The notes: generated by a model not told the origin, from the sequence alone. A stretch of DNA of 64,000 nucleotides from a bacterium (GCA_030603495.1 JAUVXR010000001.1:1-64000), one strand, 5' to 3'; numbered from the stretch's first letter, positions 1 through 64,000 are shown. Program-made: numbers and translations.

Positions 1-131
1 ATCGAGGAAGGGAGCTTTAGCGCCGGCCGTAGTCTGCGCAGGGCTACGCCCTGCTCCGCCTCCGGCCGCTCCACCACTGTCCCCCAGGTTACACCTTAGC
101 TAACTGTCCATCCGTGTCCAAAAGGCGCTGA

Positions 132-266
132 GGTCAGACAATCCAGCCGCGCAGTCCCTGGGAGAATGGATATCTGGAGTCGTTCAATGGCAAGCTGCGG
201 GACGAGCTTTTGAATGTGGAGATATTTGACACACTGCTGGAGGTGCAGGTATTGGTCGAGCACTAA
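132..266 (+). pseudogene. IS3/IS481-type transposase fragment (rve core)
   Basis: From about 141 the plus strand reads SPWENGYLESFNGKLRDELL and continues NVEIFDTLLEVQ to a stop at 264-266. This is the integrase-core signature of IS3-like DDE transposases around the last catalytic Glu (normally ENGxxESFN). There is no start: the frame is closed by a TGA at 129-131, and the usual RYHEAL tail after the ESFN block is missing. I read it as a decayed internal piece. Another C-terminal piece of a similar transposase lies at 721-870. Confidence 0.75.
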
Positions 267-440
267 CAAAGAGACTGGAGGCAAGTCGAGCAACCGATCT
301 GGTTCCTCTTACCCGTATTCCCCTAAACGCTTTGAAGGTCCACCGGCAGCGGTCGGCGAACTACGTACACAACACCATCTAACGTGGCCCAAACGGCCGT
401 CAAGAAGGGCGCCGAACAGACGAGACCGCAGGCATAAGAA

Positions 441-576
441 TGGATACATAATCAGGCTAATGGGACATAATACCCTGTAAAGTATCCATAATTCGTGGAG
501 AGTGGATACATAAGCCGAGTTATAGACACACCTATTGGGGGACTGTGGACATAAGTACTAGGGGATTATGTACACA
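441..576. repeat. Cluster of TGGACATAA-like motifs, probable IS21-type end
   Basis: Short variants of TGGACATAA occur in both orientations: TGGATACATAAT (441), TGGGACATAAT (461), a TATCCATAAT variant (483), TGGATACATAA (503), TGTGGACATAA (544) and the inverted ATTATGTACACA (565). Multiple short repeats of this kind are known at the ends of IS21-family elements, where IstA binds. No istA or istB gene remains here, so this would be a solo end. It could instead be an unrelated repeat cluster. Confidence 0.4.
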
Positions 577-720
577 CTTGCGCGCAGGTTATGTGCTGCT
601 TTGCTGCCTCCGGTGCTTTTGGTGGTGGTAGCCGCATAAGCGGCCAACTGGTGCAGAAAACAATATCATAAAGGCCGTACCTTGTCAAGGCCACACTGCG
701 ACCAGCGCCGAGAGTTGAGT

Positions 721-870
721 GAGCCACAGGTGTATGAGGCCCTGGGCAACGTGACCCCGATTGGTGTATACTATGGGCGCCAGTAGGCCATTCTGGCTGA
801 AGATACGGACCTTGGTGGCCAGACGAGAACGCTATCGCAGCCAGACAGAAAACGGTGCAAGGTCACCAGG
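721..870 (+). pseudogene. Transposase C-terminal remnant (YHEAL-type)
   Basis: The plus strand reads EPQVYEALGNVTPIGVYYGR, then an in-frame TAG and AILAEDTDLGGQTRTLSQ. This matches the usual tail of rve-type transposases (RYHEALGNVTPxDVYYGRRxxIL). The in-frame stop and missing upstream core mark it as dead. The homology ends just before the inverted repeat that starts at 877, so that repeat's insertion or a rearrangement probably truncated it. Confidence 0.65.
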
Positions 871-876
871 AGCACA

Positions 877-928
877 AACGCCCCAACTGTACCTTAATGC
901 AGCCCCTAATTGGTCCCCCAAATGCTGA
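877..928 (+). repeat. 52-bp inverted repeat, left copy
   Basis: These 52 bases are the exact reverse complement of 11610-11661, and identity ends abruptly on both sides. The pair brackets a 10.7-kb segment holding the complete fibre/kinase locus. Outside this copy lies a YHEAL-type transposase tail; outside the other lies an IS1380-type transposase, so flanking target duplications cannot be recognised. Confidence 0.85.
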
Positions 929-942
929 GGACGGACATAGTC

Positions 943-2970
943 TTAGCGCAAGGCTTCATCTACGGCGCGATGCATGGTAGAAACGTCAACCGGCTTGGTC
1001 AGAAAGCCCTTCACCCTGGCTCCGAGCCGGTCGCGGGTGCCACTATCTACGAACTCACCAGTCAGCACGACTACGGTAACATCAGGGTCAATTTCCAGTA
1101 ACTGCTCCAAACAATCCTCTCCCCCCATCTTGGGCATTACCAAATCCAGGAGAACCAAGTCAATGTCTTCGGCGTGCGTACGGAACACTTCTGTGGCCTC
1201 TTCACCGTCGTGAGCGGCAACTACTTGGCAGTCCAAAGATTCCAATATGGCACGTATGGAGCTGACTACGGCCGATTCGTCGTCCACTACCAATACAGTT
1301 ATCGGTCCGCAGTTGGCAGCAAACTCCCCCCCCTGTTTCTTTGCAAGCGGGGCACTCGGAACCGCCGGCAGATAGATGTGGAAAGTCGTCCCCTTCCCGG
1401 GCTCGCTCACGACGTCAACGAATCCGTTATGGGACTGTATGATTCCGTGGGCTACTGCTAGGCTCAGCCCGGTGTGTTCAGCACGATTCTTCGTGGTGTA
1501 ATACGGCTCAAAGACGTGAGCACGGGCTTCCTCATCCATTCCTATCCCATCGTCAGATACGGTGAGTAACACGTACGGGCCCAGCGGTATCGACAGGCCG
1601 GGATGCCTCTGGACATATTGCTCATCAACCATCAAGTTTTCCGCCTGGATCTCCAGCGTGCCGCCGCTGGGCATGGCTTCAGAAGCATTGATCGCCATAT
1701 TTAGCAGCACTTGCTCAATCTGATACGGATCGGCGTCAACGGGCCACAAATTCGCCTGCGCGCTTGACTCAACTGTAATCGTCTTGGGCAGGGTCCGGTT
1801 CAGAATAAGGTCGACTTCGCGCACCGGTTTGTCTAGGTCTGACACCTCTTTGCAGAGTTCGGTTTGTCCGCTGAAGGCCAAGAGCTGGTGTGCCAAGCTG
1901 GCCCCGCGTTCAGATGCGCCTATGATCTCTTGAAGGTCCTCGTTGGTTTTATCGCCAAAGCGTCCGCTGGCCAGCATCAGCGAGGCTCTACCTATGACGA
2001 CCTGCAGAATGCTGTTGAAATCACGTGCGACGCCACGGGCAAGGCTATCCAGTGCCGTCATCCTCTGGAACTTGTGGAGCATCTGCTCAAGTTCTTGCTG
2101 CTCGGTGATGTCCCGAGAGAGGCTGATGACGCCAGCCGTGACGCCAGCGGCGTCACGGCAGGGCGCTATAGTCGTAGAATACCAACGATATGAGCCATCG
2201 GAGCGCCTAATCCGTTTCGACTTGCCAACAATTGCCTCCCCGGTCTTCAAAACTTGTTGCTCGTCGGCATGCGTCTCTTGCGCCTCGGATTCGCTCACGA
2301 AGTCCGAGTCGGCCTTACCTACCATATCCTCGGGACTAGTCTGCCACAGCTCGGCTTTCATCTGGGAGGTGGCGAGGAATTTGCCAGTGTCGTCCTTGAA
2401 ATAGACTAGGTCGGGGAGGCTATCCAGTAAAGCCTGCAAAAGCGCAGCCTGCCGCTCAGCCTCTTGTTCCGTGGCACGCTGCTCAGTAACGTCTTGACCG
2501 ATACCAAGAAAGCCCGTGGGTTTGCCGTCTTCCTCAGCAAGCTGGGTGCCACACCAATGTATTTCCCGCTCAGTGCCATCTTTGCACAGGCACGACCATA
2601 CTATTGACCCGGTTTGGGGCCCTGCAAATATGGTAGCAAAACACTCTTGGCTCCCACTGTGCAAGCGCCTAAGACGCTTTGGGATTAGGAGTTGGGAGAA
2701 CGGCTCGCCCAATGCCTCCGCCTTGGAATACCCGGTTATTTCCTCACAGTGCCGATTGAATAAGGTAATGAGGCCGCGGGCATCCGTTGCTACCAAGAGC
2801 ACGGACGCATCCTGCATAATTATATTGGCCAAGGTTTCTCGAACGCGGACCCGACTGGCCTCCAGCGCTATCTCCCCAAGTATAATACGGTTCCTGACCA
2901 GCATCATTAGAATTCCTAATACACCCATCACCGTCATGCAAATCAGAAGATAAGCACTCATTACAATCAT
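943..2970 (-). CDS. Membrane hybrid sensor kinase lacking the H-box histidine
   Basis: 675-aa hybrid kinase. An N-terminal membrane helix (about residues 3-25) is followed by two PAS domains (about 45-170 and 175-295), a dimerisation helix, an HATPase domain (NMAINASEAM, DDGIGMDEE, GLSLAVAHG) and a C-terminal receiver with its acceptor Asp in LLDLVMP and a Lys in FLTKP. In the H-box the expected GxAHDFN reads GVARDFN: codon CGT at 2023-2025 gives Arg316. As written it cannot autophosphorylate in the ordinary way. The start overlaps the upstream kinase stop (ATGA). It is the last gene of the fibre operon. It may serve as a receiver/phosphatase partner of the intact kinase or be decaying; the rest of the frame is clean. 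Confidence 0.9.
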   Translation of the reverse strand: MIVMSAYLLICMTVMGVLGILMMLVRNRIILGEIALEASRVRVRETLANIIMQDASVLLVATDARGLITLFNRHCEEITGYSKAEALGEPFSQLLIPKRLRRLHSGSQECFATIFAGPQTGSIVWSCLCKDGTEREIHWCGTQLAEEDGKPTGFLGIGQDVTEQRATEQEAERQAALLQALLDSLPDLVYFKDDTGKFLATSQMKAELWQTSPEDMVGKADSDFVSESEAQETHADEQQVLKTGEAIVGKSKRIRRSDGSYRWYSTTIAPCRDAAGVTAGVISLSRDITEQQELEQMLHKFQRMTALDSLARGVARDFNSILQVVIGRASLMLASGRFGDKTNEDLQEIIGASERGASLAHQLLAFSGQTELCKEVSDLDKPVREVDLILNRTLPKTITVESSAQANLWPVDADPYQIEQVLLNMAINASEAMPSGGTLEIQAENLMVDEQYVQRHPGLSIPLGPYVLLTVSDDGIGMDEEARAHVFEPYYTTKNRAEHTGLSLAVAHGIIQSHNGFVDVVSEPGKGTTFHIYLPAVPSAPLAKKQGGEFAANCGPITVLVVDDESAVVSSIRAILESLDCQVVAAHDGEEATEVFRTHAEDIDLVLLDLVMPKMGGEDCLEQLLEIDPDVTVVVLTGEFVDSGTRDRLGARVKGFLTKPVDVSTMHRAVDEALR

Positions 2971-5246
2971 CCCTTTCTTGCCAACGACAGCTCAAGCTCC
3001 GCCTCATCATGCGCTTCTGCCTTCTCTCTCGGAAGCCTGCAATGATACTTACTTGCCGTCACCTTCGCCAGTCCCTCCCGCAGTACTTCCAGTGTCACGG
3101 GCTTACTCAGAACGAGGTCCACGCTGCGGGGCTTTTCATCGTTTGTCGTCGTTAGACCACCGAATCCTGTCATCATGATGATGGGCATATCAGGAGCTAT
3201 CTCCTTGACAGCTAGTGCTAGTCGGTCGCCGGACATTTCGGGCATGGCCCGGTCCACTATCACTACGTCGAAGCTCTCCATACAGAACTTGTCAAGTCCT
3301 TCAAGGCCGTTAGTCGCCATCTCGATGCTATGCCCGTCATCGATGAGGTATTGGGCCAGGGCTTCAAGCACAAGTGGTTCGTTGTCGACCAGGAGAACAC
3401 GTAGTGAGGATGAGGGGCCCTCTCGCACCGGCTTGGAGTCTATTCTCGTTTGTGCCATTCCGACAGGCAAGTGGATGCGTATAGTCGTGCCCTTGCCAGG
3501 TTCGCTCTCAATATCAAGCGTTCCGCCGTGCCGCTGAATGCTCCCGTAAACCAACGCTAAACCCATACCCGTGCCTTTCTTCTGTTTGGTGGAGAAGAAC
3601 GGTTCTAGGCAACGCTTGGCTACTTTTAGGATCATGCCTACGCCCGTGTCGCTCACCTCAACGACTACGGTGTCATCATGAACCCGACTGCGAAAGGTTA
3701 TCGTCCCACCGTCAGGCATTGCATCGACTGCGTTCATTATCAAGTTGATAAACACTTGGCGCAGCTCGGACTCGCTTGCAGCGACGAGGGGAACCGCTTT
3801 CAGGTCCCTATCGATGCTGATACTGATGTCGCTCGCGGAGGCTTGCTCTTGCCACATGGGCTGCGTGATCGCGAGGCACTCCTCTATGAGTTCATTAAGG
3901 TCCACAGCTTGCATTTGGTCCTTTTCGTCGCGTGGCCGATAGAACTCGCGCAGGCGTTTGACCACTTCCGCGGCATCTTTTGCGCCATTGTATATCTTTT
4001 TGAGGTGCTCGGTCACTTTCTCCCTATCATTCAAACTGTCCGGTCGCACAAGCAGCGTCTCACTGAACGCCATGATCGGCGTTAAAATGTTGTTGAAGTC
4101 GTGCGCAATGCCGCTTGCCATCTGGCCCAGTGCGTGGAGACGCTCCTGCCCGATCACTTGCTGCCGCGTTTCGTGCAGTTCGGCGAGTGCCTGGCTCAGT
4201 TGAATGTTGGTCTCTTTAAGGGCTTCCTCGGCCTGCTTGCGCTCGGTGATGTCATGGATAACGCCCATTCCACCGACGATTCTTCCCTGCGTATCGAACA
4301 CTGGGAAGTGCGAACTGTCGAAGTATCCGCTCCTGCCTGTTTGTGCGATAATAAAAGGTATCTCTGACAGCGTGGCTGGCTCGCCCTTCAACGCTTGCCT
4401 GATGGCATCACCCTCCCCCACTTCGTCGATGAAGAGGAAGAGCTCGAAGCACGTTCGTCCCAGTACCTCCCTGGCGGGGCAACCTGATATCCTTTCCAAC
4501 GCCGGATTACACAGCGTAATGTTGCCCTGTAAATCATAGGCCATGATACCAGCCTGGCTTGACATGACCAGTGAGGTAAATAGCTCGTGACTCTCCTGCA
4601 GTGCCTCCTTGGCCCGCTTGTGCTCGGTGATGTCGGTGTAATGTTCAATACGACCACCCGCATACAAGCCTGATCGGATGGGCTGGCTCCAGTGATCAAG
4701 CCAACGATCTTGGCGCTCTCCGTCAGGAAGCACATGACATTCGAAGTTCTCAATATAGGTATTGTTTTCATACGTCGAAAGGACTTTCTTAGCAAAACCT
4801 TCCGGATCCTCAAAGATGTTCTTGATGCTTTGGCGAATGAGCTGTCGCTTATCCTTCCCTATAACCCGGCCCCTTTGTAAGCTGAAGTAGCGCTCCATGG
4901 CCCGATTTACCCAGACAACTATGAAGTTAGAATCCAGGATGAGGAGGCCGACCGCTGAGGTATCGAGCACATCGTTGGTCAAGGAGCGATATTGCTCCTC
5001 GCTCTCCCCCAGGGCCTTCTGCGCTCGATCGCGCTCAATTAACGCTAAGCATATAATCAGGCCAAATATAAGCAGAAGACCTATCGCCAAGAATCCCAGG
5101 TAGAGCTGGTGGGGGGCCACGTCAAGAATCAACAACTCCCCAAACCGCCATTCGTTGAAACTGAAGTAGTGGCCAATTGCGTAAACCATCCCGGCCAACA
5201 GCAGTGGAATAAGGGAAAAGCACATCGCTTTGTATTTAGTTTTCAC
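2967..5246 (-). CDS. Membrane hybrid sensor histidine kinase, intact
   Basis: 759 aa with two transmembrane helices (about 5-28 and 48-70) enclosing a short extracytoplasmic loop. Two PAS domains follow (about 90-210 and 215-335), then HisKA with the phospho-accepting His382 in GIAHDFNNIL, HATPase (NLIMNAVDAM, DTGVGM, GTGMGLALVYG) and a receiver with Asp in VIVDRAMPEMSG and Lys in VLSKPV. It starts with GTG overlapping the TGA of the barrel gene (GTGA), so it is translationally coupled to the fibre secretion genes. It likely senses fibre assembly or envelope state. The output is probably its own receiver, that of the neighbouring degenerate kinase, or the LytTR regulator at 10560-11357. Confidence 0.92.
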   Translation of the reverse strand: MKTKYKAMCFSLIPLLLAGMVYAIGHYFSFNEWRFGELLILDVAPHQLYLGFLAIGLLLIFGLIICLALIERDRAQKALGESEEQYRSLTNDVLDTSAVGLLILDSNFIVVWVNRAMERYFSLQRGRVIGKDKRQLIRQSIKNIFEDPEGFAKKVLSTYENNTYIENFECHVLPDGERQDRWLDHWSQPIRSGLYAGGRIEHYTDITEHKRAKEALQESHELFTSLVMSSQAGIMAYDLQGNITLCNPALERISGCPAREVLGRTCFELFLFIDEVGEGDAIRQALKGEPATLSEIPFIIAQTGRSGYFDSSHFPVFDTQGRIVGGMGVIHDITERKQAEEALKETNIQLSQALAELHETRQQVIGQERLHALGQMASGIAHDFNNILTPIMAFSETLLVRPDSLNDREKVTEHLKKIYNGAKDAAEVVKRLREFYRPRDEKDQMQAVDLNELIEECLAITQPMWQEQASASDISISIDRDLKAVPLVAASESELRQVFINLIMNAVDAMPDGGTITFRSRVHDDTVVVEVSDTGVGMILKVAKRCLEPFFSTKQKKGTGMGLALVYGSIQRHGGTLDIESEPGKGTTIRIHLPVGMAQTRIDSKPVREGPSSSLRVLLVDNEPLVLEALAQYLIDDGHSIEMATNGLEGLDKFCMESFDVVIVDRAMPEMSGDRLALAVKEIAPDMPIIMMTGFGGLTTTNDEKPRSVDLVLSKPVTLEVLREGLAKVTASKYHCRLPREKAEAHDEAELELSLARKG

Positions 5247-8161
5247 AAGGTCACCTTCTGGCTATCCTGAATCATCCGGATACGTCTCAAACGGGGCAAG
5301 ATCTTGATAGAAACCTCTTTGGCTTCTGCGGGCCTCAATTCCAAGTCTATCTCAGACTTTTCCAGATAATGGTAGGCAGGTAAGTTGTGGTCATATATCT
5401 TCAGACGCCACTCCCCAGGGCGCAAACTCTCAAAGAAGAATTCACCACTATAGTTTGTGATCGTGCGCAGGACCTCGTCACCATTAGCGAGCTCGACAAG
5501 AATGTTTCCCAGACCCCAAGGTTCCCGCGAGTTCTGGCCACTTCCGGTACGGCCATTCCCATTCCCATTTCCGTTGCCACTGCCATTCGAGCTTCGCGGG
5601 TCACCGACGACGTAGACAGCCTGGCCGTCATGCACTGTGTGCCCATTCCCGTTGCCATTGCCGTTCACGGGGAGTACCATTACTGTTCCTGAGACGCGGG
5701 CAGCCTCAATGACGCTAATGTCAAGCTCTGTTATCTGGCCGCCTATTATTTCCACCAGAATTGGCAGTTTGTGCTCTGTGACCCGATTCAGACCGATAGA
5801 CTTTCTGTCCACGTATACTGAGTAAGCCCCCGCGGTAAGGCAGGGGAAAACGAAATAGCCTTGGTCGTCGGTGACGGCTGTTGCGCCAGTGGTGGTGAGG
5901 ATTGCCCGCGCAATACCTGCACTGTCCGGCGCGTCGGCATCGAAAACTCTGCCTCGGATGACACCGACATTCTTCTTTTTTCTGACAGGTAGGCTCAGGG
6001 GGATGGGGATGGTATATGTGAATGCGTAGGTGGTGTCGTTGTTCCTGCTTAACTCATGCCTATAATGCCGGATCTGGAAATCCAAGCTGTGACCGTTGCG
6101 CAGGGCATAACGGGTGCGGAAGCTAAACTGATCGGTTGCTGGTCGGTCACGGGCATCGAAGTTGTACTTCACATACCACAGACTCATCTCCAGATCGTCG
6201 CTTGGCTTCCACATTGTTGAAGCTCCCAGGTTATTGCTTCCACCCAGTAGCCGGCTTCCTCTGAGAGCATCATCTTTACCAAATCCTCCGTAAAGAGTGA
6301 GCAAGAAGTCCCGCGTCGGCCTATACGTGGTAAAGACATTGAAGTGGTCGACCCGTCCACTTCCACCGCCGATGAGGTCCCTTTGTTTACCCCCACGCGC
6401 CTCAACACGAAAACTAGACCTGCCCGTTGACCGTCCTACCGACAGCCGCAACGCGTCCTCTTCGTAGTCGTAGTCCGCGGGTGCCAGCCGGTCGCGACGG
6501 CGGAAATCGTCATAATCAAGCGAAAGATACCACTTAGACGGCAAGCTATACCTGAGGCTCAATTGCAACAGGTTTTCCTTGGGGGCCGTTGTCGCATCGC
6601 CCCGCAAGGCTAGATTCTTTTTCCAGCGGCTGTAAGATGCGCGGCCCTGGAGACGGCCTCCGAGCGGGAAGCTCACTGACCCCCTGGTATAATCGGCATC
6701 GTGATAGTAGCCGTAGTAATCGGGCCCCGCGTGCGTTTTGCTGAAGGAGTAATAAGTCTTCCGCCCTGCCTGGCCGTTCAACCCGACGCGATAGGCATCG
6801 TCACGCACGCCCCCGCTCCGATTGCTGTCGCTCCTGCCGTATTCCACCTCAAGTTTCATCTTATCAGAGGGTTGGAACTCGCCCTCCACACTCCACACGG
6901 AATCATGGACAGCAGGCGTGTCGCCGTACGAGTCGTACTCCTTCCGCAACAGATTGAATTTCGTCCTTAGCCTGTCGTTGATGCGGTGGCCGACATAGGC
7001 GCCAAACTGTTTCCTGTCCGGCCGGCTCCAGCGGCTGCGGAGGTAGCATGTCCCCAACTTAACACTGTCGTCGGGAGGATGAAAACTGACTCCCAGCCCC
7101 CGACCGTAAGCAAAATAAGAAGTCAATCGGGAAAGCACAAAGCTCTGATCGCCCAGGCGCACGTCGTAGTCGGTAGTGGCATAATTCAGCCAGTATTCGT
7201 CCCGCTTTCCGAAAATGCCCTTGCCCTGAGTATCGAAGGGCCGCAAGAGAAACTTTATCGCCTTGGTTCCCTCTTCGTCCAAAGTCCCCGCGCCGCGCAG
7301 CTCGGCCTGAACCCCATGCGCACCGTCCCTTCCGTGCACATCAATAGTAAGCGTGGCTGGTAGCCGGTGGTACATATCCGGCTCCCTGGTTACCGTGGGG
7401 ATAATGTCAACGCTTACCGCAAGCGCTGCACTTGGCCGCCCGTCGGCCAGCTCCTGGGCCTCTGCCCTTATCCGTATCGTATGCTTGCGCAGCCGCTGCT
7501 CATTCGGATCCGTCTGGACAGTCACACTGACGACTTTGTTGGCGCCGGCGGCCAGGGTAGTCTCGGCAGGCTCTATGGTCGCCGGATAGTTCTCCCTGCT
7601 CGTGACTTCCAGTTTTACTTCAAGCGTGGCGTTGCCCTGGTTAATTACCCACAACTTAACCTGATACTCATCACCCGCAATTACAGTGTCAGGCTTGTGC
7701 GCGAGCAAGAGAGCCAATTCCCCCACCGGTAGCACCGCGATAGCTACTGTGTCGGCATCCTGGATCGCATAATCTCGTTGGCTGCGGACAGAATAGGTGA
7801 CATCATAGCGCTGTGCCAACGCGCTGATAGGGACCCTGAGAGCTACTATGCGGGTGGTGGCCTCGGAGGGGCGCAGCGTAAAGCTGCTGGTGGGGATAAT
7901 GGACTGCCAATCCGGCGGGAGTTTCACAGCCTCGATGAATTCTTCCTCGCGGTCCGTCTCGTTGGTGACCAGGAAACTGAGGCTGACGATGTGGCCCGGG
8001 GCCATGTCCTGCAGGGAGGGCGACACGGCGCGCACTTCTATGCCATTGCCCTTGCCTTGCGCTAGGGCCGTCGCTGCGCAGAGCAGCAGAGCAAGAGCGA
8101 CTAGCGCAACTTTATTCAATCTCCAGGTGATGCCATGTCCCAAAGACATATTCATCTCCAT
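5243..8161 (-). CDS. Usher-like outer-membrane barrel with Ig-like ends
   Basis: 972 aa. A signal peptide (VALVALALLLCAATALAQ) precedes two Ig-like NEW3/CARDB-type repeats (about 40-260). Then comes a long segment of alternating hydrophobic and aromatic strands (about 270-720), such as YGYYHDADYTRGSVSFPLGG and WYLSLDYDDFRRR, typical of a large beta-barrel. A carboxypeptidase-regulatory-like domain (about 733-830), a Gly-Asn linker (NGNGNGNGH, then GNGNGNGNGR) and a final Ig-like domain follow. The architecture parallels a chaperone-usher pore (barrel plus folded periplasmic ends), and the chaperone gene directly upstream supports that. I see no clear PapC/FimD sequence signature. The start lies inside the chaperone gene; a start nearer 8110 is possible. 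Confidence 0.8.
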   Translation of the reverse strand: MEMNMSLGHGITWRLNKVALVALALLLCAATALAQGKGNGIEVRAVSPSLQDMAPGHIVSLSFLVTNETDREEEFIEAVKLPPDWQSIIPTSSFTLRPSEATTRIVALRVPISALAQRYDVTYSVRSQRDYAIQDADTVAIAVLPVGELALLLAHKPDTVIAGDEYQVKLWVINQGNATLEVKLEVTSRENYPATIEPAETTLAAGANKVVSVTVQTDPNEQRLRKHTIRIRAEAQELADGRPSAALAVSVDIIPTVTREPDMYHRLPATLTIDVHGRDGAHGVQAELRGAGTLDEEGTKAIKFLLRPFDTQGKGIFGKRDEYWLNYATTDYDVRLGDQSFVLSRLTSYFAYGRGLGVSFHPPDDSVKLGTCYLRSRWSRPDRKQFGAYVGHRINDRLRTKFNLLRKEYDSYGDTPAVHDSVWSVEGEFQPSDKMKLEVEYGRSDSNRSGGVRDDAYRVGLNGQAGRKTYYSFSKTHAGPDYYGYYHDADYTRGSVSFPLGGRLQGRASYSRWKKNLALRGDATTAPKENLLQLSLRYSLPSKWYLSLDYDDFRRRDRLAPADYDYEEDALRLSVGRSTGRSSFRVEARGGKQRDLIGGGSGRVDHFNVFTTYRPTRDFLLTLYGGFGKDDALRGSRLLGGSNNLGASTMWKPSDDLEMSLWYVKYNFDARDRPATDQFSFRTRYALRNGHSLDFQIRHYRHELSRNNDTTYAFTYTIPIPLSLPVRKKKNVGVIRGRVFDADAPDSAGIARAILTTTGATAVTDDQGYFVFPCLTAGAYSVYVDRKSIGLNRVTEHKLPILVEIIGGQITELDISVIEAARVSGTVMVLPVNGNGNGNGHTVHDGQAVYVVGDPRSSNGSGNGNGNGNGRTGSGQNSREPWGLGNILVELANGDEVLRTITNYSGEFFFESLRPGEWRLKIYDHNLPAYHYLEKSEIDLELRPAEAKEVSIKILPRLRRIRMIQDSQKVTL

Positions 8162-8939
8162 TGTCTGCTACGATGAGGGCCTTGTAGTTGCCGGCGGGCA
8201 GCAGAGACAAGTCTATCTTGCAGCGGGTGGAGCAGCCAGGGTAGATACGCCGCCGCTCTCCATCAAAACGCCCCAGGGTCATCCCTTGTTCGTCAAAAAT
8301 CTCCGCCCACACCAACGGCCGCAGCCATTGCTCGCCGGTGTTTTCCATGTCTAGCTGCAAGACGCGCTTGCCGTCGTTGACAACGAGCTGTATGTCGGCG
8401 AAATTCATGTCCGTCTCGCCCGCGTAGCCAGGGTTCGATGAGAAGATGTGCGTCACCATCTGAATTCCGTAGCGTATGACCGTGCGGATCCTGACTTTGA
8501 TCTTGCCTTCTTCTTCGGGCGGTTCCAGACTCTCCTCGGTCAGCGGCTCAACCATGAGCATACTCCAGTATGTGCCAGCCAACTCCTGGTCCGCTGGAGA
8601 CCGGAACGCGTAGTAGATAGAAGCTGTCCCCTTCGGGGGAACGATGAGCTGCCTCGGCGACAAATTGATCCACGACGCGTTAGAGCGCGCCACACTACCG
8701 GGGTCGAGGTACATCTTTTTGCCTCCGGCATAAAACAGGCAGTCCTTCTGATAGCATCTGACGGTCTGGGGCTTCTCGGAGCGGTTACGGAGTAGAATTT
8801 GACCTTCGGCACTCTCGCCCGGCTGCAGGGTAGCCTCACGCGTCAAGGACCCGACGACAACAATACCCGCCGCTGAAGCCACACTTGCCGCTGTTATCAA
8901 GAGGCAAGAGTAAAGTGTTAACGTTCTGAGAGCTTTCAT
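8112..8939 (-). CDS. Periplasmic chaperone-like protein of the fibre operon
   Basis: 275 aa with a signal peptide (SCLLITAASVASAAG). The mature N-terminus resembles the first Ig domain of pilus chaperones: GESAEGQILLRNRSEKPQTV, then LSPRQLIVPPKGTASIYYAF, the region that in that family carries the subunit-binding strand and the basic anchor. A second beta-rich half follows. Predicted role: capture subunits in the periplasm and deliver them to the barrel at 5243-8161. The start overlaps the stop of the upstream subunit gene (ATGA). Assignment rests on fold-like pattern and position, not on a family signature. Confidence 0.65.
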   Translation of the reverse strand: MKALRTLTLYSCLLITAASVASAAGIVVVGSLTREATLQPGESAEGQILLRNRSEKPQTVRCYQKDCLFYAGGKKMYLDPGSVARSNASWINLSPRQLIVPPKGTASIYYAFRSPADQELAGTYWSMLMVEPLTEESLEPPEEEGKIKVRIRTVIRYGIQMVTHIFSSNPGYAGETDMNFADIQLVVNDGKRVLQLDMENTGEQWLRPLVWAEIFDEQGMTLGRFDGERRRIYPGCSTRCKIDLSLLPAGNYKALIVADNGDEYVFGTWHHLEIE

Positions 8940-9427
8940 TCGATATCCACCACCGTGTAAATAATAGTAGTCGCATAATTGTCCGCGAACATCTGCGCCG
9001 AAACCCCGCTCAACTTCTCTTGAATGTAAATGGTGGTTCTGTTGCCCGAACCGGAGAAGAACACCGTATCACTAGTGGTGACTTGTTGGTAAGTCGTCCC
9101 ATCACTAATGGCTCCATCACCATTCCCGTCGTTTGTCCTCGCCACCCACAATACGAGGTCCTCATGCCATGTGGTGTCGCTTCTTTTCACATCCACGCGC
9201 CAGTTATCATCGCTGCCGCTTGTGCCGGTGATGTCAATTACGACTTCGTCGGCGTCGCTTGTGTAGATGCTGTTCAGGTCACTTCCAGGCCCCGCCTCTA
9301 AATCGGCTTCGTCTACGGTCTCGGCCCAGGCCCCGGTCACCGTAATGTTTATGGCGCCTGCGGGCACACATGTCACCAAGGCAAACAGGGCAGCGAGCGC
9401 TATGCTTGGCCAAACTCCTCGTCTCAT
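8936..9427 (-). CDS. Secreted minor fibre subunit (predicted)
   Basis: 163 aa with a signal peptide (IALAALFALVTCVPAGA) and a small all-beta mature domain beginning INITVTGAWAETV and ending YATTIIYTVVDIE. The alternating C-terminal strand (TTIIYTVVDI) is the kind donated between subunits in chaperone-usher fibres. GGGGAGG upstream gives a ribosome site. It follows the major subunit after a strong intercistronic hairpin, suggesting lower expression. Function is inferred from size, secretion and position. Confidence 0.6.
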   Translation of the reverse strand: MRRGVWPSIALAALFALVTCVPAGAINITVTGAWAETVDEADLEAGPGSDLNSIYTSDADEVVIDITGTSGSDDNWRVDVKRSDTTWHEDLVLWVARTNDGNGDGAISDGTTYQQVTTSDTVFFSGSGNRTTIYIQEKLSGVSAQMFADNYATTIIYTVVDIE

Positions 9428-9458
9428 CTCATTGGGCCTCCCCTTTTGCTTGGGATAA

Positions 9459-9490
9459 GAGGTGGTAGGGTATCACAATCCTACCACCTC
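9459..9490 (-). promoter_or_regulatory. Intercistronic hairpin after the major subunit gene
   Basis: A perfect 11-bp stem (GAGGTGGTAGG / CCTACCACCTC) with a 10-nt loop lies in the 92-nt gap between the two subunit genes. On the minus strand it is followed by TTATCCC, not a T-run, so it is a poor intrinsic terminator. It is more likely an mRNA-stabilising or partial-termination element. Such hairpins commonly raise the level of the major pilin over downstream assembly genes. Confidence 0.7.
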
Positions 9491-9519
9491 CCGTACTTCC
9501 TGATTCAGTTCCTACTACG

Positions 9520-10083
9520 CTACGCCGCGTCTGTGAGAGTTAGCGTCACCGTAGCATCTGTTGCCCCCTGCACCACCACATCTGCCAATGTAGTGATCGA
9601 AAGGGTCCAGGTCAGAGTGGCGCCGGGAGACCCCGAATGGCCCGACCCGATGCCGGTAATGATGGAATCCACGGAGCTTGCGGCGCTAGTCAAATCTATG
9701 CCGTCCGCTACGAGGTCACCATCGTCACCGCCGTGACTGGCTCCCAAAGCAGTTGCTTCGACGTTGAGCGTAAGGCCGGCAGGAATAGCATTCAGCAGTA
9801 CTGACACATCTACGGACCGCGTCTCCGCAGCCCCCACCGTCGAGGTGTACTCGACACTGGTGGTCTCTGCCGCACTGACAACGGGACTGAGCCCAGAGCC
9901 TTCAGCAGGCGCACTAATGGTGAAGTCCGCAGTCCCCGTCGTGCCCACGTCAATTATCTCACTTATTGTTATGCCCACGAGCTGATCATCGGTATCCGGG
10001 GCCGCCATCGCGGCTGACCCCATCAGCGCCAGCAGGGCACCTACGAACAGAAACGTCATGGTCTTTTTCAGTGTCTTTTTCAT
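9520..10083 (-). CDS. Secreted major fibre subunit (predicted)
   Basis: 187 aa. The signal peptide (MTFLFVGALLALMGSAAMAA) is followed by a Thr/Ser/Ala/Gly-rich all-beta domain with no cysteines, opening with LVGITISEIIDVGTTGTADF and closing with the strand DATVTLTLTDAA. The pattern resembles spore-coat-protein-U or DUF4402-like fibre subunits. A strong ribosome site (AAAGGAG, 9 nt before ATG) and first position in the operon fit a highly made structural protein. Partner genes downstream encode a second subunit, a chaperone and a barrel. Confidence 0.65.
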   Translation of the reverse strand: MKKTLKKTMTFLFVGALLALMGSAAMAAPDTDDQLVGITISEIIDVGTTGTADFTISAPAEGSGLSPVVSAAETTSVEYTSTVGAAETRSVDVSVLLNAIPAGLTLNVEATALGASHGGDDGDLVADGIDLTSAASSVDSIITGIGSGHSGSPGATLTWTLSITTLADVVVQGATDATVTLTLTDAA

Positions 10084-10105
10084 CTCTTGTACTCTCCTTT
10101 GTGTT

Positions 10106-10120
10106 CGGGTATAATACCCG
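10106..10120 (-). promoter_or_regulatory. Palindromic element close to the subunit gene
   Basis: CGGGTATAATACCCG is a 7+1+7 palindrome 22 nt upstream of the major subunit ATG. It contains TATAAT/TATTAT, so it can be read as a -10 box or an operator. No convincing -35 box is spaced 16-18 bp from it. Confidence 0.35.
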
Positions 10121-10405
10121 TTGGTGTTTGGAGCGTCCGCCGCGTCGCCTCAAGGCCACGCTATTGGCAGATCGACTCCTTCGCTACTCATCGCCGCGAG
10201 CTCTGTTAGCAGAGATGCTTTGCGGCGATGTACTTCTTGTGTCGGCCTCGGGAAGGCCTGAGCTCGACATTGTGCCCCGGGCCACCTCCTTTCAGAGCGT
10301 GTATTGTCAAGGTAGGGCCAAACAGCACCGCCTCTCGGTTCGTTGGACAGCACTATGACCCACGTGGGACCAAACCTATTACAACCCTGTACTGTCACAA
10401 TCGCT

Positions 10406-10478
10406 ATCATACCCAAAAAACGTCGACAAATGGGGTGACTACCTCTCGGTGGTGTATTTCCTCTGCGAATGGTGTAAA
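10406..10478 (-). promoter_or_regulatory. Candidate LytTR operator plus -10 box
   Basis: Three similar 9-mers stand at 10431 (TGGGGTGAC), 10450 (TGGTGTATT) and 10470 (TGGTGTAAA), spaced 19 and 20 bp. LytTR regulators bind pairs of imperfect 9-10-bp direct repeats about two helical turns apart. On the minus strand a TATGAT (10406-10411) lies 19 bp downstream of the nearest repeat with no good -35, the arrangement of an activator-dependent promoter. The regulator gene ends 80 bp upstream and the fibre operon starts about 320 bp downstream. Confidence 0.45.
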
Positions 10479-10559
10479 TCCACTTTCTAGGGGGGCTTGA
10501 CGGGTGGAACAAGGGGGATTGTGGGCGGCTGAGTTAGTATCTACGCCCGTGCAGTATCC

Positions 10560-11357
10560 TCAAATGCCCAACAAGGTGAACAGCTGCTTCGCCCGGGAAC
10601 GAGAGACGGTGAGGTCATTAAACATCATGCCGGCGCTGCCGTCCTTGAGGATAACGTCGTAGGAGCCGTCCCCTACGGGAATCAGATGCTCAACATATTT
10701 GAGGTTGATAAGCACACCGCGGTTAATGCGCTTGAACCCCTGGGAAGTGAGACGCTGTTCAAGCCGCTTGATGGTGTAATAAGTTGGGAAGGCCTTTTCC
10801 GCCGTGTGCAGCACAGTCCGCCCGCCCTCTCGCGCGGCATAGATAATCAGGGAAGAGTCAATCAGCCGAACTGTGGCCTCCTCGTAGTCCTTAATGGGAA
10901 GCATGTACAAGGGTGCGGACGGCTGTAGTCCGACGAGTTGCGCGACCATTTCACGCAGCACCTCAAGTGCAGGCGCTTTCTCGTCTAGTGCCCGTTCGAT
11001 GCGCTCGATAGTGGCCGCAATGCGGTCCTGTAGCACTTCGAGTTTGTCCGATTTGACCACATAATCAAGTGTGGCCAATTCGAACGCCTTTACTGCGTAT
11101 TCGTCGTGGGCCGTGACAAAGACAATCAGCGGTGGGTGGTCCAATGTAACTACAATCTCTGCGACCTCAATGCCACTTATGTCTGGCATCTGGACGTCGA
11201 GGAACAGTACGTCCGGTGTCGTTTTCTCCACTAGCTCCAAACAATCCGTGCCATTGAATGCTTGGCCGACCACTTCGACTTTGCCGGTGGCTTCTAGCAG
11301 ATCCTTGATTATTGTGGCCCACATCGGCTGGTCATCTACAACTACCGCGCGTATCAT
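10560..11357 (-). CDS. LytTR-family response regulator
   Basis: 265 aa from the start MIRAVVVDDQPMW. An in-frame ATG 54 nt further upstream adds 18 residues that do not belong to the fold. The receiver (1-120) has the acid pocket VVVDDQ, acceptor Asp in LFLDVQMPDISG and Lys in YVVKSD. The C-terminal LytTR DNA-binding domain (about 160-265) contains YYTIKRLEQRL, FKRINRGVLINLKYVEHL and a basic end. LytTR proteins typically control surface and secreted factors. This gene sits head-to-tail above the fibre operon with a matching operator-like repeat between them. Confidence 0.92.
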   Translation of the reverse strand: MIRAVVVDDQPMWATIIKDLLEATGKVEVVGQAFNGTDCLELVEKTTPDVLFLDVQMPDISGIEVAEIVVTLDHPPLIVFVTAHDEYAVKAFELATLDYVVKSDKLEVLQDRIAATIERIERALDEKAPALEVLREMVAQLVGLQPSAPLYMLPIKDYEEATVRLIDSSLIIYAAREGGRTVLHTAEKAFPTYYTIKRLEQRLTSQGFKRINRGVLINLKYVEHLIPVGDGSYDVILKDGSAGMMFNDLTVSRSRAKQLFTLLGI

Positions 11358-11609
11358 ATAGCCATCAACCCACAGCGCAGGGTAGTATCTGGGACAACTC
11401 CTGCAGAGCATTGCGCTCTTGGGTAGGGCAGTTCATGTAGCAATGCGTCGAATATAGACAGGGCGCAGCTAGCGACAGTTCTCCGTGCAGGCTGCGCGAT
11501 ACTATCATCCTAACGGGGTATTTCATCCGACTTAGGAACAACCCACTGCACAGATAACTACCCCCGTCTGCTGGCGCCCGCCAAGTCTGTTTGCCGGAGA
11601 TGTAAGTCA

Positions 11610-11661
11610 TCAGCATTTGGGGGACCAATTAGGGGCTGCATTAAGGTACAGTTGGGGCGTT
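11610..11661 (-). repeat. 52-bp inverted repeat, right copy
   Basis: Exact reverse complement of 877-928. On the minus strand it begins immediately where an IS1380-type transposase frame loses homology. Together with the left copy it could be the termini of a transposable unit carrying the fibre locus, or two solo copies of one insertion element in opposite orientation. Confidence 0.85.
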
Positions 11662-11895
11662 CCGGCTCGAGGGTTTGCATCCCTCTCCATGCACCGGGCT
11701 CTCTGAGTTGTCCAGATCCAGGATGATACGCGATCTCCCGGTGTGCGCCATGGCCTGCGACATCCAGATGGCACTGAGCCGGGCCAACCCCGCCACATTC
11801 TCCCTCCGGGTCAGTATTCCGGTCTCAAATCGATTCAGGGTGTTGGTACTGGCTGCCGGCTTGCCGCTCGCCTCCGGGCCTACCACCGTACGCAT
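11641..11895 (-). pseudogene. IS1380-family transposase N-terminal fragment
   Basis: Reads NTLNRFETGILTRRENVAGL, ending in SRIILDLDNSESPVHGE before switching to unrelated sequence inside the 52-bp repeat. IS1380 transposases have a closely similar block (STxSRFE...IILDxDSTxxxVHGxQEG) holding the first catalytic Asp. Everything after VHGE is missing, so it is a truncated, inactive copy. Confidence 0.7.
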
Positions 11896-12088
11896 TCACC
11901 GGATCTAGGGCCAAACGCTCCGCATCGTCGGTCTCCTCGTAGCCTGCCAGTCGGCTGTAGACTGCTTGCCGCAGCAACCCCACCTGATGGTGCTGCACAT
12001 TGCGGCCGCGCCCGACTCGCTAAGCCCGCCACTGCACAACTGATGTCCAGTGGAGCCGCCATGTGCCGCTTTTGCCCTAACACTCAAC

Positions 12089-13243
12089 TTATATAGTCGT
12101 TTGAGATCGAATTTGGTTGGGTTCTTCTTCGGGGGATTTCTTGAGGTGAATGGCCGCGGCCTCGCCGGCTGGCTCCCCTTCGTTTTCGTTGCTGTAGGCG
12201 AGAAAGTCAGGCAAAGCCTCAGCCGCAGCCTGCTTGGTGGCTCCATCCGAGTGCAGGTAGCGTGAAGTCGTGCTCAGGTCAGCGTGGCCCAGCAGTTCCT
12301 GGACTGTTTTCACATCCACTGCCGAGTGGAGCAGCATTGTGGCGTAGGCGTGACGCAGACTATGGGCCGTGATGCCGGCTCGGTCAAGCCCGGCTCTCTT
12401 CACAATGCGCTTGAAGATTCGATAGAACGTCGAGTTGCCCATGCGCTTGGCGCACCTATTAGGGAAGAGAAGCTCTGAGGTTGACTCTCGCCCGGCCAGG
12501 TATTGCTTGAGTATTTGCCGGGTCTGTCCCGGCAGAGGAATTACCCGTTCCTTGCCGCCTTTGCCCATAATCCGAATGCGGCTCAAATCGGCTGTCAGGT
12601 CAGAGATGCGCAGATTCAGGAGCTCAGAGCGGCGCAAACCCGCAGTGAGCAGCAGCATGATTATCGTACGGTCGCGAATGTCGCCAGCAGCTTGGACCAA
12701 CCGTCGGCCTTGCTCTGAGGTGGGGCCCTGGGGCAAACTGCGCGTCTGTTTGGGCTTCACCACACCCTCCACTGGGTTAGACTCCACCAGGCCGCTGCGC
12801 CTCAAGTAGCTAAAGAACGAGCTCGTAGCATTCAGTGCCCGCGTAATTGTGGCTGCTGATAGTCCACTCATCGAGACGGCAAAGGCCTGTAGCTCGCGGC
12901 TGCTAATCTGGCGAACGTCCGTTGTTAGGTTATGAGACACCAGGAAGTCGTGCAGCCGCCTCAGATCCCGGCCATAGGCTTGCAGGGTAAGCGGAGAAGC
13001 TTGGCGGTACTGCTCAAGATAGGTCAGAAAAGAATCCACCAAGTACTGGAAGTCGTAGATTCCCTGTTCGTTGTCAGCGACAACGGCCGCTCCCGGTTGG
13101 CAACCGAGGCCTATTGTCGTTGCCTCGTTTTGATGTTCAGGCACAATGCTTCTCACATGTCTATCCCTAACTGGTGTCCGGGGGACCGCCAGAACATGAC
13201 GTCCGCCACCATCTATATGCGGTTGCCTACAGGCCAGACTCAT
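12089..13243 (-). CDS. Tyrosine recombinase ending the 12-21 kb operon
   Basis: 384 aa. SAM-like N-terminal core-binding domain (LVDSFLTYLEQYRQASPLTL) and a catalytic domain with all key residues: Arg in AGLRRSELL, Lys in GKGGKER, HSLRHAYAT, His in LGHADLSTTSRY and the Tyr nucleophile in SRYLH. About 60 N-terminal residues look non-conserved; a GTG at 13156 with AGGGA upstream is a likelier start. A polar C-terminal tail follows the Tyr. It is the distal gene after the HerA-nuclease gene (37-nt gap), so it may mobilise the whole operon. Confidence 0.9.
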   Translation of the reverse strand: MSLACRQPHIDGGGRHVLAVPRTPVRDRHVRSIVPEHQNEATTIGLGCQPGAAVVADNEQGIYDFQYLVDSFLTYLEQYRQASPLTLQAYGRDLRRLHDFLVSHNLTTDVRQISSRELQAFAVSMSGLSAATITRALNATSSFFSYLRRSGLVESNPVEGVVKPKQTRSLPQGPTSEQGRRLVQAAGDIRDRTIIMLLLTAGLRRSELLNLRISDLTADLSRIRIMGKGGKERVIPLPGQTRQILKQYLAGRESTSELLFPNRCAKRMGNSTFYRIFKRIVKRAGLDRAGITAHSLRHAYATMLLHSAVDVKTVQELLGHADLSTTSRYLHSDGATKQAAAEALPDFLAYSNENEGEPAGEAAAIHLKKSPEEEPNQIRSQTTI

Positions 13244-13280
13244 TGTGCGGTTTCACTATCACCTTTGGTGTCTTGGGTAT

Positions 13281-15407
13281 CTAAAGATCTAGCGACGGCT
13301 GACTATCGGACACTCCGGCAGCGTCGTTACTGGGATCTTCCAAGAACTCCCGCAACCGGCGCCACTCGATTCTCTGAGAGATATCCTCACCCAACTCCTG
13401 AATTACCGCCTCTTTGATCCGGTCGAGATCCTTTTGTGCGTGTGCTGCCACAATTACCTGGTCATAACCCATGCCCAGGTCGGCCTCGATATTGGCCACC
13501 TCGAATTGGGGCTTCTCAGCCGTACCTAGTGCTATTTCCACAGCCAGCTTCTGTCCATTGGCATACACTGCAACGTCAACGGCCTTGTTGCCCAGAGTTT
13601 GGTCTTCGAGGCGAATCTCGCTGCGGGGGTAGCGGGCCCTATAGTACTGCGAAACTGCCCTCTGGAAATACCGATGGGGAAGCCCGCCTTTGCCTCGAGG
13701 GCGGTCTACCTTTACGCGCAGCACCGACGTCAAGTGTTCCCAACCTTCCGCAGTAGGCTGGTATAGAACGATTGCCCTGCCGCGGCGACCGGTATTGACC
13801 TCACAACGTTCAATAAGGCCAGCCTCTTCCAAGCGGGTGCGGATCTGGTTACCCATATAGCCGCTGTAGTCGAGGCGCTCGTCCCGCTGGGTTACCGTCT
13901 CAAATGGATGGCGGGCAATCTCTACCAGGTATTCGGTAGCACGCAACGGCAGTGCCGATTGCGTGGCCTGGTCGCCCTGCTGGGTAGCAGTCTGCTGAGC
14001 GCCGCTTTGTTCAGTGGTCTCGACGACCGGCGGGACGATTGCAGGTGGCTCACTTCGCGGCACATAATCCAGTTGCGCCAAGGACTGCTCGCGGCGCTCC
14101 GCGACCTGCTCTGGAGTTGGTTCGGGAAAATTCAGCTCAGGGAAGCGTACCAGGAAAGCACGGGGGTATGTTCCGCCCATAAACTGGATCGCGTGGCGGT
14201 CGGGAATCTCGCTCAGCCAGTCTTCCTGCTCCTGATTAAGCGAACAGCTGCGAGCGAAGATGCGCTTGGAATTGCCTTCGTCCAGGCGAAAACAGGTCTT
14301 ATAGCGAGTGTTGGCCAGAATCTGCGCCGGGGTCTCCCCCGGCACTTGGTCGGTAAATATCAGCCGGATATCACGCTTCCGCACCCGTCGCGATGCCTGT
14401 AGCAGCCAGGGCTCGGTTATATCGCTTCTTGGGTCCCACGAAGAGTAGAGCAGATGGGCCTCATCAATGATGATGTTGAGGCGGTCGCCCGGGTGCAAAG
14501 ATTTGAAAGTGATAGCTGCGGTGAGGAACGTATCGACAAAGAAAAGCAACTGTTGGTCGCTGAGGCCCCGCAGCCGCAACACCAGTGATCTGTTGGTCAG
14601 CTGTCCCAGGTCAAAGCCTCTGACGCAGTCATAGACCGGACCCATCAGTCGCTGTAGGGCAGCCAGCCGATTCAGCGCGCTCTCTCTATAATTGTACCGC
14701 CGGCTGAACGGCTTGTAGCGAATCCGCTGTAATGCTGCCAACACATCAGTAAGGGTAGGATAGTTGAGGCTGCCGCCAAATACTCCGTGACTGTCAAACA
14801 GGTCCCAGAGCACCTCACCCAGCAGATTCTCAATGCCCTCGCGAAAGAAAAACGCCTCGCGGGTGACATTGTGAAAGCGGTAGATGGCCGACCGCGGGTG
14901 CTCTCCCTGAACGGGGGCGAAGGGGTTCCACTTGAAGTCCTCATAATCGATTACGAGAAACTCATCCGCAGGAAACTGTAGCGCTACGTCGTCGTGCTCG
15001 TTCTCGAGGTCCAGAAAAAATACAGTCTGGCCAGCGGCGTGCAGCTGCGTAGCTAGATGCTTTATGCCATAGCTTTTCCCCACCCCTGGTGTTCCCACCA
15101 CTAGAGCGTTCCAGTCTTCGTCCGGAGGCAGCGGGCAGGGAAAGCCCACCCCCGCACCGGTGGGCACCCAGGTCCAGGGCATGCCGGCAGCTGGCAGATC
15201 TTCGGGCAGCGGCTGGTCAACCATGAAGGGGTGCGGTTCGTCGACATTGAGAGCGGCTTGCACGGTCAAGGCATGAGCAAGTGAGTTGATCATTCCTTCG
15301 TCCCCAGACAGATTTGCCGCCGCCACCGCAACTTGGGCTCCGGGATGACTGCGCAGCCCGGATAGGGCTAATAGATCGTTAAGCACAGAATCTTCGCTAA
15401 GCTCCAT
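13281..15407 (-). CDS. HerA/VirB4-like ATPase fused to winged helix and nuclease-like domain
   Basis: 708 aa. Walker A GTPGVGKS (105-112) and Walker B LNIIIDEAH (about 315) define a HerA/FtsK-type P-loop ATPase (DUF87-like), with an Arg-rich sensor region (ASRRVRKRDIRLIF). A winged-helix segment (about 480-570) and a C-terminal PD-(D/E)xK-like fold follow: NKAVDVAVYANGQKLAVEIAL. The catalytic Lys position is Ala, so nuclease activity is doubtful. SD AAGGAG precedes ATG. A similar three-part protein lies at 31546-33585. Likely role: DNA pumping or processing for the mobile element or a defence function. Confidence 0.85.
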   Translation of the reverse strand: MELSEDSVLNDLLALSGLRSHPGAQVAVAAANLSGDEGMINSLAHALTVQAALNVDEPHPFMVDQPLPEDLPAAGMPWTWVPTGAGVGFPCPLPPDEDWNALVVGTPGVGKSYGIKHLATQLHAAGQTVFFLDLENEHDDVALQFPADEFLVIDYEDFKWNPFAPVQGEHPRSAIYRFHNVTREAFFFREGIENLLGEVLWDLFDSHGVFGGSLNYPTLTDVLAALQRIRYKPFSRRYNYRESALNRLAALQRLMGPVYDCVRGFDLGQLTNRSLVLRLRGLSDQQLLFFVDTFLTAAITFKSLHPGDRLNIIIDEAHLLYSSWDPRSDITEPWLLQASRRVRKRDIRLIFTDQVPGETPAQILANTRYKTCFRLDEGNSKRIFARSCSLNQEQEDWLSEIPDRHAIQFMGGTYPRAFLVRFPELNFPEPTPEQVAERREQSLAQLDYVPRSEPPAIVPPVVETTEQSGAQQTATQQGDQATQSALPLRATEYLVEIARHPFETVTQRDERLDYSGYMGNQIRTRLEEAGLIERCEVNTGRRGRAIVLYQPTAEGWEHLTSVLRVKVDRPRGKGGLPHRYFQRAVSQYYRARYPRSEIRLEDQTLGNKAVDVAVYANGQKLAVEIALGTAEKPQFEVANIEADLGMGYDQVIVAAHAQKDLDRIKEAVIQELGEDISQRIEWRRLREFLEDPSNDAAGVSDSQPSLDL

Positions 15408-15451
15408 GGTAGTCGCTCCTTGTTAAGATGACTTATCGTTGAACTGTTTCG

Positions 15452-15883
15452 CTACGAGACAACAATCCACCACAGCAGTCCGCCGGCAGCGGCAGCAATC
15501 AGCACCGCCCGAATGATAAGCCCTCGTAATCTGGCCCAACTGTGCTCGCGGCACAGCGGCCCGTCCCACCATTCCGTCCGGTCGTCCGGGCAGATCGGCC
15601 GGCCGCAATAAGGATCACTGCAGACTACCTGGGCACAGCGGGCACACAGCGGCCGTCCACAGTCTACGCAGCGAGCTGCGACCTGTTCGCGCGTGTGGAG
15701 TATGGCCATACACCCGGCACACTCCCCGGGCCGACTGACCGTCCGCCGCTCATAACCTCGTGGAGTCAATATTGCTTGCTCAGTATCTTCCAGTACCGGC
15801 TCATCTTGGCTGTCAATTACCACCTGGCGATCGGTGATAATGCCCCCGCGCAGCAGCGCTTCGCGAAAGTCCTGTAAGCGCAT
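15452..15883 (-). CDS. Zinc-ribbon protein with C-terminal membrane anchor
   Basis: 143 aa. The middle carries four paired-cysteine knuckles (CAGC, CVDC, CARC, CSDPYC/C), consistent with two treble-clef or RING-like zinc sites. The C-terminus is one hydrophobic helix (GLIIRAVLIAAAAGGLLWWI), so it should be tail-anchored with the zinc module in the cytoplasm. In this operon with an E1-like enzyme, an E3-like adaptor role can be imagined but nothing proves it. It ends 44 nt before the HerA-nuclease gene. Confidence 0.75.
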   Translation of the reverse strand: MRLQDFREALLRGGIITDRQVVIDSQDEPVLEDTEQAILTPRGYERRTVSRPGECAGCMAILHTREQVAARCVDCGRPLCARCAQVVCSDPYCGRPICPDDRTEWWDGPLCREHSWARLRGLIIRAVLIAAAAGGLLWWIVVS

Positions 15884-15889
15884 CTTTCA

Positions 15890-16225
15890 TCATCTCCCGG
15901 TAGGATGGCGATGGCGGGTCCGCCACAAATGCCAGCTAGCCAGCGCCAGTGTCCTGATAAGATATCCGCATAGCACCATAGCTAGACCAAATACTATTGC
16001 CCTCAGCAGGTACTGCATTGTGCTGGCCGGTGTGCCAAAGAGTACTACGAAGAATATAGCTATTAGCACGACAATAGTCGCTGTCCCGACCACCGCGGCT
16101 GCTACCCCTGCCCAGCGGGCCACCATGCGCCACTGGGCAAGTGGATTGGGCTGCTCCTCTTCGGGTTGAGCTGGCTGCTGCTCGCCGACTAGCCGAAAGG
16201 GCGGCTGATTGGGATCCATTATCAT
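15890..16225 (-). CDS. Small two-helix membrane protein
   Basis: 111 aa. A Pro/Glu/Gln-rich N-terminus (EQQPAQPEEEQPNPLAQW) is followed by two hydrophobic helices (WAGVAAAVVGTATIVVLIAI and AIVFGLAMVLCGYLIRTLAL) and a basic tail. GGGGAGG precedes ATG; the gap to the zinc-ribbon gene is 6 nt. Family not recognised. Confidence 0.75.
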   Translation of the reverse strand: MIMDPNQPPFRLVGEQQPAQPEEEQPNPLAQWRMVARWAGVAAAVVGTATIVVLIAIFFVVLFGTPASTMQYLLRAIVFGLAMVLCGYLIRTLALASWHLWRTRHRHPTGR

Positions 16226-16240
16226 GCCCAGTACCTCCCC

Positions 16241-16462
16241 TTACCCGCATAAAGCGGCAGTCTGCTGGCTAGGGTCGAGCAGGTTAGCCAGCAGCTTGAT
16301 AATCAGTGCTTGGCGACGGTGTAGCAGTGGCTGTCTGCTTGCCGATATCTGGCCTTCCTCCAGCCGGACAGAGATGGCCCACACGGCACCGGCCAGTTTC
16401 GTAATCAGACCCAGGTGGAGATTGCTATTTATGTCTGGGCTCTTTGTCTTCTGCTTGACCAT
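16241..16462 (-). CDS. Small conserved-context protein, 73 aa
   Basis: Starts MVKQKTKSPDINSNL, chosen over an in-frame start 93 nt upstream because AGGAG lies 8 nt before this ATG. Mixed amphipathic sequence (LITKLAGAVWAISVRLEEGQ, then ALIIKLLANLLDPSQQ) with no membrane helix. Gaps of 37 and 15 nt to its neighbours place it in the operon. Not recognised. Confidence 0.65.
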   Translation of the reverse strand: MVKQKTKSPDINSNLHLGLITKLAGAVWAISVRLEEGQISASRQPLLHRRQALIIKLLANLLDPSQQTAALCG

Positions 16463-16499
16463 AATCTGGCTCCTAGGCACCTTAGTCGGTACTGGTGAA

Positions 16500-18164
16500 C
16501 TACGGGGCAAATGTTCTCCGCCAGGTTGCCAGCTGTTGTTGGATCTGCCGGGCAATAGGTAACCATCGCCGTTCGGGTGGAAACACCACTGTGGCCGGGT
16601 TGGCTCCAGTCCCCTCTACGACCCACAGTTCCGCATCCGGTGACGCCCCGACCATACTAAGCCGACGGCCAACCCCCTGAGGCACCATTTGCTCCAAAAC
16701 CGGGCCCAACGGAGCCGGGAGGTCCATGGTTAGGCCGGCGGCCACCAGTCGGGTGGCCAACTCCCGGAGGGCCAGCCCTTCAGTCTGCCCCTGAAGCAAG
16801 TCAACCGTAGCCGCCCCCAGCAGCATCAATATCGCGCCAATGTCCTGATTGCTCTCGGCAATGCTGGGCCCCATATCAGTCTCCATGGCTTGTGGAGAAT
16901 CCGCAGACGCCATGGGCTCAGCGGCGGGCGGAGGAAAGATCCCCTGCAAGAAGGCCTGACCACAACTGGCCAGCGCACATATCGGGCACTCTTGCCGGGC
17001 CCGCGCCCTGGGAAGCTGTTCTGCCAAGCCATCGTCATGGAGAAACAGCCGCTGAGGCTCATCGGCCTCTTCACCCAGCCACCGCCGTACCAGTCCGATG
17101 CCCGTGCTGGCTACCCGGGACAGCAGATCTGGCACTGTGCCCAGGGTATCGTCGCGCCGCTGGCCGGCCTGCCGGGCCTCCAGTTGGACCACAGCATCTC
17201 CGGCCAGATCGCGCTCTACCTCCAGCCAGCGCAGGTCGCGCACACATAACAGGCACCCTTGGCCCGGTGGGACAAAGACGACTTGCCCGCCACGGACCAC
17301 GCGGCCCTCTTCCTCTCGCACTCCTATTCCTACATCCAGATGAGCCAGGCTCAGGGTGGCTGCATAACACGCGCCGACAAACCGGGCCGCCTCGCTGTCG
17401 GCAGCGGTTATCAGTACTGTTGATGGCTGATTGGTAAGTACTTCGACCATAGGCCGTTGGGCCGATGAGCAGGCAACCTCCCGCACCGTGATTCCAGCAA
17501 AGTGTTCCCGCAGAATCCGGCCCAGCGCGGCCACTTTCTGTTCGTGGGGACGCACTTGAGTCCCCAAGAGACCGGTCCGGTTGCGAGGCTCGATTGAGTC
17601 GGGGTCGCATAGGGCGAGGTGGGTGGCTCCAGTAGAAGCCAATATCCGGTCTACTTCACTTCCAGCCCGCCCCTGTCCTATAATCGTGAACCAGTCGGTG
17701 CGAAACCGCTGGAAAGCTGGGCCTACTCCACCACGGATCGGTTCCCAGACAGCCTCCGCCAAGGGAACCGGGTGTTGGATGGCCTCCTCGGCTACGGCAT
17801 GGCGCACACCGGTCTCGGCCACTACTACCTCGTGGACAGCTTCAGTCTCTCCGTTGCGGCACAGTTCCCCTTGCCAACCGCGGCGACCGTTGCCCGAAAG
17901 CCACGCTACTATGGCTTCCTCCGGCAAGCCCCGGTCCCAGCCCCGGGGCGCTCTGCGCGCTGCTCTTACCACCAGCCCCAGCCCCTGCCGGACGGCTTGC
18001 CGGGCAAGCTGAGGCAGTTGCTGCCACCGACCCGGTTGCCCGGCTCCGGGCCGTTCCAACAGAGTCACATCCGCCGCCGAAACTATCAGCCCCGCCGGGA
18101 TGAACCTCACTGCCTGACGCTCCCGGCCCGCTTCATCTCTTTCAAACAACGTTACGGTGTTCAC
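16500..18164 (-). CDS. E1/ThiF-like adenylyltransferase with extra N- and C-terminal domains
   Basis: 554 aa from GTG. An unassigned N-terminal region (1-155) precedes the ThiF fold: nucleotide loop GQGRAG (163-168), LCDPDSIEPRNRTG with the acidic and Asn/Arg pair, conserved Lys in HEQKVAAL, and ADSEAAR. Zinc-type CxxC pairs sit at 304/307 and 393/396. A 150-aa C-terminal extension follows. E1-like enzymes adenylate the C-terminus of a ubiquitin-like or sulfur-carrier protein. No JAB, E2 or GG-ending protein is obvious nearby, but two small proteins sharing a C-terminal tail flank it. No obvious catalytic Cys loop, so it may be an adenylating or MccB-type enzyme. Confidence 0.85.
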   Translation of the reverse strand: MNTVTLFERDEAGRERQAVRFIPAGLIVSAADVTLLERPGAGQPGRWQQLPQLARQAVRQGLGLVVRAARRAPRGWDRGLPEEAIVAWLSGNGRRGWQGELCRNGETEAVHEVVVAETGVRHAVAEEAIQHPVPLAEAVWEPIRGGVGPAFQRFRTDWFTIIGQGRAGSEVDRILASTGATHLALCDPDSIEPRNRTGLLGTQVRPHEQKVAALGRILREHFAGITVREVACSSAQRPMVEVLTNQPSTVLITAADSEAARFVGACYAATLSLAHLDVGIGVREEEGRVVRGGQVVFVPPGQGCLLCVRDLRWLEVERDLAGDAVVQLEARQAGQRRDDTLGTVPDLLSRVASTGIGLVRRWLGEEADEPQRLFLHDDGLAEQLPRARARQECPICALASCGQAFLQGIFPPPAAEPMASADSPQAMETDMGPSIAESNQDIGAILMLLGAATVDLLQGQTEGLALRELATRLVAAGLTMDLPAPLGPVLEQMVPQGVGRRLSMVGASPDAELWVVEGTGANPATVVFPPERRWLPIARQIQQQLATWRRTFAP

Positions 18165-18238
18165 GTTGCTACCCCCTCATTCGTGAATCTGAGACAGGCC
18201 TGGAGAGCGAGGGCCTGCCTCCCGTCGGTACGGCTGAC

Positions 18239-18535
18239 TCAGTCGTACGCAAATTGATTAGCCCTAGCAGATTGGCTGCTGGCAGTGCGCTCCATAGGCT
18301 GCGAACGTGTCCGGGGCGGCCTTTGTGCCGACGACTGCTGAGCGCCCTGTTCGAAGGCGATCTGCGCAGCTAGCTTGTCCGTGTCGCGTTTCAGCATCCT
18401 AGCATATCCCGCTACCTGCCATAAAGGCGGCAAGTATGTCCGCGCTTGGACGAGCGCAGCATCGCGCGCTGTATACCGCAGGGGCAACAGCTCGGGCATA
18501 TGCCTGGCACCAAATGGTCGCGGGTCATTAAACAT
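18239..18535 (-). CDS. 98-aa protein with C-terminal NQFAYD tail
   Basis: Starts MFNDPRPFGARHMPEL; GGAGGAGA lies 7 nt upstream, favouring this ATG over one five codons earlier. A short helical region (ARDAALVQARTYLPPLWQVA) is followed by a Gln/Ser/Arg-rich disordered segment ending ANQFAYD. The protein at 18880-19176 is also 98 aa and ends SNRFSYD after a similar linker; the rest does not align. The shared tail suggests a common recognition signal, possibly for the E1-like enzyme encoded next. Confidence 0.75.
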   Translation of the reverse strand: MFNDPRPFGARHMPELLPLRYTARDAALVQARTYLPPLWQVAGYARMLKRDTDKLAAQIAFEQGAQQSSAQRPPRTRSQPMERTASSQSARANQFAYD

Positions 18536-18619
18536 GGTCTTCTCCTCCATGTTGTTGCCTGCGGCAGCCTTCGGTCAGCAACTGACAGAGCATTCCCCTC
18601 AGGCTCTCCTTGCTGGACT

Positions 18620-18817
18620 TCAGGCTTGCACGCAGACGGTTTCACCCCTTCCAGCCGGCTCCTGTGGGCCGGGGACGGAGTGTACGAAAGTGACTGGATC
18701 AAGGTCAGAGGGCAGGCCGGCGGCCTCTAGTAATCCTGTAGGAACTGCGGCCACTGTCCACCAGCTGACGCGATCATGGACTTGGTCCCATATACCTACT
18801 ATGATCATTTCTGTCAT
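18620..18817 (-). CDS. Small protein, 65 aa, unknown
   Basis: MTEMIIVGIWDQVHDRVSWW then TVAAVPTGLLEAAGL. Compact, alternating beta/alpha-like, no cysteines in the first 60 residues. It lies between the two tailed 98-aa proteins in the same direction (gaps 62 and 84 nt). Its size allows a small beta-grasp-like partner, but there is no GG end and only a weak ribosome site. Moderate doubt that it is real. Confidence 0.45.
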   Translation of the reverse strand: MTEMIIVGIWDQVHDRVSWWTVAAVPTGLLEAAGLPSDLDPVTFVHSVPGPQEPAGRGETVCVQA

Positions 18818-18879
18818 CTCACTACTGTCGGGTCGTAAGGCAGAGGCGGCGGGGAGCTGACCGCCTCCACCACATGTGC

Positions 18880-19176
18880 TCAGTCGTAGCTAAAGCGGTT
18901 ACTGTCAGCGGGTCGCCCGCGGGCAGCAGAGCGCTGACTGTTCTGCGAGCGCTGCTGCCGGGGCGCTTCCTCTGGCGCCGCTAGCTCTGGGGCAATCGCT
19001 TTGGCGGCCCCGGCCAGCAGTGCCCGGTCGAGCCGCTCGCCGACCGCTTGCAGACACACTTCCAGCCGACCCGGACCTGTATATGGTACGGGCATCTGGC
19101 TTGGCTGAGGCTCGCGCAGTTCAACCTGCGGCTGCAGCTTGGGCATAGCCAGTTGCAGCTCTACGTTGTCGCCCAT
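18880..19176 (-). CDS. 98-aa protein with C-terminal NRFSYD tail
   Basis: MGDNVELQLAMPKLQPQVEL, then an amphipathic helix (RLEVCLQAVGERLDRALLAG), a Gln/Arg/Ser linker and the terminal SNRFSYD. AAAGGAG precedes ATG. The final codons TAC GAC TGA are the same as in the gene at 18239-18535. Length and tail match that gene although the bodies differ. Not recognised as a family. Confidence 0.75.
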   Translation of the reverse strand: MGDNVELQLAMPKLQPQVELREPQPSQMPVPYTGPGRLEVCLQAVGERLDRALLAGAAKAIAPELAAPEEAPRQQRSQNSQRSAARGRPADSNRFSYD

Positions 19177-19206
19177 TGTGATGCTCCTTTCTGTCTGCTG
19201 CGGTAC

Positions 19207-20124
19207 TCAACGGGGACCTGACTTGTTGTCAGACTCCTCATCTCCGTCGTCACCATCGGCAGACGTTTTGACCCCGTCTTGGCGATGCATCGGCCGGGGA
19301 CGAGGTGTGCGAAAAAGGGGGACTAACGATTGTCTCACTGCTAACGGGATTGCCATGGCTGCGAATACCATCTGCCACAGCCACAGCCATACCAGGGCAG
19401 CGCATGCCACTAGCCAGCTAGCAGTCAGGATTAGCAGCACCACCAGGCCACTTACCAGTGCGGCCATATTCACCACTGTGCGAGGCAGTAGTGATCCGGC
19501 TACTGCTCCCAACACGGCTACAATAATGGACAAGAGCGAGATTATCGCGATTGCCGCATACACTATCAGTGCCGGCTGAGTGTATCCGGCGCGGCTACTC
19601 CCGAGGAATCCCAAATAGGTGCGGATGCCGGCGATTGCTCCCGCTACCAGTGCGGCCACAACAAAGGTGGCTATTACCATCACGACGAAGCGATGGCGCG
19701 CACGAGGGGAAAGTCCCTCCAGAAGCTGCACGATAGGCCGCTCGCGAATGGCCTCGAAAACCAGCAGCCCAGAAAGGGCATGGGCGAGCACGAGCGCAAA
19801 TGCCGTAGCCTTTGCTACCTTCACTGGGAAGCCAAAGATCGGAGCCTGTAGGGTCGTGTCCAACAGATGGAAGTCTGCCCAGAGGAGAACGCTAGCCCCG
19901 GCAACTAACAACATATTAGACAGCGCCGGGCCCACCTGGATCGGCCAGGACACCCCAGGCAACCATTCCAGCCCTCGCTGAGCAACGTGGCGGAGGCTGG
20001 CATCAAGCTTGTCTATGCCACAGCCTACTGTCCTTTCCGCGGCGCTGAACGTGGTCCGCAACCAGGGACTGGCCATTGTCATCACCAGCGCTGCCAGCGT
20101 GACTACGACAACCGTGAAGGTCAT
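19207..20124 (-). CDS. Multi-pass membrane protein
   Basis: 305 aa with about six to seven hydrophobic helices, including the first 20 residues, NMLLVAGASVLLWADFHLL, FVVMVIATFVVAALVAGAIA, IVYAAIAIISLLSIIVAVLG and the LVVLLILTASWLVACAALVW region. The tail is acidic and cytoplasmic (SADGDDGDEESDNKSGPR). Its ATG overlaps the stop of the VWA lipoprotein (ATGA), suggesting that the two act together at the inner membrane. Family not recognised. Confidence 0.8.
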   Translation of the reverse strand: MTFTVVVVTLAALVMTMASPWLRTTFSAAERTVGCGIDKLDASLRHVAQRGLEWLPGVSWPIQVGPALSNMLLVAGASVLLWADFHLLDTTLQAPIFGFPVKVAKATAFALVLAHALSGLLVFEAIRERPIVQLLEGLSPRARHRFVVMVIATFVVAALVAGAIAGIRTYLGFLGSSRAGYTQPALIVYAAIAIISLLSIIVAVLGAVAGSLLPRTVVNMAALVSGLVVLLILTASWLVACAALVWLWLWQMVFAAMAIPLAVRQSLVPLFRTPRPRPMHRQDGVKTSADGDDGDEESDNKSGPR

Positions 20125-20834
20125 GACTGCTCGCCTCCTGCTAGAAACGCGGCAATTTCCACGGCCCGGCTAGCCGTGGGCGTTAGGATCCGAACCGACT
20201 TGGCACCGGCCTGTTCGAAGGCCTGGCGCCAGTCGCTCACGTGGCGGGTGTACTCGGCCGGAGACCGGTGCATGGCACAAAACCAGATCACGATCTGTGT
20301 TTGACTGAGGTCAACTCCCTGCAGCGCGGCAGGCCCAAGCCCGGTATCGCGAACATCGCTGAAGATCCACAAACAGCGGCGCGCGCCTGGTTGCGCAGGC
20401 ACTGTCGCTATCGAGGCGATTCCCCCGAGCACATCAGTGCCGTGTGATTTGCCCGCACTAGTTGCAAACTGAACCAGGCGCTGGCTGATCTTGGCCAGAA
20501 GTTGTTGCCGGCGCGTCTCAGCCAGCGTGTCGAAAGGACGATCAGATCCCGGTACCCTGATATTGACCAGGTCCTCAGCAGGAGCTGAACGAGTTTGAAT
20601 CTGGCGCACAATGAACTGGTCGCCGGCTCGTAGCCGCTCCAGAGCCGGTAGAAGGACTACATTTACGGAAGCTTGTCTGTACGAAAAGGAGCCGGAATTG
20701 TCCACCAGCGCCAGCAACTGCACAGGCTGGCGGTGGGCACCGGGGTCCCAGGCCAGTTCTTCCAACATGCTGCAGCCTGCCAGGATGCTCACAACTAGGG
20801 CTGAATATGTCATATAGCGCAGCGTTGTGGTCAC
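20121..20834 (-). CDS. VWA-domain lipoprotein
   Basis: 237 aa from GTG (GGGAGG upstream; the GTG overlaps the preceding stop as GTGA). The lipoprotein signal ends in the lipobox LAGC, followed by a von Willebrand A domain with the MIDAS motif DNSGS (LLALVDNSGSFSY) and the second metal-site region GKSHGTDVLGGI. It should be lipid-anchored and bind partners through Mg2+. It is coupled to the membrane protein downstream. Confidence 0.85.
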   Translation of the reverse strand: MTTTLRYMTYSALVVSILAGCSMLEELAWDPGAHRQPVQLLALVDNSGSFSYRQASVNVVLLPALERLRAGDQFIVRQIQTRSAPAEDLVNIRVPGSDRPFDTLAETRRQQLLAKISQRLVQFATSAGKSHGTDVLGGIASIATVPAQPGARRCLWIFSDVRDTGLGPAALQGVDLSQTQIVIWFCAMHRSPAEYTRHVSDWRQAFEQAGAKSVRILTPTASRAVEIAAFLAGGEQS

Positions 20835-21100
20835 GGTCTTCGCCTCCCTGGACTCATGTGGCTGGCTCCATATGTACTCTGCGGCTCTGGGCATCGACGA
20901 AAGCTGCGGTTCGCTGTTTCTGTGTGACCGTTAGTCCTTACGGTACGGAGCCGTGCCGCTTCGCCGACCGCTACATTCATCGCTGCTCTCGACTGCTCAG
21001 CCAGCGTACTCGGCATGGCACCAACTGGTGGTGGGCACACTAGGCGTTCGGGGTGACATGTAGCGCACCTTATTCTCTTCGCCAGATGAATGATCTTCAT
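20831..21100 (-). CDS. Small basic protein, 89 aa, unknown
   Basis: MKIIHLAKRIRCATCHPERL with CATC and C..C near the N-terminus, then an Arg/Ser/Thr-rich body. GAGGAG lies 5 nt before ATG, the start overlaps the upstream stop (ATGA) and the stop overlaps the downstream GTG start (GTGA). These double couplings are the main evidence that it is translated. It may exist mainly to couple translation. Confidence 0.5.
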   Translation of the reverse strand: MKIIHLAKRIRCATCHPERLVCPPPVGAMPSTLAEQSRAAMNVAVGEAARLRTVRTNGHTETANRSFRRCPEPQSTYGASHMSPGRRRP

Positions 21101-21519
21101 GTCAGCTCCTCATTCGGCAGTCGCCTAGCCCAAGTGGGGTTGGCGCCGTTCTGGATTACCCATGGAAGCACGACAACTTGAATGGCTATGTCCCAAGCCG
21201 GCTGAAGCCAAACCCCAGACACAATCTTGCCCGCATAGCTGGCTAGTCGCCCATTCACGCGAAGCGGGTAAGTGGTGGCCAAATCCGAGACCACCAACTG
21301 ACCTGTGCGCGCATCGACGCTGAGCGCCAGTCGGATAACGCTTCCACTGCCACCATTAAGGTTGCAGTGGCAGGCGCCCGCTGTCCCGATTCTCAACGGT
21401 ATTCCAGCCTCCACTCGACACAGGAAGCGGCAATTGCAACGCCCTACGACTTTTAACAGCACCGTCTTGATGAATCTGGAACAGCGCGAAGACGATGTCT
21501 GGTTATCCACTGTCTCCAT
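21097..21519 (-). CDS. First gene of the 12-21 kb operon, possibly FHA-like
   Basis: 140 aa. After a Cys-containing N-terminal part (GRCNCRFLC, GACHCNL) the body is beta-rich: IRLALSVDARTGQLVVSDLA, TTYPLRVNGRLASYAG. The run VVSDLxxTYPLRVNG weakly recalls the DLxSxNGTxVNG stretch of FHA phosphopeptide-binding domains, but the canonical Ser/His residues are missing. A candidate promoter lies about 180 nt upstream. Confidence 0.5.
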   Translation of the reverse strand: METVDNQTSSSRCSRFIKTVLLKVVGRCNCRFLCRVEAGIPLRIGTAGACHCNLNGGSGSVIRLALSVDARTGQLVVSDLATTYPLRVNGRLASYAGKIVSGVWLQPAWDIAIQVVVLPWVIQNGANPTWARRLPNEELT

Positions 21520-21697
21520 CTAAATCACCGCCAGAGCTTGACATGCATCAGCCGACAAGTTACACTGACGCACAAGGGCGACCGCGGCCAAGAGGCCACT
21601 GCCAAACAGCGAAGCCAAATGCTTCGGTAAGGTAGGCCGGTGTCGATTGCAGGCAACAATCACTTTGGGCGGCCGCCCTCACCTTGATACTATATAT

Positions 21698-21725
21698 ATT
21701 ATAACACCCACACCCAGTTCTGGAA
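21698..21725 (-). promoter_or_regulatory. Candidate promoter of the 12-21 kb operon
   Basis: On the minus strand a consensus TATAAT (21698-21703) stands 16 bp downstream of TTCCAG. The leader to the first gene would be about 170 nt. Surrounding AT-rich DNA (21689-21704) is exceptional in this GC-rich context. Confidence 0.45.
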
Positions 21726-21748
21726 ACGCTCTGACCTGTCTAATGTTT

Positions 21749-21774
21749 TGTCGCACGTGTCGTCTCGTGCGACA
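21749..21774. repeat. 9-bp inverted repeat between divergent genes
   Basis: TGTCGCACG - 8 nt - CGTGCGACA, a perfect stem lying between the minus-strand operon promoter and the plus-strand TATA-like box at 21808. Placement suggests an operator shared by the divergent units. The first gene of neither unit is a clear DNA-binding protein, so the ligand is unknown. Confidence 0.5.
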
Positions 21775-21800
21775 CCAGGCCCTCATAGGTGACGTCCCAC

Positions 21801-21815
21801 CGAAAAGTATTTAAG
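21801..21815 (+). promoter_or_regulatory. Archaeal-looking BRE/TATA box
   Basis: CGAAAAGTATTTAAG: a purine-A-rich BRE-like stretch directly followed by TATTTAAG, ending 25 nt before the ATG of 21841 with no Shine-Dalgarno between. This matches an archaeal promoter with a near-leaderless transcript. The 13-mer AAAAGTATTTAAG recurs at 37590-37602. Confidence 0.45.
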
Positions 21816-21840
21816 CAACATAACCCCCCTTACATGCCAT

Positions 21841-22548
21841 ATGGTGCGGTTCGAATGTGATCTCGGTACGACCCTCGTGGTCTTTCTTGACGGATATTGC
21901 CAGGACGAACAGTTCTATCGTAGACTGCAGCTTCGCCCACTGCGAACAACCGAGTCAGGGCGCAGTCAGCTGGGGAAGGTGGCCACTCCACTCGTCACGA
22001 GGCGGATCTGGCAGGTCCTCCACACGCATGAGGCGCTCTCGGCAGAGAATCTCATCAGAATGTTCGCTGCCCTGGTCGAAGGGGCCCGCATCGCATACTG
22101 TCCCTACCAAGCCGCTGGGGCCGCTAAACGCGGCAGGCAAATGCCGGCTCAGGGACCATGCGCTTACGTGACCTTTGGCACAGGGCCTACTTACAACTCG
22201 TTAACAAAGGGGTGGCGAAAGAGGCTATTCGAGGAGCAACTGCCGGTGGTCAGACGGGAGCACGCGAATGATCCTGAGGCGGACGGAGGCCGGTACGTTC
22301 AGAATCTTGTGATGGTACCCAAGATCGAGGAACTGTGCTGCGCTCAATACGACGAGTGTATGGCTAACTGGGAGGACATAACTCAATTCCGCAGCAAAGC
22401 GCATGACTCGTACACGCACTTGGACGGTCTTCTGGACGCCTGGAAATCGATTATTGAAGACCTAGTGCCGCTACACGAAGGCAACCCTCCGTATGGCCGT
22501 TGGCTCAACCTGTGGAAGCGTCATTATCGGCCACGCGGTAGCGTATGA
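21841..22548 (+). CDS. Unknown protein, 235 aa
   Basis: MVRFECDLGTTLVVFLDGYC at the start; mixed alpha/beta, soluble, cysteines scattered (CCAQYDEC). A Lys/Arg-rich central part (AAKRGRQMPAQGP, LTKGWRKRLF) may contact nucleic acid. No family recognised. It has no ribosome site but a TATA-like box 25 nt upstream. Its 3' end overlaps the convergent TPR gene by 44 bp. Start could be the second codon (GTG). Confidence 0.6.
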   Translation: MVRFECDLGTTLVVFLDGYCQDEQFYRRLQLRPLRTTESGRSQLGKVATPLVTRRIWQVLHTHEALSAENLIRMFAALVEGARIAYCPYQAAGAAKRGRQMPAQGPCAYVTFGTGPTYNSLTKGWRKRLFEEQLPVVRREHANDPEADGGRYVQNLVMVPKIEELCCAQYDECMANWEDITQFRSKAHDSYTHLDGLLDAWKSIIEDLVPLHEGNPPYGRWLNLWKRHYRPRGSV

Positions 22549-24166
22549 TGCAGAATTCTCGCTCACCACACCAACGGAAGTCTCCACTCTGGTCGAGATC
22601 TGGTATCAGCTGCTTTTCGTCCAAACCAGCATCTCGCAGAATCACCCTCAACCGACTTACGGTATGACGGATCTTGTCATCGAAGCCAACGTCAGCTTGG
22701 TACTCCTCGTCATAGACCTTATCGAACAGTGTCGCTTTCGCGATGGGCTTGCCTTTTGTCTTAACCAGGTGCTCCAAAGCTGCTAACGGCAGCGGTCGTC
22801 CCCGCAACTCGACGGGCTTGTTGTCCACACGATAGTCTTTCTCCGGTGCCACGTCTTTGATCCACACAAAGTAGTGTTCCGGCTTGTGATCGGTCAGAAA
22901 AGCTGTCAGCCCGTCTTCGGTCGCACTCTCTCGGGGACGGTCGTGGGTCTCAATGGTGTACTTCCGCGGCTTCTCGGGTTCTGAGACAACCTCGGCTCCT
23001 GGCGCTCGACGCTTCTTCTCGTCTGGAGGCAGTTTAGATTTCTCTGCCACCACTGCCGCCAGTTCCTCCAGAATCCTGAGCATCTCTCCATGAGCAGCCT
23101 CCGATACTTCCGTACCGGCATTCTGCCTCGCCAGTTCGTTTGCTTCCTCAGCCACTAGCAGCACGTCCTTGTCCCGTTCCGACAACTGGAGTGCCTTGGC
23201 CTTGCTCAAAAGGGCGCTTGCTGCCACAACCGAGTCTTCAGCCGCTTGGGCGGCGGCCAGTGCCTGCTCAGCTGTTGCCACTGCGTCTAGGTAGTGCTCC
23301 CGTTCAAATAGCGCATCGCAGATACTGAGGAGTGCGTTGGCTTCACCACGCTTGTAGTTGCCGGCTTGTGCTGTCTCCAGTGCCGCGCGGCCCGTTATTA
23401 GGGCCGCCTTGCCCCGACCCAGCATACGCAGAGCCCGGGACTTGCCGATAAGTATGACACTTCTGAGAACCTCGTCACCAGCAGCTTCCGCGGCTTGCAA
23501 TGCCTGCTCAGCTGCTTCCAGTGCTCCGTGAAACAATTTTCGTATGCGCAGTGCTTGGGATTCGGCAAAAAGCGCCCAAGATTGACAATACTTGTCTTCC
23601 GTGGTTTTGTAGATCAACTGAGCATCCTTAGCTGATGTCAGGGCTCCATCATCGTCACCCATCACAACTAGCGCATAAGACTTCACAATGTGCGCAAAGC
23701 CTTGGGCTGGCTTATCTCCTGCAACCCGCCCGGCCTGTAATGCTTCCTCGGCCGCTTGCAAGGCTTCCTTGTGTCGATACAACATGCGCAGTGCGTCAGA
23801 CTTGCTGGCGAGTGCTCTGACTTCGGCAAGCTTGTCTTCTGCAGTTCTGGCGGCTAGCACAGCATCTTCGGCCGCTGACAAAGCTGCAGCATGATTTGGC
23901 AATCGGCGTCGAGCCTCCGAGCGTAGCCAACACGCCCACGAGGTGAGAACCATGTCACCGATGGCACGGGATTTCTCTTCCGCCGAACGGGCAAGCCTGA
24001 TTACATCCTCCCATTCGTAGTTGGCCAAGAGAAATAGAGCCTCACTGAGAAGAGCCAGTGATGAGTTGGGGGCAGACTTCATGATCTCTTGAGCCTGAGC
24101 TTCGGCTTCGTCCCGCCTGCCTTGGTGCATTAGCAGTTCAATTCTACGCAGGAATTCGGCGTCCAT
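22505..24166 (-). CDS. TPR-repeat protein with C-terminal OmpR-type winged helix
   Basis: 553 aa. ATG at 24166 is preceded by GGAAGGAGGT, better than the in-frame start 159 nt upstream. About nine TPR-like units with roughly 40-residue period (DALRMLYRHKEALQAAEEAL, SRALRMLGRGKAALITGRAA) occupy residues 10-370. A charged linker (about 380-430) leads to a winged helix: LPLAALEHLVKTKGKPIAKA, DDKIRHTVSRLRVILRDAGL. Likely a ligand- or protein-sensing transcription factor resembling SARD/OmpR-fold TPR regulators with reversed domain order. Confidence 0.8.
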   Translation of the reverse strand: MDAEFLRRIELLMHQGRRDEAEAQAQEIMKSAPNSSLALLSEALFLLANYEWEDVIRLARSAEEKSRAIGDMVLTSWACWLRSEARRRLPNHAAALSAAEDAVLAARTAEDKLAEVRALASKSDALRMLYRHKEALQAAEEALQAGRVAGDKPAQGFAHIVKSYALVVMGDDDGALTSAKDAQLIYKTTEDKYCQSWALFAESQALRIRKLFHGALEAAEQALQAAEAAGDEVLRSVILIGKSRALRMLGRGKAALITGRAALETAQAGNYKRGEANALLSICDALFEREHYLDAVATAEQALAAAQAAEDSVVAASALLSKAKALQLSERDKDVLLVAEEANELARQNAGTEVSEAAHGEMLRILEELAAVVAEKSKLPPDEKKRRAPGAEVVSEPEKPRKYTIETHDRPRESATEDGLTAFLTDHKPEHYFVWIKDVAPEKDYRVDNKPVELRGRPLPLAALEHLVKTKGKPIAKATLFDKVYDEEYQADVGFDDKIRHTVSRLRVILRDAGLDEKQLIPDLDQSGDFRWCGEREFCIIRYRVADNDASTG

Positions 24167-24383
24167 TGATACCTCCTTCCCAAAGCGCCTGGACATCGCT
24201 CTTACCCAAGGATCTTTCGCCTCGGAGGGCTGGTGGTCCTCCACTTGGCACGACGCAACTTCACACGGCTGGCCACGGTTGGCTCCCAGTCGGAGTGTGC
24301 CCAGTATCATAGAAGTTCCTTGCATTTGGGACGGAACACTTACAGTACAACAATCTTAAACGGATGGTAAGTGTTAGCCCCAT

Positions 24384-25037
24384 ATGGGAGCAACAACACG
24401 ACACATCACCGCGAGAAGTACCTATACTGGTCCTACAAACGATAGGACGACAGCTGCAATTCTGACATTCGGCAAGCCCAAGCTGGCTTCGGAGATAGTA
24501 TGTGACATTGCAGAGAGGCTGACACTTTCTGTGCCTCCCAAGCCAACTCCTATTCTCAAAGAGCTTGAGAAGCGAGAGATCACAAAGCGCCTTACACCCT
24601 CCCTTCCACGGGGTCGTCCGGGCACAGTCTATGGCCTGACTGCCAAGGGACGTGCGTTGCGTGCACATCTGTGCGAGGAACATGGGCTATCCAGTGTCTA
24701 CCGCCAACTCATAATCAACTGGCACTGCTACGGCTGGGTGGCATGCGGGCGGCAGAAGAAAGCTATCATTTGCGCAATGAGTGACGAGGCATTGACACCC
24801 AAGGAGATCCTGCAGGAGATCAAGAAGCGCTACCGGCCCAGGACGCAGGGAGCTGGCGCTGAGCCGATGGGGATAAGCAGGCAAAATCTCAATGATATAC
24901 TACAGAAAGCGATACAGAGAGAAATAGTGATCAGAGAAGAGGAACACAGAAAAAGAAGGAAGCGCAAGCCACTGGCGATGTACAGACTGAGCAAGACTGG
25001 ACTGAAAATCAAGCAGCTGCTGACTAGCGCGGCTTAG
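24384..25037 (+). CDS. Double winged-helix DNA-binding protein
   Basis: 217 aa with two MarR/ArsR-like winged helices: about 20-95 (PILKELEKREITKRLTPSLP, GTVYGLTAKGRALRAHL) and about 130-217 (LTPKEILQEIKKRYRP, LNDILQKAIQREIVIREEEH, YRLSKTGLKIKQLL). Both halves end in the LTxxG wing motif. Basic, soluble, likely a repressor for this mosaic region. No Shine-Dalgarno; a TTAAA-like box is about 25 nt upstream. Converges on the integrase gene with a 14-bp overlap. Confidence 0.75.
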   Translation: MGATTRHITARSTYTGPTNDRTTAAILTFGKPKLASEIVCDIAERLTLSVPPKPTPILKELEKREITKRLTPSLPRGRPGTVYGLTAKGRALRAHLCEEHGLSSVYRQLIINWHCYGWVACGRQKKAIICAMSDEALTPKEILQEIKKRYRPRTQGAGAEPMGISRQNLNDILQKAIQREIVIREEEHRKRRKRKPLAMYRLSKTGLKIKQLLTSAA

Positions 25038-26214
25038 GCGCTCTTGCCTTGGGTAGTTCCGGCTGAACGATCCCTGCTTGTGCCAACTGAGATCTTATCA
25101 TCTTGGCAATGCGCTTGTTGCGGAATAGAAGATCCAGGATGGGATCGACTGCTTCCCGTTTCTTTAGTGTAGCCACGACCTTGTCCTGCTGTTCCTTGAG
25201 CAACGAAAGCGACTCCTGCAACTGCTGGTTGGCTTTCTTCAGCGCACCCATCTCATCACTCTTGACCAGTTCGGCCGTGCCTTCTTCACTTATTCCTTCC
25301 CTGTCGATGTAACGCTGCGGCTGACTGCTGGCCATGCTCCAGCCATACCGATAGCAAAGCTGGTACTGGTTCAACTTGTGGCAGTAGTAGGTGGCTGAGC
25401 TGTGGCGTAAGATATGCGGCGTTACTTTCTTGTTCAGTACTTCTTTACCCAGCCTGCTAAGCAGCATGCGAAGGGCATTGTACGTCAAGGGAAACAACCT
25501 GGCCTCGGGGTTATTGCTTTCAGGATAAGCTTGCAGCCAGGCGTCCAGAGGCTCGGTGCACATCGCTAGACTGATAGTCCGGCCTTTGGTCTTGGAGTAC
25601 TCCTTACGGATCCGCATCATGTAGTAGTCGTCTTTTCGGGTAAGGTCGCCGATCTTGATGCTGAGCAGTTCGGAAGCGCGGGCTCCGCTGTCGAAGAGCA
25701 CCATAATCAGAGCCCGGTTTCTTACCGGGCAATGCGTTGCCAGCCGCTCGATCTCTTCTCTGGTCAGAGCGGGTATCTCTTTCATCTCGCTGAACGTGTC
25801 TATCCACTCGACCATTTCCGGATACCTGCGGTTATCACCGAGCAGCCACTTGTAGAATTTCTTAAGGGCCTTCTTGAAGTCCACTTTCGTCTCAGCCGCG
25901 AAGGGCTGGCCCCGCTTCGTCTGGTAGACATCCTTTTCCAGATTCCCTACTATCCTCTCGATGTCTGCCTGGTTAGCCTGGTCGAAGGCCTTGTCCAGCC
26001 ACCCGGACAGCGTCTTGAGCACGGAGCTATACTTGAGTAGTCTGCTGGGCCCAATCTTCTTCTTAGCCCGGCCTTTGATGGTCTTGCCCAGTTCGCAGTC
26101 GGCCAGGAATTTGAGAATGAGCTGCTTGTTGCGGGCCAGGAGGCTGCGGTCGCTTCTTAGAGACTTGAGTTTCCTCTCGTAAGCTTCCCCCAACCGATGG
26201 ATGTCGATTGCCAT
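25024..26214 (-). CDS. Archaeal-type tyrosine recombinase/integrase
   Basis: 396 aa from MAIDIHRLGEAYERKL; an upstream in-frame start would sit on the TATA box. Catalytic residues: Arg in SGARASELLSIK, Lys in YSKTKGRTISL, HILRHSSATYY and Tyr in QPQRYIDREGI. The block HILRHSSAT...YRYGWSMASS (RHSxAT then a YxGW step) is typical of archaeal integrases rather than bacterial XerC/D. A coiled-coil tail (LKKANQQLQESLSLLKEQQ) follows. It marks 25-34 kb as an integrative element; no att site could be identified. Confidence 0.85.
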   Translation of the reverse strand: MAIDIHRLGEAYERKLKSLRSDRSLLARNKQLILKFLADCELGKTIKGRAKKKIGPSRLLKYSSVLKTLSGWLDKAFDQANQADIERIVGNLEKDVYQTKRGQPFAAETKVDFKKALKKFYKWLLGDNRRYPEMVEWIDTFSEMKEIPALTREEIERLATHCPVRNRALIMVLFDSGARASELLSIKIGDLTRKDDYYMMRIRKEYSKTKGRTISLAMCTEPLDAWLQAYPESNNPEARLFPLTYNALRMLLSRLGKEVLNKKVTPHILRHSSATYYCHKLNQYQLCYRYGWSMASSQPQRYIDREGISEEGTAELVKSDEMGALKKANQQLQESLSLLKEQQDKVVATLKKREAVDPILDLLFRNKRIAKMIRSQLAQAGIVQPELPKARAPKPR

Positions 26215-26235
26215 GGAAAAGGCAGGCATCGCTAC

Positions 26236-26251
26236 TATATAAACTTTTCCC
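26236..26251 (-). promoter_or_regulatory. BRE/TATA box of the integrase gene
   Basis: Minus strand GGGAAAAG directly followed by TTTATATA, then 21 nt to the ATG at 26214, with no ribosome site. This is the geometry of an archaeal leaderless promoter and is repeated exactly at 26651. Confidence 0.55.
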
Positions 26252-26356
26252 TTCTTTAGCACAAAAAGTGGTAATGCCCCCAGCGAGAAGACATAGTTCT
26301 TGTTCGGTTTTGGGGGCATTCGGGAGCTGGCGTCGCTTCATCGCTGATAAGCGGTA

Positions 26357-26629
26357 TCATTTCCATTGGTGGGTGATCAATCCACCACTGAGCCAGCATG
26401 TCACTACAAAGCGGCCATCGGGACCAAAAAGACGGTATGTCGTAGTGGTGGCAGAAGCAGGAGGTAAGCGGCCTGGACTGGAGTCATCGGCGCGCAAGGT
26501 TTTCACGAACTTATTCACTGCCAGGGAAGCGTGCTCCACGGCTTCTTCATCATGATCGGCGAACACGGCGCCGTCAAAACGCATCACCTTCCGATCGAGC
26601 GCAATCCGTCCAATGATCTTGTATTTCAT
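26357..26629 (-). CDS. Unknown 90-aa protein
   Basis: MKYKIIGRIALDRKVMRFDG, ending in the beta-like TYRLFGPDGRFVVTCWLSGG. Small soluble alpha/beta protein. The start at 26629 is chosen because TTTATATA lies exactly 21 nt upstream; the longer frame would begin upstream of the box. Not recognised. Confidence 0.6.
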   Translation of the reverse strand: MKYKIIGRIALDRKVMRFDGAVFADHDEEAVEHASLAVNKFVKTLRADDSSPGRLPPASATTTTYRLFGPDGRFVVTCWLSGGLITHQWK

Positions 26630-26650
26630 GAGTATAGAAAGAAACGCTAA

Positions 26651-26658
26651 TATATAAA
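26651..26658 (-). promoter_or_regulatory. TATA box 21 nt before the 90-aa gene
   Basis: TTTATATA on the minus strand with a 21-nt spacer to ATG, lacking Shine-Dalgarno. Same box and spacing as the integrase gene, but the upstream bases are not BRE-like. Confidence 0.5.
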
Positions 26659-26777
26659 GCCTGCGGCTAGCGTCGTGTCGAGAGACCGCCGGCCTTCCTG
26701 CCGATGGAGACAACAGAACAAGTCGTGCTGGCAGCAGGAGAAGAAGGTTAGGCATCGCCAGTTGCACTGCGTGGTTC

Positions 26778-27002
26778 CTAGTGCTTGCTGCCCTGATCTT
26801 TGATTTTGGCCGCGGTGAGATACGATTCTAGGATCCGCAGCCACAGCGGCGGCTTCCCTTCGAGGTGGTCTGCGAGCTCGGAGGTGTCGGAGGCACGATC
26901 GCGTGGCTGTCGAGATGTTGACTCGGGCTCATCAGCTCCGCTAGGCGAGTAGGTTGACTGCGAATGCTTATCCTGGTACTTGTATGATTCTTCGTAGTTC
27001 AT
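26778..27002 (-). CDS. Small hydrophilic protein, 74 aa
   Basis: MNYEESYKYQDKHSQSTYSP; a disordered Ser/Asp/Glu-rich first half and a helical end (PPLWLRILESYLTAAKIKDQ). Its ATG overlaps the previous stop (ATGA), supporting expression as the last gene of the 34-27 kb operon. Not recognised. Confidence 0.6.
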   Translation of the reverse strand: MNYEESYKYQDKHSQSTYSPSGADEPESTSRQPRDRASDTSELADHLEGKPPLWLRILESYLTAAKIKDQGSKH

Positions 27003-27193
27003 TTGTCGCTGCGATAGCCCTCGCTGGCGTCGTTGTTGGATCTGTCAGCACCGTATCTGCCGTGGTATCTATTGACACGAGCAGGTATGCCATACTCAAC
27101 GATATGGCTCAGCTTCATATCGATGTCTTTGATAATATCGGCGATTTGCAGAATCGCCTGCCTGCATTTTTGTTCGAGATCTGCCGCTGTCAT
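26999..27193 (-). CDS. Small protein, 64 aa
   Basis: Start MTAADLEQKCRQAILQIADI at 27193, 33 nt downstream of a TATATA box; the longer frame runs through that box. A helical N-terminal half (DIIKDIDMKLSHIVEYG) and a basic/acidic tail. Coupled to 26778-27002 by ATGA. Not recognised. Confidence 0.5.
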   Translation of the reverse strand: MTAADLEQKCRQAILQIADIIKDIDMKLSHIVEYGIPARVNRYHGRYGADRSNNDASEGYRSDK

Positions 27194-27224
27194 TTGACCG
27201 TATTCCCATTGCAGAGTGCCGACA

Positions 27225-27248
27225 CATATATAGTTTGTACTGAATGGC
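27225..27248 (-). promoter_or_regulatory. TATA box with conserved upstream block, copy 1
   Basis: Minus strand CATTCAGTACAAACTATATA. The same block occurs at 31515-31536 (CATTCGGTACAGACTATTTA) and 34254-34274 (CTTCGGTACAAGCTTTATAA). Three copies with a constant distance between GTACA and TATA indicate a shared promoter or regulator site. Confidence 0.5.
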
Positions 27249-27316
27249 AGTCTGGGGGCTGGGGCAGTAGGAGATACCACCGGGGGGAGATACTGGGGAG
27301 GTGGTCGAGTGAGCGG

Positions 27317-28648
27317 TTAGCGTGACTGCCTGACGACCGCGGTGGCCTCGGCGATTTCGTCAAGGTCGGAGGTCGGCTCGCCGGAGCCGGAGGTGAAGTA
27401 GACGGCGAAGAGGCGCTTGCCGTTTTGGCGGATGCGCTGCTGGTTGGGGGAGCTCACACTGGAGTAGCCGTCGGTGAACACAACCCCGGCTTCGTAGTCC
27501 GAATCCAGCAGATGCTCGATGACTGCGTCGAAGCTGGTGGAATAGCCGGCATCGTAGCTACCCTCAGCAAACTGTTGAAGTGATATCTCCTTTACGCTGC
27601 CGGCAAAGGCGAAGGCCTGGGTGGGAAAGTGGTCCCTGAGCTCGTCGACCAGGAAGACCTCCAGCTCCTGAAACGGCTCCATGCTGGGTGAGGTATCCAG
27701 GTAGATAGCCAGCTTGGGGATGCTGTGAGAGGGCTGCTTGTTCCAGTACAGCGGGATAACTCCGCTTACGCCGCAGGCCATGTAGATAAGCCCCAACCGG
27801 CTCAGGTTATAGGGGTAGAGCTGCGGGCCGGAGCTGCCGTCGAGAGCGCGGATGATCTGCCCGGCGCCCTGCTCCAGCTGCTGGCGGACCGTAATCCGGC
27901 GCAGCAGGTCAGTTACCTGGGCGACATCACATACTTGCTTGCCCACCAGGATCGGGGAGAACAGCTCCGAGAGTTGCTGGCTGAAGCCGCCGCCGCGTGG
28001 CGCCTCTTCCATGAGTTTCTCGACAGTGCCTTTGGCTACTTCTTCAAGCTGGCCCCCTTGGCCGTTGCCAGTGCCTGCTCGCAGCACTATGTCACCGTCG
28101 CCGGTTCCCCAGAACGGCCAGACGATCAAGTCCACCGGCTCGGCGCAGAACAGCAGCTTGTAGTAGAGGGAAGTGGGCGAAGGGACCTCGTCTTCTTCCC
28201 ATATCTGCTGCCAGAGGGTTCTGAGGTCGAGGTCGTCTATTTGGACGGGGCTGAGGTCGGGTCGGGCCAGCGCGACGATCCCGTCTGTGGTTTCCTGTGG
28301 ATAGATCCGGCGGCACAGCGACTTCATCTCCTGTTCGTGGGCGAGGGCCAGCACCTTGTTGATCGCAATATCCAGCGCGATGTTGGCCAAATCCTGGTCC
28401 TTGGCCCCGGCAATCTGCCGATAGCCGGCATAGTGGAGCATCTCGTGGGTCAAGATCAGCCGGATCTGCTCTACTTTGAATCTGAGCACCCGCGGGTTGA
28501 CGAAGATGTAGTCCTGCTTGGTCCGGGTATCGTACCCCCAGCAGGCGATATTGGGCAGGTCACTTACCTGCACGAGGTGGGAAACCTCCAGCAGACTAAT
28601 TCCCAACCCGGCGCAGGCCTGGGTTAGTTTGTGGTTGAGGCTTGTCAT
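27317..28648 (-). CDS. Metallopeptidase-like/VWA protein (COG3864-type)
   Basis: 443 aa. The N-terminal half has a zinc-protease-like helix (LILTHEMLHYAGYR, HExxH variant HEMLH). The C-terminal VWA domain has MIDAS LDTSPSM and VVFTDG. This arrangement is known from VWA proteins partnered with MoxR AAA+ ATPases, and the MoxR gene lies immediately upstream with an ATGA overlap. The pair is expected to work as an ATP-driven chaperone for metal insertion or complex remodelling. Its target here is unknown. Confidence 0.88.
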   Translation of the reverse strand: MTSLNHKLTQACAGLGISLLEVSHLVQVSDLPNIACWGYDTRTKQDYIFVNPRVLRFKVEQIRLILTHEMLHYAGYRQIAGAKDQDLANIALDIAINKVLALAHEQEMKSLCRRIYPQETTDGIVALARPDLSPVQIDDLDLRTLWQQIWEEDEVPSPTSLYYKLLFCAEPVDLIVWPFWGTGDGDIVLRAGTGNGQGGQLEEVAKGTVEKLMEEAPRGGGFSQQLSELFSPILVGKQVCDVAQVTDLLRRITVRQQLEQGAGQIIRALDGSSGPQLYPYNLSRLGLIYMACGVSGVIPLYWNKQPSHSIPKLAIYLDTSPSMEPFQELEVFLVDELRDHFPTQAFAFAGSVKEISLQQFAEGSYDAGYSTSFDAVIEHLLDSDYEAGVVFTDGYSSVSSPNQQRIRQNGKRLFAVYFTSGSGEPTSDLDEIAEATAVVRQSR

Positions 28649-29988
28649 TGGAACTCTCCTTTCTCAATGAAGCTGATGACACGACTGTGATCCTCCGCCG
28701 CCTCGCTGAACAGGAATGCCAGTGTCTTTTGCGGCAGGGGGATGCTTTCTAGCAAAGCCAGGAAGCCTTTGACCTTGTCTTTCATCTCCACGTCCCTGCG
28801 GCTGTAGATGCAGCGGTCGGCGATCGTCGCCACGATGGCGGCCAGCCGGGCGATCAGGTAAAGTATGGTCTTACCCTCGGCCTGGCGCTGCTGCTCTTCG
28901 TGGCCTTCCATCGCCGCCAGCACTTGCCCCAACCGCCATACCTGGGGACTGTGCTCCGACAGCTGGCTTTGAAGCTTGGCCAGTAAGGTCTCCACTTCAT
29001 CGTAGGGCAGCAGCTCGGCGATTTCCGCGGCCTTCTCTTCCAGGTAGGAAAGCAACTCCTCTGGCTCGCGCAGCTTGCCCAGCTCCAATCTTAACTTGTC
29101 CTCCGGCAACAGCGCCCCCAGCAGCAGCGGCTTGATATTCTCGTGGATCTGCAGCAGCAGCCCCGGCTCGATCTGCAGGGGGACGCTGAGGGTGTAGGTG
29201 AGGGCCATCTGGGCAGCTTTGTCTAAGTCACCGCCACCGCCGGCCCCCAGGGCCAGGATCTCTTCAGACAACTGCACCGCCTTGCGCGGGGAGACGTAGC
29301 AGTCGGTCTGCGAGAGCAGGATCTCCATGAAGTTGCCCACGTATTCAGCCACCGTCTCGACTACCTGGCTGGTAGCGAGCCTCTGGTGGTTGCTTCTGAT
29401 CTCGTCCAGCCTCCGGCGGATGGCCTCGATGTCCGGCTCTGATTGACCGGCGGATAGGTTCATCCTGATTATGCGCTCGTAGACCTGCGCCGGCGTGCCC
29501 TGCTGCAGCTCGGGGACGGGCACCACCGCATAGAACCGATCCAGCAGCGCCTGGTCTAACTTGAAGGTGGAGGCGTAGCTCTCCGGGTTCATGGTGGCGA
29601 TGAAACACTCGTAGTGGAGCTCCTTGCCGAAGCAGGTCTTTTCTTCCAGAATCTCCAGCCACAGGTTTTGGTTCTCTTTGTTGGCCCGGGTCAGCTCGTC
29701 TACTACGATCACCCTGGCATCCCAGATGGTGCGGTCGTGGCGGGAAAACTCCAGCTTGCCCTGGGCCAGTTGTTCGGGGATGGGAATCCCGGCGATGGAG
29801 ACCAGGTCATCCTTGGTGCAGTCGTAGAACCGGAAGCCGTCGCTGCCGTGGATGCGACTGAGCTGCTTGGCCACGGTGGTCTTGCACACGCCGTGCCGGC
29901 CCAGCAGTATGAACGGCTTGCGCAGAGCCACGTTAGCTAAGAACACCGGCTCGATACTATCCCAACCAGCTACAATCTCTTCTAACAT
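28645..29988 (-). CDS. MoxR-type AAA+ ATPase with altered Walker A
   Basis: 447 aa. Walker B is VIVVDELTRANK, sensor 1 ATMNPESYAST, and the AAA+ lid follows. The P-loop reads GRHGVCKTT: the Gly before the catalytic Lys is Cys (GxxGxGKT expected). The second half is helical and probably binds the VWA partner. AAAGGAG precedes ATG. Both the Lys and Thr remain, so some nucleotide binding is possible. Confidence 0.9.
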   Translation of the reverse strand: MLEEIVAGWDSIEPVFLANVALRKPFILLGRHGVCKTTVAKQLSRIHGSDGFRFYDCTKDDLVSIAGIPIPEQLAQGKLEFSRHDRTIWDARVIVVDELTRANKENQNLWLEILEEKTCFGKELHYECFIATMNPESYASTFKLDQALLDRFYAVVPVPELQQGTPAQVYERIIRMNLSAGQSEPDIEAIRRRLDEIRSNHQRLATSQVVETVAEYVGNFMEILLSQTDCYVSPRKAVQLSEEILALGAGGGGDLDKAAQMALTYTLSVPLQIEPGLLLQIHENIKPLLLGALLPEDKLRLELGKLREPEELLSYLEEKAAEIAELLPYDEVETLLAKLQSQLSEHSPQVWRLGQVLAAMEGHEEQQRQAEGKTILYLIARLAAIVATIADRCIYSRRDVEMKDKVKGFLALLESIPLPQKTLAFLFSEAAEDHSRVISFIEKGEFQ

Positions 29989-30001
29989 TTTGAATCTCCT
30001 T

Positions 30002-31090
30002 TCAATGTAGTCTTACCAGGTCAAAAGATCTGGGCCCCGAGCTTATCTGCTGCCAGATTGCCAACAGCGCGTCGGTCGTTTGGCTCTCAGTGACAGTGCA
30101 GATGAGGCAGTTGCCCAGGTACTCGATGCGCAGGTGCGCAGCTATCTTCTCGAACAGCTCCTGGTCGCAGGGTCGGCCCAGGTAGACGGGCTGATTGCCA
30201 AACCAGACCACCAACTTGCTGCCCAGGAGCTTCGTTACCAGCTGTAGGTCGCTTCTCTCGGCTAAGCCGGAGGCAAAGGTTTCGAACTTGCTGGCGCGGC
30301 GTCTACCGAAGTAGGCACTCAGCCACTCAATGTCGTTCTGGTAGCGGATGGGCTGGCGGCCCGGCACAAGCTCGGCTACACGCAGCGATTCGGAGTACGG
30401 ATTCAGCTCGAAGGGCCCCGGCTCGTGCGCGCTCAGCTCTTCTATAGCCTGCCTTAGCTCTGTGTCACTGTCCGCCAGGTTGAGGAAGAGGTTCGAGCCA
30501 TATCCTGTGGTGGTGTAGTCTGCCGGCTCAACCGTTCTGTCCTTGCCCAGGACCCAGAAGTGGTACTCCCCGCCGCCCGAAAGCGGCTGGTGGTAGAGCT
30601 GCGTGGTGGCGAAAGTGAGGTGGTACTCGCCACAGTCGGAGGCAAGCTGCTCCCTGCTCTTCAGGTATTCGGCCAGCTGCCCGGCAGCCGCCTCTACGAT
30701 GTCCTGCTTGAAGACGACAAACAACAGATCGGGGTCGGCGGTAGCCTGGCTGAGCAGCTCGCGCTTGGTGGCCGTGCGCTTGACTTTGGTGGCCGAAGCT
30801 AGCTTGGCCAACAGCTCTTCGCGCCGGTAACGGCTGTTGAGCAGGGAGCCGACAGTGGAACGGCCGCCGGGCATCTTTGACAGCACGCGGCGGAACTCCG
30901 CTTCGGTGATCTCCTCGGCTGAGCTGTGCAGCAGTCGCGTCTGGGTCCGACAGTAACCGCCGTAGGTGTGCTTGCCCACGCTGGCCAGGAAGCGAATCAC
31001 CTGGAGCAGGTCGGTGCAAGTGATCTGCTCTCTCAGTTCGTAGAGGTGGTCGCTGACTTGGGCTAGAGCCTTGATGTCTCGTACTAGCAT
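30002..31090 (-). CDS. Unknown operon protein, 362 aa
   Basis: Start MLVRDIKALAQVSDHLYELR (AAAGGAG upstream). A helical N-terminus with THYGGYCRTQTR-like residues (KHTYGGYCRTQTRLLHSSAE) and a mixed alpha/beta C-terminus (KLVVWFGNQPVYLGRPCDQE). No membrane segment. It ends 13 nt before the MoxR gene, so it belongs to the MoxR-VWA-HerA operon. I do not recognise a family. Confidence 0.75.
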   Translation of the reverse strand: MLVRDIKALAQVSDHLYELREQITCTDLLQVIRFLASVGKHTYGGYCRTQTRLLHSSAEEITEAEFRRVLSKMPGGRSTVGSLLNSRYRREELLAKLASATKVKRTATKRELLSQATADPDLLFVVFKQDIVEAAAGQLAEYLKSREQLASDCGEYHLTFATTQLYHQPLSGGGEYHFWVLGKDRTVEPADYTTTGYGSNLFLNLADSDTELRQAIEELSAHEPGPFELNPYSESLRVAELVPGRQPIRYQNDIEWLSAYFGRRRASKFETFASGLAERSDLQLVTKLLGSKLVVWFGNQPVYLGRPCDQELFEKIAAHLRIEYLGNCLICTVTESQTTDALLAIWQQISSGPRSFDLVRLH

Positions 31091-31280
31091 GGTGCTTGCT
31101 CCTTTCGTGAAATGCGGAAAGCCCGCGCTGGTTGGTGACAGCAAACCAAATACGGGCCTCCGTCAGGCTGGGGTACGGCATGGTCATGGTGTCGTTGTCC
31201 GGCGGTTGCCGGATCATGCGCTCGAAGGCACGTTCGCTATAGGCATCACTCCTTTCTTGAAGTTTCTATCAACCAAACAT

Positions 31281-31311
31281 ACAAAAAGACCACGGAGAGT
31301 CCTCTCCTTGG
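31281..31311 (-). terminator. Terminator-like hairpin in the leader of the 30002 gene
   Basis: On the minus strand CCAAGGAGAG-GA-CTCTCCGTGG is followed by TCTTTTTGT. It lies between a TATA-like box at 31515-31523 and the next gene (ATG 31090). Transcripts from that box would be about 200 nt if stopped here, or read through into the operon, so it may be an attenuator. Confidence 0.55.
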
Positions 31312-31514
31312 CCGAAACAGGCGAAATAGCCCCTTCCAGAAACAGCAGTTTCACACAGCAACAGCTAGCTCTTCACATTTTCACTTTATTGGTATACCTC
31401 TTTTGTTTTGCATCTGTATAGCGCAAACTCAGGCGCCAACAAGCTAATGGGCTGTGCCCATCTAATTATCTAAAATCAAATCAATATATGGTTGCTGGAG
31501 AAGAGGCTTTTGCC

Positions 31515-31536
31515 GTTTAAATAGTCTGTACCGAAT
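31515..31536 (-). promoter_or_regulatory. TATA box with conserved upstream block, copy 2
   Basis: Minus strand CATTCGGTACAGACTATTTA. It matches copies at 27225 and 34254 and lies just downstream of the HerA-nuclease stop (31546). It could start a short leader RNA ending at 31281 or the mRNA of the 30002 gene. Confidence 0.5.
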
Positions 31537-31545
31537 GGGGCTGGA

Positions 31546-33585
31546 TTACTCGTCGGCCTTCGGAAAGCCCTGCTCGAGCTGTTGGGCAGCCACTACCACG
31601 ACTCTGTCGCTCTCAATGCCGCTCTGCTGTATCTTTGCCCTTATGTAGTCCAGGGCGCGGCGGTCGGTGGCGACGCAGACCACCACGTCAAAGCCCGCGC
31701 CCAGATCAGCTTCAATATTGCCCAAGACATCAGACTTGCCGGTCTCGATCTCAATTGCTATTCGCCGTTCGCCTTTGACTGCTGTAATGTCCGGCCTGCC
31801 GTTAATTGGTTTTTCAATCTCTACCTCATAGCCCTGCTTTCTATAGTGCCGGGCAATCCGCTTCTTCCAGTACCGGTGCACAATGCCGTTGCGATAGTCT
31901 GGTATCTGATGGCCCAAATCCTGCAGAACTTGCCTGCCGGCTTTCGTGACCTCAAATAGCACAATCCTTCCTGTGGCCGTGATGACATCTTGCGGTCGGA
32001 TTAGTCCAGCCTCTATAAGAGCTTTTTGCACGATATTTCCCCGGCGCCGATTCATCTTGAGTCTTGAGTATCTATCTACCACTGTGCTTGAAGGATATCG
32101 CACTATATCAATCAGCAGTTGTGATTCGCCATAGGATATATTAGGTTTGCCCTCTATATGTTTGTCTGGCGGTGAAATCGGGGAGATCGGGCGGAGGGAG
32201 TGTTGAGCTGCCTGAAATCGCTTGAAATACCTCGCCATCCTCTGGCCTATCGCTTCGTCGCTGATGGCTCCTTTTTGCACCTCAAACTCCGGCATCCTGA
32301 TCACAAACGGGCTGCGGATCCGGTCCTGCAGCCTGACTACTGCCTCCCCCAGCTGCAGCCGGCCAAAGCAGTCCTTTTGCTCGTCTTCCAGCAGCATGCA
32401 GTTGGCCATGACATTAGTGTCCTTTCTGTGCTTTAGGTTCATGCAGATGGTGCAGTAGGTGTTGCCCAGCGCGGGAAGTGATATCTGGCAGGGATGCTGG
32501 TCGAGCACCACCATGCTCTCGCCCAACTCCCGGATCTCCCGGAAGGTGATCTCCATAACCGTCTCGCCGCCGGTCAGCGACTGCTTCTCGCGGTTCAGGA
32601 TGTGATGGGCCTCTTCAATAATGATCGCGTGTTTGAACTGCTCCCTTCCTCCCTGGGCCAGGCGATAGTGGTGTATCCACAGCACTAACGTCTCGATGAA
32701 GAATATCTTGTCGGATTGGGTCAGCGCATCCAGCTCAAAGACTACCTTCTTGCTCAGCAGCTCTTCCAGCCCCAGGTTCTGTCCGGCGTTCACCAACCGA
32801 CCCATTTCACCGAAGCACAGCGTCGCCACCGCTCGCAGCGTCGAGCTCAGCCAGTTAGACTCTCTACCCTTGGCCGGATAGTTCCTGACCCACCGCAGCA
32901 CGTCCAGCAAAGTGGGATACCTGCTCGCGCCCTCGTAGACTCCGAACTCGCGGTAACAAGTGTCAATGGCCTTCTGCAGCAGGTACATCACCCCCTCGCC
33001 CAAAAAATAGGCGTGGGCAATTACTTCGATTACCTTCTTCAGCCAGATCTTGGGGTCAGTGCCCGCCGGTGGTATGAGAGGATTGAAACGCAGCGGGGCG
33101 ATATTCCGCCCCACCGTGAAAACCAGCATGTCTTCAAAGCCGGGTTTGCCCAGCAGATCGCGGTAGTTTCGCTTCCAGTCGAATACCACAAAAGGCTTGC
33201 CCTTGAAGGCCAGCTGCTGGGCCACCATAAAGCCCAGGTTAGTCTTGCCCGCCCCGGAACGACCAAATATGCCTACGTGCTGGATCCATTCGTCCTCGCG
33301 CAAGCCAAAGGGGTATAGAACTTCATCGAGGTACACGACCTCTCCCAGGTGATAGCTACCCTCGGCGCTCAACTCGTCCGGAGGGATGAGAAATAGGGGT
33401 TCATCCTGCAGATTATCGGGGAAAGTCTGCGAGGCGAGGATTTCTAAGTATTCAGTGATCTGGGCTTTGCCTGGTTCGTCTTCCAGCGTATAGGTCAGCC
33501 AGATGTCATCAGCTTGGGCGCCCAGTATCGGGCGCAGTCTCCGGCACAGCTCCTTTATCCGCTCCCTCTTTCGCTCACCGATCAT
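31546..33585 (-). CDS. HerA-like ATPase fused to winged helix and PD-(D/E)xK domain
   Basis: 679 aa. Walker A GRSGAGKT (108-115), Walker B AIIIEEAHHIL (about 318), Gln/His-rich sensor LDQHPCQIS. A winged helix (about 480-560) precedes a nuclease-like domain: GRPDITAVKGERRIAIEIET (PD...E-x-E), followed by IEADLGAGFDVVVCVATD. The phrase NIEADLGxGxDxVxVxA is shared with the protein at 13281-15407, so the two are true homologues. Predicted DNA translocase/nuclease for the 25-34 kb element. Confidence 0.87.
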   Translation of the reverse strand: MIGERKRERIKELCRRLRPILGAQADDIWLTYTLEDEPGKAQITEYLEILASQTFPDNLQDEPLFLIPPDELSAEGSYHLGEVVYLDEVLYPFGLREDEWIQHVGIFGRSGAGKTNLGFMVAQQLAFKGKPFVVFDWKRNYRDLLGKPGFEDMLVFTVGRNIAPLRFNPLIPPAGTDPKIWLKKVIEVIAHAYFLGEGVMYLLQKAIDTCYREFGVYEGASRYPTLLDVLRWVRNYPAKGRESNWLSSTLRAVATLCFGEMGRLVNAGQNLGLEELLSKKVVFELDALTQSDKIFFIETLVLWIHHYRLAQGGREQFKHAIIIEEAHHILNREKQSLTGGETVMEITFREIRELGESMVVLDQHPCQISLPALGNTYCTICMNLKHRKDTNVMANCMLLEDEQKDCFGRLQLGEAVVRLQDRIRSPFVIRMPEFEVQKGAISDEAIGQRMARYFKRFQAAQHSLRPISPISPPDKHIEGKPNISYGESQLLIDIVRYPSSTVVDRYSRLKMNRRRGNIVQKALIEAGLIRPQDVITATGRIVLFEVTKAGRQVLQDLGHQIPDYRNGIVHRYWKKRIARHYRKQGYEVEIEKPINGRPDITAVKGERRIAIEIETGKSDVLGNIEADLGAGFDVVVCVATDRRALDYIRAKIQQSGIESDRVVVVAAQQLEQGFPKADE

Positions 33586-33621
33586 CTTGCCCCATTTGTG
33601 GATGGTACCGACAGGCTTCCC

Positions 33622-34200
33622 TCAGGCTGGTCCGGCATTTGCCCCAGCCTCCTGTCTTTCTTTCCGGTCGCCCCAGAACAGCTCCCGGCGCTGTACAGCT
33701 GCTTTGTGCTCTGATGCAACCTGCAACAGCTTCTGTTTCAACTCGGCGGTATCGCTCCAGCATCTTATCCGCTCCCGGCAGATCTGGTCCTCCAGAGCGG
33801 TTACGTTGCTTTGCAATCGCGTTATTCCCACGTCGTTAGCAGAGACCTGGTTGATCTGCAGGCAGTAGAGCTGGGCCTGGCACTGCTGCAGTCGCGAGCT
33901 CAATTCCGCGATGTTGCGCGCACTTAGTTGCTCACGCTGCTTGATCAGCGCCAACAGCTGCAGCAAGCTGGCTCGTTGATAGCGCAAATGGTTCTCAATA
34001 ACCGCACCGGCGGGATCGTCGCGAGACAGCCTGTGGGCCAGAAACTCTGCCACCACCTTAGCCTCCTGGGGAACGACTGCTCCCGCTGCCTCCAGGCCGG
34101 TCCAGAGAAGCTGCTCGCTTTCAGGCTGGGCAGTTGCCGAGAGATAGCCGGGGCTAACCGGTTCCTTCAATATCGGAATATCATAACGTGTGTGTATCAT
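33622..34200 (-). CDS. Coiled-coil protein, 192 aa
   Basis: MIHTRYDIPILKEPVSPGYL, then long heptad-rich helices (LLQLLALIKQREQLSARNIA, SDTAELKQKLLQVASEHKAA). No catalytic motif. First clear gene of the operon reading towards 26.8 kb; a TATA box lies about 55 nt upstream. Perhaps a structural partner of the HerA ATPase 36 nt downstream. Confidence 0.7.
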   Translation of the reverse strand: MIHTRYDIPILKEPVSPGYLSATAQPESEQLLWTGLEAAGAVVPQEAKVVAEFLAHRLSRDDPAGAVIENHLRYQRASLLQLLALIKQREQLSARNIAELSSRLQQCQAQLYCLQINQVSANDVGITRLQSNVTALEDQICRERIRCWSDTAELKQKLLQVASEHKAAVQRRELFWGDRKERQEAGANAGPA

Positions 34201-34253
34201 TTTATCGTTCCGGGGAATGGTAATTCTCCGGTAGTAACGGCAGGCAAATCGGC

Positions 34254-34274
34254 CTTATAAAGCTTGTACCGAAG
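34254..34274 (-). promoter_or_regulatory. TATA box with conserved upstream block, copy 3
   Basis: Minus strand CTTCGGTACAAGCTTTATAA, about 55 nt upstream of 33622-34200. A 76-aa frame (34197-34427) spans this box and couples to the gene by ATGA, so the box and a short upstream gene are competing readings. Confidence 0.45.
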
Positions 34275-34520
34275 TGTGGCTGGGTCAGCGGGGAGGGTAC
34301 CGAGTCTGAGTGATCGCAGTGCATGTGCCTGGACCTTTTTGATTCTGGTCGCGGTTCTGCACCGTTTTTTTGCTTCTGCTTCTGATTCTGCCGCTATTAC
34401 CCCCTCTTCTTCCAATATCAAAAACAAATCACCCCTTACTTACTCTCCCTAACCACTCTTCGCCCTTGACCCCTCACCCTTAAACCAACAACTTCTCTTC
34501 CCCCACTTCATCCCCCACAG

Positions 34521-34660
34521 TCCCTCTCTGGCACCGATCCTCCCTCTCGCACCGATCATCCCTCTCGCACCAATCTCCCCTCTCGCACCAATCTCCCCTC
34601 TGCCACCAAACGCCCTCTGCCACCAAACGCCCTCTGGCACCGAACTCCGCTCCGCCACCG
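34521..34660. repeat. Tandem repeat, 17-18-bp unit, about 8 copies
   Basis: Imperfect units of the form CCCTCTCGCACCAATCTC repeat with drift to CCCTCTGCCACCAAACG. Adjacent pairs are identical (two CTCGCACCAATCTCC units, two CTGCCACCAAACGCC units), pointing to recent local duplication. The period is not a multiple of 3 throughout. Iteron, satellite or decayed repeat protein are all possible. Confidence 0.75.
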
Positions 34661-35262
34661 GCGTGTCCCTGACCCCCAGCACAAACAGTCCTTGCTACAT
34701 CCGCCGCGTACGTCTCAAGATCCCCGCGCGGGCGCGCAGAGCGCCCGCGCCTCGCAGCCAGTTGCATCGTCGAAGACGATGCACAGCAGTTACGCAGCCC
34801 CAAACCGCCTTCGCAGCCCTAATCCACTATTCAACACCTTTCTTCTCTATTAGCCCAGCTTCCACCACACACAATGCATCCCAACGCATCACCACCCACC
34901 ACCCACCGCACCCAGTTGCTGCAGAGCACCTCCAACAGCCCACCTCACTCAGACCAACTCAATTCGGCTCCAACCAGCAACCTGCTTCAGTCAGCCATCG
35001 CAACCGCCAAATGACACTTTCCTCAATACTCCACGCCAGGCAAACGCCTTTGCAACCCACACTTCTCTTGAATGTACAGAATCCCAAACCACCATTTCTA
35101 CCAGCTTACTCCTGCAATTTTCCGCCAAGCTAAGAACATTTTCCATTTCCACACTCGTCTTCATATTCCACCCCAATCTACCCTTTCAATTCCTCTAATA
35201 CCCATGATCAATCCCCACAAACTCTGCCCTCGGCCAGGCTCTCTCACCCCGCCAACCCAGCG

Positions 35263-35352
35263 CCACGTCGGGCAGCAGTTCGAAGAACTGCCGATGCCCC
35301 GATATGTCAGCCTGCAGCACTCATCGTCGCGCCCCGAAGGGCGTGCGCTGTC
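35263..35352. repeat. Double-hairpin element, copy 1
   Basis: CCACGTCGGGCAGCAGTTCG continues to a perfect 7-bp stem (GCAGTTC-GAA-GAACTGC) nested in GGGCA/TGCCC. About 20 nt later comes TCGTCGCGCCCCGAAGGGCG, a second GC-rich stem. The 40-bp first hairpin is identical in copy 2. Confidence 0.7.
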
Positions 35353-35456
35353 TCGTCACACCACCCAACCCAAGACACCCAAGCCATAAGATGCAGGGCC
35401 ACGACCATGGGCACGCTGACACCCCTCACCACAGCCTTGCCCTCCCAGCCCAGCCT

Positions 35457-35551
35457 CCACGTCGGGCAGCAGTTCGAAGAACTGCCGATGCCCCGAGCTT
35501 CCTATTCCTCTGACAGAATCATCGTCGCGCCCCGCTAGGGCGTGCGCCGTC
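35457..35551. repeat. Double-hairpin element, copy 2
   Basis: Repeats the 40-bp hairpin of copy 1 exactly, then a diverged 24-nt spacer and ATCGTCGCGCCCCGCTAGGG. Conserved stems with a divergent spacer suggest that structure, not coding, is retained. Similar units could be MITE/REP-like. Confidence 0.7.
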
Positions 35552-36300
35552 TGCCGGCATAGCCCGTGCCCCACCTTAGGAGGACAAAGGCGAGCATGGG
35601 CGGGCGTCTCCCTGCACAGCAGCTTCTCCCTCTTGCACCCGCACTGCTGTCTCGTTCCTGCCTAGGTTCCCTTCCCATTTCCCAATCAGCCACATCCCCC
35701 AGCCAAATCTCGCTCACTCACAATAACCAGACAACATGCCATCCTGCTAACCAGTGCGTCAAAAACTCAGATTCAGGCCAGCCATTCAGGCCAGCCATAC
35801 CACAGATAGCCAATGAGCGTGGATGATGCCACGTTAGGCGCCCTGGATAGGGCCGCGCCGACGCATGGCTGAGATTCGATACGCAGCCCCACGATGAAGT
35901 ACGCAGTTTAAGATCTCCCGCCCAGCTCCGCCCGTAGCATCCTTCATGTCATATCCAAGATGTCTCAACCCCACCCCGCCTCGAGTGCCCTGTCTTGGGA
36001 GATGTCTCAAAGGTCTCTTCCTTGCAGCACAATCCTCAGCCCATGCTCGCCGCCATAACGCAGCCTGTCGCAGTGCGCTTTGGTATGCGCGAATGAAGCA
36101 TGTTTGGGAAGTTATTAGGGGAATCTCAGAACCTGTCCCTACACTTTCGTAAGTCACAAATACTGGATCGTGCCAGATAATCCATACCTCCACCACATTC
36201 TGCTGCCCATGCTCATCCCAGCCAGCTCTCGCTACGAATCCGATCTTGCAGCACTCGAGTCCGGTAACACCTCTACCTTTCGGCCATCACTCGATCTATC

Positions 36301-36334
36301 AAAAGAAGAGAGCCCGCTCTCACAAGCAGGCTCT
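36301..36334 (-). terminator. Intrinsic terminator after the 36346 gene
   Basis: Minus strand AGAGCCTGCT-tgtgag-AGCGGGCTCT followed by CTTCTTTT; the stem begins 12 nt after the stop codon of 36346-36630. Confidence 0.7.
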
Positions 36335-36345
36335 TCTCTGGCCAC

Positions 36346-36630
36346 CTATTTAGCCCTTGCATTTCTGGCTACAACTTGGTCGATCAGGTCAGATGCTTCT
36401 GTCTTGGTCATGTCGTCGTCAGACTCAACTCCCAGTATTCTCAAATAGGCTATCTGCTTCTCGGTTGCTTGCCCCTCATCATTGCGTCTTTCTTTTGCTA
36501 TCTGTTTCATGCGCCTATCCTTGGCCATCTCTTGCATTACGGCCACGGCGTAGTCCTCTGTTGGCACCCCATGATCAAGCAAGCACTGCCAAATCTCCCT
36601 GAGCTGCTCGGCATAATCTTGCATTTCCAT
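36346..36630 (-). CDS. Small protein with KQIAYLRxLG helix motif, 94 aa
   Basis: Start MEMQDYAEQLREIWQCLLDH (AAAAGGAGGT 7 nt before ATG; an upstream GTG is rejected). The C-terminal half ATEKQIAYLRILGVESDDDM, TKTEASDLIDQVVA is a recurrent short helical module (T-x-KQ-xx-YL-xx-LG ... MTKxEASxLI) found in many plasmid and phage-associated proteins. Single-gene unit with its own terminator. Possibly DNA- or protein-binding. Confidence 0.8.
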   Translation of the reverse strand: MEMQDYAEQLREIWQCLLDHGVPTEDYAVAVMQEMAKDRRMKQIAKERRNDEGQATEKQIAYLRILGVESDDDMTKTEASDLIDQVVARNARAK

Positions 36631-36736
36631 TTTAACCACCTCCTTTTAATGATTCATGTTTGGAGTTGCCTCCATCAGGCATGTGAATGCCTATGAATGA
36701 TTACCAACAGCAGCAGTTACCCGAGTCTCGAAGAGA

Positions 36737-36752
36737 CCGAAAAGCTTAAATG
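36737..36752 (+). promoter_or_regulatory. BRE/TATA-like box without a nearby gene
   Basis: CCGAAAAGCTTAAATG closely resembles the box at 21801. No ATG frame of note begins within 150 nt; the next plus-strand gene is at 36940. Between 36640 and 36939 I see nothing else except an SD-like AGGAGAGAAGGA right before 36940. Confidence 0.35.
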
Positions 36753-36939
36753 ACCGCAGGCGAGCTTGCTGAGAGGGGCTTGGTTTGGGTGGGCAGTGAA
36801 TCAGTAAGTGAGTCTGGAGGAAGTTGAGCGTGGGCGAAACTTCCCGGAAGATCTTTTATGCTTTTCGCCCCGCCAGGGGTCAGTGTCCTGGTTAACAGGT
36901 GTTTGGGCAGCGTTTAGTTAGATAGACAGGAGAGAAGGA

Positions 36940-37324
36940 ATGGCCCGAGAAGAGGGAAAACTGGCGGACGGCCTCCGCCTACTAGAGCCCAGCAAATATG
37001 ACCACAGTCTGGCTGCACCTGGGCTGGTGAAAGTCCACAAGAGCGCCTGCAGTATTAATATGTCTCTGGTGGACAGCGGAGAGGGTAGAATTGCCCGACA
37101 GCCAGGATCTGCCTGTCCTGACCATTTCCTTTGGCCTGCAGCCTCGGCCGACAGAGAAGGGCATGTTGATCATCCACTTGCACATGAAGGGCCAGGAGTT
37201 TGAGGATGAAAGCGAAGCACACGCCTTCTCGCAGCGATTTCTGGGCACGCCGCCACAACCACCAGGTGAGCTCTCGCCAGAAGAAGGAGCCCAACTCTTG
37301 TCCTACAATGTCTTTCAAGGCTGA
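36940..37324 (+). pseudogene. Frameshifted small gene
   Basis: A frame starting MAREEGKLADGLRLLEPSKY (GGAGAGAAGGA before ATG) reads sensibly to MSLVDSGEGR. The natural continuation LPDSQDLPVLTISFGLQPRP, then MLIIHLHMKGQEFEDESEAH, lies in the +1 frame and runs to a stop at 37322-37324. One indel near 37085-37092 would join them into about 128 aa. Either a real frameshift or a sequencing error. The product is not recognised. Confidence 0.5.
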
Positions 37325-37348
37325 AAACTGTGGTGGACGCCAGCAACT

Positions 37349-37579
37349 ATGATTACCTACTGGATAGTGAGATGGCTCTCCACGCCAGCCTCGCTACGAG
37401 CTACCGCTCGGCTACGTATTGCCTTGACCCGTCTCTACCCGAGTCTACATCCAATCCCCAAGAAATACCAAATACAAGGCCGCGCAGACGACTGTTGGGT
37501 TGTCGTATTGTGGGTGCCTGGCTACTTAGAGCAAGTTGTCCTGCGCCCTACCGGCCTATCAGTCATCTCTTTCTTGTGA
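37349..37579 (+). CDS. Small basic protein, 76 aa
   Basis: MITYWIVRWLSTPASLRATA, ending ADDCWVVVLWVPGYLEQVVL then RPTGLSVISFL. Protein-like composition with a plausible beta core, directly after the frameshifted gene in the same direction. No good ribosome site. Not recognised; may be spurious. Confidence 0.4.
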   Translation: MITYWIVRWLSTPASLRATARLRIALTRLYPSLHPIPKKYQIQGRADDCWVVVLWVPGYLEQVVLRPTGLSVISFL

Positions 37580-37587
37580 CCAGGCAG

Positions 37588-37602
37588 CAAAAAGTATTTA
37601 AG
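37588..37602 (+). promoter_or_regulatory. BRE/TATA-like box upstream of 37659
   Basis: CAAAAAGTATTTAAG shares the 13-mer AAAAGTATTTAAG with 21803-21815. It ends 56 nt before the ATG of the 371-aa gene, so that mRNA would carry a short leader. Confidence 0.4.
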
Positions 37603-37658
37603 AGGCACCTGCCTGATTCCTTCGGGGTTATACCAAGGCATAGCTCCGATCTTGGAAA

Positions 37659-38774
37659 ATGAATACCGCGGACTTCCCTGTAGCCGAATTGCACCAGGTG
37701 TTCAGTGAGACTAGGACGCTAGAGCAACTCGTGGACAGGCTTTCTCAGGTCTCCCAATATCTCCCACCCGAGAACAATATCGAAGAGCTTGTCCCTGGCA
37801 TTCTCGGCCTGTGGAGACACCTAGTCGCTACGAGGACTGATCCACACTTTTCGGGGACCTCGGAAAGTGTACCAGCATCCTTAGATACCCCTGAGCAGGA
37901 AACTGCTGGGTTTTCCCTAACCCATCAAATGCAGCACTTTCGGACCTTGAGAAAACGTGCGCTTCGTGGGACAGAAAGGTCAGGCTCAACGAGCGTACCA
38001 CCTGAATCTCTACCGGGCAATCGGGTGCAAGTGCGGGGGGCAACCTGTACTGTTCATGGAATTGTACACAACACGGGTCGGCGTGTGCTACTTGCGCCGG
38101 AATTAAAAAACTACATCAGCACCGCCATCAGATATAGCCACCAGCCTCGCAAAGGCGAAACGTACCTATGCGAGTCATCTTTTGCTGACCAATTTCATCT
38201 GGATCCGCACCACGAAATGGCTGACTCGAGCAGGTGGAAAGACTATGCGGCCCTTGAACGTACCGATGCTTCGTACTCGCATTTCTTTCCGGAGTATGCA
38301 CCTTTGGCTGGGGTTCTGGCGGAAGAACGTATCGCCGAGCGCTTACTCAGGAGGCTAGCTAGCGAGCACAAGCAACTATGGTCCCCTCTCATTCATTGTC
38401 TCAACCAGCCTTTGGCCAGTGTGAGCGACCTGGAGAGAGTTAGAGATCTCTACGCCTATATCGAGCTTCCACAGCCCCTTCAGACGGATTACCATAGATT
38501 TGTTATTCTGTGCTTGAAAGAGCTAGTATGCAAGCCTTCGTGGCGCCGGGAATATGTTCGCTGGTTGAGTTCTTTGTACCGAGCCAAACATATGGCTAGC
38601 CACGTTACAGAGTATATCCAGGAACATAATCTGCGCAGACTTCACATCCTCGTGGGACTTGCTCATGAATCATACATTGTATCTTTTCTCAATGACATGA
38701 ACTCTTACGGGGCAGGCGCACATGGTTGCTCAGTCAGCGGAAGCACTCATCAATCTCGCTGGAGCTCCGAATAA
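37659..38774 (+). CDS. Unknown protein, 371 aa
   Basis: MNTADFPVAELHQVFSETRT; predicted mostly helical and soluble. A small basic/beta patch sits in the middle (GNRVQVRGATCTVHGIVHNT) and a helical C-terminal half follows (ERIAERLLRRLASEHKQLW, LRRLHILVGLAHESYIVSFL). No motif recognised. Its 3' end overlaps the convergent 38734 gene by 41 bp, and the final residues (SVSGSTHQSRW) may be read-through past an ancestral stop. Confidence 0.6.
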   Translation: MNTADFPVAELHQVFSETRTLEQLVDRLSQVSQYLPPENNIEELVPGILGLWRHLVATRTDPHFSGTSESVPASLDTPEQETAGFSLTHQMQHFRTLRKRALRGTERSGSTSVPPESLPGNRVQVRGATCTVHGIVHNTGRRVLLAPELKNYISTAIRYSHQPRKGETYLCESSFADQFHLDPHHEMADSSRWKDYAALERTDASYSHFFPEYAPLAGVLAEERIAERLLRRLASEHKQLWSPLIHCLNQPLASVSDLERVRDLYAYIELPQPLQTDYHRFVILCLKELVCKPSWRREYVRWLSSLYRAKHMASHVTEYIQEHNLRRLHILVGLAHESYIVSFLNDMNSYGAGAHGCSVSGSTHQSRWSSE

Positions 38775-40449
38775 CCACATCCCAGCTAGCCTTCCAGGCC
38801 TCGCCTTCGCCTGGCAAGTCCACACCCTCTAATGCTCCCGCTATTTCTGGTTGCATCACCTTGTGGTCTGTGCTCGTGCTGTTCCCGAAGTCAGGGTGCC
38901 CGTCGAATACTTGGGCAAATGTCGTCCACCAGGCCCTGGTTGCTTTGTTAAGTTCCCGGAGCCAATCTCCAGGCTCTTTCTCACCGTTAGCTTGCTGGAT
39001 ACTCCATACGCTATTGCTTAGAGCTTTGGTGGTGACAGGATCTGTTACGGGTTGGCCCTCTGCTTCTAATGAACTCTTAACCTTATCACTTGCATGGGCG
39101 GCATTTACCTTTTGCAAAACCTGGTCGGTGGCTTCCTTGACTTGTTTGTAAGCCAGGCCTACACATTTGCGGATCATGTACGGCGCTTCCTCGGTTTGCC
39201 GTCCAGATTCCCTGGCTGTCTGCCACTGCCTGCGGAGCTCTTTTGGAGTAGGCTGATTTGATTTGCTTGCTTCCCTGCTTTCAACGTAGGGCAGATAACA
39301 CGGAATCCCTACTTGGCTAAGGGGCTGCGTCCGCTCTATGAAACCATCTGCCGCTCCTACGAGGGTTGCTTCATCGTCTGTGTCCCACATGTTCAAAGCG
39401 TCAGACAATACTCCCAGCCACTCTATCCGACACTGATTCTCGAATTCGGCGCATTCCACCATAAACTCAAATGATCTATCAATCGCCAGATAGTTAAGGA
39501 ATATTGCTGCACGGCGTTCTGTGAGCTCGATTTCTTCCGAACCAGTTCGTTGGCGCCAGAATCGTTCAGCGGCCTCCAGGTATGTGTCTACAAGGCGCTC
39601 TATCACGATACGGGGGCCCCACAGTTCTTGATCTGATGCAAACGCAGTCGTCACTGCGTCCTCGTCTTGGAATGCCGAGCGCATCCTGTTGCCATTTTGT
39701 GTCCAGCCACCAATTGGCGCCGCCGCCAGAATCGGTACTCTCCGCCTGATGGTCGAGCTCTGCGGTACAAACGGGATCGGGCCATAGCAGTACGGCGAGA
39801 CAGCAATGCTACTCTTATAGCTCATCGCGTAGCGCTCTAAGTCTTTAAACAGATTGGCAAGCGTCTTGTAAGCCAGCGAACGGGTGATTCCTTCTTGTAG
39901 GCAATTGAAGCGCATCTGTAGCAGTCTCAGTGTGTAGTTGATTAGGGCCAGGTCCCTAGCTACCTGAGCCGCTGCTAACGTGTCCACGACTTCGAATTCT
40001 ACCGCACGATGGGCTTTGTCCTGGCCTTTGAACTTGAGTACCAACCTGGCTAGACCGGAAGATAAGCTCTCTTCAGCTATCTCCCCAGGAAGATACAGAC
40101 GGACGCGATACCTCTTTTTTGTGCTCTCATCATGAATAACGCCATTCTGTGGTGAAATCATGCCGTGATCAAGCAGTATGTCTAAGCAGCGACTAATCCC
40201 ATGTGCAGATACGGTGCCCGCCAGGACTTGCTGCAACTGAGTAAATGAAATACCTTTTCTCGAGTTTCTCTCATCAATGAACTGTCGGGCGGTTCTGATC
40301 TTGGAGAAACTTAGCTCTGACTCGTCATCCGGCCTTTTCTCACGCTGCCCAACATGTTCATAAATAGCACAGGCAACGAAAATCTCTTCAGAAAACATCT
40401 GTGTAGGCTTCACTTGCTCAAATACGAAATCGCCGACTGGTGTGTCCAC
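38734..40449 (-). CDS. PRTase-associated winged-helix protein
   Basis: 571 aa. The N-terminus has a winged helix (about 55-120: ISFTQLQQVLAGTVSAHGIS, CLDILLDHGMISPQNG) ending in KKRYRVRLYLPGE. This resembles TRRYRPGEILRKG at the end of the winged helix in the nuclease-PRTase fusion at 51726. The remaining 430 aa are mostly helical, with no recognised catalytic motif. It starts with GTG overlapping the PRTase stop (TAGTG), so it is coupled to it. Confidence 0.75.
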   Translation of the reverse strand: MDTPVGDFVFEQVKPTQMFSEEIFVACAIYEHVGQREKRPDDESELSFSKIRTARQFIDERNSRKGISFTQLQQVLAGTVSAHGISRCLDILLDHGMISPQNGVIHDESTKKRYRVRLYLPGEIAEESLSSGLARLVLKFKGQDKAHRAVEFEVVDTLAAAQVARDLALINYTLRLLQMRFNCLQEGITRSLAYKTLANLFKDLERYAMSYKSSIAVSPYCYGPIPFVPQSSTIRRRVPILAAAPIGGWTQNGNRMRSAFQDEDAVTTAFASDQELWGPRIVIERLVDTYLEAAERFWRQRTGSEEIELTERRAAIFLNYLAIDRSFEFMVECAEFENQCRIEWLGVLSDALNMWDTDDEATLVGAADGFIERTQPLSQVGIPCYLPYVESREASKSNQPTPKELRRQWQTARESGRQTEEAPYMIRKCVGLAYKQVKEATDQVLQKVNAAHASDKVKSSLEAEGQPVTDPVTTKALSNSVWSIQQANGEKEPGDWLRELNKATRAWWTTFAQVFDGHPDFGNSTSTDHKVMQPEIAGALEGVDLPGEGEAWKASWDVVIRSSSEIDECFR

Positions 40450-41468
40450 TATGCCTCACCTACCAGTTCTATGGTTCTATCAACTACGCTGACCACTTCG
40501 TCCTGTAACAGGAAGTAACAGCAGCGCACAATCCGTTCATTGAAGCCTTGAAGTGCGACATTCATCCCTTCTTGTCTCAGTTCTGGGAGTGCTCTTCTAA
40601 GAAAACGGACCCCAAGCTGCAGGGATAGGTTGAAGTTGGCGCAATCCTGGCACAGTTCTGCCGAAGTAATTCCCCTAAAACGGTCCATGAAAGCGCAGAA
40701 TCTCACAGCAGGTGTTTCGCCAAAACACAGATTCGCTCGCGGCTCTTCTACCTCTTCCCGATAGAATGCCATCGGTACACAATGAATCTTCCCATCCCCC
40801 TCGACGTACAGACGGATCTTGACAACACCCTCTGGCACAAAATGGGACGGGGCCGCAATGCTCGCCGATATAGACTCGTTTGGAAACAGAGATGTATGGA
40901 GGACCCCTTCGTGAACTTGCCTAGCGGCGTAGTGCTCCAGCGTCCCAAACTCTCTCAGAGCCTGCCAAAACCGCTCAACTTCCAAGTTATCGCAACCGAG
41001 TTGTAAAACGACATGATCGTAGTCCAGGGGAAGACATGTCTCGTGGAGCAGTTCATTGAGGTCCGCTATCAGCAGCTGATAATCTCGCCCCCGAGGAATC
41101 TTCCAATAGCTCTTAGCGTAGTGGTCTGGAAGCAAGTGCAGTGGGACGTCTTCCCGGACCGCCAGCACAGCGACTTCGACCTTGGCGCCAACATTCTCCA
41201 GGAATGCCTTGGCCAAAGCTATCTGTCTGCCTGTTGCTATGGCGTCGTCCAGCACGACTATTTTCTTTCCTGCAAGTCCCCACCATGGATAGTAAAGGAT
41301 CTTGTCACACACAATAACCTTTTCAATGATTTGTGCCTCATCACCCACTGCGATGCGCAACAGTGCGAGGCCCTTCCGTCCCACAGCAAATATGTGGTCA
41401 AAGTCCTTTCTCAGGACCAAATCAATGAACTGCTGTATTTCATGTTCGAGCTCGCCGAATGCCTTCAT
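40449..41468 (-). CDS. Phosphoribosyltransferase with C-terminal Cys pair
   Basis: 339 aa. Type I PRTase core with the PRPP loop VVLDDAIATGR (71-81) preceded by HIFAVGRKGLALLR. The C-terminal half is not a standard hood; it carries ELCQDCANFNLSLQLGVRFL (CxxC at 273/276). The fusion protein at 51726 has the matching EQCLECSDFHGSVRLGAAFV, so this is a distinct PRTase subfamily. AGGAG plus ATGA overlap with the nitrilase gene. Substrate unknown; neighbours pyrE/pyrF suggest a pyrimidine or nucleobase. Confidence 0.87.
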   Translation of the reverse strand: MKAFGELEHEIQQFIDLVLRKDFDHIFAVGRKGLALLRIAVGDEAQIIEKVIVCDKILYYPWWGLAGKKIVVLDDAIATGRQIALAKAFLENVGAKVEVAVLAVREDVPLHLLPDHYAKSYWKIPRGRDYQLLIADLNELLHETCLPLDYDHVVLQLGCDNLEVERFWQALREFGTLEHYAARQVHEGVLHTSLFPNESISASIAAPSHFVPEGVVKIRLYVEGDGKIHCVPMAFYREEVEEPRANLCFGETPAVRFCAFMDRFRGITSAELCQDCANFNLSLQLGVRFLRRALPELRQEGMNVALQGFNERIVRCCYFLLQDEVVSVVDRTIELVGEA

Positions 41469-43183
41469 TGTTTGCTCCTGATACCAACGGCCCGAACTCG
41501 CCCTATCTTGTCTGGAAACTCTTCTACAAAAACCTGCACTATTGCCTCTGTCTCCGTCAATCCAGCCTCTTTTTTCCTTGCTATCCGGGCGATGACTTCT
41601 TCCTCAGAGCACTTCTGTAGCAATTCCCTTCGACATCGAGTCACCGACCAATCGTCTCTTTTACTCAAATCATGCTTGTCCACATACTGCCTTCGCACAG
41701 ACGTGTGGTTGACTTCCCTCTGGCGTTCTTTACACCACCCTATTCTGTCTGCCAGGCTCCGGTAGTCCGCGTGTTCCGGGCCGATTTCATCCGCGATTAG
41801 TGTCAAATACTTACTGAATTCGGACAGTTTGACGTACTGAAGCTCTTCCAATGTCTCGCCTGTCAGCGTTATCGCCCATGTGCGCACAAACCTATCCCAT
41901 GTCGATAGGTTCACATATTCCTCATTGGAGAATACAGAGCGCAGCCGGGACACCAGGACCTCGTTTCCAAGATATCGGGAAAAGAATGTATGAGCTTCTC
42001 GGCTGGCATACAACGCCATCCGTTCATCACTAAACCCGTGGGCCAACAGGTCGCCCAGCAAAGTCCGGTAAGTGATTTCCCTGCCGAACTTGTCCGGTAT
42101 CGTCTCTGAGTCGTAGTGCACAGGAATGAGAGCCACGGGACTGGTGGGCACGGGCTTTGGGACAAGCCCAAGAGTCCGATCGAGGTTCTGTCGTTCTGGT
42201 CTCGGGTCAACGTCCACTACTAGCATACCCTCGAATCCTGGGTCGAGGGGCCCATACATAGTGCCCTGACATCTCTCGTCGGTCAGCTGCTTGGTGTCGT
42301 ACCAGGCTATGAGTGTGCTGCATCCAAACTCTGCATTATTGGCGAAAACTACTGGCTTTTGCCATTTTTTGATGCTTATATCAAACATATCCCAGAATTC
42401 TTGTCCTGTCTTGACCCGCTCATCGCTGCTTGGCTTGGAGATTGGAGTTGAAGCAACCACCACGTGGAGTGGAAACTCCGGGCTCGAGTATTCGGCGCAG
42501 TCTGGCGGATGCTCATTGCACAGGAAGACAACTGTTTTGTACGCTCCTACCTGACATTTGAAGTGAAAGGGGCCCTTTCCTTTCTTCATGACGCGGGTTT
42601 CATACTGACTAGCATCTCTCTTGCCTCTAATGGCAGTATCGCCATCTGGTAAGAAGACCGGGCATAGGTTCTGCCGACGGTACTCCTCTTCGTCAATGGC
42701 AATACCTGCCTTCTCATAAGCGCCGTTTCTGATATCCTTGGCTCTGACATAGTGGGATCCCGCTATAATAGTCATTGGAGCTGCACGTGCCTTGCTCGCC
42801 GTATCCTGAAGACATCGGGCAGGTACGGAGAGTTCTGGGAAAACTACGAGATCGCAGCGCAAAAGTTTGCTCAAATCCAACACTTCTTGTACTCGTTCTG
42901 CAACCCAGTCTATGTGACTGTTCTCCACAACTTGTTGAGAGTCTGTCACCGCCTGTTCTACCTCTTCGTCCTGCAGGCCCCTGGCCCAGCATGTAATCGA
43001 GGAAGTTGGGGCCTTCCGCAGATTTTCCCAGCTATCCACCTCGCGGAGGGGATCAATGTAGCTTCCGGGTTCCTCCTCCACAGGAATCCATGGGATTGAC
43101 CTAAGCTGAGCAATCGCTACCCTGAGGTGGTTCTTTGATGGCTTTGCTAGTGGTTCCAAGCTTCCCGAATTCGCGTGCATCAT
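41465..43183 (-). CDS. Nitrilase-fold amidohydrolase, module A
   Basis: 572 aa. The C-N hydrolase triad is clear: Glu117 (VVFPELSVP), Lys188 (RGKRDASQYE) and Cys222 (VVFLCNEHPPD), at normal spacing. Substrate-loop insertions and a helical C-terminal domain of about 220 aa make it twice the usual length. The enzymes hydrolyse or transfer amide/nitrile bonds, for example amidating a product. Coupled to the PRTase by ATGA. A second, more diverged nitrilase-fold protein lies at 48967. Confidence 0.88.
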   Translation of the reverse strand: MMHANSGSLEPLAKPSKNHLRVAIAQLRSIPWIPVEEEPGSYIDPLREVDSWENLRKAPTSSITCWARGLQDEEVEQAVTDSQQVVENSHIDWVAERVQEVLDLSKLLRCDLVVFPELSVPARCLQDTASKARAAPMTIIAGSHYVRAKDIRNGAYEKAGIAIDEEEYRRQNLCPVFLPDGDTAIRGKRDASQYETRVMKKGKGPFHFKCQVGAYKTVVFLCNEHPPDCAEYSSPEFPLHVVVASTPISKPSSDERVKTGQEFWDMFDISIKKWQKPVVFANNAEFGCSTLIAWYDTKQLTDERCQGTMYGPLDPGFEGMLVVDVDPRPERQNLDRTLGLVPKPVPTSPVALIPVHYDSETIPDKFGREITYRTLLGDLLAHGFSDERMALYASREAHTFFSRYLGNEVLVSRLRSVFSNEEYVNLSTWDRFVRTWAITLTGETLEELQYVKLSEFSKYLTLIADEIGPEHADYRSLADRIGWCKERQREVNHTSVRRQYVDKHDLSKRDDWSVTRCRRELLQKCSEEEVIARIARKKEAGLTETEAIVQVFVEEFPDKIGRVRAVGIRSKQ

Positions 43184-43257
43184 AGATGCACCCCCATATT
43201 ATGGCACTGATGATTCAATCTTGGACTTTGGGAACTCCGCGTGTGAAAGTGGCTCAG

Positions 43258-43923
43258 TTATGGGTGAAAGCTGTAACCCCCGTCTTTGTGCCAGGTCTCA
43301 GGGTCCGCAAGGTAGGCCCTGATCGATTTGTGCTCCTCTTGTGTCAAGTACCCGCCACTCATGCCGAGAGTCAGGCACGTCTCCAAGTCTGATAGTCCGT
43401 GGAGTTGCACCCCAGCCTGCTGCAAGCGTCCAAGTCCGCCCTGCTGTCTATCGAATATGACGAGGCAGTCCGTCACTGAGCACTCGGCACCCCGAATTCC
43501 TTCGATAAAGGTGATTTTGCTCCCCCCATCAGTAATCAAGTCCTCACACAGTAGAACCGTTTTCCCTGATGGCAAGTGACCCTCTATTTGCGCCCCGACT
43601 CCGTGGCCTTTGGGCTCCTTTCGGACGTACACCATAGGCTTCCCAAGCCGGTCAGCTAGCCATGCAGCATATGGGATACCGGCAGTCTCTCCCCCTGCTA
43701 TGTAGTCTGCCTCGATTCCAACGTCTTCGTAGAGCCAGTGAGAACATCCAGTCACGATGCCGCGTGCCCACGGGTACGAAATCAGAACTCGGCAGTCTAC
43801 ATAAATTGGGCTCAGGTTGCCAGAGACAAGCCTGAAAGGCTCCTCGACTGAGACCTTGACTGCGGAAGTCTCCCACAGAAGACTTGAAATGGTGTCTCTA
43901 ACCTGCTCTCTCACCGCTGTCAC
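43258..43923 (-). CDS. pyrE: Orotate phosphoribosyltransferase
   Basis: 221 aa. OPRT signatures: YVRKEPKGHGVGAQIEG catalytic loop and the PRPP loop VLLCEDLITDGGSK. Converts orotate + PRPP to OMP. Start GTG at 43923 overlaps pyrF by 26 bp; a GTG at 43914 with GAAGG is equally good. The chromosomal copy is presumably elsewhere, so this is likely an accessory pair in the island rather than housekeeping. Confidence 0.92.
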   Translation of the reverse strand: MTAVREQVRDTISSLLWETSAVKVSVEEPFRLVSGNLSPIYVDCRVLISYPWARGIVTGCSHWLYEDVGIEADYIAGGETAGIPYAAWLADRLGKPMVYVRKEPKGHGVGAQIEGHLPSGKTVLLCEDLITDGGSKITFIEGIRGAECSVTDCLVIFDRQQGGLGRLQQAGVQLHGLSDLETCLTLGMSGGYLTQEEHKSIRAYLADPETWHKDGGYSFHP

Positions 43924-44665
43924 CTTCCGTTTCGAAATGCAATGCTATTTGGCAGAATGCTCCCGCGGCTTGGGTAACGTCGGCTGCCTTGTAGATACCG
44001 GAGCCGATTATGGCATACGCGGGGTGTCCCAATGTTGCGGCAAACGCCGTCTCGATATCGCCGCCCTGTCTTCCTATTCCCGGCAACAAGAAGCGAGGTG
44101 TTTGTATGGCCCCGCCAATCAACTTGGCATATTTCTCTACTGCACCAGGCCGGTTGCCAGGGACAACGAAATGAGTGACTCCTATATCAGCCGCAACTTT
44201 ATACATTCGGGCAGGGGCATCATCACTGAGGTACCCGCCGTCCTTCGACAAGTACCGAGGATGAGTCATCTCTCCGCCTACGATAGCTATCATGCCCTGT
44301 CCGATAATAGCGCGAAGCAGCGCCTCTTCTGTTTCTGGTCCTGCCTGAGGAAATACGATCGCGGCTGCGACTCCTGCCTCCTGCCAAACGCGCGTGAACT
44401 CTTCCGCAAGTTGAGGTATATCCGTGCCGGCCTTTTGATGATCATAGAGAATTGGCAGATTGGACTGCTCCTTTATTGCTCCAACAACATTGGCAAGTCC
44501 ATATGTTAGACCCAGAATAGCACCTACCTTGTACCCTACTATCCCATTGACGGTGCTTGTAGCTCCCACGAGCTTCGCGAGTTCGTCTAGGGTCTCCACG
44601 TCGCAAGCAGGAATGATTCCGTAGTCTCTCTCAAAGAGCCTTTCTTCGTTGTGTATTGCCTTCAT
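43898..44665 (-). CDS. pyrF: Orotidine 5'-phosphate decarboxylase
   Basis: 255 aa OMPDC barrel. IIPACDVETLDELAKLV opens the first strand, GYKVG holds the first Lys, and the catalytic charge network is YDHQKAGTDIP, a K-x3-D variant of the common DxKxxD. Phosphate-binding end: LLPGIGRQGG and AIIGSGIYKA. Makes UMP from OMP. GGAGG 6 nt before ATG; first gene of module A. Confidence 0.9.
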   Translation of the reverse strand: MKAIHNEERLFERDYGIIPACDVETLDELAKLVGATSTVNGIVGYKVGAILGLTYGLANVVGAIKEQSNLPILYDHQKAGTDIPQLAEEFTRVWQEAGVAAAIVFPQAGPETEEALLRAIIGQGMIAIVGGEMTHPRYLSKDGGYLSDDAPARMYKVAADIGVTHFVVPGNRPGAVEKYAKLIGGAIQTPRFLLPGIGRQGGDIETAFAATLGHPAYAIIGSGIYKAADVTQAAGAFCQIALHFETEGDSGERAG

Positions 44666-44882
44666 TGTTTTCCTCCGCTAGACGTTTCGGGCGCCAGTGG
44701 TGTGTTTCATAATCCACTGGACGCCAAGTCCACTACATGGACCGGACGGTCGAGTCACCCCAACACGCTTGGTGCCTTTTCCCCATCCTATTCTCCGTGG
44801 CCTCCGGTGTCAATATCTCTGCTGCCGGTACAGTTCGCCGTTGCACCTCCTTTCTCCTGCTGAGAACTTGCTGCCCTCGGCC

Positions 44883-44986
44883 CTAGCAGACATCCACCGG
44901 CCGCAGCTTGCCAGCGCTTCGTGATAGTGCTGGGGGTTGCACCTGTTATAGAAGCAGGCTACCACTCGTTCGAGTTTTGCGGGTGA
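44883..44986 (-). pseudogene. Transposase C-terminal remnant
   Basis: SPAKLERVVACFYNRCNPQH then YHEAL, and after a one-base shift KLRPVDVC and a stop. This is the LExxIxxFxxxYNxxRYHEALGxxxPxDVYxGR tail of rve-type transposases, broken by a frameshift and a stop. It lies in the 536-nt gap between modules A and B; the remainder (44666-44882, 44987-45201) shows nothing I can name. Confidence 0.6.
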
Positions 44987-45201
44987 AGTATAGATCACCA
45001 GCCCCAACTTGGCTCTAGCAGTGTGGTTAAGCTGCTCGAACCTGACTATGGAGTTGCGTCGAGAACCACCAAATACTAACATGTGACCTGGACTCGGTTT
45101 CGCACGCAAGGTGATATGAAGGGCCCGATTTCACAAGTATTCCGCTATGCTGGTCCCTGGCTTAATCTTCACATACACCCTGTTGCCTGACACAGCACAA
45201 C

Positions 45202-48200
45202 TCACCGCACCTCTTCCACCTGCGTGCCGCGGTCGCTGCCACCCCATGTCAATCGGTACGCTCGAAACCGTACGACGTCATCCCGGTTCAGACACGAGAA
45301 CTTGGCTCGTGCCAGATGGAACAGCTCACTCCGGCCCGTGGTCACAATTATCTGCATGCGTTCAGCAAGGACTCTCAACAAGTCCAGCAGTCCGTAAATA
45401 TTGAGTTCGTCCATCGCCTGCACAGGGTCGTCCAGTATGGCGAGTCTTAGTTGTCCTTCACGAGAAAGCGCCCCCGCCAAGAATGCTGAAAGTGCGATCA
45501 GATTCTGCTGCGCCTCGTTCATATAGGCCTGCACCAGCTTGCGATCGCTAACCGACTGGGATGTGGCTCCTCGCCTGGACAAAGCCCAGAACCGGAGGCC
45601 GCTCTCATCGACAGTCCAGCTTATGTCGTCAAATACGGGATGGCGTGCGAGTCTTCGATGAATGGTTCTCATTAGATCTCTCAGCGGCTCGAGTCCCTCT
45701 CGAACCAGCCGAGCTTGCTCGCGCTCCACAAGGCGACCGCATTCTTTACCGGCATGTTCCCACCGCTTGTTCTCGGATATCTTCGCATCTGTCTCCTCTA
45801 TTCTACGCTCGAGGTTGGCCATTTGTCCGTTAAGCTCTGCAAGCTGTCGCCGTGCCGATCTGACCTCGATAAACGCCAGAGCGGCACGACCCTCACGAAT
45901 CAGATCTTCAATATGAGTAAGTTCTCGGCGAAGATCGTCTACTGAGCCGGCCTCTTCCTTGTCGGCTTGGGCGGCCGTTCCTTGTAGCACTCGCAGGTCG
46001 CTTTCGATTATTGTCGCGAAGTCACGCGTTTGCTGAAGTGCAGCACGGGCCGAACTTGCGGCCTCCCGAGCTGGTGCCAGGGCCGCTAATTCGTGTTCCA
46101 GCTGCTCAACCATCTTTGCCTTCTTCTTCTCCACTTCAACGGCACGATCAGCATGAGCTTGTTCCTCAGTCTGTATCTGCTCTACTTGCTGGCCCAATTC
46201 AGCCTCATCGGCTGATGGGTGCCACGCGGCGGCCTCGAGCCGCTCTCGCGCCTGCTCCATGTCTTCCGCCAGCGGTACCCGCTGGGCCCGCAACTCACGG
46301 AGCTCACTTTGTATGGCTTCGCGATGCTCGGTCGCTCTATGAAGGCCTTCCCCCAACTCGAATGTCTGCGCTTGGAGCCGCTGCTCCTCTATGTGTACCA
46401 GTTCAAGGGCCTTTAGCCATTCCTTCTGCTCGCGTGCGACATCCGCCGCCGTCGTATCAGGCGGGAGATCACAACCGGCCAGGGCTTTCACCCGCTCATC
46501 CTTACGCCGAGTTAGTCTCTCGAGTTGAGACTCGAGCTCCCTCTTCCTAGTCTCGGCTACGCGTAGGGCTGCCTCGGACTTCTCAAGACGCTGTCCCGCT
46601 TCGGCAAGATTTTCCCGCGCCTCGTCCCGACGCTGAGCCAAATCGCTCTCTTCTCTCGTAGGGGCGCCAATCTGCCGGTCTATCGCTGCCAACAGGCCCT
46701 CTCGGCTAGGCCATTTGTGCGAACACAGTGGGCACTCGTTGCTGTCAGCGCCCTCCTGAAGCTCCCGCAGAATCTGAGCCCGGCGCTCCCGACCGGACCG
46801 TACTTCAGCAAGCGCACGCTCAAGATTCTCAAGACGTATGGCCTGGCAGTCTCTTTCTTGCCTGTTTGCCAACACTTCTTCTGTGGCTGCATAGACAGCG
46901 TGCTCTGCACGATCGTCCTCGGTAACTGCGCCCGCGTAACGCTCTTCCCTCTGGCCGTCAGCCTCCATTAGGCTGCGAAGCTTCGACAGCTTCTCAACCC
47001 GCGAGCTTGCTTCTTCGTGACGACGCTTCGCCTCTTCGACCACCGGCCGCAATGAGAATAGGCCCTCATTTGCTTCCCCTATATTGGCGCTTAGTTCCGC
47101 GCTTCGCCCCTCAAACACACCAATCTGGTCCGACATCTCGGCAAGACGCTTGCCACGTCGCGCCACCAACGGTCTTTCCCGAAGCCACCATTCGATCGCT
47201 TCCCGCCGCTGCGTACATTGCGCGCTTCTCTCTGCAATGCTCTTCAGAGAGTTCTCCAGTACGACGAGCGCTTCACGTAGTTCGCTTTCCCTTTCCGCCG
47301 CGTTCTTGCTCCGGCACTCAGCCGCTGATAGCTTCTCGGTCTCTTTATCGATCTCAGAGCGTACTGATTCAAGCTGTTGGCGAAGTTCCTCCAAATGAAT
47401 CGTTCGGTTTATGGTCTCCTGCACGCTTCGACGCTGCATGTCTAGGTGCTCGGTCACCTGCTCAACAACCGCTGCAAGAGACTGATCGTCAGTAGGCCTC
47501 TCGTCGAGAATGCCATGAATACCCGCTGGCCTATGATATTCGGTGGTGCCTCGCAAAAACTCCTCCGGTTCACCTACAGCGTCAACACCCGCGCCAGCTT
47601 TCTCTACCAACACCGCCTCCGAACGTTGTTGGTCTCTCAGGCCGGCCATCTGCTGGTCGAGCGACTCTTTTTCCTTCTGCAGGCCTGCCTCCGTCTTGGA
47701 GAGTTCCTGTACGATGGATTCCAACTTCCTTGTTGTCCGTGCCAGCCCGCGGTCCCCCAGCAGACTCGCGAAGTGAGCCAAACGCGCCTTCGGGTCCTTC
47801 GTCGAGAGCAGTTGTTTCATCTGGCCCTGTCCCAGAAACAACCGCGCGCTGCATCGCGCGCGCAGTTCAGCTTCTCGTTCGTACGTTTCAGGGGCCACAC
47901 CGAGCCACTGCCGCCAAAGTGCGCGTTCATCGAGCGGCGCCTCTTCGTCGAACTGCCGGCGCCCCGCCTCTTCCTCGACACAGTGAAACATCTGGCCAGC
48001 GGCAGCACGGAGCGTAACGTCAGCCGCTTGATCCTGCATGAACAGATTCCGTAGTGGTGAGTCGGTTGTCTCCGGCATCGCCTCGGTCGCCACCTGATCC
48101 GCGAGCTCGACCACGGCCCCGCAGATCGCCCACTCCAAGGCTTGAACGAAGCTAGTCTTTCCTGTGGCATTCTCACCGTATAGCAGTGTAATGTCCGAGG

Positions 48201-48966
48201 ACAAGTCCACCCGGACCGGACTTGCTCCATCACCTACACGGAACGACCGGAAATTGTGCAATGTGAGATCCTGCAATCGAACCCCGGACCCCGAGCGTCG
48301 GGACAGCTTCTGCCTCCGCGCATCGCCTTCACCCCCTACCAGCTCCTGGTCAAGGTCCACAGTAGACTGGATCGTCGGAGCCCTTCCGTACGCACCTCGC
48401 ATAATCTCCTGTGCAATCTGGTGCACGCCAGGCCGTGTACCTGCCAAACCGTCGGCCAGCTCGGCAGGTACTCCAGCCTCGCGCAGGAGCCTCGCCACTG
48501 CTGTCTTGCTAGACTCGGCAATAGGGGCCGACTGCGCAAGGGGCACAAAGGTAAGGTCCCCGAGTTGATCTGGCCACTCGGCACCATCATAACTCACAAC
48601 CTCCTTCATGCACTCGCTTCGAGAAGTCCTGATTCTGTGAAGGAGCGCTTCGCGCATGTCCAACGGCACACTGTCGAGCGATCTGACATCGACCAGAAAG
48701 AGTAGGTAGGCGTCTGGCCCGATACCCCCGCGCAAATGCCATTGACGCACGATCGATCCTAGCTCATGCTGCGCCTCTTGCCATCTCTTGCTCAAGCGGT
48801 CCCACGTCTCGCAACATTGGATCCCGAGCACGCCGCAAGGGAAGCTGTACACTGCCTCTAATTCGTCCGTCTCCACCGTTGACTCCCTATGCAGTTTCAG
48901 ATCAAGACCGCTCAAGCGTCGCTCGACTTGCGCAAGCAAATCATCGCGATGCAACCGTACTGTCAT
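45202..48966 (-). CDS. SMC/RecF-like ATPase with zinc hook
   Basis: 1254 aa. A 230-aa N-terminal domain precedes the ATPase N-lobe: LQDLTLHNFRSFRVG, Walker A GENATGKT (264-271). Long coiled coils (about 390-1050) are interrupted by a zinc-hook-like SNECPLCSHKW, and the C-lobe carries AILDDPVQAMDELN (Walker B/D-loop). SbcC/Rad50-like DNA-end or structure sensors have this layout, and such ATPases are common in defence systems. ATG directly follows the TAA of the nitrilase-fold gene with GGAGG upstream. The N-terminal extension may receive or pass a signal. Confidence 0.88.
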   Translation of the reverse strand: MTVRLHRDDLLAQVERRLSGLDLKLHRESTVETDELEAVYSFPCGVLGIQCCETWDRLSKRWQEAQHELGSIVRQWHLRGGIGPDAYLLFLVDVRSLDSVPLDMREALLHRIRTSRSECMKEVVSYDGAEWPDQLGDLTFVPLAQSAPIAESSKTAVARLLREAGVPAELADGLAGTRPGVHQIAQEIMRGAYGRAPTIQSTVDLDQELVGGEGDARRQKLSRRSGSGVRLQDLTLHNFRSFRVGDGASPVRVDLSSDITLLYGENATGKTSFVQALEWAICGAVVELADQVATEAMPETTDSPLRNLFMQDQAADVTLRAAAGQMFHCVEEEAGRRQFDEEAPLDERALWRQWLGVAPETYEREAELRARCSARLFLGQGQMKQLLSTKDPKARLAHFASLLGDRGLARTTRKLESIVQELSKTEAGLQKEKESLDQQMAGLRDQQRSEAVLVEKAGAGVDAVGEPEEFLRGTTEYHRPAGIHGILDERPTDDQSLAAVVEQVTEHLDMQRRSVQETINRTIHLEELRQQLESVRSEIDKETEKLSAAECRSKNAAERESELREALVVLENSLKSIAERSAQCTQRREAIEWWLRERPLVARRGKRLAEMSDQIGVFEGRSAELSANIGEANEGLFSLRPVVEEAKRRHEEASSRVEKLSKLRSLMEADGQREERYAGAVTEDDRAEHAVYAATEEVLANRQERDCQAIRLENLERALAEVRSGRERRAQILRELQEGADSNECPLCSHKWPSREGLLAAIDRQIGAPTREESDLAQRRDEARENLAEAGQRLEKSEAALRVAETRKRELESQLERLTRRKDERVKALAGCDLPPDTTAADVAREQKEWLKALELVHIEEQRLQAQTFELGEGLHRATEHREAIQSELRELRAQRVPLAEDMEQARERLEAAAWHPSADEAELGQQVEQIQTEEQAHADRAVEVEKKKAKMVEQLEHELAALAPAREAASSARAALQQTRDFATIIESDLRVLQGTAAQADKEEAGSVDDLRRELTHIEDLIREGRAALAFIEVRSARRQLAELNGQMANLERRIEETDAKISENKRWEHAGKECGRLVEREQARLVREGLEPLRDLMRTIHRRLARHPVFDDISWTVDESGLRFWALSRRGATSQSVSDRKLVQAYMNEAQQNLIALSAFLAGALSREGQLRLAILDDPVQAMDELNIYGLLDLLRVLAERMQIIVTTGRSELFHLARAKFSCLNRDDVVRFRAYRLTWGGSDRGTQVEEVR

Positions 48967-50892
48967 TTACTCGTCACCTCCCCGCGCCAGGCCCGGCACC
49001 TGTGCCAGGACGTGCCGCAGGCCCTCTCCTATAGCGCAAAGATCGTCTGCTCCATCCTCAAGCACGCAGTCCTCGATCGCCTGGATCGGTATAAGCAGCA
49101 ACGTAGCACGAGTTATATCTAGGTCATCCAAATCCTCACTGATAGGATAGGTCGATGCGCTCGGTCCTGTCAACCCTCCTAACGGTATGGCCTGGACCTC
49201 TAACTGTCCCCTCACACCGCATATGAGGTATATGTCCCCATCCTTCGCGTCCGAGCTAGCGTCCTCCACAACCCGTGCAGGAATATCGGACGATAGCAAG
49301 TCACACCCATCGCGAGAATGTATCGACGGCCCGTTCTTTTCAAGCCGAACCGCCGCCCGTCTCCCCGTCGTACCTGAAATAGAAGCGGCTTGAAGGGGGA
49401 ACCATGCATGTACCATTGTAAGTCCTGCAACAAGATGGCGAAGCCGATCTACATGGGTTGAATCCCAGGTGTCGGGTTGGGGCTTCAGATCATCCGGCCA
49501 AAAAACGAAGGCTTCCTGCCCCAACATCTGCAGGCACTCGCCATTGATCCCCCAGCAGACTCGTCTCAGTTCTTCGTAGCTATTTCTCAGACGCTGATAG
49601 AGCTGCTCCTGCACGGGACTCTGTTGAGACGGCTCCAGAAGATCCGTTCCGGTACTCGACCGCAGTTCGCATGGAAAGCCTCGCCAAGCCGCAAAGCGAT
49701 ATGCTTCGGGCACTGCCGCAGCGTCGCTAGTAAAGTCAACTCGGCCGTCAGACGGACGGATGCCTAGCCAAAGCCCCCCGGTAACAGGCTGAATTCCGGC
49801 CGCGCCAAAGGGCCCCGGCGTCCGTGAGGGGAGCCGCGCTTTGACTAAGAATGCTGATGCCCGGCGAGGTCTGAAGTCATAGCGAACGATGCTCTCACCG
49901 CGTCTACAACAACACTCAGGCGGGTCCTTCGCGTATCTACGATGCCCGCCAACCAATATGCCGGTGCAACCGTACTCGTCACGTTCCTCGCAAATTGCTG
50001 CGGCGTTGACCCTCACGACACTTGCACCCGAAACGGCCGCGCCCACCGCTTGTGGCGAATCCACAAGTAGCCGATAGAAGCCTGCCGCCATGAGTTCATG
50101 GTCAGGCTTTTGGTTATGCTGAATGTGGATGATCGCATCAAGCGTCCTGGGTGGCTCATCCCCCTGGAAATGCTCCACGATGCCCTGCGCCACTGAGCAC
50201 CCGCCGTCAGCCCCAGGTGCGTCCACGTTGAGCATGTCCGAGCAGATGGTGAAAGCGAAGGACGCCTGGTCAATCACCAGAATGTGGACGGTTTCGCCAG
50301 CACAGAGCGATTCCCGTTCTTGAGCACTCGGGCTGATCTTTCTCTGGAAGACTACGCCTGGTTCGCCATGCCGATCCCGCCAAGCGATCAGCATTGCGTT
50401 GACCCAGCTAGCGCTCGGGGATGCACGTGCCGCCATACGCCTGAGCTCTTCGTTCTGCCATTCTTGATCCGTCGCATAATCTTGCACAAATTGCTCATAT
50501 TCTTCCCGGCTCAGGCGCTCGATACCTGATACGACAAGCATGCCCGGATCCGTCTGCGCCTCCGCGACTGCCTCCAACAGCCCTCTCACGCATTCCTGCG
50601 GAGCCGCTAATTCGGGCAGGATTGCGGCATGAAGAGGCTGGAAATTCGCCGACACGCGTTCCTCCGGGTTAAGGACCAACTCGATGACTGAGTCGACGAC
50701 TTGCTTCTGGTTGTCTCTCGAGTCACCCTCGATACGGCCCACTTCATCGCCGCTCTGAACAACAGCATAAAGAGGCTGTACAAGCAGGAAGTTAAGGTCT
50801 CCAGCAGGATTCCAGCCCAGATCTACTGTGTTAGTCCTCGGTTCCATGTCAAACCTCGCCCTGCGGACACGCGCGGTATGTCGCCTTGCCAC
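48967..50892 (-). CDS. Divergent nitrilase-fold protein, module B
   Basis: 641 aa (627 aa if started at ATG 50847, which has GAGG upstream). Easy to miss, but the three catalytic positions of the C-N hydrolase fold are present at normal spacing: Glu94 (AAILPELAAP), Lys185 (VVFQRKISPSA) and Cys217 (AFTICSDMLN). Extra cysteines in a CCCRR motif and a 250-aa C-terminal region follow. Directly coupled to the SMC-like ATPase. With the module A nitrilase this makes two in one island. Confidence 0.75.
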   Translation of the reverse strand: MARRHTARVRRARFDMEPRTNTVDLGWNPAGDLNFLLVQPLYAVVQSGDEVGRIEGDSRDNQKQVVDSVIELVLNPEERVSANFQPLHAAILPELAAPQECVRGLLEAVAEAQTDPGMLVVSGIERLSREEYEQFVQDYATDQEWQNEELRRMAARASPSASWVNAMLIAWRDRHGEPGVVFQRKISPSAQERESLCAGETVHILVIDQASFAFTICSDMLNVDAPGADGGCSVAQGIVEHFQGDEPPRTLDAIIHIQHNQKPDHELMAAGFYRLLVDSPQAVGAAVSGASVVRVNAAAICEERDEYGCTGILVGGHRRYAKDPPECCCRRGESIVRYDFRPRRASAFLVKARLPSRTPGPFGAAGIQPVTGGLWLGIRPSDGRVDFTSDAAAVPEAYRFAAWRGFPCELRSSTGTDLLEPSQQSPVQEQLYQRLRNSYEELRRVCWGINGECLQMLGQEAFVFWPDDLKPQPDTWDSTHVDRLRHLVAGLTMVHAWFPLQAASISGTTGRRAAVRLEKNGPSIHSRDGCDLLSSDIPARVVEDASSDAKDGDIYLICGVRGQLEVQAIPLGGLTGPSASTYPISEDLDDLDITRATLLLIPIQAIEDCVLEDGADDLCAIGEGLRHVLAQVPGLARGGDE

Positions 50893-51725
50893 CTTACCTG
50901 GCAGGCCCAGTCCAGAGCGCCTCCTCCGCCCCTGCCATACCGTCCATAGTCAGCCGTCGATCCGCCCTGCGTTCTCTTCTCCTCCTCTGTACGCCCTTCT
51001 CATAACCCCCGTCGGTGACATCCACGTCCTGACACGCGCCGGTATTGCGTCCGTTAGCTCGCATACGTTCCTTGGAGTCTTCTCTCAGCCACAACTTGGC
51101 CCTATTTCTCCTCTCTGTCAACCTTCGCGCCCGACTGCTGCAAAGCTTCCTTCACCTTCATCTTCAGCGTCTAGTTGCCAATATTGTTTTCCTCGACGCT
51201 TACACCAGCGCAGTCTCGGCCCCTCGCACCACAAAGACACACCTCTCGATGGACCTCTCACTCGGCACGCTGAACAGTCTGGAGACAGTATCGCGCACGG
51301 TGCCTTCTTTAGGTCGCTGAGTTGATATTGAGAATACCACGGATGGCGAACTTTGACAAGAATACGCGATTCTGCACACAGCAGGCCTTAGTATGCGATG
51401 CGGAGACCCTAGCCCAAAACCAATCCCAGGGGCAGCGTCAGTATTTACAGTTCGCGGCCCAAAAAGCATGGTAAGGTAATCACCAGAAAGAACTCAGGCA
51501 GGAAGGCGTAGCCAAGCAGCAGGAGACGCAGGTATTATCGTAGCAACGGCGAAAAGAAGACCGTGTATCGACACAGCGCACTTGACTATCGACCACCAGC
51601 AGCAGTGGTGGCCTGGCCATGGCTGCAGGACCCCCGGCCCTCGTAGACGTCTACGGGACACAGCTCGCCCAGTGACAGCTAACTGAGGGGATCCAACTAC
51701 CATTGCTCCACGACCCTGCAGTTCT
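50893..51725. other. 833-nt gap inside module B
   Basis: No convincing gene. The minus frame 51200-51469 contains KEGTVRDTVSRLFSVPSERS followed by IERCVFVVRG, which looks protein-like but ends at 51200 and lacks a start signal; it may be a decayed gene. The gap could hold a separate promoter for the nitrilase-SMC pair. Confidence 0.4.
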
Positions 51726-53573
51726 TCATTCGTCGCAGCATTCTGTCCCCTGGCTCAATATGCTCAGGACATACTGCAGGGCAAAAGGCGTCCGGTCCCT
51801 GAAATAGATAGCGAGTTGATCTTCATCCACTAGCCAAGACCCTATACTCATGCCCCACTTGGTGATAGTCTCGTTGGCGAAGGCAACGAAGGCAGCCCCA
51901 AGTCGAACAGATCCATGAAAATCCGAGCATTCGAGACACTGCTCTGGCTGATTACCTCCATACCAGCTCGAGGGTAATCTCTCACAGAATGGCATCCCCC
52001 ATTCTCTCCGTCCCTTGCAGCTGGCGACTTGTTCAGGGGTTGGGTGTGTAATCTCTGGAAAGATAATAGGTACAATGGATAAGCAACCGCCCACGTCTAC
52101 GTATACCCTTATCTTACAAGCAGCCGACTCAGACACAAAGGAAGGCACCAAGACGTTCTTCGAAGAGAAGAACGTCGGGTTACTGACGGTCAACAGCCGC
52201 CTGCCGAAGACTCTGGCTGTCGATGGTAACGCGAACAAGATGCCAGCAGATTGCAGCCACCCATAGCAAGCGTGAAGATCGAAGTTCTCGGTGTCCATTT
52301 GTATGACGGTTCTTCCAGGCTCAAACGGTGGGCACAGCGCAGCTAGGCTTAGCGCGATAGCCGCCTCTTCCTCTGCGTACTCATCTCTATGTAGTATTTT
52401 CCAGAAGACCCCCTGTCTAGCGTCAAGCAGTGTGGGCTCGTCTGCAGACAGCAAGAGGGCGCAGGGTGTAACCCGTGCACCTAGCTCTTGCAGGCGGCGT
52501 GCTGTCTCCACTATCCTGGTCCCGGTGCTCACTGTGTCATCAAAAAGCAACACTTTCTTCCCTTGGAACTCAGTGCCAGGTACGTGACCCAGCACGGGGA
52601 GTGGGATCAGAGCAGTTGCGGGCATGTCGTTCTGCTTCAGGACTTGGTGAAGTAGACGAGCGCCCTTCCTCGCAATAGCGACGACATAATCGCAGTTGTC
52701 CTTGACCGCCGCCTTGAGAAACTCGCCTACGCCTTCGAAGTACTGTTCGATATGAGCAGCAGTAAATGCCCCCGCTGGATCAAGGGCAATGTTGACCCCT
52801 TTCCTCAGTATCTCACCGGGTCGATATCTCCTCGTGTATGTCTGCTTGGTCACCCCTTCGCAGGCCTCAGTTGGTTTCGCGACCCCAACCGGAACGAGAA
52901 GCCCCGTTTCTAGCAGCGTGTCCAGAGCCTCACTGATCTGCTCGGGGGTGAGCCAACCCAGCCCTTCCTTTAATTCAGAGACAGAAAGCCCCGGCTTCTC
53001 GGTCGAGGTGACTGCACCAGTCAGATATCCCAGAATCGCCTGACAGTTGCCGAGATCAGGTTCCGAGAGGTGCACGTCGGATGGCGGGAGGAGCTTCTTA
53101 TGGAATCCGGCCTCTACCATAAGAGAGACGATGCGATCCAAGTCTACGACTTCCACAGGAACCGGGTTCCTGGAGTTGTAGTCATGCACGCTCCGCTGCG
53201 CTTCGGCCGTCAGCTTCCCGTTGAAGACGAGTATGTACCTCTTAGGCCACTTCTCATCTACTTCGTGATGATGAACGAAGTGATCCATTGCGTCACTGAA
53301 TTGGGGCTTAGCTTCGGTTCTCCATCGTGCTTCGGAAATGTCGCCCGTCTTGATTTGAACCAGCAGAACCTGAGTTGTGCCGAGCACATCAAGAGCTCCA
53401 GGCACTATGGCCACGATGTCCTTGCCGTGTTCCGACGAGCCGTGAATGATATCGCTGCGCAGCCGCTGGGCCTGAAGGAACCGGTTAACGACGTCGCGCA
53501 GCTCCTCCTCACGCAGGGAGCGCAACAGGGCACCTAGCTCCTCAGCCCACCGAAAGTCGCTCTGCTCTGTCAT
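51726..53573 (-). CDS. Mrr-like nuclease - winged helix - PRTase fusion
   Basis: 615 aa from MTEQSDFRWAEELGALLRSL (GGGAGGAGG upstream; an ATG 33 nt earlier is less likely). The N-terminal restriction-endonuclease fold has GKDIVAIV...VLLVQIKTGD (Asp52, Gln73, Lys75 in an Mrr-like D...QxK). A winged helix spans about 185-260. A PRTase has PRPP loop VLLFDDTVSTGTR (342-354), followed by the Cys-pair domain CLECSDFHGSVRLG. The fusion links three functions that are separate proteins or absent in module A. Predicted DNA-targeting effector controlled by a nucleotide-metabolic sensor. Confidence 0.87.
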   Translation of the reverse strand: MTEQSDFRWAEELGALLRSLREEELRDVVNRFLQAQRLRSDIIHGSSEHGKDIVAIVPGALDVLGTTQVLLVQIKTGDISEARWRTEAKPQFSDAMDHFVHHHEVDEKWPKRYILVFNGKLTAEAQRSVHDYNSRNPVPVEVVDLDRIVSLMVEAGFHKKLLPPSDVHLSEPDLGNCQAILGYLTGAVTSTEKPGLSVSELKEGLGWLTPEQISEALDTLLETGLLVPVGVAKPTEACEGVTKQTYTRRYRPGEILRKGVNIALDPAGAFTAAHIEQYFEGVGEFLKAAVKDNCDYVVAIARKGARLLHQVLKQNDMPATALIPLPVLGHVPGTEFQGKKVLLFDDTVSTGTRIVETARRLQELGARVTPCALLLSADEPTLLDARQGVFWKILHRDEYAEEEAAIALSLAALCPPFEPGRTVIQMDTENFDLHACYGWLQSAGILFALPSTARVFGRRLLTVSNPTFFSSKNVLVPSFVSESAACKIRVYVDVGGCLSIVPIIFPEITHPTPEQVASCKGRREWGMPFCERLPSSWYGGNQPEQCLECSDFHGSVRLGAAFVAFANETITKWGMSIGSWLVDEDQLAIYFRDRTPFALQYVLSILSQGTECCDE

Positions 53574-53596
53574 CGGAATCCTCCTCCCGGAACACC

Positions 53597-53890
53597 TCAC
53601 GGGCATCTGCGCTCCGAGTATGCCATCGCTGCGCTATGAATGTCAAGATCAAGACCCGGACCCAGATACGTCCTTAACCCGCTGAAACGGCCTTCTGGCG
53701 CCATGGGCGGCCACTTCCGTTCGCGGCGCGCCGGGTGCATCCGCCTGTCGTGCAGTTGAGGAACCCTCTTCAGAACGCGTGAAGCTGCCAACACATGCGC
53801 ACACTTTGCACAAACCTCGCAAATATTATCGCCACAACTCACTGCGTATCGGACGGGATCATGAGCCGCTCTCGTTGTCGATGCAAGCAT
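53597..53890 (-). CDS. Possible small zinc-finger protein
   Basis: From MLASTTRAAHDPVRYAVSCG it contains CGDNICEVCAKC, a plausible zinc knuckle, then a basic stretch (LHDRRMHPARRERKW). It ends 23 nt before the nuclease-PRTase gene in the same direction. The ribosome site is weak and the C-terminal half unstructured. The rest of the 53607-54157 gap shows nothing else. Confidence 0.3.
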   Translation of the reverse strand: MLASTTRAAHDPVRYAVSCGDNICEVCAKCAHVLAASRVLKRVPQLHDRRMHPARRERKWPPMAPEGRFSGLRTYLGPGLDLDIHSAAMAYSERRCP

Positions 53891-54157
53891 TCTCACCGAG
53901 GCCCTTGTGGCGCCGGACATTCCGGAGAGGGAACCCCAAAATCGACACTGTAACTATACCCCTGTAAATCTCCGTCGAAGGGAGGGCGTTTCCGAAGAAC
54001 CGCCTACCTGCGGGGGCAGACAGCAGACACAATCCCACCCGGGCACACGCAAGACTACCCATCCCAAGCCGATGAAGGTCATAGTCACCCGGCGCCGGGT
54101 GCTAGGGTGCAGATCCGCTACGGAATCTGAGCTACCAGTTGTCTTGGGAGGGCTACT

Positions 54158-54742
54158 TCAGCCACTTGGAAGGTGATCCGCAGCGAGGTGCATCACTTCG
54201 CCCTCTCCGGTACCGTGCAGCCCTGTTAGCCCTGTTGGCAGCTGACTATCGTGCGCTGTTCTCCGAAGCTCGTCAAGCGCAGCGAGCTGAGCCGCCTCGT
54301 TTGCGAGACCGACGATCTCTCCCAGCCGCCGCCCAGAGTAGAGCTGTTGCTCCCCAGGGGGAAGGGATATAACGTACTGCCGGATCTCCTCGGGTAGACG
54401 GAGCAGACTCATAACCTGCGTAACCCTGGCTCTGCTCAACTTGTACCTTCGCGCAATCGCCGCTCGATTGTTAACCACTTCGGCCTCCAAGAGTTCCTGA
54501 AACTCATAGGCAAGTAGCAGAGGATGCCTGTAAGCACTGCCTTGAGATTCCTCAATGTCGGGTTTTGCCCGTCGTTTCAGGCTTTCTGGGCAAAATGTAA
54601 ACCGCTCGAAAAAGTTCCTGCAGTTGTCCGCCCCGGGGAGCCAAGAGAGGACAACAGGGGGGACTGTAGCCGCCTGTTCAGCGGTGTCCCCTTTGTTTTC
54701 CGATGGCCCAAGCTTACTCGCCGGCTGCCAACACAGGATCAA
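54158..54742 (-). CDS. ParB-like HTH protein
   Basis: 194 aa. HPLLLAYEFQELLEAEVVNN then RAAIARRYKLSRARVTQVMS LLRLPEEI: the KorB/ParB-type helix-turn-helix seen in proteins of the form 'AxLLxxEWQxLLDxG-xxRAEIARRxGxSRARVTQ'. The start is a TTG overlapping the xerC-like stop (TTGA), so it is coupled. No CTPase motif of true ParB. Probable DNA-binding partner of the recombinase. Confidence 0.7.
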   Translation of the reverse strand: MILCWQPASKLGPSENKGDTAEQAATVPPVVLSWLPGADNCRNFFERFTFCPESLKRRAKPDIEESQGSAYRHPLLLAYEFQELLEAEVVNNRAAIARRYKLSRARVTQVMSLLRLPEEIRQYVISLPPGEQQLYSGRRLGEIVGLANEAAQLAALDELRRTAHDSQLPTGLTGLHGTGEGEVMHLAADHLPSG

Positions 54743-55665
54743 ACTGCTCTTGAAGCTGCGCTCTCGGCAGATAGCGGATGCGCCGTGATTGCCTCACGCA
54801 GTTGCTGTGCGCCCACATGCAAGTAGATGGCCGTCGTATCCAGCCGGCTGTGGCCCAGCAGATGCTGGATGGAGACCAGATCAGCGTTACCAGTCTGCAG
54901 CAGAAGCGTCGCGAAAGAATGCCTCAACGTATGCATGCTCACGCCGGACCGGTTGATGCCACTCCGGTTGAGGGTGTTCTTCCAGATGATTTGCAGGCGG
55001 GTTGGGTAGATGCGGTTGCCGCGGTTCGTGGTAAACAGGTAATCATGTCTCTTCGTGCGGCGATACTCTAGCCAATCAGCAATCGCCTGGCTCAGCTCCT
55101 CGACCAGCGGAATGATGCGCGTCTTGTTCCCCTTCCCGCGCACAACACGCAGTGTCCGAGCGCTTAGATCAGCATCGCCCGTTTTCAAGCTGAGCAACTC
55201 GCCTCGCCGTAAGCCGGCGTAGATGAACGTGGCCAATATCGCATGGTCACGAAACGCGCAGTACTCAGTGCGCTGCTGCAGAGCCGCATCCAGTAGTTTC
55301 TGCAGGGATTCCTTGCTGAGATAGACGGGGAGGGTCTTCTCACGGCGCGGCATACTAATCTTTGCCATGACCCCTGGCGAGGCCAAGTCCCTCTCACACA
55401 GATACTTCCAGAAGCTCTTCAGCGAACAGACCCGGCGAGCTACACTGTTGCTGCACAGCCCGCGCTCGTACATCGCCACGATCCACGAGCGGACCATTTC
55501 CACGGTGATCTCCGCAGGCTTATCTACCGCGTAGTTTTCTTGCAAATGTGTGAAGAATTGTGTCAGATCGGAGCGATAAGACGTGGCGGTAAGGCGGCTG
55601 CAGCCCCTCTCGGCCTGCAGGTAGAGCAGGAATTCCTGAGCGAGTGTGTCTATAATGCTTTGCAC
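54739..55665 (-). CDS. XerC/XerD-like tyrosine recombinase
   Basis: 308 aa, normal Xer length. Catalytic set: Arg in AGLRRGELLSL, Lys in RGKGNKTRII, HTLRHSFAT, His in LGHSRLDTTAIY and Tyr in AIYLH. GTG start with AAAGGATG upstream. It lies next to rnpB and could be the housekeeping dimer-resolution recombinase or the integrase of the neighbouring island. I found no dif-like site. Confidence 0.9.
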   Translation of the reverse strand: MQSIIDTLAQEFLLYLQAERGCSRLTATSYRSDLTQFFTHLQENYAVDKPAEITVEMVRSWIVAMYERGLCSNSVARRVCSLKSFWKYLCERDLASPGVMAKISMPRREKTLPVYLSKESLQKLLDAALQQRTEYCAFRDHAILATFIYAGLRRGELLSLKTGDADLSARTLRVVRGKGNKTRIIPLVEELSQAIADWLEYRRTKRHDYLFTTNRGNRIYPTRLQIIWKNTLNRSGINRSGVSMHTLRHSFATLLLQTGNADLVSIQHLLGHSRLDTTAIYLHVGAQQLREAITAHPLSAESAASRAV

Positions 55666-55757
55666 TTATGTGCACATCCTTTCTGTGCACCAGAAGCGCG
55701 AAGCCAACTAATCTGCGCTCAGGAGTTGCATTTTCCTGCCGGAATTCACTGCTTTGC

Positions 55758-55810
55758 CACAAGTGAGTACCATAAGAATGGTTATGTGCCGCTTTTCGCG
55801 CTCACTTGTG
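55758..55810. repeat. 10-bp inverted repeat between xer gene and rnpB
   Basis: CACAAGTGAG (55758-55767) and CTCACTTGTG (55801-55810), perfect arms with a 33-nt spacer. Arm spacing is too long for a Xer core site. It may act in rnpB 3' processing/termination or as an operator of the recombinase gene, whose start is 93 nt away. Confidence 0.5.
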
Positions 55811-55835
55811 AACCTCCGGCCCCAATTTGTCCACA

Positions 55836-56340
55836 GAGAGTGAGTCTATAAGCCGAGTTCTGTGCCTGCCCCCGCTGGGGCAGGTGACGATCATTTATCT
55901 GGGAGGGCTGTTGCCAGCCCCCTCTAGCGGCCTACCCGAGAGCTAAAAGCGGGCTACTTCTTCTCCAGACCCGGCCACCCCATCGGTCCTGGGGTCCAAC
56001 AACGCACTTGGCATTGTTCGGCCCATAGTCATCCGGTGCCGTAGCACCTGGCCAACCTGGACCCAGCCCCAACCAATGAAGTGATAGGGTCTGGAGGCGC
56101 TCTCCTATTGGGCCTTGCTCCGGGCGGGGTTTGGCCAGCCGCCGGGTCACCCCGACGCTGGTGAGCTCTTACCTCACCATTTCACCCTTGCCTGTGCCCC
56201 CAAGGGGGCCATCGGCGGTGTAGTTTCTGTGCCACTTTCCGCGGGTCACCCCGCCTGGCCTTTCGCCAGCGCCCTGCCCTGTGGAGCTCGGACTTTCCTC
56301 ACCGGCTACAAGAGCCGGCGCGACCGCCCGACCCACTCTC
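55836..56340 (-). ncRNA. rnpB: RNase P RNA, bacterial type A
   Basis: Catalytic RNA that matures tRNA 5' ends. Universal blocks in order on the minus strand: GGTGAGGAAAGTCCGAGCTC (P4 5'), ACAGAAACTACACCGCC, GGGTGAAATGGTGAGGTAAG, CCCGGAGCAAGGCCCAATAG, AGATAAATGATCGTCAC and ACAGAACTCGGCTTATAG (P4 3'). The ends pair perfectly over 11 bp (P1). A GCAA-capped GGCTGGCAACAGCC is P18, which archaeal RNAs lack. An extra 20-nt hairpin (CCTGCCCC...GGGGCAGG) before the last block fits P19. At 505 nt it is long; the excess lies between P15 and P17. Confidence 0.95.
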
Positions 56341-56347
56341 CAATTAT

Positions 56348-56376
56348 ATTATACCCGATCCTCGTGCAGGGGTAAA
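56348..56376 (-). promoter_or_regulatory. rnpB promoter
   Basis: Minus strand TTTACC - 17 bp - TATAAT, with the RNA 5' end 7 nt downstream of the -10 box. This is a sigma-70-type promoter with consensus spacing and supports a bacterial host. Confidence 0.8.
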
Positions 56377-56523
56377 TATACTCCAGACGAAAATACAAAC
56401 CGACGCATTCACTCCCACCTACTGGCGAGTGCAAAAGAAGGAGGCGGCCATTGGAGGAATATCCACAAGTACTATCGAACTAACAAGCAATCTGCATTTT
56501 GACACTTGGCTGAGGTGAGAGAA

Positions 56524-58182
56524 ATGTCTGAGACGTACATACCTGAAGTTGACATGGTATCGTTGTATTTGGAAATCGCCAGAAACCTAGTCGAGCCGCT
56601 CGAAATAATCAGGGAGGCTATTAGCAACTCGCACGACGCTACGGCTGCCGAAATCTCAATTATAGTGGACCCGGACACAAACGGCGCTCACACGATTGAG
56701 ATTGTCGACGACGGAGAAGGAATGGATGAAGATGGGATTAAGCGCTTCTTCGATCTCGGCCGCTCTGAGAAGCTTCCTGACCGCATCGGAGAAAAGGGCC
56801 TCGGCACCAAGACCTACTTCCGAAGCCAGCGCATCGAGGTAGAGACTCAGCGTAATGATCAATCATCGAAGATGATATCCGCCCGCATGGAAGACCCTTG
56901 GCAAAAGCTCCAGAACGACGAAATGCCAACTGTTGACATTGATTTCCGTAACAGAGAGCCAGGCAAAGATGGCACCACAGTGCGCATCATTGGTTATTGT
57001 ATCGACCAGCCTGAGCGCTTTTTCAACTTTAAAATTCTCGAGGACTACATCCGCTGGTTTACGGCTGCTGGAAGCTTCAAGACCAAGTTCGCAGATTATC
57101 CGTACCTGCACAAGCAAGTGAAAAACCTTGGTGTTGCACCAAGACTGTTTCTCACTGCCCCGACTAGAAATGGCAACAAAGAGGACCACGAGATCCCTGG
57201 CACCCATTGGTTCGCGCCCCCCAATGAGACACCCAAAGTGCCCCAAGGAGATACTGATTTGACCCCGTCGGACTTGTATTGCAGACACTTCGGCCCCTTC
57301 GAAAAGAGTACGACCACCCAACGCAAACAAGTTTCTGTACAAGTCTACGGAACCGTCTCGGGGGAGCACTCTCGCCGCACGGCATCCCATCTCCGTCAAG
57401 GCCACACATTGAAGTCTCGGTTTGGGTGCTATCTATGCAAGGACTTCATTCCATTCACGAGGCGAAATCAGTTAGTGGCGTCGGATGAAGCCTACTTACA
57501 CTTCCACATATTGGTGAACTCACAAGCATTCTCAATGACGAGTGACCGCAATAGTCTGGCGAACGAAGACGATGCCGCAGTTCAGTGGGCACTGGAGGCA
57601 GCTAAGGAGATCATAGATGGCAATATCAAGCCCATTGCAGAGCGGACCTACTTTGCCATGCGGAAGCAAGAAGAAGAGGAGGAGAAGCTCCAAAGGCAAC
57701 GGGACAAGCTGGCTGCACGTAGAGGCGAGTTTAGTGGATTACCTAATCTGCGACAACCCAGCGACCAATGGCCCGTTCTCAAGCGCCCAACTTGCGAAGC
57801 ACAGGTCGCAGTACTTTTCGCGGCAGTGCTGGGAAACCAGGAGACCCGCGAACTCCTCCCCTGCAAGCTGAAGATAGGGACATACTCGCAGGACTCCCCC
57901 ACGGATATGATTTGCGTCGACGACAATGGTAAGCCGGTACTTGTGGAGTTGGAATACAAATTGAGCAATCTTTTCCAGCATGGCCATGCTCTTGACACGT
58001 TTGATTATGTTGTGTGTTGGGATCGGGACATCGAGGTGGGCGAGAGCCGCCCCGTCGCCGGCAAGAACCTTACCTTGGCCGAGAAGGACAATCAATGGTT
58101 TCTGACATGGGGGGCGAAGATCCGTGTTCCAGTGATCGCTCTGCAGGAGATACTAGCACGCTACGCAGCTGAAGCCACGTAG
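56524..58182 (+). CDS. GHKL ATPase with C-terminal nuclease-like domain
   Basis: 552 aa from ATG 56524 (GAGGTGAG upstream; an in-frame TTG at 56506 is less likely). Hsp90/MutL-type ATP site: IIREAISNSHDA (N-box), VDDGEGMDEDG (G1), GEKGLGTKTYF (G2). After a middle transducer-like region and a Glu/Lys-rich helix, the C-terminus has DMICVDDNGKPVLVELEYKL, a D...ExE-YK arrangement resembling PD-(D/E)xK proteins. Free-standing plus-strand gene between rnpB and the prophage, consistent with a single-gene defence or repair ATPase. Confidence 0.82.
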   Translation: MSETYIPEVDMVSLYLEIARNLVEPLEIIREAISNSHDATAAEISIIVDPDTNGAHTIEIVDDGEGMDEDGIKRFFDLGRSEKLPDRIGEKGLGTKTYFRSQRIEVETQRNDQSSKMISARMEDPWQKLQNDEMPTVDIDFRNREPGKDGTTVRIIGYCIDQPERFFNFKILEDYIRWFTAAGSFKTKFADYPYLHKQVKNLGVAPRLFLTAPTRNGNKEDHEIPGTHWFAPPNETPKVPQGDTDLTPSDLYCRHFGPFEKSTTTQRKQVSVQVYGTVSGEHSRRTASHLRQGHTLKSRFGCYLCKDFIPFTRRNQLVASDEAYLHFHILVNSQAFSMTSDRNSLANEDDAAVQWALEAAKEIIDGNIKPIAERTYFAMRKQEEEEEKLQRQRDKLAARRGEFSGLPNLRQPSDQWPVLKRPTCEAQVAVLFAAVLGNQETRELLPCKLKIGTYSQDSPTDMICVDDNGKPVLVELEYKLSNLFQHGHALDTFDYVVCWDRDIEVGESRPVAGKNLTLAEKDNQWFLTWGAKIRVPVIALQEILARYAAEAT

Positions 58183-58225
58183 CATACGGGCGATACAAAA
58201 GGAGGGACCAGCCCGCTGCGGCGTA

Positions 58226-58369
58226 CTAAAGCTTGTCGATTCCTGCGGGGCCGGTCACCGGGATGCCCGCCAGCGGCCGTAGCACTGCCGTTACGTCCCA
58301 GGCCCAGGGCCAACTCCTGGCGAACCATTGATCCAGGCGACTGGCCAAAGCGCGTATTCTGCCTGTCAT
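58226..58369 (-). CDS. Small protein, 47 aa
   Basis: MTGRIRALASRLDQWFARSW then PWAWDVTAVLRPLAG, ending GIDKL. TAGGAGG lies 8 nt before ATG, an excellent ribosome site, and codon use is normal. Trp-rich amphipathic helix at the N-terminus. Antiparallel to both neighbours. Could be a small membrane-associated or toxin-like peptide. Not recognised. Confidence 0.55.
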   Translation of the reverse strand: MTGRIRALASRLDQWFARSWPWAWDVTAVLRPLAGIPVTGPAGIDKL

Positions 58370-58632
58370 TTTGCGCTTCCTCCTACAATGGAGTTCCACG
58401 CCTTACATTCCTTCTCCTGCACACTTGGGCAAGTCGCATCGGCTCTTGGATAAGCCTCGGGTTACATTTTCGTTAACTCAACAGATTCCCCAAGATTCTT
58501 TGCCGCCGCTGGTGGGCTCTCAGGAGCCGCTGTAGCGATTTGGTCTGAATCTGCACTCATTTGCGCTCGTGTAAAGCCCAAAAAGCCCACTTGTAATTAT
58601 GGAAGCGGGAAAACGCAGACGCGGTGATCACG

Positions 58633-59226
58633 ATGAATCAGACGGATGGCAATGGACGGTTTAATCTGCCGGAGACGGCACAGATATACGCGACCCTAGC
58701 GGTGTGCGAGGATACCGAGGAGGCCAGCGAGGTGCTGCAGGCCCAGGGCCTGGAGGTATCACCGCGGCGGCTGGGCTACTATCAGCGGCACGGCGCGCAC
58801 CGGATCAAGCAGATGCGCGAGTCGGGGTTGGCGAATCAGTTGGTGGGCCAACAGGCCCGGCATATGAGCCGCATCAAGCGTATGGATCAGTTTAGCGAGT
58901 GGATTGAGCAGCAGATGATGCGCCCAGAAGGGCCCAGTGAACTGCTCGACCGCGAGCGGGCCGCCATAATTCACCGCTATCGGGAGATGATGGAGACACT
59001 TATTCAGTCGGATAGTCCGGAGGGAGCTACAGACCAAGACGAAGAGGTCGAACCACAGTACCAGCAACGGGTCCAGAGGGGCTTGAGCCTGTTGGAGCTT
59101 ATCAGTGATGGACAAGAGCCAGACGAGATGTTTGAGCAGCTTATACTCGACGCCACCCGGCGCGTGGCAGCCGCATCTGGCGCAACTTTCCCACCATCTG
59201 GGGCAGATAAGTCCCCACTGGAATGA
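58633..59226 (+). CDS. Phage terminase small subunit-like protein
   Basis: 197 aa from ATG 58633 (a GTG three codons upstream is possible; no clear ribosome site for either). HTH-like N-terminus (DTEEASEVLQAQGLEVSPRR, LGYYQRHGAHRIKQM) and a helical oligomerisation region. Position immediately before the large terminase supports the role of recognising the packaging site. The family is not certain from sequence. Confidence 0.65.
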   Translation: MNQTDGNGRFNLPETAQIYATLAVCEDTEEASEVLQAQGLEVSPRRLGYYQRHGAHRIKQMRESGLANQLVGQQARHMSRIKRMDQFSEWIEQQMMRPEGPSELLDRERAAIIHRYREMMETLIQSDSPEGATDQDEEVEPQYQQRVQRGLSLLELISDGQEPDEMFEQLILDATRRVAAASGATFPPSGADKSPLE

Positions 59227-60709
59227 ACAACTCCAACAATACGAGCAGCCACCCGCGCCTATAGAAGAGTTCATCATCAGTCCGCTTTACCTGGGCCTGA
59301 AAGGTAAGATCTATCCCGGGGTCCTGGAGAGCGTCCAGGCGATCTTTGAAGGCGACTACAACGAGGCGGTGCTGTGCTGGGGCATCGGCGCAGGCAAATC
59401 GTTTCTCTCGTCGCTGTCCATCGCCTATATGCTGCATCGCACGCTGTGCCTGCGCGATCCGCAAGAGCACTTCGGACTGGCGCCGGGAAGTACCATCGCC
59501 TTCCTCAACATGGCGCCCAGTGCCCAGCAGGCGAGACGCGTAGTCTTCACTGAGATTCGTAACCGGATCGCCAACTCACCGTGGTTTCACAGTGGCTTTG
59601 CCCAGGGCGAAGCCCTGAAGACCGAGCTGCGTTTCCCCAAGAATATCGTGGTGGTGCCGGGCTGCTCGGCAGAGACTTTTCCGCTGGGCTACAACGTCCT
59701 GGGGGCGGTGGTAGACGAGGCCGCCTGGTTCATCGAGACCGAGGAGGGGAAAGACTACGCCGAAGAGATCTACAACGCCCTGCAGCGGCGTATTCGCAGC
59801 CGCTTTCTCGATGGCGGGCTGGTTATTCTGATCTCGTCGCCCCGCCACACCGAAGACTTCATCGAAAAGAAGCTGCGCGAGGCCGAAACCAATCCCAAGA
59901 TCTACGCTTCGCGGCAGCCGGTCTGGCAAGTTAAGCCCAAGAGTATATACTGCGGGAAGACCTTTGATTTCCAGGGTATGGAGGTGCCGGTCGAGTATCA
60001 GGCGGATTTTCAGCGCAATCCCCAGCGCGCGCTGCGTGATATCGCCGCCCGGCCCACCGACGCGCTGGAGGCCTTCTTCACCGATCCGCAGGCCACTGAA
60101 GCGGCGTGCGATGCGACGTTGCCACCTGCGCTCGACGAGATGGGCCGCTGGCGGGCGGACTTCCAGGCTCCCGACAAGCTGCCCCGGCACGTCCACATTG
60201 ATCTGGGAATCAGTCGGGACGCATGTGGGATCGCCGCCGCTTATTGTCGCTCAGCGCTGGACAATCCTGATGAGCCAGAGGTAGTGGTCGAACTGGCCTG
60301 GCAGCTGAAGGCACCCGAGGGCGGCGAGGTGGATCTGAGCCGCGTGCGCCAGCTCGTCGTGGACCTGCGCCGCCGGGGCTTCAATATCGCCCAGGTCAGC
60401 TACGACGGCTTCCAGTCGGTTGACTCGCGACAGATCCTGCAGCGCCAGGGCTTCCAGACAAAGCTCGTATCCGTGGACCGCGACCTGGCTGCCTACGAGA
60501 CGCTCAAGGAGCTGATCAATACCGGTCGCCTGCGTATGCCGCTGTACGAGCCGCTGCTGCGCGAGCTGCGCAGTCTGGAGCTGGTGCGCGGGCGGAAGGT
60601 GGACCACCCGCCCAGAGGCTCAAAAGACTGTAGCGACGCGGTCGCCGGGGCCGTCAGCGAAGCGGTCCGCGCCTGGGGCGGCGGCGAGATAACAGGGCAT
60701 GTGGTGTGA
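59105..60709 (+). CDS. Phage terminase large subunit
   Basis: 534 aa. ATPase: Walker A GIGAGKS (93-99), Walker B LGAVVDEAAWF, coupling motif ISSPRH. RNase H-like nuclease: HIDLGISRDACG, VSYDGFQSVDS and DCSDAVAGA supply the acidic triad. It cuts and pumps concatemeric DNA into proheads. It overlaps the preceding gene by 122 bp; a later start is possible but no good candidate was found. Confidence 0.92.
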   Translation: MMDKSQTRCLSSLYSTPPGAWQPHLAQLSHHLGQISPHWNEQLQQYEQPPAPIEEFIISPLYLGLKGKIYPGVLESVQAIFEGDYNEAVLCWGIGAGKSFLSSLSIAYMLHRTLCLRDPQEHFGLAPGSTIAFLNMAPSAQQARRVVFTEIRNRIANSPWFHSGFAQGEALKTELRFPKNIVVVPGCSAETFPLGYNVLGAVVDEAAWFIETEEGKDYAEEIYNALQRRIRSRFLDGGLVILISSPRHTEDFIEKKLREAETNPKIYASRQPVWQVKPKSIYCGKTFDFQGMEVPVEYQADFQRNPQRALRDIAARPTDALEAFFTDPQATEAACDATLPPALDEMGRWRADFQAPDKLPRHVHIDLGISRDACGIAAAYCRSALDNPDEPEVVVELAWQLKAPEGGEVDLSRVRQLVVDLRRRGFNIAQVSYDGFQSVDSRQILQRQGFQTKLVSVDRDLAAYETLKELINTGRLRMPLYEPLLRELRSLELVRGRKVDHPPRGSKDCSDAVAGAVSEAVRAWGGGEITGHVV

Positions 60710-60862
60710 GCGGAGCAGCCAGGACTCAGAACACAGGAGTCGGAATACGCAACACACGGCGATGGTAGTTAGGTCCAGAACAGCCGTGGCCTGGACTGAT
60801 GAGAACGGGGTGGGCGGCTACAAAGCCGGCGATCACGGCTTTCACAAAGGAGAACTTCAAGC

Positions 60863-62104
60863 ATGTCAGAGGCGTTGATTAAGGCTTATGTGGTCGGGAA
60901 TGAGGCGCGGCCTGGGGAGAGTAAGCAGCTCCCGCAGTCACCGTGGCACGAGGACTACGTCAACGGGCAGGCCGTCGAGCCGCCGTACGATCTGGACGCG
61001 CTGGCCGAGCTCTATGAGACCAATGCCGCGCACAAGGCCTGCGTGGACGCCAAGGTGGTCAACTGCGTGGGACTGGGCCACCGGTTCGTACCTACCACCA
61101 GCCAGCCAGACCAGGTCTCCCCGGCTAACCTGGCGCTGCTCGAGCACCTGTTTGCCAACTGCAATCTGCAGATGACCTTCACCGAGGTGATGCGGGCAGT
61201 CTGGACCGACGTGGAGTGCCTGGGGAACGGCTACGTGGAAGTGACGCGCAATAGCCTGGGCAGCATTGACGGCTTCTACCACGTGCTGGCCACCACGATG
61301 CGGATCAAGCCCAACGGGGAGGGCTTCGTGCAGCTCCGGGGCACCCAGAAGTGCCACTTCCAGCCCCTGGGCACCGACGCGAGCGAAGACCCCCTCACCG
61401 GCGAGACCCAGAACGAGATCATCCATTTCAAAAAATATACCCCGCAGTCGGGCCTATACGGTATCCCCGACATCGTTGCCGCCCTGGCGGCGGCGGCCGG
61501 TGACAAGGCCGCGCGTGAATACAACATTGACTTCTTCGAGCACAATGCCGTCCCGCGCATGGCGATAGTCGTCGAGGGCGGACAGCTTTCCAAAGAACTG
61601 CTCTGGCAGATCCAGAACTACATGGAGACCGAGATCAAGGGGCATGGCCACAAGACGCTGGTTCTGGACGTGCCGGGCAACGATGTGAAGGTGCGCATCG
61701 AGCCGCTGACGGTGGGGCGGCAGGACGAGGCCTCGTTCCTGGACTACCGCAAGGCCAACCGCGACGAGATCCTGATGGTCCACCGCGTCCCGCCAAGCAA
61801 GATCACCATCGTCGAGAATGCCAACCTGGCCAACTCCCGGGACCAGGATAAGACCTTCCGCGAGCAGGTCATCCGCCCCGAGCAGCGTCGGATTGAGTAC
61901 CAGATCAACCGGATGATCCGCGAGCAGATGGGCATCGGCGACTGGGAGTTCACCTTCCGCGAGGCCGACCTGGGCGAGGAGCGCGAGCACGCGGAGATTG
62001 CCCGCATCTACGCCGATTTGGGCGCCTGGACAGTGGACGAAATCCGCCAGCGCCAAGGCCTCTCGCCGTTAGTAGAAGCTGGCCACGAGGTCGAGGCTGA
62101 GTAG
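60863..62104 (+). CDS. Phage portal protein
   Basis: 413 aa of the HK97/PBSX portal type: YETNAAHKACVDAKVVNCVG at the start, GNGYVEVTRNSLG, IIHFKKYTPQSGLYGIPDIV, and a helical end with VHRVPPSKITIVENANLANS. The dodecameric portal is the head vertex for DNA entry. AAAGGAG lies 10 nt before ATG. The 153-nt gap before it holds no gene. Confidence 0.9.
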   Translation: MSEALIKAYVVGNEARPGESKQLPQSPWHEDYVNGQAVEPPYDLDALAELYETNAAHKACVDAKVVNCVGLGHRFVPTTSQPDQVSPANLALLEHLFANCNLQMTFTEVMRAVWTDVECLGNGYVEVTRNSLGSIDGFYHVLATTMRIKPNGEGFVQLRGTQKCHFQPLGTDASEDPLTGETQNEIIHFKKYTPQSGLYGIPDIVAALAAAAGDKAAREYNIDFFEHNAVPRMAIVVEGGQLSKELLWQIQNYMETEIKGHGHKTLVLDVPGNDVKVRIEPLTVGRQDEASFLDYRKANRDEILMVHRVPPSKITIVENANLANSRDQDKTFREQVIRPEQRRIEYQINRMIREQMGIGDWEFTFREADLGEEREHAEIARIYADLGAWTVDEIRQRQGLSPLVEAGHEVEAE

Positions 62105-63168
62105 TGAAGGCACTGCTCGTCGGCCAACTTGGCCTGGGTGGTGCAGAGACACAGATCGAAGCGACGGCAAGACAATTAAGACAGCTTGGCCTGAGGATTG
62201 ATGTCACGGCTGAAGACCGGCCAGACTGTCAGGGCTATGACGTGCTGCATGTCTTCAATGCGCCGGATCCGAGGCTGACGCTACGACGGATCGAGGCAGG
62301 CAAACGCCGAGGCGTGCCGGTTGCGCTCTCGACGATCTACTGGAGCGGGTACGAGCTGTATATGCAGTGGGCGAAACGCGGCTGGCGCACTGCCGAAGAG
62401 CAGGCGTTTCACTGGAACGAGCGCAAGCAGCGGCTCAGGCCCGTATTCGCCGATGCGGATATGTGGCTGCCGAATTCGCACGCCGAATACGGAATGCTGG
62501 TCGCCGACTTCGGCGTCAGCCGGCTGTACCGGGCGGTGCCCAATGCGGTAGATGCTGGCTTTGCACAGCTTGCTGAGCCGGTAGGACAGGCGTCTCGCCT
62601 GTCCATCTGCCCGACAGGCGGGACGCCTGTCGTACCGAAACTCAACCCTCCCGAATCCGACGTCCTGATGGTCGGGCGCTGGGAACTGCGCAAGAATCAG
62701 TTGGGGCTGCTGGAGGCGCTGGCGGATACTGATTACCAAATCCTAATAATCGGTGGCGAGAACAGCCACGACCGCGAGCACAATCAGGCGGCGCACAGCC
62801 TGGCCCAGCAGCGTGGCAATGTGCAGATACTGCCGGCGACGACGGACCGCGTCTTCCTGGCCAACTTGATGAGGAATACCAAGGTGCTGGCCCAGCCTAG
62901 CTTCTACGAGACGCCCGGGCTGGCGGCACTGGAGGCCGCAGCATGCGGCGCAGCAGTCGTAGTATCTGAGCGAGGCTGCACGCGGGAGTACTTCGGCGAC
63001 GAGGCGTATTACTGCGATCCAATAGATGCTGACAGCATTCGTCGAGCCGTTGAGGCAGCCTTGACCAGCCGCCCATCCGCAGCGCTCAAAGAGCGCATCA
63101 GGCGAGAGTTTACCTGGCGGCGAGCCGCAGAAGAGACAAGACTAGCCTACGAACGACTGCTGGCATGA
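62104..63168 (+). CDS. GT4-type glycosyltransferase within the phage module
   Basis: 354 aa; GTG start overlaps the portal stop (TAGTG). GT-B fold: LLVGQLGLGGAETQIEATAR at the N-terminus; VLMVGRWELRKNQLGLLEAL and PSFYETPGLAALEAAACGAA in the nucleotide-sugar domain (ExxGLxxLEA motif). It transfers a sugar from an NDP-donor. Unexpected between portal and protease, where head genes are usually contiguous; probably a moron modifying capsid or host surface. It contains an in-frame palindromic insert (62580-62636). Confidence 0.88.
   Translation: MKALLVGQLGLGGAETQIEATARQLRQLGLRIDVTAEDRPDCQGYDVLHVFNAPDPRLTLRRIEAGKRRGVPVALSTIYWSGYELYMQWAKRGWRTAEEQAFHWNERKQRLRPVFADADMWLPNSHAEYGMLVADFGVSRLYRAVPNAVDAGFAQLAEPVGQASRLSICPTGGTPVVPKLNPPESDVLMVGRWELRKNQLGLLEALADTDYQILIIGGENSHDREHNQAAHSLAQQRGNVQILPATTDRVFLANLMRNTKVLAQPSFYETPGLAALEAAACGAAVVVSERGCTREYFGDEAYYCDPIDADSIRRAVEAALTSRPSAALKERIRREFTWRRAAEETRLAYERLLA
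62580..62636 (+). repeat. 57-bp palindromic repeat inside a coding sequence
   Basis: Two hairpins, GGACAGGCG-tct-CGCCTGTCC and GACAGGCG-gga-CGCCTGTC, nested in GTA...TAC. The element is 57 bp, so it adds 19 residues (VGQASRLSICPTGGTPVVP) in frame. The peptide falls between the two Rossmann domains of the glycosyltransferase, a tolerant place. I recall near-identical translated repeats scattered through Armatimonadota/PVC-type genomes. Confidence 0.8.
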
Positions 63169-63271
63169 GTATCGCTACATCTCGGAGGTCGGCCAGGGCG
63201 CAGACGATTTCCTCGGCCACGCACCCGAATACCTCGGCGGCGAGGCGGATGTGTGGTGGGCGATTAGATAG
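63167..63271 (+). pseudogene. Orphan C-terminal gene fragment
   Basis: In one frame EYRYISEVGQGADDFLGHAP then EYLGGEADVWWAIR and a stop: protein-like sequence with no beginning, starting exactly where the glycosyltransferase ends. It looks like the tail of a gene that the glycosyltransferase segment replaced or disrupted. An overlapping 50-aa frame starting at the ATGA is less convincing. Confidence 0.5.
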
Positions 63272-63289
63272 ACCACGGACAATCAAAGG

Positions 63290-63312
63290 GGCACAGGCTG
63301 GAAGCCTGTGCC
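63290..63312. repeat. GGCACAGGC hairpin repeat
   Basis: Perfect 9-bp stem GGCACAGGC-tggaa-GCCTGTGCC. Same style as the 62580 element; a REP-like dispersed repeat between phage genes. Confidence 0.6.
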
Positions 63313-63334
63313 ACCGGTAAGGCATTCCCATTCC

Positions 63335-63367
63335 GAGGCCGCAGATCATTCTGCGGCCTCTTTGTTT
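63335..63367 (+). terminator. Intrinsic terminator before the protease gene
   Basis: GAGGCCGCAGA-tcat-TCTGCGGCCTC, an 11-bp perfect stem with a 4-nt loop, then TTTGTTT. It ends the portal-glycosyltransferase transcript only 18 nt before the protease start, so the protease may need read-through or antitermination. Confidence 0.8.
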
Positions 63368-63384
63368 GCCAAGGAGGTGAGCAG

Positions 63385-64000
63385 GTGAGTGAGGTGAGTC
63401 AGGAGAGTAAGTTCGCGGTGACGCTGCCGCTGGTTAAGGCCTGGCAGGACGAGCAGGGGCAGATGTGGGTCGAAGGGGTGGCCTCCTCGACCAGCCTGGA
63501 CCGCCAGCGCGAGCGCATGACCAGAAAGGCCATCGCCAAGATGCAGCAGTACCAGGGCATTGATCTCTTGCCCAGCCATCAGGCCGGGCCCCTGGAGGAG
63601 TTAGGGACGGTCGAGCAGTGCTGGGCGGATAACGACAGCTTCCGGCTGAAGGCGCGATTGGATGAGAGCAGCCCGCAGGCTATGCGGCTGTTCAAGCGCC
63701 TGGCCGAGGGCCGCCAGTACAGCCTGAGCGTGGGCGGGCGTGTGACGGGGGCGTACTGGGACTTTGACCCGGAGGCCGGCGCGCGCATCCGGCATATTGA
63801 CGACGTCACGCTGGATCACGTGGCGGTATGCCGGCCGCAGCAGGCAGCCAATCCCGATACCTACCTGGCGGCGCTGGCCAAGGCAGCCGAGCTGGTCACA
63901 GAAGATAGCCCGCCGCAAGCTGCCGACGACAACGAGGACCTCATCCGCCGACTGGGGCAGACGGCGCTGGAGGCCTGCCGACGGCTGTGGCCCTTCGGCA
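63385..64000 (+). CDS. Prohead protease (partial, runs off the window)
   Basis: 205 codons visible from GTG, with AAGGAGGT 7 nt upstream. HK97-type S78 protease pattern: STSLDRQRERMTRKAIAKM, catalytic His in DLLPSHQAGPL and Ser in QYSLSVGGRV, then IDDVTLDHVAVCRP. It trims scaffold and capsid precursors during head maturation. No stop by 64000. The major capsid gene is expected beyond the edge. Confidence 0.85.
   Translation, partial: MSEVSQESKFAVTLPLVKAWQDEQGQMWVEGVASSTSLDRQRERMTRKAIAKMQQYQGIDLLPSHQAGPLEELGTVEQCWADNDSFRLKARLDESSPQAMRLFKRLAEGRQYSLSVGGRVTGAYWDFDPEAGARIRHIDDVTLDHVAVCRPQQAANPDTYLAALAKAAELVTEDSPPQAADDNEDLIRRLGQTALEACRRLWPFG

Follow-up and report, generated by a model that had tools for sequence, protein, structure and literature searches.

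Within the window analysed here, a stretch of bacterial DNA of 64,000 nucleotides (GCA_030603495.1 JAUVXR010000001.1:1-64000), lies a core of four genes arranged as SUB1(n)-SUB2-chaperone-barrel, whose products probably build a surface fibre and work like a chaperone–usher (CU) system. Chaperone–usher pili belong to the most thoroughly studied structures of the bacterial surface; the present set of four genes, though found in at least 19 phyla, has no family model in Pfam or NCBIfam. A chaperone of two Ig domains and an usher-like barrel are predicted with good model confidence, and the proposal of an alternative chaperone–usher pathway, put forward in a preliminary description of the locus, is well supported by the matches in fold of the chaperone to WxLIP and to the CU chaperones and by those of the barrel to FimD. 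In the sense of Nuccio/Baumler (the Ecp/CFA-I clade), "alternative" would nevertheless be the wrong label, because the profile of the chaperone points to kinship with WxLIP.

Seven genes on the minus strand, all within 943-11411, make up the locus. In the order of transcription, and with the parts of their products, these are the following:

10560..11411, minus strand: LytTR-type response regulator, 283 aa (Pfam: Response_reg, E 3.6e-21; LytTR PF04397, E 1.8e-16)
9520..10083, minus strand: SUB1, subunit of the repeated type, 187 aa, with a signal peptide, an N-terminal donor-strand-like extension and a beta core ending in TVTLTLTD
9955..9999, minus strand: N-terminal extension of SUB1, predicted to be a donor strand, at about residues 29-43, PDTDDQLVGITIS..., with alternating hydrophobics
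8936..9427, minus strand: SUB2, single-copy subunit lacking the extension, 163 aa, with a signal peptide; candidate tip or starter
8112..8939, minus strand: chaperone, 275 aa, with a signal peptide and two Ig domains and no C-terminal membrane helix (AlphaFold2)
5243..8161, minus strand: usher-like outer-membrane barrel protein, 972 aa (AlphaFold2, Foldseek, position directly downstream of the chaperone)
7400..8056, minus strand: pair of Ig-like domains of the NEW3 type at the N-terminus of the barrel protein, about residues 36-254 (Pfam NPCBM_assoc/Ig_VWA7; AlphaFold2 strands at 41-254)
6005..7372, minus strand: membrane-spanning barrel at about residues 264-719, with 26 strands counted by DSSP and without an inserted plug
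5279..5968, minus strand: pair of beta-sandwich domains at the C-terminus of the barrel protein, about residues 732-961, CarboxypepD_reg-like and SdrD_B/SpaA-like (Pfam, AlphaFold2)
2967..5246, minus strand: HK1, a 759-aa histidine kinase of the hybrid type with PAS and receiver domains (HATPase_c at E 2.5e-24 and Response_reg in Pfam)
943..2970, minus strand: HK2, a 675-aa, CckA/VirA-like histidine kinase, likewise hybrid and with PAS and receiver domains (Pfam, NCBIfam)

All seven open reading frames lie where the preliminary description had placed them, with the LytTR frame running on to 11411, the earlier start at 11357 being an internal ATG 18 codons in, which codon is an equally possible start. 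The claim that the genes are joined by overlapping codons was borne out from SUB2 onwards: as read from the sequence, the stop of SUB2 and the start of the chaperone share an ATGA, the coding regions of the chaperone and the barrel overlap by 50 nt, and the junctions barrel stop/HK1 start and HK1 stop/HK2 start read GTGA and ATGA, respectively. For SUB1 the claim failed, that gene being separated from SUB2 by a gap of 92 bp; the LytTR gene lies a further 476 bp upstream of SUB1. On the barrel protein, Pfam recognised a NEW3-like domain (PF10633, residues 55-126, E 3.8e-6), a CarboxypepD_reg domain (PF13620, 735-790, E 4.2e-11) and SdrD_B (876-922), with no usher family (PF00577, PF13954 or PF13953) among the matches at E up to 1—in agreement with the earlier reading of NEW3-like and regulatory-like Ig ends with no PapC/FimD signature. 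The usher families PF00577 and PF13953 were not found in the whole genome. The chaperone, SUB1 and SUB2 matched no Pfam family, the PapD chaperone families PF00345 and PF02753 included, and NCBIfam gave nothing that names them, so that no Pfam usher, PapD or pilin family occurs in the proteins of the window and the system wholly escapes tools that rely on Pfam models of usher and PapD. Nor did a search among open-access journal articles yield a paper describing the system.

An alignment of the chaperone with its relatives led to 101 encoding places in named genomes, and the neighbourhoods of the best 80 of these 101 were examined by iterated HMM searches. In those best 80, the constant order was one to seven SUB1-type genes, SUB2, the chaperone and the barrel, while the flanking genes varied from locus to locus. 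In 77 of the best 80 loci the barrel gene came immediately after the chaperone gene, a subunit-type gene of either family stood upstream in 71 of the 74 with room for one, and SUB2 itself was detected upstream in 46 of those 74 testable loci; the SUB1 family was present there in multiple copies in many. The chaperone tree takes in 19 phylum groups, and some phyla appear in more than one part of it; the nearest named relatives are Armatimonadetes MAGs. Among 291 genomes of the window's own phylum, 30 contained a chaperone match (nine of them strong), and PF00577 matched two at E 0.001—one over the cut-off, and none in the window's order. Phyla in which the classical usher is scarce or absent are among those that carry the system. 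The recurrence of the gene order in other genomes, which the preliminary description had suggested seeking, was thus found at two levels: the four-gene core in about 80 loci, and the whole order of seven genes in the congeneric genome G006 (locus L025), there with identities of 76-92%, save for SUB1, at only 41%. That SUB1 has diverged more than any other gene of the locus would fit the role of an exposed major subunit. Since cultured carriers of the four-gene core exist—the Chromatiaceae Thiocapsa marina and Thiococcus pfennigii and the Bacillota Orenia metallireducens—the system is experimentally testable. A scan of viral contigs with the barrel gave no match.

A second, more distant branch of the chaperone–barrel system, hereafter type II, emerged from six of the weaker matches within the phylum: in all six loci a chaperone-like gene was followed by a gene that matched the barrel profile (E 1e-20 to 5e-28), and in most of them small secreted proteins adjoined the pair. 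The Pfam matches of the type II barrel proteins are all C-terminal (CarboxypepD_reg and SdrD_B/SpaA), and no NEW3 domain was found in them by Pfam. By hhalign, the type II chaperone matched WxLIP at prob 95 and the family of the window's chaperone at prob 99.8.

The AlphaFold2 model of the barrel protein, constructed from 53 sequences, had a mean pLDDT of 87.5 and a pTM of 0.64. Between residues 269 and 719 DSSP delimited 26 barrel strands, while the C-terminal domains occupy residues 732-829 and 886-961, with a disordered Gly/Asn-rich linker, whose pLDDT falls below 50 at 858-878. The best matches of this model in Foldseek were the FimD/PapC ushers, with FimD occupying all of ranks 1 to 8 (E 4e-14 to 3e-12) and TonB-type barrels such as BtuB following at about 1e-7; the TM-scores to FimD, with TMq about 0.27 and TMt about 0.4, were low, for which the domain arrangement may be the reason. 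VIA-align superposed residues 266-955 of the model on FimD 137-833, and thus into the C-terminal domains, with Z 17.6, but placed OprD-type porins in a tie with FimD at Z 16.6, for which reason usher is told from porin here by Foldseek, by the C-terminal domains and by the gene context. In sequence, the comparison with six K-12 ushers by hhalign (prob 49, score 48; reversed control 30) is no more than suggestive. The large barrel with paired C-terminal beta domains is what the CU ushers likewise possess; the differences are that an usher begins with PapC_N, the present protein with NEW3-type Ig domains, and that an usher has 24 strands and a plug, which domain is a standard part of ushers. Here, by contrast, no insertion of 35 residues or more was found inside the barrel among 52 aligned homologues (the longer L041 and L085 falling outside the alignment), and therefore there is no plug domain. 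As to the 24-strand barrel with a possible plug for which the preliminary description had proposed that a model be consulted, the model showed 26 strands by DSSP and no plug, with FimD/PapC first in Foldseek and level with the OprD-type porins in VIA-align. An usher with no plug raises a concrete question of gating; on the broader reading given below, such a pore would be gated by means not known from FimD/PapC. The end domains, for their part, are shared with other outer-membrane proteins of the NEW3/CarboxypepD_reg kind and are generic, so that they do not in themselves define a function.

The chaperone was modelled with still higher confidence (67 homologues, mean pLDDT 93.9) as two Ig domains, the fold whose lack had been named beforehand as contradicting the proposal, and the model stops with the final Ig strand and shows no helix at the C-terminus. 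By both aligners the best solved match was WxLIP of E. faecium (9i25; Foldseek E 5.6e-15; VIA Z 17.1 over 232 residues, rmsd 6.2), whereas the CU chaperones reached Z values of 10-13 in VIA, with CfaA at 13.0, FimC at 12.6 and CsuC at 12.3, followed by Caf1M, still within 11-13, and PapD. The profiles pointed the same way. Against ten WxLIPs of lactic acid bacteria, hhalign gave prob 92 and a score of 55 over 233 columns, compared to at most 25 with 20 column-shuffled profiles as a control; with the signal peptides removed, the values were prob 81 and score 44, with a reversed control of 18. The chaperone family also met WxLIP by hmmsearch at E 9e-4, although a direct Pfam match to WxLIP_PGBD was found in only three of the 67 homologues, and one to PapD_C in a single homologue of the 67, at only E 0.003. 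Against nine CU chaperones of E. coli K-12, again with signal peptides removed, hhalign returned nothing (prob 2). As judged by sequence profile, then, the chaperone is kin to WxLIP and not to the E. coli chaperones.

WxLIP (DUF916-DUF3324; EfmWxLIP1, PDB 9i25 and 9i1y) is a protein of Gram-positives that likewise consists of two tandem Ig domains and is likewise encoded directly after the gene of a small beta-protein; homology over the whole profile length coincides with the best structural match, 9i25 being WxLIP bound to WxL. WxLIP ends in a membrane helix, however, and its cluster has no outer-membrane barrel, whereas here a soluble protein is accompanied by one. That the chaperone belongs to a separate lineage related to WxLIP we propose only tentatively, holding our estimate down because the resemblance in fold to the CU chaperones could mean that all are one superfamily. 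Of comparable, somewhat doubtful standing is the broader reading of a separate CU-type superfamily in at least 19 phyla, whose WxLIP-homologous chaperones would share an ancestor with the WxL complex, the barrel having been lost, or never gained, in one lineage, and whose gating would be novel. Were the chaperone in fact to link the Gram-positive WxL/WxLIP proteins to a CU-like machine, both the origin of donor-strand assembly and the meaning of WxLIP would become testable.

Rather unlikely, in our estimation, is the alternative that the system is a true divergent member of the known CU superfamily, from within the Nuccio/Baumler clades and below detection by sequence. The folds of the chaperone and the barrel do match those of CU proteins, and the profile of the barrel gives its weak usher signal; but the chaperone, stripped of its signal peptide, prefers WxLIP to the nine K-12 chaperones by prob 81 to prob 2, and the barrel protein has no Pfam usher match, no plug and different N-terminal domains. 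This alternative concerns the origin of the system and is compatible with the assembly of a fibre as its function.

SUB1 and SUB2 are related to one another (hhalign prob 94) and differ at their N-termini: before an anchor column common to both, and with the start of each mature protein set by a simple rule for the end of the signal peptide, SUB1 has about 21 residues and SUB2 about nine (medians), so that SUB1 exceeds SUB2 here by about 12 residues. In sequence this additional stretch is TQTVTFEVxAI, with a V-x-F/Y/V/I-x-V pattern whose three alternating positions are occupied by hydrophobic residues in 30 of 30 sequences, the residues separating them being mostly polar. Such alternating hydrophobics are the sign by which the donor strand of CsuA/B was recognised (PMC4654587), and CU subunits as a group present the same pattern, an N-terminal extension with alternating hydrophobics, together with one subunit type that lacks it. 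The extension of SUB1 is accordingly, at the level of sequence, a predicted donor strand, and SUB2 a candidate for the tip or starter subunit. In the chaperone, the strand at 149-161 that comes after the long loop of domain 1 likewise has alternating hydrophobics, with Arg156 and Gln160 present in 67 of 67 homologues, and the strand preceding it reads GTYWSMxMVE.

The gene set subunit–chaperone–usher with a two-Ig chaperone is that of the CU pathway (FimC-FimD, CfaA, CsuC-CsuA/B). According to a prediction in PMC10599100, WxLIP completes its WxL partner by inserting a strand, which role—the completion of a partner's beta sandwich—is suggested for the present chaperone too; and from this precedent, the alternation in SUB1 and the 149-161 strand of the chaperone, we infer that donor-strand complementation followed by exchange is the most likely mechanism, with secretion, the formation of a fibre and a tip role for SUB2 as further steps of that same model. 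SUB1 and SUB2 would enter the periplasm by means of their signal peptides, where the chaperone would hold each subunit, probably by lending its conserved domain-1 strand (about 149-161) so as to make the beta sandwich of that subunit whole. At the barrel protein, the NEW3-type Ig and C-terminal domains would then receive the chaperone–subunit complexes at the outer membrane and hand them over; SUB2, having no extension, would start the fibre as its tip; the N-terminal strand of each incoming SUB1 would displace the chaperone's strand from the subunit before it; and the chain would exit through the barrel.

A distinctly improbable alternative to fibre assembly is a surface platform of the WxL type, in which the chaperone-like protein would, like WxLIP, remain bound to small beta-sandwich proteins and keep them in the envelope, and the barrel would serve as an outer-membrane anchor or export single proteins. 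WxLIP is, to be sure, the only significant relative of the chaperone by sequence or profile (hhalign prob 92, hmmsearch E 9e-4), the subunit gene directly precedes the chaperone as the small WxL gene precedes that of WxLIP, and the motifs of the C-terminal strands resemble WxL. WxLIP, however, possesses its C-terminal membrane helix (PMC10599100), whereas the chaperone lacks one, as would suit a soluble carrier, and the extension and multiple gene copies of SUB1 suit polymerisation. Neither are SUB1 and SUB2 detectably WxL: PF13731, the WxL domain, had no match in the genome, and the mature proteins compared with WxL by hhalign remained under prob 4, only the C-terminal strand looking alike. 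In type II, the subunits end in AGxHxLxxxWKVES, which sequence resembles the C-terminal WxL strand YxxTLTWxL over only 22 columns at prob 6 and constitutes a lead rather than a result. As E. coli-type pilins the two subunits were also rejected, the hhalign comparison with K-12 pilins not being significant.

Turning to the regulatory genes, of the loci examined, only the one in G006 had orthologues of HK1, HK2 and LytTR next to the core, and elsewhere there were within 10 kb of it only generic, lower-scoring kinases; for that reason we consider the three genes accessory and lineage-specific. A dedicated layer of control consisting of LytTR and the two hybrid kinases is plausible in this lineage. 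The preliminary description had gone further, proposing that the kinases couple the sensing of assembly to expression; this proposal, with the feedback acting through LytTR, is a guess that the data do not bear out and that we judge distinctly improbable. The translational overlap of barrel and HK1, kept in G006, would favour such coupling, but, in addition to the narrow distribution of the orthologues, a hydrophobic stretch occurs once at the N-terminus of HK2 and twice, with only about 30 residues between, in HK1, so that both kinases, as judged by eye, have little or no periplasmic part and their sensing domains are therefore the cytoplasmic PAS domains. Related kinase and receiver genes are many besides (28 places in the genome match HK1, itself included), and no LytTR-type binding repeats were found with the pattern tried. 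Promoters and terminators at the locus showed no excess over shuffles. A fim-like phase switch worked by the neighbouring XerC-type recombinase was considered and set aside: the inverted repeats in the SUB1/LytTR region are long-spaced and weak, and the XerC-like genes of G006 are located elsewhere.

Finally, the notion that the barrel might be no more than a porin or a receptor for nutrients standing by chance beside an operon of Ig proteins, for which the nearness of the OprD-type barrels to FimD in VIA-align might speak, is so improbable that we reject it, given the conserved pairing with the chaperone (77 of the best 80 of 101 loci, across about 19 phyla, and all six of type II), the Ig-like domains at both ends of the protein—where a porin without usher-like domains had been named beforehand as the contrary outcome—and the precedence of the ushers in Foldseek by several orders of magnitude.

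The chaperone-barrel loci include a second, more divergent branch (type II), which we found at six loci (L155-L160) in genomes of the window's own phylum, with examples at:

L159, 7007-9758: type II locus
L157, 4892-8025: type II locus

At these six loci a chaperone of about 280 aa, similar to WxLIP (the chaperone's two-Ig relative from Gram-positive WxL clusters), is followed by a barrel protein of 650-945 aa whose C-terminal domains are of the CarboxypepD_reg/SpaA kind; near most of them are encoded small secreted proteins, whose C-termini (...W-K-V/I-E) recall WxL. L159 lies in G004, a genome of the window's genus that also carries a shortened relative of the barrel:

L019, 16402-18192: barrel relative without the N-terminal part

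No chaperone gene was found anywhere on the 19 kb contig of this relative, and the gene is possibly a decaying or cut copy. In Chlorobi, the chaperone-family genes of L090 and L100 (each >20 kb) had no recognisable barrel or subunit gene adjoining them; either their partners are divergent, or the fold has been put to another use.

Upstream of the window's fibre locus are two further genes:

12089-15407: XerC-like tyrosine recombinase and HerA/VirB4-like ATPase

The first, the recombinase, matches a PHROG integrase, and the pair, which might be an integrated element, is not kept beside the fibre locus in the congeneric genome G006.

A fragment of the Enterococcus faecium EfmWxLIP1 had a 92.6% match in a Klebsiella pneumoniae plasmid record (CP069367.1, 101782-102283), an interval without any annotated feature, which is perhaps Enterococcus sequence present through contamination or misassembly.

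As to copy number, at L035 and L023 seven SUB1-type subunit genes stand in tandem upstream of a single SUB2, chaperone and barrel, which array suggests subunit diversification.

What the first reader, a model, noticed from the sequence alone, without database searches (positions are those of the whole stretch)
38734..53573. Duplicated nitrilase + Cys-pair PRTase + winged-helix toolkit: candidate new defence or nucleotide-signalling system
Module A: pyrF-pyrE-nitrilase-PRTase-winged helix. Module B: nuclease/winged helix/PRTase fusion, divergent nitrilase, SMC-like ATPase. Both PRTases carry the same unusual C-terminal domain (LCQDCANF and CLECSDF), and the winged-helix end (RYRxxxxLPGE and RRYRPGE) is separate in A but fused in B. 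The fusion and repeated co-occurrence imply that these parts act together. A nucleobase- or nucleotide-modifying step (PRTase, amidohydrolase, OPRT, OMPDC) coupled to DNA effectors (Mrr-like nuclease, SMC) suggests a system that senses or produces a modified nucleotide during infection.
Basis: partly seen in the sequence, partly recalled or inferred. Interest (0 to 1): 0.88.

Follow-up and report, generated by a model that had tools for sequence, protein, structure and literature searches.

The report
Pyrimidine-gene operon with swappable effectors
Beside an ordinary Lamassu-type phage-defence pair sits a rare, apparently undescribed operon in which two pyrimidine-making enzymes, a phosphoribosyltransferase and a DNA-binding domain travel with an interchangeable effector (an amidase here, an NAD-cutting enzyme in two other bacteria), which suggests a defence system tied to pyrimidine metabolism.

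Summary
'Module B' is two things. 45202-50892 is a Lamassu pair: LmuB, plus LmuA with a C-N hydrolase (nitrilase) domain. A 52%-identical LmuA with its LmuB stands without the PRTase gene in another genome of the phylum. 51726-53606 is a separate nuclease-wHTH-PRTase fusion. Module A (38734-44665) is a compact operon: pyrF, pyrE, nitrilase, PRTase, wHTH-helical protein. Its layout recurs in a genome of the same order and in a Nitrospinota genome, with SIR2 in place of the nitrilase and the same wHTH fused to the PRTase's C-terminus. The PRTase family was found in only 2 of 291 genomes of the phylum. This host keeps other pyrE and pyrF genes. So a PRTase-wHTH unit occurs with three different effectors (nitrilase, SIR2, nuclease), the first two together with pyrF-pyrE. 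The likeliest reading is an abortive-infection-type system whose effector is gated by PRPP or pyrimidine state. The mechanism, and phage defence itself, are inferred. The 'modified nucleotide' idea is weakened, because one SIR2-type PRTase has lost the acidic pair of its PRPP motif.

The parts
43898..44665 (-). pyrF: OMP decarboxylase of the YDHQKAGTDIP type, first gene of operon A
   Evidence: PF00215 2.1e-12; nearest relatives mostly archaeal; the genome has further PF00215 genes on C14 and C1
43258..43923 (-). pyrE: orotate phosphoribosyltransferase, second gene of operon A
   Evidence: NF001729 3.1e-63; motifs YVRKEPKGHG and EDLITDGGSK intact; the genome has another pyrE at C24:92678, 34% identical
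41465..43183 (-). nitrilase-superfamily protein (572 aa), probable effector of operon A
   Evidence: PADLOC RT_UG5-nitrilase 1.3e-8 and RTasNitrilase 1.4e-7; E117-K188-C222; same operon position as SIR2 in L018 and L070
40449..41468 (-). class I PRTase (339 aa) with four-Cys tail, probable sensor or regulator of operon A
   Evidence: PF00156 2.9e-6; homologous to 51726-53606, L070 and G031 PRTases
38734..40449 (-). winged helix (about residues 55-135) followed by a mostly helical region (571 aa)
   Evidence: wHTH homologous to those of the other PRTase loci; helical part without detectable relatives
51726..53606 (-). single-gene fusion: OloB-type nuclease-like domain, winged helix, PRTase with four-Cys tail (626 aa)
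   Evidence: OloB 1.8e-8; PRTase 3e-22 to A; wHTH 4e-5 to A
48967..50892 (-). LmuA with N-terminal C-N hydrolase (nitrilase) domain: Lamassu effector, separate system
   Evidence: PADLOC LmuA 1.8e-14; 52% identical to G041 LmuA, triad conserved
45202..48966 (-). LmuB: SMC/Rad50-like ATPase of the Lamassu pair, separate system
   Evidence: PADLOC LmuB 9.8e-62; SMC_N 1.4e-11
44785..44813 (-). promoter-like site upstream of pyrF (TTGACA-17-TAGGAT)
   Evidence: weak: 15 such sites in the region, 8.5 expected

Best explanation
The region is a defence island with three independent units: (i) a two-gene Lamassu with a C-N hydrolase effector; (ii) a one-gene nuclease-wHTH-PRTase; (iii) operon A, the interesting one. 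Operon A (pyrF, pyrE, effector, PRTase, wHTH, helical protein) is a compact unit found at unrelated chromosomal places. Its effector is interchangeable: nitrilase here, SIR2 in two other genomes, and, in unit (ii), a nuclease fused directly to the same PRTase-wHTH pair. Shown by sequence: composition, PRTase-wHTH homology, recurrence, effector exchange, and surplus pyrE/pyrF in this host. Inferred mechanism: the PRTase-wHTH pair (with the helical protein) is a regulator that holds the effector silent while it reads PRPP or a pyrimidine nucleotide. PyrE and PyrF, which turn orotate and PRPP into UMP, set or report that signal inside the system. Infection disturbs the pool, the effector is released and destroys a central metabolite (NAD+ for SIR2, an unknown amide for the nitrilase), which stops the infected cell.
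For: Same gene order in L018 (G031:C680) and L070 (Nitrospinota): pyrF-pyrE-SIR2-[PRTase-wHTH]-helical-wHTH2. PRTase homology A/B 3e-22, L070/A 1e-10, L070/G031 2e-41. The same wHTH, ending in a YxPxxE-like strand, follows the PRTase in A, L070 and G031 and precedes it in B. Genes overlap or nearly touch in all three operons. The chromosomal neighbours differ: recombinase, PDC-S68 and DprA-like gene in G031; a DEAD-box helicase and mraZ/rsmH-like genes in L070 (by eye); Lamassu and a tyrosine recombinase here. So the pyr pair appears to move with the system. Other pyrE and pyrF in the host. The PRTase family was seen in 2 of 291 genomes of the phylum, both with pyrF-pyrE. PyrE/PyrF motifs are intact in all three, while the PRPP-motif acids of the G031 PRTase are changed to NE, as expected if the PRTase senses rather than synthesises. 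SIR2_2 domain 1e-20 with GAGMS, TTNFD and HLHG motifs. Nitrilase is an effector in DRT1 (PMC13275509). UMP synthesis changes early in a phage infection (PMC10986495).
Against: No functional data. Only three operons found, all in draft genomes; the L070 SIR2 is split by a frameshift. No second pyrF of the usual housekeeping type was seen in G031 or L070, so surplus status is firm only here. The helical part of A has no detectable homology to the other helical genes. The nitrilase call rests on PADLOC profiles and triad spacing; structure predictions failed (pLDDT 43 and 42). Ligand, toxicity and phage protection are untested. The three pyrF genes do not form one well-supported clade.
Confidence: 0.4

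Rival explanations
1. PyrE and PyrF are not part of sensing. They are an antidote or resupply pair that restores UMP when the effector or PRTase drains PRPP or pyrimidines, or they are decoys hit by phage inhibitors of pyrimidine synthesis, which triggers the effector.
For: Same operon evidence; PyrE/PyrF motifs intact in all three operons; surplus copies in the host; UMP synthesis is altered early in a phage infection (PMC10986495).
Against: SIR2 would drain NAD+, not UMP, and the nitrilase substrate is unknown, so a UMP antidote fits neither obviously. No phage protein aimed at PyrE/PyrF was sought here.
Confidence: 0.25
2. pyrF-pyrE is a metabolic passenger. A PRTase-wHTH-effector cassette happens to lie beside a pyrimidine gene pair and does not use it.
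For: A closely related pyrF-pyrE pair lies in a purely metabolic setting in an Aerophobetes genome (L041). In G031 and L070 no other housekeeping-type pyrF was found.
Against: Same order in three genomes with different flanks, tight or overlapping junctions, and surplus copies in this host.
Confidence: 0.15
3. One reading: PRTase, OPRT, OMPDC and amidase make or sense a modified nucleotide that signals infection to DNA effectors.
For: The set of enzymes could act on nucleotides; the PRPP motif is intact in A, B and L070.
Against: The G031 PRTase has lost the acidic pair. The amidase is replaced by SIR2 in two loci. The SMC protein belongs to an independent Lamassu pair.
Confidence: 0.1
4. Operon A is a toxin-antitoxin-like stabiliser of the mobile island rather than an antiphage system.
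For: It lies in islands with recombinases; toxic-type enzymes (SIR2, nitrilase) beside putative regulators.
Against: Size and complexity are unusual for a stabiliser, and effector exchange with SIR2 and nitrilase is more typical of abortive infection. The two roles overlap.
Confidence: 0.1

Closest known systems
Lamassu (LmuA-LmuB, C-N hydrolase effector)
   Same: 45202-50892: SMC-like LmuB beside LmuA with a nitrilase-type N-terminal domain; the review PMC10586767 lists C-N hydrolase among LmuA effectors.
   Different: No LmuC, which some systems lack. It does not include operon A or the fusion gene.
Retron type III-A1 PRTase / winged-helix effector pair (PRTase-CE)
   Same: A PRTase paired with a winged-helix protein (PMC12548924).
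   Different: No RT or retron RNA found here; window PRTases are not matched by PF24390 or PRTase_III-A and the profile comparison gives only the PRPP loop; pyrF-pyrE and effector genes are added.
DRT1 / DRT5 RT-nitrilase systems
   Same: The nitrilase of A is closest to RT-nitrilase models (1.3e-8); nitrilase is the effector in DRT1 (PMC13275509).
   Different: No reverse transcriptase in or beside operon A.
ShosTA / PsyrTA and DprA-PRTase systems
   Same: A PRTase in a defence operon; weak ShosT profile match (2.4e-4).
   Different: No DprA-like partner next to operon A; different accessory genes.
PurR-type transcription regulators (wHTH + PRTase, PRPP-responsive; own knowledge)
   Same: Winged helix fused to a PRTase-fold domain, as in the fusion gene.
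   Different: Here combined with a nuclease-like domain or with effector genes; ligand untested.

Membership tests
Lamassu (45202-50892) | SMC/Rad50-like LmuB with Walker A | tested here: met
   PADLOC LmuB 9.8e-62; GENATGKT in the sequence
Lamassu (45202-50892) | LmuA with an N-terminal effector domain, adjacent to lmuB | tested here: met
   PADLOC LmuA 1.8e-14; adjacent genes; triad E94-K185-C217 also in G041; C-N hydrolase is a listed LmuA effector
Lamassu (45202-50892) | LmuC middle protein (optional) | tested here: not met
   LmuA and LmuB are directly adjacent, here and in G041; the review says LmuC is lacking in some systems, so not a defining feature
Lamassu (as home for the fusion gene or operon A) | PRTase gene as a conserved part of the Lamassu operon | tested here: not met
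   G041 LmuA-LmuB without any PRTase gene; PRTase loci G031 and L070 without SMC in the operon
Retron type III-A | Reverse transcriptase and msr-msd RNA | tested here: not met
   No RT among the annotated neighbours and no retron RNA family in 34000-56500
Retron type III-A | PRTase of the PRTase-CE / PRTase_III-A family | tested here: not met
   No PF24390 or PDLC02933 match in the window genome; hhalign probability 0.8%
DRT RT-nitrilase | RT domain or RT gene | tested here: not met
   only the nitrilase portion of the model matches
ShosTA / PsyrTA | PRTase toxin with DprA-like antitoxin | tested here: not met
   No DprA family match in operon A; PRTase match weak
Candidate pyrF-pyrE-effector-PRTase-wHTH operon (proposed here) | Same gene set and order at unrelated sites in other genomes | tested here: met
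   Window, L018 (G031), L070
Candidate pyrF-pyrE-effector-PRTase-wHTH operon (proposed here) | Homology of every component between nitrilase and SIR2 types | tested here: inconclusive
   pyrF, pyrE, PRTase and wHTH yes; effector differs by design; helical part no detectable homology
Candidate pyrF-pyrE-effector-PRTase-wHTH operon (proposed here) | Protection from phage | not testable with these tools
   needs an experiment

The most novel reading that the evidence does not exclude
A previously undescribed class of abortive-infection systems in which UMP synthesis itself (PyrE, PyrF) is a working subunit, and a PRTase-winged-helix sensor of PRPP or pyrimidine state controls an exchangeable effector (nitrilase, SIR2 or a fused nuclease).
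Probability: 0.3. Interest if true: 0.85.

Novelty: new variant of a known kind. Interest (0 to 1): 0.62.

Why it matters
If operon A is defensive, it would join an intact pyrimidine-synthesis pair to immune effectors in one operon, and make the question of how bacteria read nucleotide-pool changes during infection directly testable. It would also define a PRTase-winged-helix control unit that occurs with at least three different effectors. For the scan, it shows that the SMC/nitrilase pair next door is ordinary Lamassu and should not be counted with it.

Tried and rejected
Module B as a unit: rejected, because LmuA-LmuB stands without the PRTase gene in G041. Nitrilase duplication: no convincing direct similarity. 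Window PRTases as PRTase-CE/retron family: rejected. pyrF-pyrE as the host's housekeeping genes: rejected for this genome. Searches for relatives of the PRTase, nitrilase, fusion, LmuA, wHTH-helical and L070 proteins in plasmids, phages or viral contigs gave nothing, or only the nuclease-like domain in a Novosphingobium plasmid. The pyrF scan of genome contigs mostly returned archaeal pyrF genes, metabolic where inspected, but it led to L070. Structure predictions of the PRTase (pLDDT 43) and nitrilase (pLDDT 42) were too poor to use, so no fold search was made. Archaeal pyrF loci that group near the window copy (L060, L062, L072) are in metabolic settings. Literature: no paper in the held library joins Lamassu with phosphoribosyltransferase, or orotate PRTase with defence islands and SIR2; most subscription papers and preprints are not in that library.

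Full report
What is there. On the minus strand the region holds three separable units. Unit 1 (45202-50892) is LmuA-LmuB. LmuB matches the PADLOC Lamassu model at 1e-61 and LmuA at 1.8e-14. The only homologue found in the phylum, in G041, has an LmuA 52% identical over its whole length that keeps E94, K185 and C217, sits next to its own LmuB and has no PRTase gene upstream. A review lists C-N hydrolase among Lamassu effectors and says LmuC can be missing (PMC10586767). This part is a known kind.

Unit 2 (51726-53606) is a single gene: an OloB-type nuclease-like N-terminal domain, a winged helix and a PRTase. An 833-bp gap with a terminator-like site separates it from LmuA, and a promoter-like site lies just upstream of its start (such sites are less than twice as frequent as in shuffles, so this is weak evidence).

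Unit 3, operon A (38734-44665), is pyrF, pyrE, nitrilase, PRTase, wHTH-helical protein. The nitrilase and PRTase genes overlap by 4 bases, the PRTase and wHTH genes by 1. The PRTase is homologous to that of unit 2 along 300 residues, including four conserved cysteines. The winged helix is homologous too. The nitrilase-like protein matches RT-nitrilase models (1.3e-8, 1.4e-7) and has E117-K188-C222; its K-to-C spacing of 34 is close to the 32 of LmuA (by eye). No Pfam or PDB sequence match to a nitrilase was obtained, so this assignment is good but not final.

Recurrence. The host genome has another pyrE (C24) and other OMP-decarboxylase-family genes (C14, C1), so the window pair is surplus here. 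pyrE and pyrF led to two more operons: G031:C680 of the same order (L018) and a Nitrospinota genome (L070). Both read pyrF-pyrE-SIR2-[PRTase-wHTH]-helical-wHTH2, again with touching or overlapping genes. The two agree throughout: PRTase 2e-41, wHTH2 4e-25, helical 1e-6. Their PRTases are related to that of the window (L070 vs A 1e-10). The C-terminal winged helix of these PRTases is the one that in the window begins the next gene: same domain order, shifted gene boundary. The helical part itself shows no detectable homology between the window and SIR2 types. The flanks differ in all three places, so pyrF-pyrE appears to travel with the system. In the phylum the PRTase family was seen in 2 of 291 genomes, and a set of 373 relatives added none. 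It is absent from the plasmid and phage collections at the sensitivity used.

What it probably does. A PRTase-winged-helix pair occurs with three different effectors: nitrilase, SIR2 and, by fusion, a nuclease-like domain. Exchange of a toxic enzyme around a fixed control part is a usual pattern of abortive-infection systems (established knowledge). PyrE and PyrF keep their motifs in all three operons, while the G031 PRTase has NE in place of the DD of the PRPP motif. I therefore read the PRTase as a sensor or regulator rather than a maker of a modified nucleotide, and PyrE-PyrF as the enzymatic part of the signal. Phage infection alters UMP synthesis in a lactococcal host (PMC10986495). A nitrilase domain is the effector of DRT1, where the substrate is still unknown (PMC13275509). 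All mechanistic steps are inferred. That the operon is real, recurrent and effector-exchanging is shown by sequence.

Known relatives. Retron type III-A1 also pairs a PRTase with a winged helix (PMC12548924). The window PRTases are not matched by that family, and neither an RT nor a retron RNA was found here, so operon A is not a retron. It is not a DRT (no RT) nor a ShosTA/PsyrTA pair (no DprA partner). The most careful label is a new combination of known defence parts with a pyrimidine-synthesis pair. Whether that pair is a working component is the open question that decides its importance.

Limits. Three operons only, all from draft genomes. In G031 and L070 no second pyrF of the usual housekeeping type was found, so a metabolic role there cannot be excluded. 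The L070 SIR2 is split by a frameshift. Tree support for a common origin of the three pyrF genes is weak. Structure predictions were not usable.

Noticed in passing
window 55833-56339 (-) and 54739-55665 (-): A full bacterial class A RNase P RNA (278 bits) lies directly beside a tyrosine recombinase gene at the edge of the island; possible integration next to rnpB.
   Followed up: no
window 12089-13243, 25024-26319, 54739-55665, 31546-33585, 16500-18164: Three tyrosine-recombinase genes in one window, with a HerA-like ATPase and a ThiF/E1-like gene that matches an E1-E2 defence model: a larger mobile/defence island.
   Followed up: partly
window 34000-36000: Strong GC skew (-0.32) with 17- and 18-base tandem repeats at 34521-34659.
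   Followed up: no
window 60863-62104 and 62104-63168: A phage portal protein gene next to a group 1 glycosyltransferase gene that also matches GT4-conflict: possible prophage remnant.
   Followed up: no
L018 14159-17974, 18009-18662, 3803-5155: The G031 operon lies near a PDC-S68 candidate defence gene (E 0), a DprA-like gene and a serine recombinase.
   Followed up: partly
L021-L100 (pyrF relatives): A PyrF type with YDHQKxGTDIP in place of the usual DxKxxDIP spacing is widespread in ANME-1, Thermoplasmata and DPANN archaea.
   Followed up: no
L103 (G139:C16): A PRTase-CE gene next to an AAA-type ATPase gene that looks like a different PRTase conflict system in the same phylum.
   Followed up: no
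L070 8198-9264: SIR2 gene split into two ORFs by a frameshift near 8725; the half with the HLHG motif continues in another frame.
   Followed up: partly
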